Source of the DNA: Chytridium lagenaria | Lineage: Eukaryota > Chytridiomycota > Chytridiomycetes > Chytridiales > Chytridiaceae | Assembly: GCA_025449115.1 (NCBI GenBank) | Contig: JAHLKC010000133.1 | Location: 51,361 to 115,360 of the forward strand | Length of the DNA stretch: 64,000 nucleotides | Direction: 5' to 3' | Part shown: piece by piece, positions 1 to 64,000 of the stretch | How positions within the stretch are numbered: position 1 is the stretch's first letter | How the letters are laid out: each line of letters begins with the position of its first letter | Translations under genes and position numbers: made by a program | Notes under the pieces: model-generated | Seen by the model: only the letters and a program-made list of their open reading frames with translations | The model's database searches: none | What the model was told of the DNA's origin: nothing

Positions 1-522
1 GCTCACCATCCCGCCGCCATCTCTGCATACGACGCTGATCCAACCCACCCACCTCCTTGACCTCCCTCACCACTATTCACTTCATTGCAATTACCGTCAG
101 CTCATTGTCCATCTCGCACATCAAGGAATAGGATCTCTTTGACACCCATCCTATTTCCACATGCAGGATTGACGATGGCAAAACCCTCAATCCAGATCCT
201 ACCTTCTCATCCCTTCTATTTGTCCCCCTCTTTCTTCATCTCTATTTCATCCATCAACCCCATACCCTCTTTCGTCATTTAGTGGATGCTACTATCACTT
301 CACCACACCAATCTTCGGTCTCAGTCTTAATCTTAGCATTTCCCGCCATCACCGTTACGGCCATGCTCCTGCATTGCAGTTTCTTTCCTGTCACCTAACA
401 TTGTCAGTAAGTCGGTTTTGTTAACTATAACACTTAGGCTCCATTGGGTTCGACTCCCTAATGGAGTCATTGCAAAGATAGTTGTGCGGAAGCTTCAACC
501 GTTAGAAATAATCCCTATATAT
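1..522. other. Intergenic, no gene recognised
   Basis: Pyrimidine-rich sequence with no convincing coding region. Around 440-475 there is a strong small hairpin (CTCCATT with AATGGAG, plus GGG/CCC) whose loop reads TTCGACT, resembling a tRNA T-arm. No D-arm or anticodon arm could be placed, so it is not called as a tRNA. Confidence 0.5.
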
Positions 523-2802
523 TTATTCATATTGTTCTTCATCACTTTCACTCCCTAAGCTTCCTTCATCAGTATTCATCTCAATATTGTTTTCATCATC
601 CCCCTCATGGTGAATGAAGTCATCATCCTCTACAATCTCACTCGACAAAGGTTGACAGGAATTGATGGCAGATGATAGGGGGACATTCCGTTGGCTGCGA
701 CAGGCAACTCTCAAGTTGTCCCAATTGGCTTCAAAAAAGTCAATGTCCTCCGTATTCCAAGGCGGCGTTTTCAGCTTACGAAGAGATTCAGGATAGTCCT
801 CCCACCCAGTGAAGCTGAAAAGAGCCGTGTTCTGTAGGTCAGAGAAAGGAATTTGTTTGTAGAGATTTGCGGCAGTGTTGACTTGTTTAACGGCAAGGTT
901 TAATAAACGCAATAGCTGCTGGCGTAAGGCCTTTCGACGAATGTCCAGGTGTGTGGGTGACCTTCCTACTGTCTTACCGCCTCGTGCTGGCCTCTGATGT
1001 ACCGTCAATGCCTCCATCCATGCGCTTCGTATACGGTTGTTGATTGATAAATTGCTCAAAGCGGTTTTTGCAACTCCATCTAATGAAAAAATCAACTTTA
1101 TGAAACTATTATTATAACTCACTCGATGCTTTGACATGAAGAGGTGTCTTTGCTTTGGACATGTAGAGCATAGAAATGAATGGAATGTTCGCTTTTTCTG
1201 GTTTCATTATTAATATCTTTCGTATACAAAAAAAAAAAAACCAACCAAAATATTTCTGCGCGTCATAGAGTAATTCCTTGCCCTTTCTATAAATCCTTCG
1301 ACGCTCCTTTAAAGACACCATAACCTTCCCTTCTCGGAATTCCCGCAATTTTTGGACTGCTATAACCTGATACTTATTCTGATCCTCCTCACTCAGCATT
1401 TTCCACTCAGAGCGACATTTATCTCCTTTAAATCTGTCCACCGTTGAAGTTGTCGCGTAAGATGGATCGTCTAAGAAGGCTTCTTAAATAAAATACGTTA
1501 TTACTCCAAATATACCTTTTGCTTTTTTCTTCCAATATTCTTTCCGATACATGTTGTAACCAAGGTCTTTCTCACTACAACCCAGCAAACCAAACATTTT
1601 TTCCTTTTCTTATTAGAAGTTTACAAAAAGCATAACAACTTCGACTGCAACAAACTCATCTAAAATAATGGGAGGAACATCTGCTAATGATTCTGCTGTA
1701 CTCTGTTCTGAAGGCCCTGCATTCGAGTGATCTGCAGATTCTGTAGTCTTATGGCGCTAAAACACTAGAACTCAGCTTTAAAGAAGTTTTATCAAGTATA
1801 TAACGGATAACACGTACCTTTGTTGTTTTAGTTATATCATCTTTATCGTGATTTGTAAACCAATTCTGAGATAAAAGGTAGGGATTATGTTTTCCATATT
1901 TTTAAATTATAACACAACTACCTTTACAGTTTGTTTCGAGATATTGAGCTCCGTAGCAAGGTTGCTATGCATTAAATCGTGCTTTTGGGTCCCAGTCAAT
2001 TTAAATTTGATTCGTGCGTCCGTCAATATTTGCAGCTGATCTTGCGTGAATTTATGCCGGGGTTTCCGAGAGTAAGACGCTTGAATCTATTATAATAGCA
2101 TAGCATTAGTTTGTGAGTCTTCCGTAATTTTCACCTCATCCTTTTCTGGAACATTTTTTTGGGCAGCTTCTTTGGAAGCGGATGGCGGTACTGGCCCAGA
2201 ATGCGACAAAGGGGTGGGTATAGAGGCAGGAGCAGAACAAGGAAAAGATTGGCCTGGAAAGGAGCAGCTCCAATTTTACTGGATAGACGGTCTGTGTGGG
2301 ATCTTTGGGGAATGACCTCCGGAGGGGGGTTTGAAGGTAGGTTTTCTGTGTCTCGTGTCCATGAACCACTGAGGGGTTATCAAATGTATCTCTGAGATGG
2401 GAGTTTGGCGGGATCTGAGGGCTCCATATGGGGTGATGTTGGAAGCCAGAAGGAAGAAGCGAGATATTCTGCATAGGAGAAGCTGAAAACGAAGCTCCAT
2501 GGAAGGACTGATGTTGGAAGCCCGAGATTTGGGGATGTTCATAGTTCTCGTAAGCTCGAACTCTTGTTGGGTGTGCTGGGGAAAATCCATGAGATGGGGA
2601 AACCAAAGGTAGAGGTAGGATCCCATTACAAAGCTGAGGTGTAGATCTTTGATAGAATTGTTCGCTGGATGCAACAGACTGTGAAGTTGGATGTGTCTGA
2701 AAATATGGCTGTCAATGCCTGTTCATAAGCTGATACAGTTAAACTCACCATAGAGCTTGGTAGTGCCCAGCTGGGAGGCCGTTCGGACTCATTTGGATGC
2801 AT
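523..2802 (-). CDS. Homeodomain plus divergent HMG-box protein, probable KDZ-transposon passenger
   Basis: Multi-exon minus-strand gene. The chosen ATG (2802) begins MHPNESERPPSW and is followed by a GT-AG intron and a long Pro/Ser/His-rich low-complexity region (about 2700-2150). An exon near 2085-1930 encodes RKPRHKFTQDQLQIL, then NISKQTVK; after a GT-AG intron comes NWFTNHDKD (near 1870-1840). The W-F-x-N of the last segment is the homeodomain recognition-helix signature. Further downstream come NMYRKEYWKKKAKG (near 1560) and, after an intron, WKMLSEEDQNKYQ (near 1400), which matches a divergent HMG box. The C-terminus is acidic and ends at 523. Published work on KDZ elements (Iyer et al. 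2014) reports a divergent HMG protein carried by these transposons, and a KDZ transposase lies 1.7 kb upstream on the same strand. The frame in the Pro-rich part is uncertain, so at least one intron or indel there is unresolved. Function as a DNA-binding protein is inferred. Confidence 0.6.
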
Positions 2803-3126
2803 TACTTTATTCAAAAATTATTCAAAGCAAGTTGATGCGTGTCAACAAACTTGATTTCATGCCTTCACACCGTTCTCTCGCGTTGTGAGCTAAGTATGAT
2901 ATGGAAACCATCTCATGTTTGAAATGTTGGTGAACAATTGAAGCACTTTACACAAAAAGGCATTAAGGAATAAGTAGCAGGCCAATGCCCTCGGACAGGG
3001 CAAGGTAACTCACTTAAAAACGTCTTTGGTTAATTCTTCTTTCCTTTTCCTTTATTGACACGGATTAAGTAAACCATTACGTGTAATAAAACCATTGTCC
3101 TTTTATACCAAAAGTGTTGAAGTTGG

Positions 3127-3960
3127 GTGTCATTTCAATGCTTTCACGCGACGTGTCATTGTTATCTGACGCGTCTGCGTGATGCGTTTTCATATTTGTT
3201 TTGTATCGCTTATGTTTTTCCTATTTCCCGTGCTATTCCGATGACGTTCTTTGTCATGAATTTTCCTCGGAATATTCTTAATGGGTTGACTACCCATCCT
3301 TTCGTTATCTGTTTCGTTTTAGTTATATTTCTAGTTCACATGTTTTGGTCATGATACGTTTATTATTATGGAGCTTTGATTACATGTTTACCCGTTAGAT
3401 TACGGAGATTTAAGAGATGGGTAAGGGATGATGTGATCGTTTCTTTCGTTAAAAAAGATGAGGTTTTATTAGTGTAAAGGTTACTCGATTTATCGAATAA
3501 AAGAAGAACTAAGAAAAACGAAAGAGAATAATCAAAAAGTTCCTCTTACCCTATCCAGGGGCATTTGCCCGCCGTGAGTTCTTAATTTCTTCATTCTTTT
3601 ACATAAAGTGCTTCAATAAAAGGAAATACTGCATTACCTATTACTCTTCCGTAAAGCTCTGTAAACTAACGGATAAAACATATTTAATAGGCCTCCTTAC
3701 AAAATAAAGTCATGCCCCAAATAATGTACATAAAGAAAACATAAAATACACTGAAACTGATAACGGAAGAATGGCTAGTTAGCCAGTAAGGATATTCGAA
3801 GGAACATCCCATGACAAAGAACGTCCTGGGATAAGAAAGGAATAGAGGTAAAAGAACCAAGTAAATGCTGGCAGGAGCGATGAAAAATAAACATAATGAC
3901 GCGTCAATAGGATATGTACGCGACACGTCCATAAAGGTAGCAGACTTGAAAATGAACAAC
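3127..3960. repeat. Diverged inverted repeat, arms about 240 bp
   Basis: The plus strand from about 3127 to 3370 resembles the minus strand from about 3960 to 3690. The clearest shared block is GACGTTCTTTGTCATG, present on the plus strand near 3240 and on the minus strand near 3813. It is followed in both by TTCCT, CGAATAT-like and CATTC/CATCC TTTCGTTATC blocks in the same order. Both arms also carry a GACGCGTC site. The spacer is about 320 bp. It could be a MITE or foldback element, or an inverted duplication of an older repeat; no target duplication was found. Confidence 0.55.
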
Positions 3961-4082
3961 TTAAAGAGCTACACTTAAATACCCAAGCATAAGCTTATAA
4001 CTCATACCTTTATCGGTCTTGGTCTAATAAACACATTTTAATATAAATACAATAAGATTGTTTATTGTTTTGCTAAATAATA

Positions 4083-4470
4083 CGTGAATCAAACACTAAT
4101 TGCTATATGTTTAGATATGCCGATCTAACAAACAGAACTAGAAACGTTTTGTTTTCCTCTGAATTGGAGTCCATTGCCCTTGACCAAAACCACCAAGATT
4201 GTTTTGTGATTTAACGCGTGAATCAAATACAAACCACCGGATGTTTATATTGCCGATCCCAATTTACTAGCATCAACTGCTTACCGACTAGTCTTACTTA
4301 TTTTGCTCTTCACTGACAAGCAGGACTAATGACGCCTTGTTTTCCTCCGAGTCGACCGCCTTTCACCAAACAACGAAGATTTGAAAACCGTGAATCAAAC
4401 ACCACTATATTTATATATTTGTCGTCCTCCAATGTACTAGGATCAACTGCTTACCAACTACCTTCACTAC
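4083..4470. repeat. Three diverged copies of a ~130-170 bp tandem repeat
   Basis: Each copy starts with CGTGAATCAAA (4083, 4217, 4389). Each continues with an ATGTTTA/TATTTATAT block and a GCCGATC or equivalent block. The second and third copies share TACTAG.ATCAACTGCTTACC.ACTA near their ends. The array lies immediately downstream of the transposase stop codon, so it may be the subterminal part of the KDZ element. That placement is inference. Confidence 0.6.
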
Positions 4471-4478
4471 TTTAGTTT

Positions 4479-7400
4479 TTATTCATGTATCATTTGATTA
4501 CTCAATACACTTAATAGATGTTCCTTGACTTCCAATAAATGACTTTCTCTATAGTACGGAAATTCGAGGTTTTGAAAGGCACTCAGGCAATTAAAAATTC
4601 GCGTTTGAATCTTTAAGTCATACTGCCTTCGCCTTCGGATAAGCTCCAAAGAACTCTCAAGCACCTCAGATCCTGTCTTATAGACCCTTTTCACTTCAGT
4701 TTCAATCCAATCCCACTCTTCCTTCCTCTCACGAAAAAACGCTAGCATGTTCTTTTAGGTCCTCTGTGTGCAAAACTAAATCTTCAAGTGCGCGCCAGTA
4801 CTCCAATACACTGCTAGCTTCGAGATGGGCAAGCTCGTCAAATACTTCTTTTGCTGTTAGTTTGTCCGGTAGTTTTCGGGCAGATGAATTGAGTTCTTTG
4901 AAATCCGCTCTATGGTAAGGATAAACAGGAACATTTTCGTCATCGCTGCTCAGATCATTATCGTCTATAAACAAATTCAGGTCACGAATAGCCTCGTGGA
5001 CGCGAGGTTGGGTCCGCGTGGTATCAAAGTCGTTGTAAAGGTCAAGGTAGTGTTTGAAGTTTGCCTGGTGCTTCTTAACCTTTCGCTTAAGTTTCGAGGT
5101 AATCGTTGTTCCTATTAATTGTATAATAAAAATAAAAAATATGATTAATATAAAATATGCTAGGAAGCTTTACCTGAACGTCCTCTTCTCAGATTTCGCT
5201 CAATACTTCGAATTTGTGAAGCTTCCTGGTCCAGTTTTAATCTTAAAAGGTACTTGCTGTCATGTTCGCTGTCTTTAACCTTGTAGATGGTGTACGCGCG
5301 CTTCCTGCTATCTCGATTATTTTTGATCGTGTCAAGATATCCCTTCCCAGATTGATAAATTTCGTCTTGCACGTGGGCTTCATTTAAATCTGCCAGCTTC
5401 CTGAGTGCCTTGTTCAGACTTTTCTGTATTAAAGAAGGAATTCTAAAATTAATATTATTAGTAGATATATCTAATATGTCATCAAACCTTTTAACTTTGA
5501 AGGAGTCATTTTTTTCAAGTGAAATTGCTATACTAAGCTGTCGATTGCCTACAGTTTGTCGATGTGTGCTACCAATGACAGGAGCAAGGGCAGACCAGAC
5601 TCTTTCTGAACCTTCTCCGTCAAAGCTTCCTACCCCCATGCAAGCTTGCGCAGAAAATCGTGACTGACAGCCTTTGTCGTGGCAATACGCGTGAAGTTTT
5701 GGGACCATTAAAATATAGGGCGGCTCTTGGCCATGCTTCAATAAGTGCGGGTGCAACTTGCAGCCAACATCGTAGAAAAACGCAAGTTTTCGGTTTGGGA
5801 ATCTCGCATGGAAATGTTGGATTGCATTCACGGCGTACATTAGCTTTTCACCCTTATCCACGTCTTTAATGGTTAAAGTCATCATTATTTTGCAGCCTTA
5901 CCGTAAACGACATCAGAAACCTCATGACGACAAAATGTTGCAAATATTGCTGACACATCAGTCTGTGTAGAACCTTTGGAGCTTGGAGACCCAGCAAGAA
6001 AAGAAGCCGAACATTGCGGTGGCAATGCCACATTTGTTTCTATATCTTGATAAGACATATTTGATTCCTATTTTTTCATTTTAAATTGTAGCCACATAAT
6101 ATGATATCTTAAAATACCTTAAAATACTGCTTTGCAACATCAGGAACCCCATAGTCTCCTCCGCCCCCGCGAGCTTTAGATACCTTCTTAGCTGAGAAGT
6201 ACGCGTCACCTGTCTTTCCGCAAAGCCTTTTAAAACACAATAATTGCAAAATAATATAATACCCTAAATAAAAGTCCTTTGCTGTGGCGGTCACCTTCAC
6301 ATGGGCAACGTGATCTTCCATGCCCTAGCCTTGACACGATAGATTTTGTAACCCGCCCATGCCATACCATTTGGCGAAGAATTGTGCACTCTCGTATGGC
6401 TATCAAAAATTCGCGATACAGTGGATCCTTTGGTTCCGAGCTTTCCAAAGTCATCGTAAAAGGTTGATGAAAAGATTGCGTCAAAGGACTTTCCGAGAAC
6501 ACGTCGATCACGCTCAGCACTGAGCATAAGGACTAAACAAAATCCTGGGGCTAGAGCTCGTGTTATAACAACCATGAAAGCTATGAGACAAAATACCTGG
6601 CTTAATTGACGACGAAGGCATAATACCATTTTTTAAAAGTAGCAATGGTACTCTAAATCCTTCAATACAATTGCGGACACGAGTAGTTTTCAATCCTCGC
6701 GGTCCAAGAACACGTACTATGAAAGTTGAACCTTGCTCTTGAGACGTGAAACATACTGAGCAGCTGCAACTGATTTCGCTTGGAAGAGCTTTTGGACACT
6801 GACAATCATTTTCGTGTGCTGGTGCATGCTTGTGGTTGATGTAGTGTGGGAGAAAAGCCTCAATCATCTCATATCGGAGAGATTCAAACTTCTTAATGTC
6901 CGCTTTCTGTTCCTCAGCGTACTCTATTCCTGTATCCCAACCTCTATTGTACCGATTTTGGACGGATTCAAAGTCCAAAAAGTCAACCGCTGTAGGCAAG
7001 TCTATCGCAATGCCTTCTTCTCCAACGTCATCCTGAAAGTATTCCAGATCTTGTCGTGAAACCGATGGACCCAAAGTAAGTTTGTCGTCATCATGGCCAG
7101 GATAGCCACTGCCTCCATCACTATCAGCGTTCTCTTGACCCCTGCCTTCCATCTGCTGCTGTTCTTCTCTTTCCTTCCGCTGGCGCATAGCACTCAACCT
7201 TGCTCTTTCTGTTGGGACTGTCCTTATAATGTCTGGATCTGGAAAGAAGTCTTTTCGATGGTTTTGGGGCTCATCTTCAATGATGGGGGTTCGATTCTCT
7301 AACACCCCATTAATGTTTGCAGAAATGCCTTCATCAAGAGCATCAGATCCAAGTCCATGGCGACGTCGCTTGCCCATTACTGTGGGATTTACAATTATGA

Positions 7401-7485
7401 CGAGATTGTTAAGGACAGAAGATTGCTGATCGTTGTAGGATGATAACACGTGGATGTTTGATGTAGCAAATGATGATGTTTCCAT
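4479..7485 (-). CDS. KDZ-family transposase (Kyakuja-Dileera-Zisupton)
   Basis: Minus-strand multi-exon gene with ATG at 7485. The N-terminal exon carries a basic/acidic lead and then a cysteine cluster near 6830-6740 (DCQCPK followed by CSCSVC), as in the CxC zinc module of KDZ transposases. Later exons read CRHEVSDVVYG (near 5930), AFFYDVGCKLHPHLLKHG (near 5790) and GEGSERVWSALAPVIG (near 5590). These match the RNase H-fold core and the E-R-x-W block of the family. An intron (GTAAAG...AATAG) near 5170-5112 leads to a coiled C-terminal region. The last ~85 residues are in another frame from about 4740: the minus strand has six T where five would keep the frame. The gene may therefore be inactive, or the base an assembly error. 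It cuts and moves DNA, probably its own element; terminal inverted repeats were not identified. Confidence 0.8.
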
Positions 7486-8116
7486 TAGAATGATGTTTAT
7501 AAACTCGGTAATAAATAAATGGGGTTACGGATACTTTATTTAGAGACATTTAATGAGGGAGAATAATAGACGCGAAATAATAAAGCAAATGATCAAACAA
7601 CTCAAGAAACAGCGAATTCAGCTAGAAGTCAATTAAGGTGAAGTGGGAATTGGAAGGAAGAAGGAACCGAAAATCCCACACCGCCATCAGGATTGTAAGT
7701 TAAATAATAATTTTACAATTCGAGTCACGTCACTCGATAGATGACGGCGTCGCTGGAGACTTCGCTCAGATTTTGCTGCCGGGTTGCCTATCAATTTTCA
7801 TTTTCTATTTTTCTTTTATTTTTTTTTCGCCTGCGGCGCTCCTCCTTCTCTTCTCCTTGTAGAGAATTCGACAAGTTTTTTAAAATCTAAACCCGTTCGA
7901 ATCCCCCCATTAGCAGGATGGGATGCAGACATTTTCGTTAATTTTTTTTGCACTCTTTGCAACCTTCTGGACGGGCACTGGGTGGACTCTAGAGGGTGTC
8001 TGATCAAAAAGACGTCTTCAGCATTGCTTATTAATTGCTGTCAGGTGTGGCAAATTCAGTTTTATTTACGCCCAAATTCCTTATTGCGGCAGTCTTGGCG
8101 CAGCTTCCAATCAACA
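7486..8116. other. Intergenic, no gene recognised
   Basis: Divergent spacer between the minus-strand transposase and the plus-strand cysteine-rich gene copy. It holds A- and T-rich runs and no conserved protein signal. The reading frame that opens at 7784 upstream of the chosen start is low-complexity and is treated as untranslated leader. Confidence 0.5.
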
Positions 8117-10616
8117 ATGGCAGATGATGGCCATAGACGGGCACCCCATTGGAATAGTTTGAGCGTACTCCTTGACGACGATGGTATTGCTGCAGAGGAA
8201 CCCACGGTGCCGAAAGCATCTGCAACAGGAAAGCATTTGGATCATATAAGCAAGTGCGCCACGGAGCCTCGCTTGACCGTTCCAACAACTGCTACTGTCG
8301 GTTTTAATAACCCTTATACCTCGTCGTTGCTTCCAGTTTTGGGTGATCATGAGAGTCAGGCAGAGAGTGGTTCGACAAAGAAAGCTTTACGAGAAGTGGC
8401 TGCACAACATGATCACAGTTCCTCAGCTTTGCAAGATTCACACCTGTTAACCATTGAGACTCAAGCAAATTCTTTCAAGCCTGGACCTGAAAGAGCTCAG
8501 AATGTCTCGGCTACCAGTCCTTTTGATGCAGTACTTCTTCAATCTTATAGCGATGCATCGACTAATGCTGTTGCGCCAGGTTTGAGAAATGACCCATTTG
8601 CCGGCTTCATGGGTGGAGAAGGAAGCGCCAACTCTAGCGTCTTCAATGACGTTATTTCTACAGGGTCTAATGAAACGAATACGACAAGTTCGAGTCGTGT
8701 TTCTTTCGACCATGATCTACTGGATACAGCCTTTTCGTCAATGGGTTTAGCTCCGCTTAAACAAATCCCATCCGATAGCTATACAACCGTTCCTCCCCAG
8801 GCTCTTAACAACGAGTTATCACCACAACAGACCCCTTACGCTTCACCAGTCACTTCCATTGCTACACCTCCTTCCACATCATCATTTTCCGTATTGAACA
8901 CACCACTCTATTCCGAAGCACCTACTCCCTACCACGCATTCGAAAACGATGACCCCAACGCCGACGACGGTTCCGACTTTGACGATTCCGCACCTGCTAC
9001 AATCAATCGCAAACCCCGTAAGATTCCAGCCTCAAAGAGACCCATCTCACGTTCCAGCAATGAGCAAGAATGTCGATGCATTACCTGTGACACGTGGCTT
9101 GCCACTCTGTTTCTATATGGCGCCTCGGCTGCGTTGGAGATGCCGCATGTAATTGAGGTTCAGTGTATGGCGTGTGCGGCTTCTGGGGGGATGTGGAGGT
9201 CAGGAAGGGGAGACGGATGAGAGGAGGCTTTCAAGGGACGATAGAGATGACGTGTCAGATTTGTTCAAACTTGAAGGGGTTTGGGGTCGTGAGGGTGGAT
9301 GAGGAAGGAGAGTGTAATGGGATGGGCAGACAGGCGCAGCAGAAGAACGCTCTAAAGCCAAACCTGATTTTGGGATTGAGGTTATCTGCGACAAGTGTTT
9401 CACTGATTTTAGTGAGTATTCTCTTCCTTTTCCCTCTTAATTTTTGTCTTTCACTTCTTTGCAAGCGCTTTTTCCCTGAGATTAACGCGACTTTTCATAG
9501 AATTCTGCTCAAAAATGCGGCGGTGGAGGCGTTTGGCGATCAGGAAGGTGGAGACCCAAAGAACTTTTCCTGCAAGGCCGCAAAACATGTCGACTACCCC
9601 ACGTTCGCCCTGGCAACCCAACTCAATTCCGCTATGTGACGTACAGAATTCCAATTCTCGGCGCACCCGTGAGCGATCGTTACGGAGGCTACATTCCAAA
9701 GTGCGAACCCGGTTTCCTTGAAGCGGTTACAACAACACCCATGGAGAATATTCCCTATACCGACCTCCCAATCTCTGAAGCTCTGGACCGTATCGCCTCA
9801 GACGTGTCACTCTTTTGGAGTGCCGCCTCCCTCAATGCAGTTGCTGACGCTTTGACGATGCAAAAGGCCAGTTTTGCTGAGACTTGGCCGATGGTTGTTG
9901 CAACAGAACAAGAATTCATGCGTCAACTCCAATTCTTTGTTAAAGGTCAATTCAACCCTGATTTTAACCTTGAAGAGCTTCGCGGGAAAAGGGTTCGAAG
10001 ACTTTTGTGTCTTGGGTTCTTTCCGAATCCGAAGGCAAAAAAGAAGAAAAGTAAAACGGGCGATATGGCGGAAGTATTGCTGCTATTTCCGAGCCGTCAC
10101 GGAGGGGTCGACCACTCTGCGCATGTGACGGCTGAGGAGCCCGAATATTTGATTGGTGGAGTCATAGTGTTCAATGGATCATTGAAGATCGAAACGTGTG
10201 TTTAAGGTTCGCGGCTGGAATAGGTCAGTTTGGGATACATCCAAACTCTATGATGCCGACCGTCATCCTTGCCACCTTTTTACAATTGCGCCAAGATTAT
10301 TGCAACTAGTGGGTTGGATGTGCCGTTGCATATTTGGGGATTTGCGGTATGGGGGAGAGGGAGAGATCGCACGCGTAAAAGTCTTCTTGCGGATGCGTTA
10401 AGGTCGGGGTCGAAAGATATTGAGACTTATGCGGAATTGGTGGGAATTCCCGAGGCGGACTTGAGGAGGACTTGAAGGATTATCTCATTCCGATGGAGAT
10501 GTTGAATGATAGAGATATTTTCATGAATGGGGGGACGCGTTGAACGGCGTGACGAATAAGCTGGAGAATTACACTAAGAATGGGCCAGCAAGCGTTTATG
10601 TCGCCATAGTTTTTTA
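8117..10616 (+). pseudogene. Decayed paralogue of the cysteine-rich protein at 16354-19087
   Basis: Translation from ATG 8117 (MADDGHRRAPHWNSLS) aligns along its whole length with the intact copy at 16354-19087. Shared blocks are an early W...LLDDDG segment, NADDGSDFDDSAP (near 8955), CITCDTWLATLFLYG (near 9080), EMTCQICS (near 9250), GIEVICDKCFTDF (near 9385), an intron with acceptor at about 9500, FCSKCGGGG, and later NFNLEELRGKRVRR and GFAVWGRGRDRTRKS. The blocks fall in different frames: breaks occur near 9200, 9355, 9515 (one extra A in AAAAA), 10160 and 10300, and an in-frame TAG follows QLRQDYCN. At least five disruptions, including one stop, make a genuine pseudogene more likely than assembly noise alone. 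Its function is unknown. Confidence 0.7.
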
Positions 10617-11071
10617 AAAATCTTTTTCTTTCCTGTTTATGTGAGTTTCTTGCATCGACTTTTTTTTCCATCATCCACCGTTCCTTTTTAGCGCTTCAGC
10701 ATACCAATTCCATTTTTCATTATCTCTATCAACAGAGATTTTGCGCGTTTATCGTAAATGATAGCTTACCATATTTTTTGCCGGTCATCAATAGGGTTTT
10801 AAGCTTCAATTTTCGTTATACATTTTAGAGATTTATAAAATAGTTACCATAAAGAGAGATCCAGCAATAATATCTGAATTAAATAAACTCTTAGCACATC
10901 ATGTATATTTTCTTCAGTCAAACTTGAACGAAGCCGGATATCCCACAAGTTGGCAATTCGGAGATCTACAACATTTGTAAGGTTTTTGACAAGGCATGCA
11001 GACTTCGACTTCACAACTTCCATCGACTCCACACCGGCGCCCGAGGCCATCAACCTCAATTTACCGCAAAA
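10617..11071. other. Intergenic, no gene recognised
   Basis: Spacer between the decayed cysteine-rich copy and the IQCH-like gene. No conserved protein or RNA signal was seen; it presumably contains the IQCH promoter. Confidence 0.4.
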
Positions 11072-14000
11072 ATGCCACCCTTGACAACGTCAAAGAGACT
11101 CGTCATTATTCATTTTCGTCCCAAAACTGCATCTCTCGAGAAAAATGTCGGCCCCGGCATTAAAACCTTCCTGAGCACCGCACCAGCCGCAGAGCAACAC
11201 CAACCTACCGGCCGACCACTGCAAGAATTCCACCATCTATCTCTCCTAGAACGAGACAGATCCGTACAGCAGGGACAGCTAGACCAAAAACTGCTACCAC
11301 TCTTCGACCGACAAAATCCGCGGGCCATGTGCCTCGGTTTACACGAATTTATAGCGCGTCAAGCATGCGGATAGCATGACGCCTGGAAGTGATTTAACGC
11401 CCTCTCTTGTTACCCCTGAACTTATTTATATGGCACCTAAAAGCATACATGCGTTTCATGAAAAGTTTTGGAGAGCAATACCGGAAATGGCAAGAGGAGG
11501 GTTGTATGATAGTGAAGCCTTGATTCCGGTATTAAGTATCAACCTAAAGAAATGCCTGTGAGTGACTTGCATCCTTTGCATGACGTTAATGTTTTTATAA
11601 AAAGGCTCCACCAAAGCTAGGGCCTCCACCACTTCCGAAACCTCTATTCATTCGCATTAACCCTGCCACCACAACGCCATTACCCACGCCACTCACTAAT
11701 CTTAAATATCGTCCTGGTATATAAAGCTTTAATCTGCCTTAATTAATCGTTTAAGGTACAGCAGACAGTTTTGAGAGTTTTGAGGGATACGGAGAGCCTG
11801 CTTCACTAGAGTCAGAAGCTCTGCACGAACAACCGAGTGAAATCACTGACATTTCATGTCAGAAAGCCATATCAAGTCAAAGTCTTTCTTCTTTTGGGAT
11901 CAGTATGGGACATTGTTTGACAAGCTCTTCGGGGTTTCAGTACTATCGGGAGACTTCGCGGGTGTCTCCGATTACCATTGGCTTGTTTGTGAGAAGATTG
12001 GAAAAGCTTTGCAGGGAGTTTGATGGTAGGCAGATTTATTATAATTACCGTAGATATTGATGCCTCTTTTGCTTTAACTTTTTCATCGTAGTTCATTGGG
12101 CCGAAGTAACTCTAAGGCCGTCGAAAAACTCCTTACGAAACCCATTCTCAAAAAAATCACACGCAAGCAGATCCTCGAATGTCTCTTTAACCGCACTGAA
12201 GTCGAAGCAATTGTATACGATCCCCGTAATCGGTACACTGCTCGGCGTCTGCCGTTTCTGGCTGCATGCCGTATTATGGAGACGTGGAGGACTTGGCGGT
12301 TGAGGTGATTGTTACTTTGTATCAGGGATTCTTAACCTATGTAGATCGAACCACTTGGATCTTTTAAAGCATATTAGAGCTGCAGAAGGGATGAGAGATC
12401 AGTATCGGAGACGGCAAAAACAGAAGGCATTGATGAGAAGGTTTACGGTGTGTTATGATATTGTTGACCTATTCTAATGATTTCTAGGGCAGGCTTGAAG
12501 AAAACAAAGTGGTTTGCGATGCACTTTCAAAAAAACTTAAGGCAAGTTGGAGACAGGTCTACAAAGGGAAAAAAGGTAAATTAAGAAAGGAAAAGGTATT
12601 CTCTTACATCATTCATAGGGTTGTTATACATATTCCATCTATCAGTTGTTCTTTAAATTTGAGACGTGGGATGAGAAATATTAGAATGCAACAGCTCCAG
12701 CAACTTGGCAGGCTCACAGATATCCAAGATCCCAATGTCATTGTGATCCTTGTGTATCTCCCTATCGAAGGCGACGAATTTCTTGAAGAGCAGTTTCAAA
12801 TGTTCATATGTGAGATTTCTCGTGTTTCCGTTTATACTCAACAATGTTGTTTCTATAGCAGGTGCATACGATGCGTATAAACTTATGAATGAGGGACGAT
12901 TCTGGATTGTCATTCCCGAAGCTTACTCGGCGTTTCCTGAAACTGCACCACTAAGCGCCATGCTTTATTCCAGCGCGCGAGCTATGAAGCAAATCAAGGA
13001 TCTGGTTGGAGATTTACCTGCTTACATACAGACGGGTATACCTGGAGACTTGACATTAAAATCAGTGCGGTAAGTTGGTTGTTTATTCTTTTATACTTTC
13101 CCTCGTTATTTTATAGCCCAACCTATTAACGCCATCATAATAATACCAAAGGCCCTCAACATCCCACTCATGCAACCTTACTCCACGGTAGAGCCTATGC
13201 TTTTCTCCAAGTCCCTTCAACGCGAACTCCTGTCAGAATCCATGGTACAAATGGCACCTGGTGAGATTTTTAAAACGATAAAGTTTTAACCAAAATAAGG
13301 ATGCTCCTTTATTAAGACCGAGGAGGACTTTTTATGTGCTGCGCGCCAACTTATATTGAATAACAGCAACTTTTACCGTTTTATCAATAAAAATGGACGA
13401 GAGGTGGATTCCCGCGGGATTGCTTATTTTGGTAATCTACGAAATCGTTTTAAATACTCACATTCTCATAAAGACACTAAACGCTTCACGAAGAATTGGA
13501 GTCAGAAAGCGTATTGGCGTCCGCTCCTTCTTATGAATCTTTGCCGGCCATTGCCGTCTAGTTCGCCAAGATGTTCATGTAATTTCCAAAGATACCTTAG
13601 CAGGTTTCTTGAACAGGGTGGTATAATTGAGGGAGCACCACCTGTCGCCACATACGAGCTCAAGGAGACGGGAGATGCTATTCTTGATGCGGATTTGCTT
13701 AGTGGGCCACCGAGTAGAAGCCCCAGTGTCTTTTTTATGATTGAACCGGATGGAACCTTGGTGCTGAAAGGGTCTGTTGATAAGGTGAAATATTATAAGG
13801 ACTTCATGCTGAATTTTTTTGGCTATTATTCTAATCCCTACATGCATTCCAAGATATCTACCAGCCATATAATTTTTGGGGTTGCCTTGCACCACATCAA
13901 AGCTGTGAGGCCGAGGAACTTTACGAGGCGGCTGAAAACGTTGCAAGGCTTTGTGCTGTGCGAGGAATCTTTGGCCTTATATCTATAGATTTCGCCGTCT

Positions 14001-14889
14001 GGGATGATTTAGCTCAAGTGCGTCAACTTTTTTTTCTTGTTGTTGTTGTTGTAATCTCAAATTAACGCCTCGTCAAGGAGGAACGCCACATATGGGCAGT
14101 CGGTTTTAAAACCATATTATACGGAACCTTACTCATTATACCAGCTTTTCTGCCTAGCTATGAATGGACGTGTCACCCAACCTCTCGCGCAGCAAGAACG
14201 AGTGGTTTTGATAAACCTTTCCGTGTCATGTTCGACGCAAACATTGCGCGGCGGCTAAATCTCCGATACCTCAGTCGGATACCTATGTTGATATGGAGCA
14301 CGTGAAGCAGGCTTCGGGGACGGTGGGTGTGGAGGAAACAGAGGACCTGAAGAGAGGTTTGGTATCATCTCCACAAGGTTTTGTCATCCGGGTTTCAAAT
14401 ACATTTCCCCGCATGCTGTGCATAGTATTTGGTAATGACACTCAGGCAGTGTTTGATCCGAGGGTGGGTGATTTTTTTCTTTTCTTCTTTTTTTCTTCCA
14501 TTGGATCAACGATTGAAAGAGCCTTATAGTGGAAACTGGGAGCATTATATATGCCAGCATTTCAAAGTAACCGAACCCAACTTGCGTTTATGTAAGCATT
14601 GCCAATCTTAGAGTACTTCTCATACTTTTTTACAGGTTCACGTCAAAAAGTGCTATTGACGCTATCGAAACAGTTCTTACGACTCTTATCGTTTTATATC
14701 GTCGTCTTCTTACAACTTACATTGATCAAGGCAATAACTTTATGGTAACTCTAAATACCTATGCTATCATGTACTAACCGTTTAAAGGAAATCACCAAAG
14801 CATTGGTGCCGGAGCTTATCCAAAGCCGCCTACGTGCACAACTAAAAAGAGCTTTTGAAACCCCCTCCTGGCGAACCGGAACTTTTTGA
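11072..14889 (+). CDS. IQCH: IQCH-like protein (IQ motif-containing protein H family, ATP-grasp-like C-terminus)
   Basis: Many-exon plus-strand gene. Recognisable IQCH blocks in order are VVIHIPSIS (12620-12650), MQQLQQLGRLTDIQDPNV (12690-12740), GRFWIVIPEAYSAFPE (12893-12940), AYIQTGIPGDL (13025), LNIPLMQPYSTVEPML (13155-13205), FLEQGGIIEGAPP (13608-13645), MIEPDGTLVLKG (13738-13772), RGIFGLISIDFAVWDD (13960-14005) and HIWAVGFKTILYG (14090-14130). The last part resembles the ATP-grasp-like core reported for the family. IQCH is conserved mainly in organisms with motile flagella and is needed for normal sperm flagella in mammals, so its presence suggests a zoospore-forming fungus. ATG 11072 is the first good start, but the N-terminus is poorly conserved. 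Exons change frame several times, mostly through GT-AG introns; some changes may be indels. The C-terminal end is ambiguous (see next entry). Confidence 0.7.
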
Positions 14890-16039
14890 CGTGACCTGGC
14901 AACGACGCCGCAGTGGACCACAAATTTCACCAGTTGCCATAGAAATTTCGCATGCAGAGATTTTAGAAGCGCGCCGTCGTGTTTCTCTTCCTACTAAGCG
15001 ATTCTCACCCAAAATGGAAGTACACAGAACTTCACTTAGACCCGTTACAGCAAAAGACCTACTTGCAGCACCTTCAATGGGAGGTTCTTTTGCTTCTATT
15101 AGTTTTACATCGTTACCCGATATTCTGGTTTCTGGAGCTGTGGATGCGATTGAAGAGGATCCTGCAGAAATAATTTATCGCGATAGGGAAGACCAGGACA
15201 GTAACAAGGGTAGTGAGGATAGTGACGAAGACAATCCGGCTCGATTTAGTCCCATGGAGCTTCTCCTACGTAGAGTCATCAAGCTACCTGACTTTGGATC
15301 GTTGGGCCTATCAAACTTTAATCCTAATCAATTTCAACATGAAGTACGGCGTTTACAAACCCGGCGACGACAGCCTCATGAGGGTGAAGTGCCAACTCGA
15401 CCAGTGTTGTCACTAGAGTCCAGCATGGAGACTATGCGGATCCTTAACACTCCTATTCCATCGCTTGTACTAAGAAGAATGGATCCAAGCTTTTGTAACA
15501 TCAAACCGCTGAATGGACCTATTCTGCCTGAACATTTTAATGATCCCGCACGAGTTCCTACCGGCTTACCGCTTGAAACTTACATGGCTATCATGGAGCG
15601 ACGTGCGACAGAGAAAGAGGAAGAGGAAAAGCTGGCAGCTAAACAAAGAGAAATGCAGGAGCGAAAGAAAGAAGGAGGAGGAAGGAACGCACAAGGAAGA
15701 GGCTTGAGGAGAGGGCGAAAAATGTTGGAGGAGGAGGAGGAGCGACTCAAATGGGAAGATCAAATGCGAAAAGCGACAGAAGGGAAGAGCTTGATTGAGA
15801 AGGTAGCGATTGAGTCGGAGCTTCTCAAAAAGAGAGATGAGGAACATCGAAAGAAGGTTCAACAGGAGGTGAGTGAGGAGGAGGCGAAAATTAAGGAAGG
15901 GAGGACAAGAGATGAGCTTTTGGCGGAACGAGTAGAGAATAAAAGGAACATTGTTTCTTTAAAAGACTTCATGGACAGAGGACAAAAATTAAGCTTGAGG
16001 GTGGGAATTCGAGATTCCGTCTACAATGGAGATGAATGA
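14856..16039 (+). CDS. Charged coiled-coil C-terminal extension, probably part of the IQCH-like gene
   Basis: A 394-codon open frame that overlaps the last codons of the IQCH-like frame, one base out of phase, at a run of five C (near 14867). It has no ATG at its beginning; the first in-frame ATG is at 15014. It is therefore more likely a continuation of the upstream gene (through an indel or an unrecognised splice) than an independent gene. It contains an acidic stretch near 15180-15240 (DREDQDSNKGSEDSDEDN). From 15590 to 15960 there is a long Glu/Lys/Arg-rich helix (REMQERKKEGGG, EEEEERLKWEDQ, EVSEEEAKIKEG) typical of coiled coils. No domain was recognised. Confidence 0.5.
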
Positions 16040-16353
16040 GAGAGACTCTCCGTCTTCGGGTATTGTCTTGGATGTGTTGGGGACGATCTAGACCTGGATC
16101 GCCAAAGAAGGGCCAAAGTGACATTTGGGGGGTCACGGCCAGGCTCGCCGCAAAAAAAAGCCCGTACTCAGCGTGTTTAGATACTTAAGAGATGAATTTT
16201 TGGGCCTTGAGCACGAAGATACTTGAGCAATAAAGTTGAATTCGCGTCATTAATATTTTACTAATTACTGATAATGCCGTTCCAAACCCTGAATTATTTG
16301 TTTGACAAATTTTGAGAAATATTTATTACTGTGTTGCAGCCGATTGCACCATC
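16040..16353. other. Intergenic, no gene recognised
   Basis: Short spacer with no conserved signal. It ends in AT-rich sequence just upstream of the intact cysteine-rich gene and presumably includes that gene's promoter. Confidence 0.4.
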
Positions 16354-19087
16354 ATGTCATATCCGTCATGGTCTGCAGATGAGATTTTGAGAGAGATGAT
16401 CGATGACGGACGGCGACAGCAGCCGTATGGAACATCATCACAGTCCAACTTGGCAGAAGATTTTGGGCTGCAATCATCCATTACTTCTGCACCTACAAAC
16501 TCCTTCGGCCAGGTCGATTCAAAGACGCAAGCTCCATCCTCCACCATCCTCTCTGGCAACACGTCGTCAACAACGACTGAGTCTCTGCTGCATGAAATTC
16601 TCAATGCGCCGGAAGTCCACGCCAACGATTCTCAAACGGTGGGCGGTTTCCTTGATCTTTCCGCATCAGGAGCTCCATTAGCTCCACTAGCTCAACAAGA
16701 TATAATGAATTTCAATTTCGGCAGCTTTAGTAATGATGCATCGGCCTTACTTCCTTTTCAAGGGATCGATATGAATGTTCTATACACTTTGGACTCGACT
16801 GAATTCAAATCAACATCTTACTCTTCGACATTATCGGAAGGCACTTTTGGTTCACATTCAAACAACGCATCATTTCTTAATCATATTCATGTTCCGGACC
16901 GAAGTCTAGAGTCCATGGCATTGTCAATGTCGTCCCTTAACTATCCTGTCCCACATTCATTGCTTCCGGTATTCAATTCGTCCACCTCGTGCTCAAAACC
17001 CGGCCCCGATATAGCAAACAACGTGGAACTAGAGAATATTTTGAGAGACCTTGGAGTGGCATCTCATAGCTTGCAGCCTCAGTTAGAAAGAAATGGCTCT
17101 TCCCTTGGAGCTCAGTATCCGTTAGACACTTTTCCTACGTTTCAAGACAGCATTCAATGTTCGTTCGCTCCTAGCCTGCCGCAACTACCAGAATCAGCTA
17201 ATATCCAGCCTTTGACTGGAGGTGAATCTGGCTGGAATTCATTAAATCAAGTCGTATCAGCGGCAACACTGAAGGATTCATCTGGAATTACGTCCGATAT
17301 CGCATCTCACCCTTCCGGTGTCACCTCGCATCCTACCTCTAATACCCCCTCCAACATAAACTCTACTCTACTGACAAAATACCTTGAATTTGAAGCTCAT
17401 GATGTGAATGCTGAAGATGGATCAGATTTCGACGATTGCGCACCTGTGGTAACGAATCGGAAAAGTCGAAAACTTCCTGTAAAATCCTCTTCGAAAGTAT
17501 CGAAAACGAGTGGCACCCGCGTCAATCGCGAACTGCTCTGCTTTTGCATGACTTGTAGCACGCGTATGGCTACTCTTTTCCTCTTTGGAGATGCTGCGGC
17601 CTTTTCCCTACCTTATGCAGTTGAAGCCCAATGCTCAACGTGCTTCCCGTTTGATGGTAGTGACCAAGTGCCAAGCGGATTGGAGGCTGAGATCTCTATA
17701 AAAAAGGTGAAGAAGAAAAAGAAGGAGGGTATGAACAGAACGATGGAGATGGCGTGCCAGATATGTTCAAGTACAACAGGATTTGGTGGGGTTAGGCTTA
17801 ATACTAGTGAAGTGGGTGTCGGCGAAGGGGACAAGACGGTTGAAAATGACGAACTACCCCATGATGGACAATGGATTAAGCCTGATTTTGGAGTAGAGGT
17901 TATTTGCGTCAAGTGCTTCACTGATTTTAGTGAGTGTTTCTCCTCACTTCAATTGGCTTTTACTGCAAATGTCCATTTAGCTGATTGGTTTTATCCCTCG
18001 ATTAATTTTAGAGTTCTGCTCGAAATGCGGTGGGGGAGGTCTTTGGCGATCAGGCAGATGGAGACCAAAAGAACTCTTTGCGGAAGGCCGGAAAACATGC
18101 CGACTTCCTCACATCCGCCCTGGCAACCCCGCTCAATTTAAGTACGCTATCTATCGGATTCCCGTCACAGGTGTTCCTGAGATGGACCCGTATGGCGGTT
18201 ACCTACTAAAAGGTGACTCAACCCGACTTGAAGTCTACACCTCGGAACCAATGCAGAATGTCCCGTACGCAGATCTCCCCATTACCGAAGCTCAAGATCG
18301 TCTCGCAACCGACGTGTCGCAATTCTGGAGCACAGCATCCCTCAACTCCATTGCTGACGCCCTTACGATGCAGAGAGCGAATTTTGCAGAGACTTGGACA
18401 ATGGTGTCTGACACGGATCGAGAATTTACGCGCCAACTTGACTTGATTGCCAGAGGCCAGTTTAACCCCGACGCTGATCTTGAGAGACTTCGCGGGAAGC
18501 GTGTCCGTCGGTTTCTTGGGATCGCCTTTTTCCCTAACCCAAAGAACACCAAAAAGCGAGCAAGGAAGAAGGCTGAGGATGTAACTGGTGATACCACGCA
18601 GAAAAACGGAACCTCCGCCGCTCAAGATGAGCCAGAGTACCTCATTGGAGGCAGCGCGACGTGTCAGTGGTTTATTGAAGATCAACATCTATGTTGGCGG
18701 TTTGGGATATCATTGGGGCAGACAGGCCTGCACCCAAATTCTATGATTCCTATTTTGATGGTAAATATCTTTGCAAGGTTAAAACAGGACTTTGCTTCCG
18801 AAAAAATATCTCCGCCTCTACCACTGCATTTTTGGGGATTTCCTGTGTGGGGCCAAGGACGCGAACGAACAAGAAAGTCTATTCTCCCTGAAGTGTTGAG
18901 ATTTGGAGGCAAGTCTATCGAAGACTATGCGGAGATTATTGGGTCGACGGAGGAGGAATTGCGGGAATTGTTGGTAGAGGGGGTGATGCCACCTGACATG
19001 TTGGCGGAGAGGGATATTTTTATCGTTGGGTGGCAAGAAGCCCAAGGCCTCATGCGTACGATGGACGCAAAGAGATTGGTTGCGTGA
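16354..19087 (+). CDS. Cysteine-rich putative zinc-binding protein, intact paralogue
   Basis: Two-exon gene encoding about 880 residues. ATG 16354 (MSYPSWSADEILREMIDDG) is preferred over the upstream in-frame ATG at 16312 because it aligns with the start of the decayed copy. The first ~370 residues are Ser/Thr/Asn-rich and probably disordered, ending in an acidic NAEDGSDFDDCAP. A set of Cys-x2-Cys pairs follows: CFCMTC, CSTC, CQIC, CVKC and FCSKCGGGG, the last formed across a GT-AG intron (about 17931-18012). Next come RSGRWRPKELF, RKTCRLPH and a C-terminal region containing LRGKRVRRFLGIAFFPNP and FWGFPVWGQGRERTRKS. The cysteine pairs suggest two or more zinc sites, and the disordered acidic N-terminus would fit a nuclear regulator. 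That is inference; I do not recognise a named family. No frame breaks were seen. Confidence 0.75.
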
Positions 19088-19271
19088 AAAGATTCCTGGG
19101 CTATTTTCGTTTCAATTTAAGACCAAGCTACATTTCCGTATTTGGTATCATTAAGCATGTACATTATCATTTTGCATTATTTCGATGAAAACGATTCTTT
19201 TTTTATTGTGTTTCCAGCTCCGTTAGGGAGAGTGACGCTTTCTTTCTTTTTCTTTTCTTTTTTGGTATTAT

Positions 19272-20278
19272 TCAATTCGGCAATAAAGCTGCTACGATAT
19301 CGGACCAATCGTGAACTCGAACAACGTTTGAAGGAAGCTCTGTATCTTCAGGCAGCTTGTTCCACATGTATGCTCTGTAATAAAAAAAAAATCGGCGAAA
19401 ATTCGATTAGAATATGCTTGAGGGAATGATATGAGCTATGTATGAATGAAGGATGACAGATGTGGTAACAGGTGAGGTATTATCAAGCAAAGCAAAGAAA
19501 GAAATGGAAATTAAAGAGTTTACAGGATGACAGAAAAGAAAAGAGTTACAATGAACGAAAGGTGCATAGTAAGGCATACAAAGGAAAGAGTGATTGCAAC
19601 TCACCCTTCATGGTCAAACAAAAGACCTCGATCCCCGCCGACGCACAATCCAATGCATGTGACAAAGCATCGTCTATCAAAATATCCGCGCCGATCTCCT
19701 TACACACCTCACTCTTTTTTCTCATTCGCATATTCGCAGCCTCCTCTGGCGTCAAATGGTGGTTTGCAAAATGAATCTCCTTGAATACTCCATTAAAATA
19801 AGTGTTCACGAATCGATGAGTTTCTTCGTGAACCACTTCTTGCCGAGACGTTACGATTATGAGGTCATAATGCGGTTGGAGTTTCTATGAAGTTAGCTGA
19901 AGCTATAAATTTAAAGTTTACTTGGAGGGCTTCTATAGCTCCCGGGACTGGTTGCATGCGTTCTGAGAAGTGATCGCTGTCGTAAAACTGACGTATTTTT
20001 TCTATTGCTTCTAATGGTGTACCTCCCCAGACTTGGTCATAGTTGTAAGATACGAAGTCTCTAAAGAGTTCTTAAGCTTCTGATGGATATGAAGGGGATG
20101 ATTCTTACCTGACTTCCAGATTGGTTTTCAAATCGTTCATTATGAAAGTTCCACGAGAGCAGAGACCTTTTTAAAAATATGATAGTTAGCTTGTGATTCG
20201 GATAATCTCAGCGCAAAACTCACTTGTTCCGCAAAGAACCTCGTCCAGATCCACTGCAAGCACAGGTTTGGAGGACAT
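19272..20278 (-). CDS. HAD-superfamily phosphatase (5'-nucleotidase-like)
   Basis: Minus-strand gene read from ATG 20278: MSSKPVLAVDLDEVLCGT. DLDEV is HAD motif I, with the nucleophile and acid aspartates. After introns come FHNERFENQSGSQ (near 20130), ELFRDFVSYNYDQVWGGTP (near 20075-20030) and SDHFSERMQPVPGAIEALQ (near 19980-19925). The next block is LIIVTSRQ (HAD motif II, near 19860), followed by HFANHHLTPEE, KSEVCKEIGADILIDDALSH (motif III Lys and motif IV Asp pair, near 19695-19655), and after a last intron AYMWNKLPED to the stop at 19272. The catalytic set is complete. A nucleotidase or related small-molecule phosphatase role fits the fold; the substrate cannot be read from the sequence. 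All joins use GT-AG sites without frame repair. Confidence 0.8.
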
Positions 20279-20713
20279 TTGCCAGTGTGTTGGGTGACAA
20301 AATATTAAAGCTGAGGCTTCGGTTTATATGCAACAAGAAATGTCAAAAAAGATGACGAAGTCTTCTAAACTTGACCGCCACATAGTGTTTTGCTGTGCAG
20401 CAAACATACAACACGAATCACTAGTTTGGTGCGGTAGAGATTTTGCTTTCGGAATGGAGCAACTCGTTTTCACGTCAGCACCATTTCTATTATTTTGTTT
20501 TAAGCAAAGCGCGAATGGGCTGAAAAATGCGCCGAACCGCATCGGGTTGTTTCGTGCCGATATGTTTTATTTTACAAGTGCCTTGAGCTGAGGTGCCATA
20601 TACATAGATGAATTCTGCTTTGTTGATGAGTGGCTCGTTTTGGTATCCAACTGGTATGAAACCAGCCTCCAAATTCCTTTTTGAACCCAATATTTTTTAG
20701 TTCTCTCTCCATC
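20279..20713. promoter_or_regulatory. Divergent intergenic region between HAD phosphatase and CTL genes
   Basis: 435 bp between two start codons that point away from each other, so both promoters should lie here. CT-rich sequence (TTAGTTCTCTCTCC) directly precedes the CTL start, as is common for fungal promoters. No specific operator was recognised. Confidence 0.4.
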
Positions 20714-23700
20714 ATGGACCGGCGTTCTGAAGCTCCCTACGTTTCTGCTCCACCACCATCAGGTGATCCTGCCGTTCATTACGAGGACGCTGTCGCTACT
20801 GAGGATGAAGTCTCAGGATTCTTAAAAAAAAATGCTGAGGCATTAAATCATAATCCGCTTGCAGCCCTCGATGAGCCTCCGATTGACCACCCCGAGCGCA
20901 GTCAATCCCTACCAAAAGGCAGCTGGGATGTTCTTCACCAGTCTTCGCAGAGGAGCAAATGCCAAGACTGGCCTTTTATTATCTTGTTTGTTCTTGTTAT
21001 GGGATTTGGTTTATTCTTTGGAATTAGAGGATCCACCAAGATTACGAACCCGGCATCGTTCTGTAATCTTATTGTGAGTATCCGTAACTCATTTATATAC
21101 AGTATGCATCATATCTAATGGCATTCAACATTGTCTCTAGTCTTCTAGTGTCTTAGATAGCGCTCTTCCTTCAAGCACGCTCGCCGGCAGCCTCTACGAC
21201 GGATGCATCCACCACATTGTATCCAATGACCTCAGAACCGCTTCGTAGTGAATGCGTTGTATTCGCCGTCAATCTTCTCGTCGGTGGCAAGAATTCAGCA
21301 TCTGGCTTTAACAGAGCCGTTCCACATATCGACTCCTCACCCTCTTCGGACTCATCTCCCAACATCCTCGCAACCCGAAGCCATCCTACCGCCTACTACA
21401 GCAGCTTTGTGCAAAATACGGTGTCTCGCGCACAAAATATCCCTCAGTAGTCCAGCAAACCTTCACGGCATGCGTTGTCTTTCTCACTGGAAAAGTCCCA
21501 AATGGTCCGTCACTTTGCCTTCAATATGGTTTTGGTTCCATCCTGAGCGCATCCAACACCACACTGTCCCCCGTCTTCTCTTCCTGCGTCAATCCAATGG
21601 TATCAGGTTCAACCACCGCTTTCGCGACTTGCGCTGATCACGTTCTTAATTACTGCGTGGTCATCCCTTAACTCAACTTCTCCCACAACTACCGAAACTG
21701 CCACCATATTCAGCACCTGCGCAGGTGTTGACCTCTCTCGAAGCTCCCAATCTGTGACGTTGCAAAAGTCTAAGGATGCGGTATTGACATGCATCAAGGA
21801 CAAGATGAATAGTCTTGGTGTCTCACATGACACGGTTACCTCCATCACATCCGGCTGTATAGAACCCGCCATATCTCCACCAGATGGGAAAGATGCATCC
21901 CGTGTTTTAGGATGTCTTCGATTGGCAACATCAGCAATCGGACCGTCGGGGTCCGGTGCGGATCTTGCTGCCCAGCTCGTTGATACGTGTGTCACACCTT
22001 TTGCGAACGGAACGGCGGATGCGCGGGGGATCGCAGCAAGATGTGCGGAGTTGGTGTTGGAGAAGACGCTGGGGAAAATGGAAGTGTTTGCGATTATCAA
22101 GCAGGCGATTGTAGGGGATTTGGGAACGAAAGCTGCAGAGACCTTTAATGATCAATGTTTGTGGAAAACTGTTGGGGAATTTTCGGCGTCGAAAGGATTT
22201 GATTTGACTAATTGTTTGTTTCAAGGTATGTAAGCTCGTAACACTCTTAGTATTTATTTTCTAATATCGACTGTTTTTTGTTGTGTAGGATTGGCTGGAA
22301 AGTTTTGTCGGGATGTTTTAAGCGCGGGACCGAACTCCATCGCGGGAGGTATTGGGATTTATTTCAATAGCTTCCGTGACCGTGTTAGTCAATCCGCACT
22401 CAAGCTAGCGAAGACATTCCTTACTGTTGTCATTGTCGGCTTTGGCATGGCGACGCTGTGGATGTCCATATTAGTTCTATTTGGAGAAGGATTGATCAAG
22501 TTTTCCATTGTTTACTCTATGGTTACCTCACTATATTGATGGTTCGTTACAAGACTATGCCTTTTTGCTTTTTATTTAAACAATTTTTAGATCGTCAATT
22601 TTGTGATATTAAATATTCCGGGAGGTGTGGTGCTAGCTGTCATTCTTCTAACGAAGATGGCGTGGTATATATGGACGTGGCATCATATTCGATTTGCGTC
22701 AAAGTTGCTTAACATTTCGCTGAAATATCTGAAACGAAACCCACAATTGTTTTTCTTGGCAACATTTTTGTTTATATGGAATGCGGCTTGGGTGAGTTTA
22801 TAATAATGTTTCTCTCTCCTCAATGAAATTTATGGCATTAGTTGGTATTAATTGGTGTTTTTATCTACCACGATGTGCTCCCTATCTAGTGCTTTGTTTT
22901 CACATGCGCCTACCTCGACCTCTACTCCCCCGATGTTCTCGCAGGCGGTCCTTCCATCGGTTACTTTGCAATTGTACTTGTCATTCTCGGCTTCTTTTGG
23001 AGCTACGAAGTCTGGAAAGGTGTTCTCGCCGTTTCTGTTGCTGGGGCAATTGGTACATGGTATTACTACCGGCCCGATGGCAAGCCTCTCTCCAAATCTA
23101 AATCCACCAATCTTCAAATCCGTCACCCCATGCTCCGTTCCTTCCTCCACGCCATCACATTGTCATTTGGCACAATTTGCTTCTCGTCGCTTGTGTTGGC
23201 CATACTCAAAACCGCTCATTATATGTACCGACGCGCGAGGAATTCACGAAAACCCATTGTGCGAACTATTGTGTTGGCACTTTTATCGTGTTTGGAGTGG
23301 ATTTTAAAGGTGTTTAACTCTTATGCGCTTGTGAGGGTTGGGTTGAGGCATGAAGGATATTGTACTGCTGCAAGAAGGACGGCAGAGCTGATTAGGGTGA
23401 GAGGGGTTGAGGCTGTTGTTTATGATGATTGTGTGGAGAAGGTGGTGGGTGGTGGGAGGTGGGTTGGAGCAATCGTGGTAGGGTTCGTAGGATTTGTGAC
23501 GGCTAAAGCTGGCTTTAGACTGGATTGGGATATTGGTAAGGTTTTTTTCCCGTTTTTTCTTTCTCTCTCTTTAGAAATTTCCACTTGCCATTTTCATTGA
23601 ATTCGGGTTTGCATTTTGTATTGGAACATTATCTCTAACCTCTCCCTTTTTTAAGTCATTTATGGTTCTCGTCATCTCCATTCTTTTCTCTCTCTCCATT

Positions 23701-23988
23701 CTAAGCATTATGGCATCGACGGTCGAAACATCTGTGGCGACTGTCTTTGTATGTCTGGCGGAAAATCCCGAGGCTTTTCTACTTAATCATCCCATTGAAT
23801 GCGCGAAACTTGCGCGGATCGTAAGAGGGAGGTGTGAGGTGATGGGGTGGGAGGTTCCGCCTGAAATCGATGCGTTATACAGACGTACTGCAGGAAGTGG
23901 CGGAGAAATCGATGAGGTGGCCGGGAAAGTTGGTGTTGTTGAAGCGCTGAGGTGGTTGCGTAAAAATATTTTGGACGCGTTTCTTTAA
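20714..23988 (+). CDS. PNS1: Choline transporter-like protein (CTL/SLC44, Pns1-type)
   Basis: Multi-exon membrane protein. ATG 20714 opens MDRRSEAPYVSAPPP, a cytosolic tail, then QDWPFIILFVLVMGFGLFFG (first membrane helix). A long cysteine-rich loop follows (21140-22230, with segments such as VVFLTGKVP and CIEPAISPPDG), as expected for the large extracellular loop between helices 1 and 2. The rest is a set of hydrophobic helices: TVVIVGFGMATLWMSILVLF, VILNIPGGVVLAVILL, SIGYFAIVLVILGFFW and SVAGAIGTWYYY. Then come SFGTICFSSLVLAILK, ALLSCLEWILKVFNSYALV and, after an intron, STVETSVATVFVCLAENPE. These match the CTL core, including the conserved TWYYY and C-x-E-W blocks. Family members sit in the plasma membrane, and some move choline or related amines. 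The loop changes frame near 21230, 21410 and 21660 by single bases, more likely assembly indels than introns. Confidence 0.8.
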
Positions 23989-24556
23989 TAACCTTTTGTA
24001 TCTATGTATGTATACGTTTGCTAATGTATGATAGAGTGCAAAAAAAAGATTGTGGATGAGCTTCGTATGTGCAAAGTGAAATTGGCAAGTGAAGGAACAG
24101 TGTGGGGCATGGTTGCTTCCTGCTGTTCATTCCTGTAATTACTATATAGCTTGCTATGACCAAAAAATAGAAGTGTCGCTGAAACGGGTTTTGCTCCAGA
24201 TCATGCACCCACCGTTCGGTGTTTTCGACTAGTACGTCTCATTGCCCTTGGTGTCGGCTTCTTCCCATTTCCTTTTGCATTCTAAGACGGAAGGCGCTTT
24301 GATTGGACGATCACTTGGTCTAAAACCCGGTTTCCCTTGATTTGTTTCTACGGACGACGAAAGCCTTCTGAACTGCTTCGTTTGAGTGATGCGAGAATAA
24401 TCTGGAAGAGCTATTGGAACGTTCAAGAGAGCATTTGTACTAGTGGACCTCATCAGCATCAATATAAAATGACGTGGACTTTCGATGTTAGAAGCCAACG
24501 GTCTTTAATTCTCGTATCTAAAGACACCCGTACAACCCACACGTGTCAGCCGTGCG
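23989..24556. other. Intergenic, no gene recognised
   Basis: Spacer between the CTL gene and the first LPMO-like gene. A short minus-strand open frame at 24229-24498 shows no recognisable motif and is not called. Confidence 0.4.
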
Positions 24557-26434
24557 ATGATTTCACATCTTCTTCTCCTATTTCTTCTCCTCCCGTCAGT
24601 ATTCGGCCATGGAAGAATGACATGGCCGTTCCCGCGACTTTTGCCGGGTGACGAGGAGAATGGATACACATATGCAAGGAATGCTAGCACTGAAGTTTGT
24701 CAAGAGTTACCGAAAGGTAGCGTCAAAACCAGCCCGTTAATTGGGGACCCGCGAAGGTGGATTACTTGATCACAGCTGCGCATATGGGTGGGTGTATAAT
24801 CTCCTCTTTCTTTCTCAATTGGTTGTTTCTCATTAACGATTACTAGGTGGATGTGTAATATATCTGGACAGGGGCAACGGATGGAGGCGATTGGCGAGGA
24901 TCCTACATGTGGAGAATCTGAACGATTCGCGAGCATTGATGTGATGATTCCACCTGGAAACTACGACGCCGTCTTAAGATGGACCTATACCTCTGATAAC
25001 AACTATGGGTCCATAGGGGAAATTTTTAATAACTGGTGCGATTCTAGCCGAACTATTTATGTTGTTTCAATCCGATACTTATTGCTTATGTACTTCATAA
25101 AAATAATTTATATAGCGCCGATATCACCGTTTCGACCAGCGGAACAAACGAACATCACCTGAGGAATCTCCCGAAAACTCCCTGCGCGTTGTGTAGTAGT
25201 CGGTGACATGTCTTGCACTGGTGTAAAGGGCTACAGAGGGTGGCAGCACTGCGCCGCGGGGTTTTGGAACGCAAGAATATGTACTGCTGGAACTTATTGC
25301 GTCCAAATTCTGAGGGCAAACTTGCAGCGGATAACTGCTGGTCTGATTGTTTGCGGAGTGCTGAGCTTTTCGCGACTTACAATGGAGGGATGAGACCGGA
25401 TTTGCCAGCGCCTTCTCCGACTTTGACCCTGCCAAGTCCTAGCCCATCACCATCTCCCAGTCCAAGTCCAAGTCCAAGTCCGAGCCCATCACCATCTTCT
25501 AGTCCAAGCCCAAGCCCGAGCCCTAGTTCGTCATCTTCGACTTCGTTTAGCACGACCCCGAGTCCGATTCCAAGCCCAAGCCCAACTCCGAGTCCACCGA
25601 CTTCAACTTCACAAGCCCCAAGTTCTACCAGCATTTCAAGCCCAGCCCCACCCCGATTCTCCTCAACCTTGTCTAGTAATCGGCGATATGTCATGCACTG
25701 GCTTAAACGGTTACAGAGGGTGGCAGCACTGTGCCGCAGGGATTTGGAACCCGAGGACGTGTTTGGCTGGATCGTACTGCGTCCAAATTGTGAAAGCAGA
25801 CACGTCGCGAGGTCTTGCTGGTCAAATTGTTTGCGGAAGTGCTGAATTTTTCGCGACTTACAATGGAGGAATGCGACCGGATTTGCCAGCGCCATCTTCA
25901 ACTCAGCTCCCGAGTCCCAGTCCTAGCCCAGCACCATCTCCTAGCCCAAGTCCGAGCCCAAGCCCTAACTCGTCATCTTCAACATCGTTCAGCACAACCC
26001 CGAGTCCAACTCCGAGCCCAAGCCCAACTCCAAGTCCGCCGACTTCAAGTTCACAAGCCCCAAGTTCTACCAGCACTTCAAACCCAGCTCCCACCCCCGA
26101 CTCTCCTAAACCTTGTCTAATAACCGGCGAATGTCATGCACTGGCTTGAGCGGTTTACAGAGGTTGGCAGCACTGTGCCGCAGGGATCTGGAATCCAAGG
26201 ACATGTTTAGCTGGATCTTATTGCGTCCAACTCGTGATAACTGACACATCGCGAGGTCTTCCTGGTCAAATTGTTTGTGGAAGTGCTGATTATTTCGCGG
26301 CAAATAACGGGGGAAAGAGGCCAGATGCCTTGATCTTGGGTCTTACTTCCAGTCTGTTACCGTTCTGGTCATCGCCAATTCCACCGCCTTATTTATCTAC
26401 ATCAAAGTCACCAATTCCCTCTTCTTCTCCATAA
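24557..26434 (+). CDS. Secreted LPMO-like protein with three cysteine-rich modules and Ser/Pro linkers (frame-broken)
   Basis: ATG 24557 gives a classic signal peptide (MISHLLLLFLLLPSVFG) and then HGRMTWPFPRLL. The mature protein would begin with histidine, the hallmark of copper lytic polysaccharide monooxygenases (LPMOs). A second candidate copper ligand is in DYLITAAHMG (near 24780), split by an intron (about 24791-24846), then CVIYLDRGNG, DPTCGESERF and PGNYDAVLRWTY. After an intron ending near 25116 comes ADITVSTSGT. Three copies of a module with the pattern GDMSCTG...GYRGWQHCAAG...C.AG.YCVQ follow, at about 25190-25410, 25670-25890 and 26110-26330. They are separated by (Ser-Pro)n linkers. 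Single missing G bases near 24745 and 24883 and another break near 25155 interrupt the frame. It probably acts outside the cell on a polysaccharide. The paralogue at 34143 shares every block. Confidence 0.65.
25410..26110 (+). repeat. Tandem linker-plus-module duplication with Ser-Pro repeats
   Basis: The Ser-Pro linkers (AGTCCAAGTCCAAGTCC-type DNA) at about 25430-25640 and 25910-26090 share the same order of sub-blocks, including SSSSTSFSTTPSP and SQAPSSTS. Each is followed by a cysteine-rich module, so the unit of duplication (~440-480 bp) is linker plus module. The DNA repeats are imperfect. Confidence 0.7.
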
Positions 26435-27253
26435 ATTTATAAGGCCTAACTACGTGCCTATGGCTTCTTAATTCACATATCCACTTTCACTCACGCTAAC
26501 CTTTGTTCATCTACCAAACTCCGTCGCCCTGATTTACGACACGTTATGCTAGAACTTCACGTTAATGATAATAAAGTATTAAGGCGTTGAAAAAAATATA
26601 TCAACTGGAGCAAAGAAAAAGAAAAGTTCGTACACATGCGTGCTTGAATTGGGTGGGTCTCAATGAGGCTGAAGAGTTGGAAGCAGGAAACTAATTTTAA
26701 ACTATTTTCCATCTTCTTCGCGTCTGGGTTGGTGGCCTGAGCAGATCATTCCCAGCGATTTGATACTGAAGAGGTATAAACATTTTATCTTTTTCCCCTT
26801 TTTTATTTCTCGTAAAAGAAACAAAGGAAGCAAAGCCGTGACCATCTTTTTTCACTCATTCAGCTTACCGTACATTTATACTGGTTAATTTGACTTTGTA
26901 TCGCTGTCTAGTATTCCTTTGCTGTCCGGTGAGGCAAATTTGAAATAGTAGTCCGATGGTGTTGGTCTGATCACTGTGCAGTCCCCAATTACCGAGATTT
27001 CCTGCGTGGTGTCAGGTAGACAATAATGAGACTACAGCGGTATGTAAATTGAAAATTTTAACCCATTGGAGGTGATCAAACATTCCAAACTGCATTAACA
27101 CAAATCACGAATAAACAAAACAAGATATGACGGCTTCAACATCAAACAAAAAACAAAAAAAAAACAATCGATGAGGGGTTGGCAAGATATCCAGCCATAA
27201 CAAACGGGGATGAGAGAAGAAAGGTAAACGGGGTTGATATGGGAAACATTGTT
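26435..27253. other. Intergenic, no gene recognised
   Basis: Convergent spacer between the LPMO-like gene (plus) and Fox2 (minus), so it should contain both 3' ends. It is AT-rich with A runs near 27140-27165; no coding or RNA signal was seen. Confidence 0.5.
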
Positions 27254-30200
27254 TCAAAGCTTGGCCTTGGGTCCAGAAAGCTTCAACACGGCCTCAAGCT
27301 TGGTCGCAAGCGCCATGTTGCCCTTCACCTTGATCTGAAAGCAAGAGGGTATCAGTATCAACTCAACCATATCAACTCAACCAAAAGGAAAGGAGATATA
27401 ATGATGTTGCGCGCAAAGTGTTAGATAACGCATCATATCCCATACAGCCCCGATGACCCTCGTCCCACACAAACCGGGGTGAATGGGGTCCGTGTCCCAA
27501 CCCAGCCATGCTCGCATGTTCAATATCCCCTACGCCAAAAAAGTGGTCGCCACGAAGGCATAAACTCAAGCGTCATCAAAACAATAGTTTCTCAGCCTTC
27601 CCACAAATCCGCACTCAAAACATAACGTGGCCAGGGGTACTCTATTAGAAACAAAAGAAAGAAAGAAAATACCTTTCCACTCATGAAAGCCTTCTGTGCG
27701 TTAATCTTTCCAGCCGCCAAATCCACAAAATCGCTATCCGCAATAGCGACAACAAGATCAGCCTTGGTCGCCTTCCCAACACCAACAGCTCCATCCCCAT
27801 TCTTCAAATCCACAAACCAGTTTTGCAATTTACCCTCCTTGTTCTTCAACTCCAAACTCAAACACCGCCTTGGTCTTGTTCAACAATGCCTTGCGCTCAG
27901 CCGCAGGGAGCGCACCGAGACCCTTGGCGAGGGCCGCAAACAATGTCGACGACTGGAAACCGGCCACCGCAATCTCGTTGGATGCAGGGGCGGCGGCGGC
28001 AGCCGGGGCAGCGGCGGGGGTAGCCGCAGCACCCTTGGACGCCCACTCACCAGCAAGTTCGCAAGCAGCGTTGGAGATAGCAATATCTCCACGCTCGACA
28101 ACCTTGACCTGGAAAATGACCTTTTCCACCTTCCCTCCACATGTGAGTCTCAACAGTCTCACCAGGGAACACGTGCTTGGCGAATCGCACCTTGATGCTC
28201 TTAATGCTGGCAGGGTCACCACCACCATAAGTCTGCATGACATGCTTTCCAGCAATACCATAAGTGCAGAGACCGTGAAGAATGGGTTTATCGAAACCAC
28301 CCATCGCCGCCATGTTAGGGTCGAGGTGAAGGGGGTTCAAGTCGCCAGACAACCTGTAAAGCGCAGCTTGGTCCTCAGTGGTCTTCTCCCTGACAATCTT
28401 GTCAGCAGGGCGGTTAGGGGGGTTGTTCAACGCAGTAGCAGCACCACGGTCAGAGTCCTTCTTTCCACCAAACCCACCAGCACCCCTGATGAAAAGGGTA
28501 AACTGGTTCTCGGCAAGAACCTCACCCTTCACATCACGGGTGGTAACGCCAACGATGGCAGCAGCAGCCTTGCCCTTGTCAAGGATGTCGATAAGGTGAG
28601 GGGTGGAGATGACTTTTCCAGAGGTGGGCCAAGGCTTCTTGATTTCAGTGTACTGCTCACCGTGAAGGAGCTTCGAAAAGTCAAAGTTCTTAATGAGCTC
28701 GTCAAAGGGAATCTGCATCTGCGCGCTGAAAGCGGGAATCACAGCGTAGGTGGGGAGAACAACGAAGGGGTCGTTGTTCTCGTACACAAGGGGAAGGTCA
28801 GTGCGCTTCGCACCAACACAAGAGCGTATAAGATAACATCACGCTCAGTGTACTCAAACTCGACGGGTGCGTATGACTGTCCAGAAGGTCCAGCAGAGGG
28901 AGCACCAGCACTAGGGGCAACATTCTCAAAGTTGGCTTGAATAGCCATGAAAGAGTCACCAGCGCTGGCAGGGTAAGTAGCCTTTCCGTCATCAAAGTTG
29001 ATGATGTCACCCCACTTTGAGGCAATGTGCTCGGGAAGAAGGGGGACGTTGACAGGGAAGGCAACACCGCCAGTACGTTGCCAGCGGACCTTTGAAATCC
29101 ATCCGGAACCGACCTCGTAGACACCACCGGTCTCTTGAGTGGACTCGTGGCGAGGAAACCGACAAGGGGAGCAATGTAGTCGGGCTTGAGAGCCTCAACC
29201 ATCTCAGGGGGCATGACGGTGGCGGTCATACGGGTACCGGCGTTAGGGGCAATGGTGTTGACAATGATGTTGCTCTTGCGGCCTTCGAGGGCGAGGGTGT
29301 TGCTGAAAGCAATAACACCAGCCTTGGCTATAATGAAGTCATGAAGTCAAAAATTCATTAAACAATAAAAACCGCTTCAAAAAAACAACGTCAAATAGAA
29401 CTGAGACCTACCGGCCGAGTAGTTAGCCTGTCCAAAGTTTCCGTAGAGTCCAACAGCAGAGGTAGTGTTGATAATCCTTCCATACTTCTGCTTCAAGAAG
29501 TGGGGCCACGCCGCCTTGGCGACCTTGTAGGTACCACGAAGGTGAACACGGTGAACCAAGTCCCAGTCAGCATCGGTGGCACGCGCAAAAGACTTGTCAC
29601 GGAGGATACCAGCGTTGTTGACAATAATGTCCACGTCCGAAAGCTTTGATGGCAGTCTCAACAACCTTGTCACCATCCTCGACAGAGTCGTAGTTGGCAA
29701 CGGCCTTGGCACCGAGGGCGCGGACCTCCTCAACGACAACGTCGGCAGCGGAGGAGCTGGCACCTTGACCAACAGCGGAACCGCCGAGGTCGTTGACAAC
29801 GATCGAGGCACCGAGCTAAAAAAAGGCAACGTTAAAATCACCTTCCCTATTCCAATTCCGTGCAAGTAGATAACAAGAGAAAGACCCTACCTTAGCAAAC
29901 ATGTGGGCATACGCACGTCCAAGACCAGCGCCCGCACCAGTGACAACGACAACCTTGCCATCGAACCTCAATTCCGGCACACCGGAAAGCGCGGGCAAAG
30001 ATTTCGCCTGCTCCAAAAGCCCAACCCAGTCCACCTCAGCAAGGGATCCAGGGTGGTCAGCATTTGTGAAATCCGCAATGTTAGCAAACTTCTTGGCAAC
30101 GGCTCCAGGGGTGAAAGTCTCATCAGCCTTAAAGACCGCACCCTTGGATCTCTCCCAACGAAGCTTGGAAGCGAATCCTGCTCCAACCTCAAAGAGACCA

Positions 30201-31534
30201 CCATTCTCTTCAGTGGATTCGTGGCAAAGGTAGGCGACAACGGGGACGACGAATTCGGGCTTGAGGTGCGCGAGCATCTCAGGAGGCATGACGGTCTCGG
30301 TCATTCGGGAGGCGGCGAGGGGGGCGATGGTGTTAGCGTGGATGTTCTTCTTGGCTCCCTCACGGGCGAGGGTCATGGTGAAACCGTGAAGGGCAAGCTT
30401 GGCTGTTCAGGAAAACACAATGTGCCACATGTTCAGTATCGCCAACGAAAAAACAGATAATGAACGTGAATCTCACCTGCAGAGTAGTTGGCCTGGCCAA
30501 AGTTTCCGTAAATACCAGCAGCGGATGCGGTGTTGATAATACTGTAACCACCATAAATTAGATAGTTCTCTTTGCCAAGAACAACAAAAGAATCTCACCG
30601 TCCGTATCCTTGCTTTTGGAAGTGCTCCCAAGCCGCCTTGGCAACCTTGTAAGAACCACGAACGTGAACGCGGTGAACAAGATCCCAGTCATCATCGGTC
30701 ATGCGAGCAAACGACTTGTCACGAAGGATACTAAGAATGGTACCGTTAGCTCTACCATCCTACTCCCCACAAAAAACAAAAGAGTACATACCCTGCATTG
30801 TTAATGACGATATCAATCTTTCCAAAAGCCTTGAGAGCCGTCTCAACAATCTTGTCACCATCCTCAACAGAATCGTAGTTGGCAACGGCCTTTCCACCAG
30901 CAGCAACAATCTCGTTGACAACGACATCAGCAGCCTAGACAACGCATTAAATCATTTCACCATACAAATGTAATGTGTAGGACATACCCTGCTGTTGCCA
31001 CCACCCTCACCGGTGCGTGATCCACCAAGATCGTTGACGACGACAGAGGCGCCTGAAATGTGACAAGGTTAGACATTCGGAGTGAGGTGACGATGATGCA
31101 ATTTTTTGAACCCGAGATTTATGGGCATGTGATGTTTTTTTTCATAGTGGAAAACAAGGAACAGGGAACTAGAAGGCGCAAAAGGGGGAGATAAAAGAAG
31201 GAAATGCCCTTACCGCGCGAGGCAAAGAAGAGAGGCGTAGGCCTGAAGAAGATGATTGTAACAAATCAGGGATCGGAGGATTGAGACGAATTCCAGATGA
31301 AGATGGTTAGAGTCAAGGTGGTCGATGAAAGTTGGAATGAAAAGGAGATCAAATCGCGGATGAGGAAACAGACCTTGCCGAGACCTATGAGATGATAAAG
31401 ATGAGCGATGGGAGAGAACAGTTAAAAACCGATGGAATGAAGCTGAAAAGGCCAATCTGGCTTGAATGGAAAGGCTCACCTCCACCACCTCCAGTCACAA
31501 TGACGACACGGTTGTCGAATCTCAAGTTGGACAT
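27254..31534 (-). CDS. FOX2: Peroxisomal multifunctional enzyme type 2 (Fox2): two (3R)-hydroxyacyl-CoA dehydrogenase domains, MaoC hydratase, SCP2
   Basis: Minus-strand gene, ATG 31534 ([18 protein letters not shown]). The first SDR domain continues with [22 protein letters not shown] (near 31050) and later VINNAG. The second SDR domain has [19 protein letters not shown] (near 29960-29905), [16 protein letters not shown] (near 29630) and YSAG. The hot-dog hydratase region has [30 protein letters not shown] (near 28340, with the hydratase-2 Asp and His) and [14 protein letters not shown] (near 28270). The C-terminus is an SCP2 sterol-carrier domain ([19 protein letters not shown]) ending [10 protein letters not shown] at 27254. 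In fungi Fox2 carries out the hydration and second oxidation steps of peroxisomal beta-oxidation. PKAKL resembles a weak C-terminal SKL-type signal. The SCP2 fusion resembles animal type-2 enzymes. Frame breaks near 29630, 29130, 28830, 28115 and 27855 lack amino-acid decay, so assembly error is likely. Confidence 0.88.
31374..31384 (-). other. FOX2: 11-nt micro-exon of FOX2
   Basis: On the minus strand GTCTCGGCAAG lies between CTCATAG (acceptor) and GTCTGT (donor). Joined to exon 1 (ending GGTGGTGGAG) and exon 3 (starting GCCTACGCC at 31242), it completes the Rossmann glycine motif TGGGGGLGKAYA in frame. Without it the dinucleotide-binding loop cannot be formed. Confidence 0.7.
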
Positions 31535-33355
31535 GATTTTATAGTAATGGGGAATGGGGATAAGCGGATTGAGTGTATGTGTATGTAGGTTGATACAAAG
31601 GATGTGTGTGTGTGGGTTTGAAGCGGATTACAACCTGGAAAATGAATGAGATGGAATAGTATTCACTGCGTTAGTCTCTGCTATTCTATACAATAACGCG
31701 AGTAGAAGTGGAAAGAGTAGGGTAAGATCAGGCTGCCCTTTAAAGTGCCATCCTGGTGATGACGGGATGTAGACGTGGTCGTCGTTCACTCACCTCAAAA
31801 GAAGAATGGTTGAAAGTGGGGCGGTTGATGAACTTTTTTTGCAAAAACGAGAAAAATCCGTTCCTGTCGCTTTATTATTCGCGCTATTATTCATTGTCAC
31901 ACAGCTGTTAAGTAATGAATATTCCAGAGATTTCTTTACAAAGATTTTGAAATTTGCCGACGAAAAAGAGTCACGTGAGTATATCATGCCCTCCTTTCAT
32001 TGCAACGTCATTGAGCAACACCCTTTTTTTTCGTCATCTGTAAACAACCAACCTCCTCACCCATCATTACAATCCCATGGTGACCGTCTATATTTCTTAT
32101 TACTATAGGAGCTTTACTTATTGTGACTTTCGTTCAGCGTATCGTATCTGCCTCCTTCCATCTTGATTACAATATGCAGTGTCATCAAAGTCGTTACAAC
32201 GTAATAAACATTCCATAATCATGCCGTAAATATCTCACGAAAGGGCTTATAGCTACCCATAAAACAATGAATCAAGCAAAGATGACAGAAAATGCCGAGA
32301 AAACAGAGTTTCCCGACCGGTCTCGTGTCAATGAAAAGCCGTCATACATTATGTCTGACGTAAACTTGCTGACAAAGAACAAAAGATTGCGCATTGATAA
32401 AGTCATGAGGAAAAGTCCGTCATAAGAGGAGGTACCAGCGTTATCAGCACGTGAACTGGAGCATCAATCGTAAAAACTATCAATGCACAAACTGGAACGT
32501 CTCTAAAACATGTTGTTTTCAAAAGCATCCGATGAATACAAGGTTAATAATAGAAAACATCATACACCTCCCCTGCCAGAACCAAACCTCGTATTTCCCC
32601 GCCTTCCTTTTCTTTGTTAAATCCTTAAACAGTGGAGCCCTATCATTCCTTTCAAAAGGCCAGTTCCCTTTTGTTCTTACCATCGCTGCTCACAGACCGA
32701 GTGATGCATGCGAAAGGAAAAAGTGCTGTGAAAGGATGATGCTGCTAGCTGAGCTCCGAATGTCAGATTTGGTGAAGCCTCAAAACCATACCTGTTGATC
32801 AATCTGCGTAAAGGTTTGTTGTTGCTCCCAGACGACAGGTCGCCATCTTGTATAAGATCACTGCTCACAGACCGAGTGATGCATGCGAAAGGAAAAAGTG
32901 CTGTGAAAGGATAATGCTGCTAGCTGAGCTCCGAATGTCAGATTCGTTGAAGCCCGAGAAGGATTCCCTGTTGACCAGACGGGCGCCATGTTGTTCCCAG
33001 GCGACAGGTCGCCGTCAGCTAATATTGACCCCTGCGTCAAGACAAAAATGATGAAGAAGAAAGATTAAGTGCGATGAAAAGGGTGAAAATACACTTCAGC
33101 TCTTCCTCCAGTCAACGTAGCGGGGTCACCATATTCAAGTTATCATACTCTCATCAAAGCATTGCCTCTGAATAAAGACATTTTCATTCAATTCCGACTC
33201 CGTTCACCACAAAGCATGCACCGCTATGACTCCTCAAGTCTGGACCGCACACACCTCACACCATCAGATTCCAAAGCCAGCCCCCAAACCTTCACATCAA
33301 CAAAACTCTACGCCACGTCCCTCCCAACTCCGAACTTTAACCCAGACCCCCTGGC
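31535..33355. other. Intergenic, no gene recognised apart from a tandem duplication
   Basis: Upstream region of FOX2 followed by gene-free DNA. A 175-bp tandem duplication (32686-33027) is listed separately. The short open frames here show no recognisable protein. TG/TA-rich microsatellite-like sequence occurs at 31570-31620. Confidence 0.5.
32686..33027. repeat. Tandem duplication, unit about 175 bp, two copies
   Basis: CTGCTCACAGACCGAGTGAT and the following ~100 bases occur at 32686 and again at 32861 with very few differences. Both copies end with a GACAGGTCGCC block (32830 and 33001). The unit includes GATGCATGCGAAAGG and GAGCTCCGAATGTCAGAT. Confidence 0.8.
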
Positions 33356-33873
33356 TAGGCCTGTTACCCGGGTACGCGGGTCCGGGTCTTGGCCTAGACC
33401 CGATACCCGCACCCGCCTAAGATTTTTGGGACCCGTTGACGAACGGGTCTCCAACGGGTCCTATTATAAAATCTGAATTTCATAAATAAATTTTCAATAA
33501 TGTCTTAACAGAGCTGAGAGCGTCATGTATATGAAAACGTCAATTACATATTAAGATAAAGGCCATCATATTAAAGGCATGTAATCATAACCATTTACTA
33601 AAATATGTACGCTAAAATCCCATCTGCCACCTTTTAGAGTTGTGAAATTTCCACTTCAATGTCGGATTCTTCTTAGTGTTCGTCATTATGGTCCATTGAT
33701 CATGAAAAAGAAAAGTTGAAATAATGACATTGTATTAATAATTTATATCCTTGAAAAATTTTGCGGGTACACCTGTGACACCCGTGTCTGAGAAAAGTCT
33801 GGACCCGTACACGGTACCCGTGTCCCAGGACACGGGTACGCACCCGATAAAATTTTTTCGGGTGACAGGCCTA
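33356..33873. mobile_element. Non-autonomous hAT-type element (MITE), 518 bp
   Basis: The element starts TAGGCCTGTTACCCGGGTAC and ends with the inverse of TAGGCCTGTCACCCGA. It is flanked by a perfect 8-bp direct repeat CCCCTGGC at 33348-33355 and 33874-33881. An 8-bp target duplication and a TAG-CCTG terminus are typical of hAT transposons. Inside both ends are further GGGTAC/GTACCC palindromic blocks (33365-33460 and 33764-33860); the middle is AT-rich and non-coding. It must be moved by a transposase encoded elsewhere. Confidence 0.88.
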
Positions 33874-34142
33874 CCCCTGGCCACTAACGGCCACCAAAAC
33901 CATAGCGCGGTTCAGTCACACGAACCATCCCGGTCACACACCCCCAAAAAATCAACTCCGCTGTCAAAACAAAGACAACGGGGACCCTGTCATGGCCATG
34001 CCTTCTACACAACACGTCCCCCCTGCGAACGGCAAGGGGGTGATCTCACACATCATGGGGGAGTAGATGAAGGCGTATAAAAAAAAAAACAGCGGCCTCT
34101 TCATCCCCCGTATCTTTACAACGTTTCAATAAAAAACATAAC

Positions 34143-35866
34143 ATGCCTTCCCCATTTCTTCTGTTCATCCTTCTCCTCCCTTCAGTGCTGGCGCATGGTC
34201 CATGTCGTGGCCGTTCCCGCGACTCCTTGCTGGTGATAGGGAGAATGGATACACGTATGCGAGGACTGCGAATACGGATGTGTGTCAGGATTTGCCGAGA
34301 GGCAATGTGTTGACTCCTGCTATGGTGGGTGGGAGTGCGTCTATTGATTATGTGATTACGGCCGCGCATCGAGGTAATATATTTCTGTGATTATGAAGTT
34401 GGGTGACTGAACCCCGTTTTTTTTTTCGTTGGGGTTTCGTTTGTTGGGGTTTCGTTTGTTGGGGTTCCTTTTTTAATTCTTGTCGTCATTTCTCTATTGG
34501 TACTTCTTTGTTATATTGGGGTTGAGTTTTTAACTCTTTTCGTCATTTCCCTTCTGGTACTTTACCACTTTTTTTGTGTCATTTTGTTGGGGTTTCTTTA
34601 CGCTTTCTGCATGGCTGATCAACCTCCCGTCTTGTTTTTTTTTGTCCCCACCAGGTGGATGCACGATTTTCTTGAACAGGGGGAACGGATGGGAAACAAT
34701 TGGATCTGATCCGACTTGTGGCATGTCGGAACGGTCTTCGAGTATTACGGTGAATATCCCGGCGGGGAGTTACAATGCTGTGTTGAGATGGTATTATCAG
34801 TCTGATAATAATAATGGTGCTATTGGGGAGGTGTTTAATAATTGGTGAGTGCCATTTTTTTTTTTTTTTTTTTTTGGGGGGGGGGGGGCTGTTTAGTTTT
34901 CAAAGTGGATGCGGAAGATGAGGGGGATGGTGGGATCACTTGGATTTGCTTTGTCGTGTCGGCATACGTTTTCCTCATTTACAAGCATGCCCTTCCACCT
35001 TGTGTGTGTATATTATGAAGTCCTTTGACTCTCCACACATATTCCGACGCACTTCCACCCTTTTTTCACAATATACTCACAATCTCTCCTCCCTAGCGCC
35101 GACATCACCGTCTCTCCTTCCGGCACAAACGCCCACACGACCGAATCCACCTCGACCCTCCAACGCTGCGACGTGACCAACGACCTGACCTGCACTGGCG
35201 CCAACGCATACCGCGGATGGCAGCAATGCGCGGCTGGCTTTTGGAACCCAAAGACGTGTCCTGTTGGCACTTACTGCATTCAAACGAGAGCGTCTAACCC
35301 GGCCGCGAATCTTGCGGGAGAGATCGCTTGTGGGAGTGCGGCGGACTTTGCTGCGGCGAATGGGGGGAAGACTCCGGATGGACCTGCGCCGGCGCCGGCG
35401 CCTGCTCCCAGTCCGAGTCCGAGTCGGAGTCCGTCCCGAGTCCGAGTCCGAGTAGGATGCCGAGTCCAAGCCCGTCGCCTGCACCTGCACCTGCGCCTGC
35501 ACCTGCTCCTGCTCCTGCTCCTGCACCCGCCCCTGCACCTGCTCCTGCACCCGCACCCGCACCCGCGCCTTCACCCGCGCCAGTTCCTCCGTCAACGTCA
35601 TGCACTGGATCGGCGTACCGCTGTCTGTCGAGTGGTAGGGACCCTTCGTTCCAGCAGTGCACGACGCAGGGGACTTGGTCGTTGACGTCGCGATGTCCTG
35701 GGATTTGGTGTGTATACAGCAGACGAGCACGGCTGTGTATTGTGGGTTTAGGAGTGCTGGAGTGCCTGGGGTGCTTGTTATGGCTGTGGCGGAGAGTGTG
35801 GAGGTGGGGGGCGAGAGTAGGAGGAGGAGGAGGGGGTGGAGGTTTGAGTTGGTTTTGAGTTTGTGA
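34143..35866 (+). CDS. Secreted LPMO-like protein with Ala/Pro linker and CBM19-like C-terminal module
   Basis: ATG 34143 encodes a signal peptide (MPSPFLLFILLLPSVLA) and then HG, so the mature N-terminus would be the copper-binding histidine of LPMOs. The frame then breaks by one missing base near 34200 and resumes as MSWPFPRLLAGDRENGYTY. DYVITAAHRG (second candidate copper His) is split by a ~280-bp intron (about 34374-34655). Then come GCTIFLNRGNGWETIG, PAGSYNAVLRWYY and a second intron (34845-35096). After it come ADITVSPSGTNAH and one cysteine module (GANAYRGWQQCAAGFWNPKT), a long (Ala-Pro)n linker at 35385-35590, and SCTGSAYRCLSSGRDPSFQQ followed by C.TQGTW. This last pattern resembles chitin-binding CBM19. 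The end (35866) is in another frame from the linker and is uncertain. Chitin or another polysaccharide is the likely substrate, by inference. Confidence 0.65.
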
Positions 35867-37799
35867 AGAGTGAGGGAGGATATTGTAGGGAGAGTGGTGG
35901 GAGTGTGGTGGGAGAAGGAGGAGGTTTTGTTTTTGGTGTGTTTGTTGTGTGTTGTGTTGTGTCTTTTTGTTTTTTTTTGGGGGGTCACTGGTTTGACCTT
36001 TTGTTTTGATTCACTGGGTTGCTACCTTGTTTTGTTTTTTTGTCCAGTCGAGATTTTTAATTGTGGTTCCTTTTTTTTTTTCTACGGTTGTTTTATTCGG
36101 TTGTGCTGATAGGGCGATGAAGAATTATCCCTTTTTTTGATTTTTCATCTTTTCATTTAATACTTGTTTTTGCATTGTTTTTTTCTGATAGCATTTTTGA
36201 GAGATGGTTTTGGTCGTAAATGGCTTTTTTGGCGGAGGTACGTTTTTTTGGCCGGTTTCTTCTTCTTTAAAATTGTAAATGTATTTTTTCTTTGTGTATT
36301 TATGTGGAAGTATAATGAGAAAAGCGTGATTATTTTATGTTTTTTTTTAAGTATCGGCATTTTGCATTTGCTTGGATTGGATAATGAGAAAGGTGATTAT
36401 TTTATGCTTTTATTGCGTAATTGGAATAATGAGAAAGTGATTATGATTGCCTTGGATTGGAAAAGTCTATGCTTTATATACAATCGCACTCTCAGAGACA
36501 TCATCTTGAGATTCTCCTTTTGTTTGGATAAGGTTGTTTGCGTTTTCTTTGCATATACCTAGGTGCTTATATTCTTTTTTGGCAGATGCGGAATTACGTG
36601 AGAGGTACGTGTATCACTGATTATTTGTTTGCGGGAATGAAAAATGTCATCACGATGGATGTACATGAATACACGTTGTGCAGTCGCCTGATAAACCAGA
36701 GATGGTTTAAAATACTGATGAAAGAATGAACGCGTAGGGAATGAATGACTTTAGCGACTCTTTTGTTTTCAACATACCATATTTAGGTGTAGCGGTAAGA
36801 GGCCGTTCCTCAATAACTATTGTGTACATGACGCGTTTGTTGTTGTTTTTTTAATTCTTTTTATATTTATTTATTTATTTTTATATTTATTCGGTGCTTG
36901 TCTTTGACACAATGCGCGTTTGTTGGTTTGTCTTTTTTATTCATTTTTAGTTTTATTTTATTCTTTTCATTTAAGTGACATTTTATTTAATGTATTATTA
37001 GGTGCAAATTTATTATTATGATGATGAAAGGAATAAATAATAATGGTATCCAGTTTATATAAATACTGACTTTGTTTATTAATTATCCGCTTGTTCATTT
37101 GAATTATATGATTTTTATTAATTTAAGTTAAAATATTATTTTTATTATTATAGAGACAACAGTCATGGAAATTTCTTTATTATTTATTACATTCTTTTTG
37201 TTATTTAAACAGAGCTGTCAATTTGATTATTTTTTATTATATTATTATTTTAAAATAAATTTATTTTATTCATGAGAAAAAGAGGTGTGTGACATGAGGA
37301 TTGCCCTTATACAGCATGTGTGTGATACAATGTGTACAAGGCATATACATATGAATGGGTTGTACTACCCTTTGAAGATGTGATATGTGTTTTGGGTGGA
37401 AGAATTTTATTATTTTTTTTTTCTTCTTCTTTTTCTATTAACTATTATATACGTATAGGTATAGCAGACTAATAAGGATGATGTAAATAAATAAATTAAA
37501 TTAATTTAATTTAATTAATTTATTAATTAATGAATAGACAACCATTTTCACTCACTCGCTCATATTCACTTTATTCATCTCTATTATGTACCTATGATAA
37601 TAATATACTATTGACTAGACTATACACTAGATTACTATACACTAGATTACTACGACCACCACTACCACTACTACCATTCACTGAATACGAATATACTTGC
37701 TGCTCTTACTTACTATATCCCCCCATTAACAACATCACACTACCTAGACTACACTAGTCACTAGTCACTAGTCACTAGTCACCTAGGATACTCTCTGCC
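35867..37799. other. AT-rich gene-poor region
   Basis: G/T-rich DNA just after the LPMO-like gene gives way to very AT-rich sequence (36840-37530) with long TTTATT and TTAATT runs. Short hydrophobic open frames such as 36164-36562 are products of T-rich composition. Two short tandem repeats occur near the right end: ACTAGATTACTATAC near 37625-37650 and CTAGTCA at 37753-37782. No gene is supported. Confidence 0.6.
37751..37783. repeat. CTAGTCA short tandem repeat
   Basis: ACTAGTCACTAGTCACTAGT is visible, with four to five head-to-tail copies of the 7-mer CTAGTCA. It lies about 20 bp upstream of the start codon assigned to the SPRY gene. Confidence 0.8.
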
Positions 37800-40482
37800 A
37801 TGACTACAACTACAACTACCACCACCTCTAAAAGAAAAACTAAACGGAAAAGATACAACAGGATGCTGGATAACAACTATTGCTGCTGTTGCTGTTGTTC
37901 CTGCTACGGCTATAGCTGTGGCTGTAGTAGTAGTAGTAGCAATAGTAGTACTTTGGGAGAAAGAACATCATCATCTGCAACTGCTTTTGTAAAGAAAACA
38001 AGATTGGATTCACGACTTGAACGGCAACGAAGACAACAGAGACATCACCACACATCCGACAATCATGTCTTGCTGTTGGATTACATTCTTTACATCATCT
38101 CATCATCGTCATCAACTTCAATATCAACATCATCATCATTCACCTCCTCCTCTGCCATCCTCACCAACCACTACCTCCCGTCGTCACCATCATCACCAAG
38201 TTGCGATTCCGTTTCACTCTCATCATTATCGTCATCGTTATCCTCTTTTACTACTCCAATTTCAACACCCCTACCATCATCATTACCATTATCCTCACAT
38301 TCAAGTTGCTGCTATTCACTAGGATGGAGAAGAGGAAAAAGAAGAAGAAGAATATCTGGAAAAAGCCAAACACCATCAACATGTCCCTCTTTCATCTTGA
38401 ATTACACCACCATTCCACTCATCGCTTCCCTCTTTGCATATCTACCCGTTGTCAAAGCTTCTACTCAAGAAGGTACTTTACAAACACAAGCTACAATCTA
38501 TAATCTCCAAAAACCCCCACTAACAAATCTCCAGATTCAGCCCAACAATCCCTCTCGCATCGCTCTATATGCCATGGCAGGTGGTCTCGTCCTTCTCACC
38601 GCCGCCCTCCTCATCCTCGGAATCATCTTTTATCGCTCCATGCGAAGATTTAGTTCATCCTTATCGTCCATCACCCATGTGTTGCAGGATGTCAGAAGGG
38701 AGAGGGCGGGAAGTCGTGGGGGAGAGTCCTTGGAGGTTGGCGGCCTTAGAAAACCGGCGAGAGCTGTTCGTGTTGGAGATGGGGTCAAAGGGAAGGACGG
38801 GGTTGGATTGGGTGTGAATGTGAGAAAGGGCAAAAAGAGGGACATGATGGAGGAGGAATTGGAGATGGGAGGAGAGGATTTGGACGGACGAGACCACCAG
38901 GGTAACAGAGAAGGGTATGATTATGGAGGGTAAGTGAAATTTGTTTGTTGTTAAAAAAAAAAGTTCTTACTATTATTTAAATCTATTGCTTTTTATTTAT
39001 TTTTCATCAACTAAATACTAAATACTAAATTCCAAATAAAAATATATATAGAGAACCATCGGGCTCAGCATTTACAGACCAAATGAACCGTGAACCGCCT
39101 CTTCTCGATACCACTGCTACCGGCACCTCCCGTCTCCACCCGGCCTCCTCTGGTACAGCCACAACCTCCCCTCGTCTCGATACCACCAGCACCGCTGCCA
39201 CCTCTGTCACCCTCTTCAACACCGCGACCCTCTCCCCACGTCCCACCATCCTCCGTTCTGACGGAACCACCACAACAACCACAGATCAACCCCAGACAAA
39301 CTCCTCCACATCTCCTCCTCCGTCACCCCAAACGACTCCACCCCTTCCACCCCTTCATCCCCAAACCCACCCCCTCGATCGCTCTCCTCACCCCACCCAT
39401 TCCATACACTCCCCCAGCTCCTCTCCCCACCCTCTCCTCCCTACGAGCTCCTCCCCCGCCAAACGACCCACTCGGCCTCAAACACGGCATCCTCATCATC
39501 GATCGCACCACCGTCCGCCTCTCCCCACCCGCAAACGCAGGCGCCCGTACAATCCAATCCAACCTCCCCCTCCGTCCCCCACCCGGCGCCTCTTTCACCT
39601 ACTTTGAAATCCACATCCTCCAATCCGCCCTACCACCACCATCGCCATTGGTCTCGCCGCGCCTCACCATCCTCTCACCCTTCTCCCAGGTTCACACATC
39701 CATTCCGTCTCGTACGCCTCCAACGGATTCAAACACACACACGCTTCACATCCCATTCCTTCCCCGTCCCCTTTTCTTGCGGCGAAAACGTTCCATCTCG
39801 GTGGTATGCCTTATGGGCCGACGTTTTCGGAAGGCGATGTGGTGGGGTGTGGTTTGAATTTGAGTACAAAGGGATGCTTTTTCACCGTCAATGGACGGTA
39901 TGTCGGGGAAGCCTTTTATGATCTCGCGCACCCGGATTATCATGCCACTGTTGGCGCTGATGGATGGTGTGTGGTGGAAATGAGGTTTGGAGAGGGTCCG
40001 TTTTCTTATGATCCGGCGAATGTGAGGGGGTTTGCGGGAGTGGGGTTGTGGGTGGGTGGAGTTGATGTGGATGCTGAACCTGTAGAGTGGGAGCAGGGTG
40101 AACAGTGGCATCAGGAAGAGGAAAAACCGCAGGAAAATCAGTGGATGGATCAACCTATCCCTTCTGGACCTCTTGTACCGCTTGGATCTCAGTACATTAT
40201 GTCACCCACCACCACCACTGCGGCGGCTCTCCCTGTGACGGAGATGGAGCCTGGTCTTCCTGACCCTGTTTTGGATGAAACCCTTACCCGTTGTTGGTGC
40301 TTCTCACGCACCTGTTTCCTGACACGGATGCGGTGTTGCTGTTGAGGCATTTGTTGCCGTACCTCCCGGATGCCCCGATTCCGACCACGGGGGAGGAGTT
40401 GTTGATGGTGGTGTCGCAGATGTTGGTGGCGAGTGGGGGGGGGAGTGGAGTGATGGTGGGAGTGAGGCGTTTACGGGGGTGA
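37800..40482 (+). CDS. Membrane-anchored SPRY-domain protein (Ssh4/Ear1-like architecture)
   Basis: The first exon from ATG 37800 is low-complexity: Thr, Cys and Ser runs from ACT, TGC and AGT/TCA repeats. It is followed by a hydrophobic segment ending in ASLFAYLPVVKAS (near 38425-38460) and a clear transmembrane helix, ALYAMAGGLVLLTAALLILG (38564-38625). A GT-AG intron (about 38932-39050) leads to a Pro/Ser/Thr-rich stretch and then a SPRY domain. Its blocks are GILIIDRTTVRLSP (39490), FTYFEIHILQS (39596), TTIAIGLA, LLPGSHIHSVSYASNGFKH, MPYGPTFSEGDVVGCGLN (39806) and CFFTVNGRYVGEAF. A single N-terminal membrane span plus SPRY resembles yeast Ssh4/Ear1, adaptors of the Rsp5 ubiquitin ligase in the endosome-vacuole route. 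No PPxY motif was found. A C-terminal LTHLFPDTDAVLLLRHLL segment is weakly CUE-like. Frame breaks lie near 39410, 39630 and 40300. The true start may be further in. Confidence 0.62.
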
Positions 40483-41775
40483 GTAGTGGGGTGGTTGGGG
40501 AGGGGGGGGAAAGGAGGGGAGGGGAAGATGGAGTATGTGTATCATCCGATTGGGGAGGGAGGGGTGGGGGGGAAGTTGGGGGGGTTGTGTCGCCGACACC
40601 GCCGTTGCCTTGTGTTTCGTCGCCGTCGCCGTTTTTGGGGGAGGGAGTGGGGGCTGGGAGGTGAGATTGACGTCTAGTGTTTGTGTCGCTTTTTTTGGGC
40701 GGAGGGAGATGATACTGTTGTCGCCTTGTGTTTTTTGTTTGATGTGAAGTGATGAAGGATTTTGTCTTTTTCTTTCGGTTCAATGAGTTTACTTTTTTTT
40801 TTTTTGGTTTTTTGGAATGGGGCGGCTGTGAGGAAGGTGTTGTTGAGAGCGCGCGAAAGTTTACGCGATGATGGCTTTTTTTTTTTTGATTCCTTTTCGG
40901 TTTCTTTTTTCTTGTTTACAGCTTTTATTGGGACGATTGCTTTTTCCCATTGATTTCTATTCTCTTCTGTTCTTTCCTTTTCTTTTCCCTTTTTACCCCC
41001 CTTTTTTTTTTGCTTACCAACGCAAACTGTTTTTTTTACAAGATTCCCAAAACAAGTTAATTTTTTTCTCCTGTTTTCTTTTATGTTCTTTTCTTTCTTT
41101 CCGTATTCCCCGTTTTTTTTCTTGGTTTGCCCTTTTTTTTTTCGCGATGATGGATGGATGGATTGTAGTGGATTGAACACGCTTCAAACCTTGTGTTTTA
41201 TGAGATTGTAATCATGAGATTTTTATAAGAAATGATTGTGCGTGTTTCTTTTTTTCTTTTCTTTTTTTTCGGGGTTGAAAGTTTTGTGGGAAAGGTTGTG
41301 TTGAGCTGGGTTTTGGGTTGTGGGATTGGGTGGGGATGGTGTGGAAGAGTTGGTGTTGAACTGGATGGTGAGGATGCGGGTGGATTTTTCTTTGATGGTT
41401 TGAAGTGTGGGATTTTGGGAGTTGGGGAGTGATTTGGAAGAACGATGGATTGTGGTTGAGGTGTATGGAACTTTTCGAGAGATCATAAAGAATACGGCAA
41501 CATGACCGTGTACACAGCTGAGAAAAGGTTGTTCCGCGATCAAGCACTTTGTAAACACGAAAAAGTCAATCCTCTTGTTCTTTTACGACTCTCCGTTTCA
41601 ATTTCGATGCCATCGCAACCTTTTTTAAAAAAGGTTAGCTTTACTCCTTTACATAAACACCATTAATATTTTCCTAGGTACCTTTACACGTATCCACACG
41701 CAGTTGTGTGGTGGACCCAAAAGGAGCCATCAATTTTTTCTTTTCCCAAAAAGTTTTTGTTGTCGTTGTCGGAAA
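40483..41775. other. Intergenic, T-rich, no gene recognised
   Basis: G-rich sequence at the end of the SPRY gene is followed by long T runs (40790-41150), then unremarkable sequence up to the BBP start. No conserved coding or RNA signal was seen. Confidence 0.5.
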
Positions 41776-44197
41776 ATGATGTCTCGAGTGAGTGGAACCA
41801 ACAATACACCTCTTGGAGAACGAGAACGAGGAGACCGCAGTCGCAGGTCCCGCTTTGACGATGACCCAAGAGATTCAAGAGATTCAAGAGATTACGATGA
41901 TAGCCGTCACAGGGATGATACCCACAGGTCTTCTCGTAGAAGGGATGACGACTACAGTTCAAGGAGGGATGACCGCTCCAGGAGTCGAAGCAGGGATAGA
42001 ACAGAATCTCGTTCTAACGACGATTTACGGATGAACCGGCGGCTGCTGTTAAAGAAGAACGAATTGAGTCTACTGGTGATGGTATGATGGACTTTTTAAC
42101 CCCCCTCTTCCTCAACTTTCCTCCCGTCCCAACTAAGTGTCCAGCATGCGCCGGATTTTGTTCTTTCTGCCTTCGTCGATAGCAATCTCATCCTATTTAC
42201 GCTCTCTTTTCCTTGTATTGAACCCTTTGAAATACTAACCCAAACCGCAACTCTTTTTTTTCCGCATGTGTCGCTAACAATCCGCTGAACCCATAAAATA
42301 ACACTAACCGCTAACGATAAAACGTCAAACTAACATGATTAACATCATTGTTTTCCGATATTGACGTTTATCAGAGCGTCAAAATAAACGAAAGAGTCGA
42401 TGGGGCGACGAAAAGGCAAAGGTCATCATTCCGGGTATTCCTACGGTGCTTCCCAAGGGGTTGACGCCACTGCAAACGGAGGAGTTTTTGGTGCAGATGA
42501 AGATTGATGAATTGCAGAGAAAACTTCGGACTGGGGATGTTATCCTCCTGCGAAAGATCGGTAGGTCCCTTTTATATTTGGGCCCTTGGCGGATTTTTTG
42601 ATGTTGCTAACGCCCTTTTTATTTATTAATGTTTTGCGTAGTTCGCCTTCTCCTGAACCTGTTTATGGAGCCGATGGAAAACGTGTGAATACTAGAGAGG
42701 TTAGATATCGCAAGAAAATTGAGGATCAGTGCCAAAGGTGGTTGAGGACGCTATGAAGAGGTTCCCCAATTTCCGCCCTCCTCCGGACTATAAGAAGCCG
42801 ACCAAGACGCAAGATAAACTTTATATTCCTGTTAGAGATTTCCCTGATATTAACTTTATTGGACTGTTGATTGGTGAGCTAATACTTTTTTTTTGAACTC
42901 GCCTTATGAAATGTTGATGTTCTTACTAATTGTCTTTTCTTTTCATTTTGAAAGGTCCGCGTGGAAATACGTTGAAAAAGATGGAGACAGAATCTGGCGC
43001 CAAGATTAGTATTCGTGGAAAGGGATCCGTTAAGGAAGGGAAGGGTCGTGTTGATGGAGGTCTTGCACCTGGAGAAGAAGAGGACCACTGCCTTATCACT
43101 TCTGAATCTGAAGAGAAGGTGAAAAAGGCAATGAAACTCATTGAGGGTATCATCGAAACGGTACGTTGATGTTAATATGAACCTTTGTTCTTCCATATTC
43201 TCAGTTCTTGTTTCACTTACTCATTATTTTGTAGGCCGCAAGTGTTCCTGAGGGTCAGAACGAGCACAAACGTATGCAACTTCGTGAGCTTGCTGCGTTG
43301 AACGGAACGCTTCGTGACGATGAAAACCAAATTTGCCAGAATTGCGGTGCCACTGGACATAGGAAGTTTGAGTGCACGGAAGCCAAGAACTTTACTATTA
43401 ACCTTGTTTGTCGTATTTGTGGAGGGGCTGGACACATTGCGAGGGATTGTACTGAAAGGAATAACCCTGCTGCTCTTCATGCTGCTAGTCAGCGAGAAAT
43501 GACTATGGATACAGAGTACGCTAGTCTTATGGCAGAGTTGGGAGAGGGAGGCGCCGGAGGGGGTGCACCGGTAAGCATTTTAATTTGTTTGGTGTTGTCT
43601 ATTCTTTTACCTTGTCGTAAATTTGAAAACTTACTCTTTTGCTCACATTTTAGGGAACGTTTGGTCAAAAGCCCATTTCTGCTGGTGCTCCCGGTGGTGC
43701 CGGCGGAGCTCGTCCGCCCTGGCAAGCTGCTGGTGCCACTGGAGGTCTCCCACCTTGGGCAAAACAGGAACCCGACCCCATGATGGCGCCCTGGGGTGCT
43801 CCATCACCTTTTCAGATGGGACCACCTGGTGGACCTCCTCAGATGCCTTGGGGGGCACCTTACTTCCCTCCCCCTGGCGCACCGATGCCTCCAGGTATGG
43901 GTGGATATCCTCCGGGCGTAGCGGCGGGATACCTCCTCCCCTCCTCCCGGAGGATTTGCGTTTCCACCGGGAATGGCCCCGCCACCACCCACTGGAGCTC
44001 CGCCGCCGCCACCTCCTCCTATGGCCCCGCCTCCACCACCGCCTTCTGCCTTGCCACCACCTCCACCTCCCCGTCATCGTGAATGGAGGGATGATGTTAA
44101 TTTTTTTTGCTTTTTTTTGGTGGAGACGCGTTCGTCCGGGTGTTGTTTTTTTCCCAAACTCTCTTCTCTAATGTTTTTTTTTTTTTTGTACTGGTAA
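41776..44197 (+). CDS. BBP: Branchpoint-bridging protein (SF1/BBP/Msl5)
   Basis: ATG 41776 opens an Arg/Ser/Asp-rich N-terminus (RS-like repeats, 41820-42010). After an intron (42082-42374) come [19 protein letters not shown] (42395) and [20 protein letters not shown], the SF1 helix-hairpin region. The following exons give [20 protein letters not shown] (near 42645), [16 protein letters not shown] and, across an intron, [15 protein letters not shown] (42957), the KH-QUA2 domain that binds the branchpoint. Two CCHC zinc knuckles follow, [14 protein letters not shown] (43336) and [14 protein letters not shown] (43411). A long Pro/Gly-rich tail completes the canonical layout. The protein recognises the UACUAAC branch site in early spliceosome assembly in the nucleus. 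A single-base frame break near 43930 in the Pro-rich tail makes the exact C-terminus (44082-44197) uncertain. There is another frame ambiguity near 42030. Confidence 0.92.
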
Positions 44198-44613
44198 ACC
44201 TGAATGCAGGATTTGCGGGAGTCTCTTTCTCTTTTTTCCCCCTTCATTGTATTTGCTGGGCCTTTCTTTTTTATAGCGGATAGGTTCAGGACGTGGTCAG
44301 GATTAGGGATCTATTTTTATTCTGACGGGTTTTCTCCCTTTTTTCCCCTTCTTTTTAGCGAGTTGGTCCTGGTGACGAATGGTAATTTGGATAATAAATG
44401 CCGTTGAGATTTAGTTTGAAGTATAGTTTTGATATGTAGGTTAAAAAGACGCCTAGGGGATAGTTGCGGGTGAAGATCCATTTAGTGAAGAATGAAATGG
44501 AGTATGTTGGGGAGTAGCTAGTTAGGTTAACATGTATAAACATAGCAAAGAGTATGGTTTTTGTAGCGAGTAAGGAGAACAGTGATGGCGAACAATTTAA
44601 TTAAACTGTCTTT
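44198..44613. other. BBP 3' region up to the copia insertion
   Basis: T-rich, no coding signal. It ends with the TCTTT target-site duplication (44609-44613) of the adjoining retrotransposon. Confidence 0.5.
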
Positions 44614-45227
44614 TGTTGGATTTTACGCGTCATGTGTTGCTTGACGCTCACCCCTTTCTGTTTCTAAGATAGACGCGTCGAAACGCGTCGTGGAGATTTA
44701 GTTTAGTCTCCTCTCTCTTTCGTTAAACAGTTTTTCTTTAAAGTTGTTTTTCACTCCTTGATGTTTGTTTTAGTTTGAAGTCTTTTCCTTATCCTGTTTA
44801 TCCGCCAATCACGTTTGTTACGCGTCGCGTAAATTATGTTTTGTTTCCGACGCGTTTGGTTGGTGTGATTCGTTTATTTTCTTGTTTATCTTTGTTTCAT
44901 TTTATTTCCCCTTATCCCTGAAGCCTGTGTGTATATGCGATGTTGATGCCGCATATGGCTTGCTTATTGATGCGGCAGGTTGGCCGCTTTGTTATGGGGA
45001 ATTCATTGGTTCACGCGTCTTGAACGAATCAAAGACGTGATGAAGTGGCGTCTGCCGCTAGGGGAAGCGTTTTAGGCTAATAACGCGTATAAAAGGCAAA
45101 GTGCTTTGTTGAATAAAATTAAGTGAACATTTTATGAGCCCGAAACTCTGTCAAAGTAATAACGCAAAGAATACGTTAAGAGTTTAAAGTTGAAGTTCAA
45201 AGAATTTTGTTTAAGTTCATTTCATCA
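44614..45227 (+). repeat. 5' LTR of copia element
   Basis: 614 bp, TG...CA ends. It contains TATAAAAGG (45086), a likely TATA box for the element's transcript, and seven ACGCGT hexamers. It differs from the 3' LTR by scattered single-base changes, many of them indels. Confidence 0.93.
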
Positions 45228-45228
45228 G

Positions 45229-45240
45229 TGGTAGCACTTC
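45229..45240 (+). other. Primer-binding site, probably initiator tRNA-Met
   Basis: TGGTAGCACTTC starts one base after the 5' LTR. TGGTAGC is the complement of the 3' end (GCUACCA) found in eukaryotic initiator tRNA-Met, the usual primer of copia elements. The tRNA assignment is inference. Confidence 0.65.
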
Positions 45241-45248
45241 TTTCGGTT

Positions 45249-48200
45249 ATGGCTAAAGACTCCGGCGACGAGCGCGAGAACGGCAGCAGCAAGCCTACGC
45301 GTTTTGATGGTCAAGACTTTCACATTTGGAAGCGGCGAATGACCTCGTACCTGAAGGAGAAGAATTTGGGTCCGTCACGTCGAACGGGATCACTGAGTAC
45401 GCAAACGCGGTACCAACCAAAGAAGAAAGAAACTGCGCGCTGAAGAAACGGAGGCCAACGACAAGGCGAAAAGCAAGATCGAAGCACGCGTCACAGACTC
45501 CATCCTACACTTGATTGGAGAAGAGCTTTCGGCCAAAGAAACGTGGGATTGCCTGGTTGCGTCATTTGAACGTAAATCCCAGCCGAACAGGAACGCGTTA
45601 ACGCAAGATGACGCGTCTTAGGATGAAGGAGGGAAATCTCTCAGGGTTTTCGTTGCTGAGCTTTCAACCATCGTCAACCAGCTCAAGGCCGCAGGAGAGG
45701 CCATCAGCAACGAACAACACATTGCACACTTGTTGACAAAGCTCCCAGAATCATACGACGTCGCAGTCGCCAATATTGAAACCGACGACAAGGTCGTGAA
45801 GGACTACAACGCGTTGTAGCAAGACTCCTGGACTGCGAGAAAAGATCAAAGACCGAGAAGACGCGTCAGAAGAGGCAGAGGCATTTTTCACTAAGAAGAC
45901 GCGTAGATACGGCAAAGGAACGAGCACGTCAAACGGAAAGGAAAAGACGCGCTGGTCAGCAAAGTAAAGAATGCTGGAGGTTTCAAATGCTTCAATTGCG
46001 GTAAACCTGGACATTACCGCAGTAACTGTTGGCAGAAGAAGAAGAACGCGTCAAACTCGGATGAATCCGACAACGAAAAGTCTGGCGGTGGTAGGAACCG
46101 TCGACGTGGATGGAGGAGGAAGAAGTTCTCAGGGAAGGACTCAGCAAACACGGTAAACGCGAATCCAATCGCGTTCGTCTCCATCGTCAAAAAGGAAACC
46201 CCAGCAGAGGTTTACGCGTCATCAACAGTAGGAAGAGACAGGCGTTGGATTCTGGACTCGGGAGCAACGCATCATATGACATTCGACAAAGAAGGAATGA
46301 GGAACTACAGGAAGACTGAAAGTCGCGTCAAGACAGCTGAACACGGCAAAGGTATCAAGGTGGAAGGTGTGGGGAGCTGACTCTGGAAGTAAAGGTGGGA
46401 AGGAGCACGAAAACGATCAAACTTAAGAACGTGCTGTATGTACCGGAGATCACGCGTAACCTCATCTCGCTGGGAGCAGCACTCACTCGAGGAGTTCACC
46501 TGGACGCGTCAGATGGAAAATATTGCCTTAAACACGTGGAGTCGAACCACGTCGCAGCAGAATTTACAATGGAGGATAATCTGTTTTTCCTCAGAGAACC
46601 AACAGGAATGAACGCGTCAGTCGGCATAAAGAGCAAGTCTCTGAACGACGCGTTAACGTGGCATAGGAGGATGGGACACCTCTCGATGAAAGCAGTGAAG
46701 ATGCTTGAGCAATCAGCCGATGGATTACGTGTCACGGAAGAAAACACCGACGCCCTGTGCAAAGGATGCATAGAAGGGAAAACGACTCGGTCATCACACC
46801 CAGAGAAGTCGTTTGGTTCAAAGAAGAAGCTAGAACGAGTGCATGTGGACTTGGCGGGACCAATGAAGAAGAAAAGCGTAGGAGGGTCACGCTACTTCAT
46901 GGTTATAGTAGACGCGTCGACAGGCTACGTGCAAACATACTTCCTGAAGAAAAAGTCGGACGCGATCAAAGTACATTAAGTTGTACAAGGCGGAGGCGGA
47001 AACCATTACGGTGTTTAAGATCGATGAGATCGACTACTCGGAGCGTGATCCGGCGGATTTGAAAGGAAAACAACCGTCTGGAACTCAGGGAGATTGTAGC
47101 CGACAATGGAGGAGAATTCAAGAACGAAAAGCTGGAAACTTGGTGCTTGGACGAACGCGTCAAGCTCACCTTCACTATGCCTTACACGCCAGAACAAAAA
47201 CGGGATTGCAGAACGTATGAATAGGACGTTGATCGAAAAGGCAAAATGCATGCTTTATGACGCAAACCTGGACGACAAATTCTGGGCCGAAGGAATCTCA
47301 ACAGCAGCTTACCTCCATAACCGGTCTCCACGAAAGAATGGAATATCTCCTCTTGAGGCATTCACTGGAAGAAAACCAAACCTGAAACGCGTCAGGATTT
47401 TTGGATGCCCTTGCTACGCTCACGTGCCAAAGCAGAAAAGGAAGAAGATGGATAAGAACACCAGGAAGTGTATCTTCTTAGGATACGAGGCAATGGGATA
47501 CAGGATGTACGACCCAGTCGCGAAAAGGATCGTCCGCAGCAAGACCGTGATCTTTGACGAGATGAACACAGGGATTTCCGACGATCAGGACCTGGAACAT
47601 CTCAACATGGAAAGCAAACAAACCACTACTTGAGAAAATCGGCATCAACACCAATGATGAAGATAGCTCGGATTCAGAAGAAGATCCGAATGACGAAAAA
47701 CGCGAAAGTGACGCGTCAACTCAGTTGGAGAGTGAACCGGATGGGGGGAGCGATGAAGAAAACGAAGAAGAAGCGTCAGAAGAATTTGTTGACGCGCCAT
47801 TGACTCCGGCAAAAACCCCACTAAGAAGATCGACGCGTATACCAAAGACACCAACTCCAACAGAAGAAGAAACGCGTCGATATCCACCCAGGGAACGGAA
47901 GAAGCCTACTCCCTGGTTTCAATCGTTAGCAGGAAAGGGCAGCAAACTCCCAGTTAAGCCTGCAGCTCATGCAGCGGCATCAGAAGACGTTGAGGACGAC
48001 CTCACCGACCCCATCTCAGTAGAAGACGCGCTAGGACGCGAAGACGGCACCGAATGGATGAAGGCACTTGAAGACGAGTACAATTCGTTGATGGAGAACA
48101 ATACCTGGCGACTTGTGATGAGACCAAAAGGAAAGAAGATCATTAAGTCAGGGTGGGTGCTGAGGTACAAAAGGAAGGAGAATGGGGATGTAGAAAGAAG

Positions 48201-49603
48201 AAAGGCGCGTTTTGTTGCGAAGGGATACTCTCAAGAAGAAGGGATCGACTATCACGAAACCTACGCGCCAGTAATGAAGAACTCGACGTACAGGGCCATC
48301 CTGGCGGTAATGGCTCACGAGAAGATGGTTATAAGGCAATTCGACGTGAAGACGGCATTTTTGAACGGCATTTTGAAGGACGTCGAAATATACATTGAGC
48401 AGCCAGAGGGATTTGTGGAGTTAGGAAAGGAAGGATGGGTGTGTTTGTTAATTAAGACACTGTATGGGTTGAAGCAGTCGCCATTAGGATGGAACGAGGT
48501 CTTGGACGCGTTCCTCATAGAGTTGGGTTTTACGCGTGCTACATCAGACGCGTGCCTTTACTTTAAACGACACGGTGATCGACTTACACTACTCGTGGTC
48601 TACGTGGACGACATAATTTTCGGCAGCAAGGACGTTGAAGAAGCCGAGAAATTTGAACGCGACTTGAAAGCGCGTTTTTCAGCCACGAGTGAACACGACC
48701 CTAGATACGCGGTTGGTACGCAAATTCGCTACTCGCAAGAAGAAGGCGTCATGAGAATTAAGCAAGCAGCTTATATTGACACAATGATAAGAAGCTTGAA
48801 GTACCCGGAAACCACGTGAAGAAACTCCCTATACGACCTGGTACGCGTCTTGGCAGGATTGATGACGACGCATCACCTTTAGAAACCGTTGACGGCTTGG
48901 CATACCGAACGGTGGTTGGATCACTCATGTACGCGATGGTGAACTCACGACCAGATATCGCGTTCACAGTTGGAATGTTGGCACGCTATCAAGCGAGGCC
49001 TGGTGAAGAGCACTGGGAATGTGCTCGAGACTTGTTGGGTTACCTGAGGAAGACGCGTGATTTGGGAATCAAGTATGAACGCGTCGGCGACAAACTTCGC
49101 TTGGAAGGATTCAGCGATGCTGACCTTGGGAATGACCCTGATGAGAGGAAATCAATAAGTGGGTTCGTGATTTTGTTAAATGGGGGAGCCGTTTTGTGGG
49201 GAGCCAGGAAGCAAGCGTCAGTTGCGGTCTCGAGTGCAGAAGCCGAGTATGTCGCGCTTAGTGAAGCATCGTCTGAGCTTATCTGGCTTAAGCAACTCCT
49301 GGAGGAGATAGGTTACGCGTTTGACGATCCTCCACGACTCTACTGTGATAACACGGCTGCTGAGGCGATTTCGAAGAACCCGGTCATCAGCTCACAACAC
49401 GGCACATTGATTTACGGTTCCACGCGGTCAGGGATCGCGTTGCCAAAAGACTCCTAACGGTGGAGCACATAGGAACCAAGGAGCAGCCAGCAGACATGCT
49501 CACGAAAGGACTAGCTCATGCGGACCTAGACAGGTGCCGCAGCAGAGTGGGAATGGAATTCGTTATTGATGAAGACCGTTGGTCAAGTAACCATAACGCG
49601 TAA
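45249..49603 (+). pseudogene. Copia gag-pol polyprotein, frame-disrupted
   Basis: Domains in order: a gag region from ATG 45249 (MAKDSGDEREN, then FDGQDFHIWKRRM); a CCHC zinc knuckle near 45990 (CFNCGKPGHYRSNC); the protease active-site region near 46245 (WILDSGATHHMT); a GAG-preintegrase segment with WHRRMGHLS (46660) and the HHCC-type integrase zinc region. The integrase core follows (VDLAGPM, 46848), then FGCPCYAHVPK (47400), reverse transcriptase with FDVKTAFLNG (48340) and YVDDIIFG (48602), and RNase H with AEAEYVALSEAS (49240). Frame changes occur near 45360, 45600, 45830, 46130, 46375, 46975, 47170, 47630, 48819 and 49440, and stop codons interrupt gag. No intact version is given here. 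The protein would have driven reverse transcription and integration of the element. Confidence 0.88.
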
Positions 49604-49613
49604 AGGGGGAGAA
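49601..49613 (+). other. Polypurine tract
   Basis: AAAGGGGGAGAA lies directly before the TG of the 3' LTR, as expected for the plus-strand primer site. It overlaps the stop codon of the pol frame. Confidence 0.85.
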
Positions 49614-50222
49614 TGTTGGATTTTACGCGTCATGTGTTGCTTGACGCTCACCCCTTTCCTTTTCTAAGATAGACGCGTCGGAAACGCGTCGTGGAGATTT
49701 AGTTTAGTCTCCTCTCTCTTTCGTTAAACAGTTTTCCTTTAAGTTGTTTTTCCACTCCTTGATGTTTGTTTTAGTTTGAAGTCTTTTCGTTATCCTGTTT
49801 ATCCGCCAATCACGTTTGTTACGCGTCTCGTAAATTATGTTTTGTTTCCGACGCGTTTGGTTGGTTGATTCGTTTATTTTCTTGTTTATCTTTGTTTCAT
49901 TTTATTTCCCCTTATCCCTGAAGCCTGTTGTATATGCGATGTTGATGCCGCATATGGCTTGCTTATTGATGCGCAGGTTGGCCGCTTTGTTATGGGGAAT
50001 TCATTGGTTCACGCGTCTTGAACGAATCAAAGCGTGATGAAGTGGCGTCTGCCGCTAGGGGAAGCGTTTTAGGCTAATAACGCGTATAAAAGGCAAAGTG
50101 CTTTGTTGAATAAATTAAGTGAACATTTTATGAGCCCCGAAACTCTGTCAAAAGTAATAACGAAAGAATACGTTAAGAGTTTAAGTTGAAGTTCAAAGAA
50201 TTTGTTTAAGTTCATTTCATCA
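49614..50222 (+). repeat. 3' LTR of copia element
   Basis: 609 bp, aligned end to end with the 5' LTR at roughly 97% identity by eye. It is followed by the second copy of the TCTTT target duplication. Confidence 0.93.
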
Positions 50223-51524
50223 TCTTTTCCTCCTTATCGATTGACCGCAAAAGCCCGAATGGTCAATCGTTTCATGGCGTTCGCCGTTTCACTCGGATAT
50301 GCGCCTTTCGTCATGATAGTTGCCGTCAAGATAATCGCCTTATGCAAGCTACATTGAAGTTCAAGCCAGAATGGATGGTTTTAACGTGTCGGAGTTTGAC
50401 CTTTTGTCTTGGATTTCCAGCTTATCTTTTTTCTTATACATGAGTTGTATAGCTTTTATTCTTTAATGCGGTTACTGAGGAATGCTGTCATTCTCCAGAA
50501 AATTATCTTCATGCTGGGGTATATAAAACAGTGCGCGAACTATGTATTAAATGAATTGGCTGAAGGTCATCACTATTCTACTTGGGTTATTGCTGGTGGT
50601 AACCTTATTCAATTGACGACGCGCATTTTTAGATTGCGGTCGTTCATTTGTGATGATGACTGGAAGCGAGGAAGGGGTTTAAACTATTTGTTTGATGAGC
50701 TGCATGCATCTCACCAAACTTGACCATGGGGCGTCAAGTTATGATATTAAAAGAATCTCAAATTAACTTAGGAATAAGGTATCAACATTAGTATATCCTG
50801 CATAAACACATAAGGAGCAGGCAAGATTTGTGGTATAATCAAAACCATTGGAACAATTTAATTACTCCAATGCAAAAATACGGACAATTCAAGAATAATA
50901 AGAAACAAACGAACTTAATATTGCTGGTCGCTACAGCTTTAAGATTCAATATATGCAAAGTACTTTTGACGTGAGCATGTTCTTGATGAGCTTCGTGAAT
51001 GGGTAAGAGATAACGGTATTCTTTTTATTGTAGTTGAAAATATGATTGCAGGATGATGCATTGCCATGCCCCAGCGAATTCTAAAACCGCCAGTAGCGGT
51101 CGTGATTGTTGGTAATGAGGAAATCTAACGGAACAAATCATATGGCTATCAATTCCAAACGCCGTTTAGTCGTGTTTTGCTTTCCTCGTTATCCACTTTA
51201 GTTGGTATCCATTGACCTTTTCATTTACTATGACGGAAGGTGAGAGGTTGCAGAGTTTTGTTTTCGAGTCCATTTTTTATTTTTTTTTTCTTTTTGGGCC
51301 ACCCTTGTCCGATACATGAAACTTGCAAAGGTTACACACATGCACTACTGGATGAAACAACGCACAGCAAACTAAAGTGTCCACATCATCACACTATCAC
51401 TCTCACCACAAACATCATCCATTCACACCTTCCAACATCGTTCCTTTCATCAACCAGCACTTTAATTACATAAGAAACGGATACTCCTTTCTCAAGTCCT
51501 TAGAGTGTGGGCCACTCGACGATC
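50223..51524. other. Intergenic between copia element and kinesin gene
   Basis: No coding region recognised. The last ~200 bp are CA/CT-rich (51360-51470), which would fit the kinesin promoter and leader. A short open frame at 50409-50723 shows no motif. Confidence 0.45.
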
Positions 51525-54500
51525 ATGGCTTCATTGCAGCCTAATAGAACACAACCACCATCACCATTCGCACCACCACCACCATCATCGCCATCACCAT
51601 CATCATCATCCACCGCCGTCACTGTCGCACTCCGCATCCGACCATATCTGATAGAGATAGAATCGCAAACGCCAAAGGATCGAGAGAGGTCATTACCCCT
51701 GCAGACGGCGACCAACGACAGATCATTGTCGATGAAGGAAACGTTTCACCATGATCGAGTTTTTGCAGGCCGAGCTTCGCAGCGGTCAGTATATACGGCA
51801 TGCGTAAGAAGCTTGGTGGAAAAATTTATAACTGGGTATAATGTAACTGTTATGGCTTACGGACAGGTAAGGCTGTGCTTTCCGCTTTGTTTGTTTGTTT
51901 GTTTTTTTTTCTCCCAAGATTTGAATATGCGTCTTCGCGAACTCTTTTTTTTTTTTATCTTTTCTCTGTACTGCGCAACCACCTGTATTCTGCTCTATTC
52001 TCACGTTTTGCTTGTGTATTAGACTGGAAGCGGGAAAACATATACTATGGGAAGCTCCAGGGAATACGTCTCGCTTAATCAAACATCTAGCGTTGACGAT
52101 AACAGGGTAAGTTTTTCTTTTCCCTTTTTGATATTTTTAAGGCTTACGTTGTGAAAAGGGATCATTGCTCGGTCCATCAAAGACGTGTTTTCTCTTCTGA
52201 AAGAGTCCTCAAAGTCATACTCTGTTTCAGCTACATTCTTAGAGGTTTACAACGAGGAACTTACAGATCTTCTTTCGACACAACCTGCATCTTCAAGGAC
52301 CCCTATCATTATTCAAGAAACGGGATCTGGAACTGCAATGTCGGGATGTAATGTTGTGAAGCTCAACTCCTCTGACGATGCCTTGAGGTGAATTTTCCCG
52401 CTTTTATATCAACATCCAGTAACCTATCTTCAGGGTCTTGCTACAGGGTCTTGATAGTCGCCAACCTCCGTTACCGATATGAACATCTCATCATCCCGTT
52501 CCACGCCATCTTCACACTCACCCTAGTCCAGGATATACAATCTTCTCGCATCACATCTCGCTTTCATTTTGTTGATCTTGCTGGATCGGAACGGATGCAG
52601 CGCACAGGATCTGTTAGCGCGAGACAGCGGGAAGGAATTCATATTAATTCAGGGCTTTTGGCTTTGGGGAATGTTATCTCGGCGTTGGCGGATGAGTCTG
52701 GAAGGGTCACACATGTGCCATATCGGGACTCAAAGCTTACCAGAGTTTTACAGGATAGTCTTGGAGGGAATAGGTGAGTTAAAATTTTTCATTTTGTCGT
52801 ATTTTTATCTTGTTCTCCGTTTTATTCTAATTATTAATCGAGTTTATAGTAATACGCTGATGATTGCTTGTATATCGCCGACGGAAAATGATCTTTCTGA
52901 GACTCTCAACACCCTCAAGTATGCCAATCGCGCGCGCAAGGTCCGGAACGTAGTTTCCATAAATAAGGATGTTGTGAATGAGGTCACGGAGTTGAAGGAA
53001 CTCGTCCAGAGATTAAAAGAGGAGATGGCCGCTATGAAAGCCCAGCAGGGCTCTGGAATTGCGCCATTAGGTGAGAAGATTTGCGGCAAATATTGTGTTT
53101 CTCTTTGTTGCCCTTCTATTTGATTTGTTAATAGCCTTTTTCGTATTGTGCCATTACAATCGCGTCATAAGTATCTTCGATTGAGATCGATACACATCGA
53201 AAGGAGAATCAAGCCCTCCGTCGACAGCTGGAGGAACGAAGCGAAGAAATCCTTCGACTCCGTGCTCATCGAGATTATTTATCAAACGAGGTGAATACCC
53301 TAACACTTAGTATTTTTTTTAAATTCACGTGCCTTCTAAAACCCTTTCCAAAATCTCTAAAAAGCACTCTTTTTGTTTATCTGTTTTATATATTTTATAG
53401 TAATTGACTTCACTTTTGTTCCAGCTTGCTTTTGTTCAATCCGAATCCACCCTTCGCATCCGCAACGCCTCCCCTGAACCGTCCGACACAATGTCCGACA
53501 TCTTTTCCGACACCAAATCCGTCACAAGTGTGTCTACGTTTGACAACGAATCCATTGCTGGTTCCTCATCCTCCACCTCCCGCATCCCTGTTCTTGGCCA
53601 AAAACGTTCAACGCGCCGTCTTTCGCTCATACAACGACCCCCCAATGAGGCACTTTTCACTGTTGTGGAGGATCAGGATCGTTTGATTAGACGGTTGAGG
53701 TTTGATTTAAGAGAGGTGACGGCGGCGGCGAATGATTACTTAAGGGAGGTAGAGGCAGCTGAGGGACGTGCCAGGGAGGAGAGGGAGAAGACGGAGAAGG
53801 CGGAAGACAAGTGTGGAAAGCTGGAGAAGCAGCTAAAAGAAGTTGAAAAGATTGGGATGGAGCTGAGGAGTATATCGCTGGATTAGAGGCCCAGCTTGCG
53901 CGGAGAGATGCTTTGGCGGCACAAGTAAGCACCTTAGTTCTCATATCACCCCGGTCTAACCCTGCTTTTATTGCTATTTGAAAGGTCGAAAGCCTTGAAG
54001 CCGACCTCGAGGACGCTCGCGCCGAAGAAGCCCGCCGTGAAGTCATTCTCGCCGACCTTGAACGTCGTCTTGCTGAAGCGGGCGATTCCATGGAAACTAT
54101 CTCCCGTATGACGCAATTGGAAGCCGACGTGGCTCGATTCCGAGAAGCGTGGGAAACAGCTCAAGCCCGTGTTGATGAGCTTACGAATGAAAAAGAACGG
54201 GGGATGGCCACACCGCCAATTTCTGCACCATCTTCACCGCCTCGTGGGAGGGGGTTGGTTGCTATTCCTGAGGAGGAGCCTCAGAAGGCGGAGGCGGACG
54301 TCAAAATGAGGATTGTGGACGACGAGGATGAGAATGCTGAGGACGGTAAAGCGATTCCTTCTGTGACGGTCGCAGAAAGAATCACCTCACCTATAGTGGA
54401 TTTGGTGGACCTGGAGAATGCTAATAAGGCCGCGGCCGTTGAACCACTATCCCCGGCTATACCCATGATCACGACCAGGTCATTACGGTCAAGCTTAATG

Positions 54501-57349
54501 TCTCCGACTTCTCCGAGCGCAACATCAGTAAACCGTTCGTCACGATCCTCCTTCGATGGCTTACCTGATGGCGCCTCTGTTATGTATGCGATACAGCTTT
54601 CTTTTAAATACCTGTTGCTGACACCAACTCCATTAGGTCACTCTGGAAAACGTTAGCAAAGGCCGAAGATCAAAACAAGAAGCAGTCGGAGGAGATTAAA
54701 CGTCTCGAGAATCGTATCGTGGAACTTCTCGCAAAATGTTCAATTCTTGAAAGCGATGCCCTGGCCATATCCGCAAGTCACGCTGCCGAGGCTTCCGCTC
54801 TGATTGACCGACTGAAGGGATCCGAAGAAACCGTCAACAAGCAATCGGAGAAACTCAAAGGCCTTGAAGACCGCATAACTGAGGTCCTTGGGCAGTGCTC
54901 TACGCTTGAGTCTCATCTCAAAGCAGTAAGAGACGAAAAGGCCCTTTTGGAGACTGCCAAGCAAAGTCTTTCCACACGCCTTGATGAGGCTCTTGCAACC
55001 GTCGATGAAGGACGAGCACACGCTGTCGAGGTTGCCAATCTGGGCAATCGTCTCAAGGGATCTGAAGCGACCATCAGTAAGCAATCGGAAGAAATTAAAC
55101 GGCTTGAAGATCGTATCGCTGAGATCCTTGGACAGTGCTCTAGATTGGAGGCTACTCTCAACGCAGCAAGAGACGAAAAATTGCTTTTGGAGACTTCAAA
55201 ACAAAGTCTTTCTGAACGTCTTGACGAGGCTGTTGCAATCGCGGATGAAGTACGCGCAAGTCACGCTGTCGAGATTGGCAATGCTGAAGAGACTATCAGT
55301 AAGAAATCGGAGGAAATCAAATGCTTGGAAGATCGTCTCGTTGAAATTCTGGGACAGTGCTCTACATTGGAGGGTAATGTCAACGCAGCAAGAGACGAAA
55401 AGGTGCTCTTGGAGACTGAAAAGAAAAAACTTTCTGAACGTCTTGACGAGGCTCTTGCAATCGTGGATGAAGTACGCGCAAGTCACGCTGCCGAGGCTGC
55501 CAATACAACTGACCGTCTCAAGGGATCTGAAGAGACCATCAGTATTCAATTGGAAGAAATTAAACGCCTTGAAGATCGTATCGCTGAAATCCTCGGGCGG
55601 TGCTCTGCATTAGAGGCTAATGCCAACGCAGCAAGAGACGAAAAGGTGCTTTTGGAAGCTGAGAAGAAAAAACTCTCTGAACGTCTTGACGAGGCTCTTG
55701 CAATGGTGGATGAAGTACGCGCAAGTCACGCTGCCGAGGCTGCCAATACAACTCACCGTCTCAAAGGATCTGAAGAGACCATCAGTAAGCAATCGGAAGA
55801 AATTAAATGCCTTGAAGATCGTATCGCTGAAATCCTTGGAGAGTGTTCTACTTTGGAAGCTCATCTCAACGCAGCAAGAGACGAAAAGGCCCTTTTGGCG
55901 ACTGCCAAACAAAGTCTTTCTGAACGCCTTGATGAGACTCTTGCAACCGTCGATGAAGGACGAGCACACGCTGTCGAGGTTGCCAATTTGGCTAATCGTC
56001 TCAAGGGATCTGAAGAGACCATCAGTAAGCAATCGGAAGAAATTAAATGCCTTGAAGATCGTATCGCTGAAATCCTCGTACAGTCCTCTTCATTGGAGGC
56101 TAATCTCAGCGCAGTAAGAGACGAAAAGGTGCTTTTGGAGACTTCAAAAGAAAATCTTTCTACACGTCTTGATGAGGCTCTTGCACACATGGATGAAGTA
56201 CGCGCAAGCCACACTGCAGAGGTTACCGATCTATCTGGTCGACTTAAGGCTTCCGAGGAGAGCCTCAGCAAGCTAACGGAGGAATTGAAACGCCTTGAAG
56301 ACCGTATCGCTGAGATCCTCGTACAGTGCTCTTCTTTGGAGGCTAATCTCAATGCAGCAACTGACGAAAAGGTGCTTTTGGAGACTTCAAAGCAAAATAT
56401 TTCTAAACGCTTTGACGAAGCTCTTGCAAACATGGATGGTGTACGTGCACGTCACACTGCCGAGGCTACCGATCTAGCGGACCGACTCAAGGATTCCGAG
56501 GAGACCATCAACAAGCTAACGGAGGAAATTAAACGTCGTGAAAACCGTATTGCCGAGATTTTTGGACAGTGCTCCACGTTGGAGGCCCAACTCAAGGTAG
56601 CGAAAGGCGAAAATGCCTTGTTGGAGACTACAAAGCAAAGCCTTTCGCAAAGGCTTGATGAGGTTCTTGCAACCGTGGATGAAGGACGCGGAAGTCCCGC
56701 TGCCGATCTAACGGATCGACTCAAGGGATGCGAAGAAATTATCAATAAGCAGACGGAGGAAATTAAGCGTCTAGAAGGCCGTATTGCTGAGATCCCCGTA
56801 CAGCGCTCTTCGTTAGAGGTTCAAGTTAATCCAGCAAGACAGGAAGAGGTAATTGTGGAGACTGAACCCGATCAAGGTGCTGCTGACGGCATCCGACATC
56901 GTCGATCCCGTGGAACACCACGACAATCCGAAGTAGCAGCATTGAAAACGGTACATCACGAAGACGAACAACCCGGCGATTACTTCCTCCCCTCTGTGTT
57001 CTTCAACCGACCTTGTTCCCCCGGTCAACTCCCCTCTGAATCGCGTTCTCCCTCCCGGATCCTTGTTACGCGTACATGCACGTCGAAGAAATGCGACAAG
57101 ATCCGTCATCAACTTGAGAGTGAGATAGAAAATTTAAATGGACGGATCGCTAGGATGGTGAAACGGGAGGAGGAGTTGAAGAGGGAGGTAGGGAGGGGAC
57201 AGGGGGATGTAAATGAGGCTTTGAGGAGGTTGATGGAAGCGGAAAGGGAGAGGGAGAGGGTTGAGATGAGGGTTAAGGAAATGGAGAGGGGAATTGGAAA
57301 AAGGAAGAAGAAGATGCCGTGGGAGTTTTGTTTGAAGGATGAGGATTGA
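51525..57349 (+). CDS. Kinesin-4-like motor with long repetitive coiled-coil tail
   Basis: ATG 51525 opens a Pro/Ser-rich leader, then [11 protein letters not shown]. The P-loop [14 protein letters not shown] is formed across an intron (51867-52022). Next are [15 protein letters not shown] (52230), the switch I region (near 52490), [16 protein letters not shown] (switch II, 52567), [18 protein letters not shown] (52648), [19 protein letters not shown] (52717) and, after an intron, [20 protein letters not shown]. The [10 protein letters not shown] and DSLGGN wording fits kinesin-4 (KIF4/KIF21). Kinesin-4 motors act on microtubule plus ends and spindles or in cilia; a zoosporic host leaves both open. 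A disordered Ser/Thr segment (53480-53650) and coiled coils follow, then an 876-codon uninterrupted frame (54719-57349) with ~80-residue repeats and a final basic helix ending [13 protein letters not shown]. Single missing bases near 52463 and 52502 break the motor frame in homopolymers. Another break lies near 53870. Confidence 0.85.
54737..56850 (+). repeat. Tandem coding repeat, unit about 240 bp (80 residues), about nine copies
   Basis: The unit reads [18 protein letters not shown], then [15 protein letters not shown], a [11 protein letters not shown] variant, [17 protein letters not shown] and [11 protein letters not shown]. Unit starts fall near 54737 (partial), 54898, 55138, 55360, 55600, 55846, 56088, 56328, 56568 and 56802. 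The fourth unit is shorter, lacking part of the DRLKGS region. DNA identity between middle units is high, implying recent expansion or gene conversion. Confidence 0.88.
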
Positions 57350-60300
57350 AGTGGAGGCGTTTCGAAGACTTGTTCTTCTAAAATTTACCAAAATATTTAT
57401 TACATGGGCTTTTCCTTTTATAATAGCTTTTTTTCTTTTCTTTCTTCTTTCATTCTTCTTATCTTTCTTCTTTCATTCTTCTTATCTATCTATTTTTGTT
57501 CATTTATATTTTCTATTCATGCTATTCCTTATTTCACGTTTATCTCTATGATTTTTGTCATTCAATTTTCTTTTCTATGAGCTCATTTTACATTTCCCGC
57601 ATTCGTCGACTTGTATTTAGAGATAGATTATATGGATGTTGACGTGTGTGATGTAAAATTATTCAGAATCAAAGTTGGCCACAAAACTGGCTCACTTTTG
57701 TTACACAGTTTGACTGGCCTCATTTTCTTGACACAAAGCAGATGAGGTGAGTGTCGCAGGAGGCCGTCCATTCCTTAAGATGTCGGATTATCATATCCAA
57801 ACTTCTTATTTTAAGATATCCCCATTCAGTTGTGATTTTCCTGCGTCCTTTTCCTTCACATTCCCCTTATCTAATTTTGTCACGATTTTTTCTTCTTTTG
57901 TTCATCTTCTTATCCTTAATTTACGTGTGTGAAACTACGGCCTCCTACCACGTATCCGAAGATATGGTAGGAGTTTCGATAGGACTAGTACCTTCTAATG
58001 GTACATAGAACGTCTACACATAAATAAATAAAGTTTAGTGTACTTGACAAAGATAAACAATGTCCAGAGCATGAAAGAATGGAGCTCAATGATGATCAGC
58101 GGGAATAAAAGAAAGGTAAAGGAAAGGGAAAGAGGGATACAAGCACGGGACCAGAAATAAGAGATACTTAGCTGCGGTATTTTCAAGTAAGTCTTCCTAC
58201 AACCATTTTTGCCCATTCCGTCAATCATCGCGGCGGTAAAGGCGTTTCCTTAGCGTTCCCGGTGCTAAGGGCAATCTCTAAACCCGAAATGATGATGACG
58301 AGGGGAAGCTGCGTTGATACTCTATCTCACCGGCCGTGAGCCGAAGGGGGTTTGCTGATCAGGGCTTTGCAGCAGCCGATCACCCAACGCCACGGAACAT
58401 ACGCGGTGTGTCCGAGGACCTGACGGAGGCACCTTCTGGTAAGACTACTTAATACTAACCTTGGTGCCAGAGGTAGGCGCGTGTGTATATGAGAAGACCT
58501 GGACCTGGACCTGGACAGGACTGGGGACAGGTTTTGGGATGGGACAACTTCTCTATCTTTATTTGTAAGACCCTCTCGCTCAACATAAACATAAACAAAG
58601 AATAAATAAACATATAAACAATGGGTATAAATGAGCGAGGGGATAAAGAAGAGATATATACAAAATAAAACAAAGTCCCAACATACAAAAGGGCGGTAAA
58701 CAGGGAAAACCCGACGGCGACATATATACAATGCCGTGGGAAAACCTGAATACCGTATAAGGTAAGTAAAGACTTGCCAAGACGAATCCTAAAGACTTCG
58801 TTAGTGTACAAGCAGGAGGGGGTAAAAGGAAAAGCCGTACATATAGCATCTTGGAAATATGCTTACGGTGAAATATCATTTTATTGAATATTTAACACGT
58901 GTAATTGTTTTTGCACATTTTTGCGAAAAAAAGAACAACGGAAACGCGGTGGCCCATTTTTAATATTTTGCAGGCTGGAAGCCAATGCTACTTCTTTTTT
59001 TTATCGCTTCACAAGTCCTTGCAAAAAGTTAGATTTACTAATATTGCCAACGAGCTAAACCGGGCTGGTTCCTCCGCTTTGTTCGCGGTTTCAATGTGTA
59101 TACTGAAATACTGACGGTGTCGTGGCCACAGGATTATGTCACATTATGACCTTGATGAGGATGCATGGCTGCAGAATGGTTTCTCACAGGAATTGCAGTG
59201 AAATACGTCAACCCCGTCCCCCCCCCTCACCGCCCCGACCAGTAATTGTATAATTCACTATATATTTATTTTACTAAATATTAATTTCTACTATATATAA
59301 CAAAATCTACTAATACCATTTGTGAACACTTTGTTGGCCCCCATTAGAGCCTGTTTAGAACGTGAATGCCTCATCCAGTCTTCCACCATTGCTTCAGCCT
59401 CTGAACGACGATATCTCCTGGATTATCATAGGATGGTTGCATTCTCAAGATCCTTGACGCTATGTAGCACCAATCAAGATTGGCGTGCGGGTGCTTGGGT
59501 AAGCGCGCCGCCAGATGAAACTACACCCAACCAAGATAAAATTCTAAGAGGGCTTGAGCCATGGATATAAATCCCTCTGGTATGATTCCCTTGAGTGTTG
59601 AGGTAGTGTAAGAACGTCCATATTGTCTTTGTATTATAATGCCAGCTAAATTGCCTAGTGGTGGGAATGCGGCATAAAAAGAGCCTTAGATGGACAAGAA
59701 AGAGACACACACATGTTAAGATGGCTTACTGCTGCAATTACGAGGCCTAGAACATTACCTTGGAGCAGGATAAACTCCCTCTTTGACGACGCTTCTACTC
59801 TGGTGGTTTGAATCTACGCCTGAGTCCTTCTTCCTTCCTTTTTACTTCGTTTTAATGATTAGAACAAAATGACAGCAACTTAAATCCCCGCTGTCACTAA
59901 AGGAAGAATTGGGCTTGACTCTTGACTAAGGAGTACATTCTTGTTTGTCTTGTCACTTAATAGGTGGTTCTCTACCTCTGTATGCTGGGGCTCAGCAGAT
60001 TGTGCCAAACAGAGAACTTCACAGAGTGATTTGCTACACTGCACGCTTGTGTGTTGGCCAGGGTGCCTTTAACCTTTATGGCTGGGTCGTTGCATTTGCA
60101 GGAGCCTGGCCTCGCATCTGCATCAGTTTTTCAGGTAGGCAAAAATGTGAAGTTATGAAGCAACTCCACCAAATAGGCACAAGTTTGTAAGTACTTTTAG
60201 CTCTTAGGCTGCTGGTGAAATACCTCACGTCCCATTACCAGTTGTCTCTCCCCTGCTTGTCTACCCTGCATGGCTACGTGAGCCCATTTCTTATGCGCGT

Positions 60301-60867
60301 AGAGACCTATTATGTATGTGGAGTTGACGACAGCCTTGTGTTTTTGTTGTTTATGTTGTGTATGTATTTGCCATTATATATCCATAATTGTATTTTCTAA
60401 ATGAGAGTTTGAGCAAAACTTGAACTGATTTATAACACCCATAAAAACCTTGTTCTAGGCTAGCCTTGTGCTGCGCATTCACTACCCTCTTTTTAAATAT
60501 GGTGTTTGAGTATCCTGTGAGGCTTTCAAGGATTGGACACATCCGGGCTTGGGGGGGGAGGCCAACGCTAGGTTAAAGTTGAGTCTCAGTAAGGGTAAAC
60601 CAGGGTTATTACACCTTCATGGAACTATTTCTTACAAAGACCTGCTCCTGCTTTCTTTACTACAGTATGGGCTGTCTACTTGTCCGCACCAGGGAGTGAG
60701 ACCAGAGAGGAGTAGGAACAAGTTGTAAAGGCTTACGCATGATTGTAAAGGTCCAGGATACTCTTTGGAGTGGGATAGACTCTCTCCTCGTAGCCCTTTC
60801 TAGGTACCTAGATGAGTGTGATCCCCACCTAGGTTCTTTTTTTAATATTCTTTGGTAACTTGGAATA
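57350..60867. other. Gene-poor subtelomeric DNA
   Basis: T-rich 3' region of the kinesin gene (57400-57560), then sequence without a supported protein gene. A compact structured segment at 58240-58440 is listed separately. Open frames at 59322-59570 and 59945-60190 show no motif I recognise; they may belong to the copia remnant that follows. Confidence 0.5.
58240..58440. ncRNA. Candidate structured RNA, family not identified, strand unknown
   Basis: Four consecutive hairpins with perfect short stems lie in 190 bases. CCTTAGC (58248-58254) pairs with GCTAAGG (58264-58270). CGGC (58331-58334) pairs with GCCG (58340-58343). GATC and GGCT (58357-58366) pair with AGCC and GATC (58374-58381). GGTG and TCCG (58405-58414) pair with CGGA and CACC (58424-58433). 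GC content is higher than the flanks and there is no coding frame. ATGATGATGA at about 58289 resembles a snoRNA box C, but a matching box D and terminal stem were not convincing. It was not matched to U1-U6, U3, SRP, RNase P/MRP or a telomerase template. Chance folding cannot be excluded. Confidence 0.3.
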
Positions 60868-61182
60868 ATTTCATGGTCTACTATGGAAGCTAAGTATCAA
60901 GCACTATCCAAACATGCCCAGGTAATCTGGATCTCCAAACTCACCCACAAACTCCGAGTTCCCCAAGAGCCTGTTGTCATCCACGGAGACAACAATTGAG
61001 CCATCGGGCTTGCCAAGAATCCTGAATTTCATGAGCGCACCAAACACATTCTTCGCTCAGTCCATAATATCCGCTAGGCAATTGCCAACAAGTATGTAAC
61101 GATCCAACACGTCATCACCCACGACAACATTGCTGACATACTCACCAAGGCTCTCCCCCGCCTTGTGTTTGAAAAACATTGA
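60868..61182 (+). pseudogene. Copia RNase H remnant
   Basis: Reading from 60868, the frame gives ISWSTMEAKYQALSKHAQ, then VIHGDNN, a TGA, AIGLAKNPEFHERTKHI and HNIR, a TAG, AIANKYVTIQHVITHD and NIADILTKALPR. This is the C-terminal RNase H of a Ty1/copia polyprotein with two internal stops. It is unrelated at the DNA level to the element at 44614. The rest of pol is not recognisable upstream. Confidence 0.85.
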
Positions 61183-61253
61183 CACTCTCACGGAATATGA
61201 CGTGCTGCGGAACTCTACGTTTAAGCCCTTGCCTTATTTTGTTTGAGGGAGAC

Positions 61254-61549
61254 TGTTGAGATTCAGTCTCTTAAGTCTCAAACTTTGAGTATCACGCACC
61301 AAAAATCAAAGTGACGGTACTCCATGTGTTAAAGGCATGGAGAGTCTGTAGCAGTGGTTAAGAAGAGGAGGGCTTTTGGGATTACAAGATGGAACACATT
61401 TAGACGCGTCAGCCTCTGTACATCCCACCGGCCCGGACTTTGCCTACCTGTGCAAAGGCACATTGCCTTCTCTTCTTCTTTCTGTATCAACTGACACATT
61501 CTATCTATAAACGCATAGGTCTCCATTGAGACTGTCATTCTTTTTTAAT
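61254..61549 (+). repeat. Putative LTR of the decayed copia element
   Basis: A purine-rich GAGGGAGAC directly precedes TGTTGAGATTCAGTCTC at 61254, the expected polypurine tract followed by an LTR start. The likely right end is ...GAGACTGTCA near 61549. No second LTR was found, so the limits are tentative. Confidence 0.5.
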
Positions 61550-62240
61550 ATTTCCCTCCTTTATTTGCCTCTTTACATAATGACGTTAGAGCAAAAATGA
61601 CGTACAGCACATCATAATCCTTGCCTCAGCAAAAGAGGAGCTAAAGCCAAGATTCCAGCCTGGAATACCTACAGGATGGATCACGGCACCGCATAGTGCC
61701 GTCATGGTCAAGGATTGAATAATGGAAGAAGGACAGAAACACACGGAATGCAGGTCCAGTTGGGGGAGGCAAGATCCAAGTCTCATGCTGCGCTCAGCGC
61801 CGTGGACCTCTGGGATCAGCCTCTTCATCACCTATAAAGATTGTTGCATCCTTCATGATACTGATGTGTTACACTGTTGGAAAAATATGGGAACACTAAT
61901 TTCGCTTTTAAAATGATTCCTTTGCAAAAACACAAAGAGAAGTAAAACACAAAGAGAAGTGTGTGTATCTTCAAAATATAATAATTGTGAGTTTATTTGT
62001 TAATAGTATGTGTCAAATAAAAGAGGAGCGTTTGCAAGTGCAAAAGATAATGGTTCCACCCGGGAGATGAGTCCTTCTTATATACACACTTTCCCCTTCA
62101 AAGTTGCTATGGGCTTCTTCAAGGGAATCGTACCGCCACTTTGGCTTTTAAAGAATACATGAAGTAATTCATAGAAGGAGAGAAGTAGTGATAGACCTTA
62201 TTAGTTTACAACACCTTTTAAATACCCTAATCCCTGTTTA
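61550..62240. other. Subtelomeric, no gene recognised
   Basis: No coding or RNA signal. A short duplication AACACAAAGAGAAGT occurs twice near 61930-61960. Confidence 0.4.
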
Positions 62241-62261
62241 ACATTGGTGGTAATGGGTCAC

Positions 62262-62670
62262 CTAAAATCCCACCTTTATTTGTCAAACTATATGAGCTAA
62301 CCGGAAACTCATTTTTTCTTCTCATTAAATCCCTTTGAATTAAGAATAGTAAACTCCCCTTAAAAACACTCATTTTAAATGTCATTAAGCTAACTGAAAG
62401 TAGGTAGTATATTAATCGCAAAAACCCCCACCTTATTAGTTAAATATATGAGCTAAACAAAAACTGTTTTTTCTATCTCATTTAAAAAGGCAGTTACAAG
62501 AAATCCCCTTGACCAAAAAGATGTAGATTCACTTCAAAAACACTCATGTTACATGTCATTATGCTAGCTGAAAGGAGGTAGCATAGGGATTGGGAAAAAC
62601 CCCCACCTTAATTAGTTAAACTATATACGCTAAACTAAAACTCTTTTTTCATTTCATTAAAAAGGCTTGA
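62262..62670. repeat. Subtelomeric tandem repeat, about 170 bp, three copies
   Basis: CCCACCTTTATTTGTCAAACTATATGAGCTAA-type blocks start near 62268, 62426 and 62599. Each is followed by an AAACT...TTTTTTC block and a CATT(T)AAA block. The linker ACACTCAT.TTA.ATGTCATTA.GCTA.CTGAAAG.AGGTAG occurs between copies near 62367 and 62539. The array lies 1-1.4 kb from the telomere. Confidence 0.8.
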
Positions 62671-62807
62671 ACCCATAGTGAAAAAACTCATTACATACAA
62701 GCAAAGTTGATAAGGAAAAATATATTTTTTTAACCCAACCCATACAACAAACAACATATAATTCACTTTTTTTCCCCATTGACTTTGCCCTATTTTCTTT
62801 CAACCTT

Positions 62808-63649
62808 TTAGCCTTCACAGCCTTTTCCTCTTCCCGCTCCCTTTTTTCTCTCAGCTCTACTAAGTTGGAGCTTATTGCTATTAATTAACTTCTCAACCCT
62901 CCCATTTGATCCTGCCTCACCCTCCACAGCCAAGATCCTAACTTCTCTCAAAACTCCCTGAAGCTCTTGAAATAAGTCTGGGTGGTCTTGTGGAAGTCTA
63001 CACTCCATTCCCTTCTCATCACTCACAACACCCAAAAAAGAATGGTAGGCCCCCAGTCTTCCCCAAACATCATGGAGCTTAGTCCCAATATCCCCTCCAG
63101 CATCCTGATACAACACCCAAACTAGCTGCCAAAGTTGCAACCAAGCAGCAGGTATCCCCTTTGCTTTCCCCAAAGGAATCACAACAAAGTTATGGAAGAG
63201 CCAGTCCAGATAATGACCATCTCTGAAATAACATGAAACACAGGAAAAAAAGGGAAAGGGACATGAAAAAAAACTGCATGAGCAAAAGCATAAGGCACAA
63301 AAACAACATCTCCTTCCTGCACAAGCAATGCATAACCTAAACCATTCTTTCCCCTCAATAATCTAGCACAACCTCTAATACAGTCAAGAGGGGTCTTAGC
63401 CAATCTGAGAAATCTGACCCTGTTCAAATCATCCCTTTCCCTCACATTAAAAAAAACCCACAACTTTGCAGTGTTTGAAGAGGATTGAGGGTGGGCATTA
63501 AAAGTGCATATGATGGTGGAAGGATGATTGTGAAGAGGAGTGAAAGAAGGAACCTGTTGTTCTCCTAGATCAGGTTTTGCAAAAATGGGCTGAGTGGGCA
63601 CATAAGGGGATATAGCATTAAGGTCATTGTTTGAAAATATGGGGAGAGG
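62808..63649 (-). CDS. Subtelomeric gene, 5'-truncated at the telomere; possible cupin/JmjC-like fragment
   Basis: Two minus-strand exons joined by a GT-AG type intron (acceptor ...TTATTTCAG near 63220). The first contains KPDLGEQQVPSFTPLHNHPS, KLWVFFNVRERDD and GYALLVQEGDVVFVPYAFAH. The wording of EGDVVFVP...AHAV resembles a metal-binding cupin or JmjC strand, a weak resemblance. The second continues DGHYLDWLFHNFVVIPLGK and ends in a basic tail at 62808. No ATG lies at the beginning: the frame stays open through 63649 and into the telomere repeats, where it would read Pro-Asn repeats. The 5' end therefore appears to be missing, or starts in an exon lost with the chromosome end. Confidence 0.5.
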
Positions 63650-63942
63650 GTTAGGGTTAGGGTTAGGGTTAGGGTTTAGGGTTAAGGTTAGGCTAGTGCT
63701 AAAGGGTTAAGGTTAAGGTTAGGGTTAAGGTTAGGGTTAGGTTAGGGTTAGGTTAGGGTTAGGGTTAGGGTAGGGTTGGGTTGGGTTAGGGTGGTTAGGG
63801 TTAGGGTTAGGTTAGGTTGTTAGGGTTTTTAGGGTTAGGTTAGGGTTAGGGTTAGGTTAGGGTTAGGGTTAGGGTTAGGGTTAGGTTAGGGTTAGGGTTA
63901 GGGTTAGGGTTAGGGTTAGGGTTAGGGTTAGGGTTAGGGTTA

Positions 63943-63979
<37 letters not shown>

Positions 63980-64000
63980 GGTTAGGGTTAGGGTTTAGGG
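63645..64000 (+). repeat. Telomere, (TTAGGG)n with variants, right chromosome end
   Basis: GGGTTAGGGTTAGGG repeats occupy about 355 bp and run to the last base, with the G-rich strand 5'->3' toward the end as at a true right terminus. Variants TTTAGGG, TTAAGG, TTAGG and TTGGG are interspersed, more densely in the inner half. The organism thus uses the TTAGGG repeat. Confidence 0.97.

Follow-up and report, generated by a model that had tools for sequence, protein, structure and literature searches.

Strong signs of selection on the DNA word ACGCGT in LTRs and coding sequence of a Copia clade in Chytridium lagenaria

Why would a retrotransposon in a chytrid genome carry one six-base word some forty times over, in its LTRs and its coding sequence alike? 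The question is raised by a 64,000-nucleotide stretch of Chytridium lagenaria DNA (the window), in which the original prediction counted about 41 ACGCGT in a 5.6-kb Copia element, with one to two expected by chance and about a dozen in the other 58 kb. We found 41 starts within 44614-50222, seven in each LTR (14 together) and 27 between them, and 14 in the remaining 58.4 kb. Dinucleotide-preserving shuffles of the whole element held 1.77 on average and 7 at most (1000 shuffles), in line with the predicted chance level.

The element is a Ty1/Copia LTR retrotransposon, since its integrase precedes its reverse transcriptase (RVT_2), which is the Copia order. The ends given earlier, 44614 and 50222, are exact: the LTR termini are TG...CA, and a 5-bp duplication, TCTTT, flanks both ends. 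The features of the element are as follows.

44614..45227, + strand: 5′ LTR, 614 bp, with the TSD TCTTT at 44609-44613 on its left
44625, 44673, 44683, 44820, 44850, 45013 and 45083: starts of the seven ACGCGT in the 5′ LTR
45083..45095, + strand: last ACGCGT of U3, whose final T is shared with a TATAAAAG box; TATA from 45088
45250..46377, + strand: gag and the beginning of pol, the frame being broken into pieces; zinc knuckle at about 45985-46029, Pol_BBD from 46246
46377..47630, + strand: frame pieces with the end of Pol_BBD, gag_pre-integrase and the integrase region including SH3_retrovirus; the integrase core piece lies outside the Pfam scan
47725..48816, + strand: reverse transcriptase piece (RVT_2, 3.4e-56)
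48816..49600, + strand: frame pieces at the RNase H position, assigned by position
45297..49601, no strand: the 27 ACGCGT between the LTRs, 26 of them entirely within the analysed coding pieces
49614..50222, + strand: 3′ LTR, 609 bp, with seven ACGCGT and TCTTT at 50223-50227 on its right

Pfam analysis of six frame pieces detected the zinc knuckle, Pol_BBD, gag_pre-integrase, SH3_retrovirus (5.3e-28) and RVT_2; for 45250..46377 the scan covered the piece 45907-46377. The pieces at 48816..49600 are presumably the RNase H, a name that we take from position and general knowledge, and a Pfam scan of two of them gave no match. The TATAAAAG box is probably the TATA box, and U3 would end just after it. 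An alignment of the two LTRs of the window copy (598 columns) has 5 mismatches and 12 gap letters, and this excess of gaps may reflect indel errors of the assembly. The coding frame is broken; because gaps dominate the LTR-LTR differences as well, assembly error may contribute to the frame breaks.

The excess of ACGCGT was evaluated separately in LTR and coding DNA. The first-LTR stretch 44614-45206 contains 7 ACGCGT, compared to 0.17 in dinucleotide shuffles (maximum 2; 1000 shuffles), and U3 (44614-45114, 501 bp) contains 7 compared to 0.18 expected. All seven are located upstream of the predicted transcription start, and the last overlaps the TATA box. The coding pieces (4398 nt, taking in about 70 bases ahead of the first ATG; the short gaps between pieces and the site at 49596 fall outside the count) contain 26. 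Codon-preserving shuffles, the control proposed with the original prediction, gave a mean of 4.83 (sd 1.92, maximum 12; 2000 shuffles) and did not reproduce this number. The proteins of the window copy permit ACGCGT at 39 places, of which 26 are realised, with 8/13, 14/17 and 4/9 in the three reading frames; the next-best of the 64 palindromes in the same count reached 1/4. When all hexamer classes were scanned in the window copy pooled with two of the relatives described below (A, A′ and B L061), ACGCGT ranked first (65 vs 10.8, z 18), and ranks 2-5 were all classes overlapping it.

These numbers bear on whether the word could have accumulated with no selection at all, by mutation bias, by codon-pair bias or as the legacy of a single unusual ancestor. 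There is a mild elevation in the background: window DNA outside the element contains ACGCGT at about 2.5-fold the dinucleotide expectation (12 vs 4.8 in 1-44613; 2 vs 1.3 in 50223-64000), and GCAGCA, CAGCAA and GAAGAA also exceed codon shuffles. Their z is about 6, however, compared to 18 for ACGCGT, and a codon-usage or codon-pair artefact is ruled out by the occurrence in three frames, the LTRs and the shuffles. Z-DNA or general CpG richness was also ruled out (GCGC 10 vs 16.7 in A; GCGCGC 5 vs 3.6), as was a tandem-repeat origin of the sites, the long repeats found being the LTRs. Regular spacing was rejected: the coefficient of variation of the gaps is 0.85, and a helical phase is not clearly present. 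The whole assembly contains 11314 ACGCGT in 41.93 Mb (0.27 per kb), compared to 7.3 per kb in the element; the reversed control word occurs 6586 times, and these elements supply part of the difference.

We searched the genome (a 41.9-Mb assembly of 356 contigs; all comparisons are within this one genome) for related reverse transcriptases. At least 118 matches were obtained, and 112 of 653 candidates were scored, giving 30 loci. In the tree of these loci, whose bootstrap stopped short of full settling, one clade with support of 100/99 unites 24 loci rich in ACGCGT (1.9 to 7.1 per kb), while the remaining six carry 0.5 to 1.0 per kb. We refer to the window copy as A, to L010 (82.5% DNA identity) as A′, and to a family at 67.5% identity as B. 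The realised share of permitted places is 22/28 in A′ and ranges over 22 B loci from 8/24 (L008) to 12/20 (L027), whereas the six outgroup Copia loci show 1/4, 0/12, 0/4, 1/15, 2/12 and 1/9. Codon shuffles (300 each) gave the same division: 22 sites vs 2.8 in A′, 17 vs 3.3 in B L061, 13 vs 2.9 in L018 and 12 vs 2.5 in L023, with no comparable excess in the outgroup loci L022 (0 vs 0.4), L021 (1 vs 0.4), L028 (1 vs 0.6) and L029 (2 vs 0.5). For all loci other than the window copy, ORFs were picked by a mechanical rule (minimum length 80 aa), and stray frames may be among them. In family B, the LTR contains 4 ACGCGT in 502 bp, compared to 0.14 expected, and a single 18-base match is all that the LTRs of A and B have in common. 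Thus, the sister copies, which the original prediction had named as a check, keep the hexamers and their excess, and in this clade the site load is near the maximum that the proteins allow.

Several other observations were made in these searches. L036 (G000 C14:289170-289767) has an LTR with 87% similarity to the LTR of the window copy; among the matches listed, no family A reverse transcriptase lies nearby, and L036 may be a solo LTR or belong to a non-autonomous copy. Plants were among the sources of the best 120 of 6756 matches in the reverse transcriptase protein search, and a scan of viral_contigs found no relative. The host protein at 18182-19084 of the window had two matches among 1601 candidates, both in chytrids, as expected of a chytrid host: one in Dinochytrium kinnereticum (53%), the other in Phlyctochytrium planicorne (46%).

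We compared the positions of the sites among copies. Among the 26 coding sites of A, 7 are common to B L061, 3 lie where B permits the word but does not have it, 15 lie where B encodes other amino acids, and 1 was unaligned; private ACGCGT sites are also present in B and in A′. Because the sites are largely at different places in A, A′ and B, the load appears to have been raised or renewed separately in related lineages, although individual gains are unpolarised. This turnover rules out a relic of one odd ancestor. At the same time, existing sites are conserved better than comparable hexamers. Between A and A′, ACGCGT is intact in the partner at 0.69 (n = 32), compared to 0.31 for CpG-free, 0.38 for other two-CpG and 0.60 for other CGCG-holding hexamers. 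Between A or A′ and 12 of the 22 B loci, the value is 0.52 (n = 434), compared to 0.16, 0.09 and 0.32, respectively, and within B it is 0.94, compared to 0.90, 0.92 and 0.93. In 15 distinct LTR copies, the seven LTR sites are intact in 61/86 cases, other hexamers in 2993/6525 (0.46) and other CpG hexamers in 536/1182.

Single-base differences at ACGCGT within B are mostly CpG transitions (247/310; the copy pairs overlap and the changes are unpolarised), and transitions were found at 0.025 of the CpGs inside ACGCGT compared to 0.039 of other CpGs. CpG transitions usually represent decay. If they do so here, they destroy ACGCGT, so a mutational origin of the word is unlikely, and we rejected mutation bias as its maker. 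Together with the outgroup Copia loci of the same genome, which have no excess, these results make an origin with no selection very unlikely.

The places that permit the word are themselves in excess, which suggests that the proteins were affected. The proteins of A permit ACGCGT at 39 places compared to 14.9 in amino-acid shuffles (sd 3.6, maximum 30; 1000 each), and those of A′ at 28 compared to 11.1 (maximum 24; 1000). The excess is smaller in B: 29 vs 16.4 in L061, where the shuffle maximum of 29 equals the count, and 22 vs 12.0 in L018 and 23 vs 13.1 in L023, where some shuffles exceed it (maxima 24 and 26). The outgroup loci gave 12 vs 9.5 (L022), 4 vs 8.4 (L021), 15 vs 12.0 (L028) and 12 vs 10.5 (L029). 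Individual sites show the kind of change involved. The site at 48548 encodes DAC in A and A′ and DPC in B and both compared outgroups; the site at 47155 encodes ERV where others read EGI, KGI or HGI; the site at 49315 encodes YAF where others read YSF or YTF. Conserved columns were changed at sites more often than elsewhere in A (3/10 vs 30/368, p 0.048 or 0.023, uncorrected) and in A′ (4/15 vs 18/282, p 0.018, uncorrected, A and A′ not being independent). The test gave p 0.29 or 0.45 in B (1/5 vs 22/340) and p 0.52 for A against B alone (17/47 vs 309/994), and among ten control hexamers GAAGAA reached 4/14 and AAGGAA 3/10. The column test is weak and no more than suggestive; with the permitted-place excess, we consider it likely that pressure for ACGCGT moulded the encoded proteins toward permitting the word.

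What reads the word? The words that nearly match it were ranked in pooled A, A′ and B L061. ACGCGA stands at 2.6, ACGCGC at 1.9 and ACGCGG at 1.5, whereas changes in the core stay at or below 1.1, except ACGAGT (1.6; 8 vs 4.9). The elevation of ACGCGA extends to its complement TCGCGT, and the pattern is that expected of a protein binding CGCG on double-stranded DNA. The same ranking bears on two further explanations. Self-pairing of ACGCGU words for dimerisation or packing of genomic RNA would fit the palindrome, and all sites lie within the transcribed unit if the RNA runs LTR to LTR. However, the G-U wobble words are not raised in A, A′ and B L061 (ATGCGT 0, 0 and 1 vs 1.9, 1.0 and 1.1; ACGTGT 1, 0 and 2 vs 0.8, 0.7 and 1.3), and TCGCGT is raised though it is no better pairing partner. 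We rejected this explanation as highly improbable. Alternatively, a host methyltransferase might act at ACGCGT to the profit of the element, as the palindrome has two CpGs and the host has C5-methylase-family places. This methylation-target idea, part of the original prediction, finds little support and is most unlikely: graded tolerance of near-cognates is more like a binding protein, and nothing points directly to modification. The broader claim, of selection or some DNA-level process working on the hexamer, was borne out by the codon-shuffle excess, the shifted positions in relatives, the extra conservation and the near-cognates raised in both orientations. We consider selection on ACGCGT as a DNA word nearly certain.

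As the binding protein we favour a factor of the host SBF/MBF type, because of the CGCG-binder pattern, an Mbp1-like host domain with EKIQGGYGKYQGTW, the literature on CGCG and MCB, and the U3 site overlapping the TATA box. KilA-N domains occur at four places in the host genome, two of them near twins. The twin regions, L064 and L065 (G000 C12:267887 and C254:23780), are on different contigs and are perhaps uncollapsed haplotypes; a further KilA-N locus is at C35:207826. One host domain matches the Mbp1 structures 4ux5 (3e-20) and 1bm8 (3.2e-18) and keeps the wing EKIQGGYGKYQGTW. According to PMC4862756, two wing glutamines of the Magnaporthe homologue recognise CGCG; the same source describes that chytrids can hold both E2F and SBF and states that the chytrid motifs are unknown. 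The ancestral element was likely MCB-like according to the relevant part of PMC5448814.

The original prediction had identified ACGCGT as the MluI cell-cycle box of fungal MBF. The Mbp1-like KilA-N domain with its wing glutamines and the seven U3 sites make this reading plausible, but the upstream regions read for two S-phase genes, PCNA and RNR2, contain no ACGCGT; a sample of two genes settles the matter in neither direction. Upstream of PCNA there is one TTTTCGCGTAC, which is complementary to a ACGCGAAAA-like site, and upstream of RNR2 there are a TCGCGT, some 1.4 kb away from the match, and a nearer GCGCGT. The upstream piece of MCM proved to be coding, so PCNA and RNR2 make up the S-phase set, and an ATP-cone search for RNR1 found nothing. 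The identity of the reader as host SBF/MBF with an Mbp1-like KilA-N domain, and the cell-cycle timing, are thus predictions from sequence.

We put at about even the chance that selection has favoured binding of an SBF/MBF-type host factor by this Copia clade, serving its transcription and probably also keeping chromatin open along its body. The U3 array beside the TATA box would drive transcription around G1/S, which would coincide with plentiful dNTPs for reverse transcription. Since few sites suffice for a promoter, those in the body call for a second reason. The same factor may use them as an enhancer inside the element or as a nucleosome-clearing platform that holds each copy open. The benefit would act in cis on each copy, since single sites would otherwise hardly be kept. 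Element-wide selection suggests that coating of the body itself pays, whether by enhancing from within, by clearing nucleosomes or by protecting the element from silencing. The fullest form of this reading, in which the hexamer fills two thirds of its permitted places, the proteins have shifted, and a host cell-cycle factor covers every copy along its body and keeps it open, is tentative and somewhat short of even odds.

The argument from cis benefit also bears on titration, proposed earlier for MBF, by which copies would soak up MBF or another host factor and so alter the cell cycle or defence. Two ACGCGT within 36 bp, at most 30 bases apart, occur at 882 places in the genome, compared to 75 for the reversed control word; many of those among the matches listed are repeats of a few units. 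However, a gain common to all copies would barely reward the single copy gaining a site, and on this argument we consider titration very improbable. Some other repeats also carry the word. L075 (G000 C3:196800-203500) belongs to another kind of repeat, flanked by direct terminal repeats of about 484 bp, and its ORF has a stretch that looks endonuclease-like by eye; each terminal repeat has a ACGCGTAAATATACGCGT pair (2 vs 0.04 by shuffles), and four of its six sites are terminal, with few inside. Tandem ACGCGT-holding units of about 31 and 29 bases occur at G000 C3:67642-67753 and C3:601056-602341, respectively.

The spread of sites over the whole element, body included, could also be read as an anti-silencing platform, on which a CGCG-binding protein other than SBF/MBF wards off DNA methylation or heterochromatin in the manner of VANC. 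The host has C5-methylase-family places (14 pieces on 7 contigs), and the predominance of CpG transitions among the B differences, with fewer at ACGCGT than at other CpGs, would fit such protection. On the other hand, the six scanned pieces of the broken window copy contain no extra DNA-binding domain, the ranking of near-cognates agrees with the core known for MBF, and VANC motifs, as characterised in part of PMC5735166, are mainly in non-coding tandem repeats, where these sites are not. We regard anti-silencing as unlikely, yet worth serious consideration beside the SBF/MBF-type reading.

If the SBF/MBF-type reading is true, the tolerance series ACGCGT > ACGCGA > ACGCGC is a natural read-out of chytrid SBF/MBF specificity. 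For the early fungal G1/S factor, whose site may be MCB-like or SCB-like as discussed in PMC5448814, it would predict ACGCGT first and ACGCGA second, and this ranking bears on what chytrid SBF binds, a point raised in PMC4862756. The clade also shows cleanly how a DNA motif and the constraints on a protein compete. Within the open-licence PMC literature, our searches yielded no case in which selection on a DNA word has filled coding sequence with it and probably shaped the proteins.

Transposons are known to borrow host-factor sites in their promoters. The Drosophila gypsy insulator is a retrotransposon array of sites for a host protein, in one untranslated cluster; the chytrid Copia would likewise carry an array of sites for a host protein, but its load is element-wide. 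In fungi, the MFS1 promoter of Zymoseptoria tritici contains a Copia LTR insert, and the account of it in PMC5656749 notes four ACGCGT 13-15 bp apart, which by our reading of those passages lie within the LTR. The likeness is a Copia LTR with MluI cell-cycle boxes; the difference is that MFS1 has a short promoter cluster, with nothing on coding sequence in those passages. Fungal MCB sites, read by Mbp1 in SBF/MBF, share the hexamer and its CGCG core, and the host has an Mbp1-like KilA-N domain, but in the relevant parts of PMC4862756 and PMC5448814 they are known as promoter sites of G1/S genes, and the motifs of chytrids are described as unknown. For sites over the whole body, the closest parallel would be the VANC motifs on VANDAL elements of Arabidopsis, where, as described in part of PMC5735166, a short motif is likewise dense in one transposon group and absent from relatives. 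Those motifs are mainly in non-coding tandem repeats and VANDAL encodes the reader of its own motif, whereas the chytrid Copia sites are scattered, with 26 in coding pieces, and the six scanned pieces of the broken copy contain no reader.
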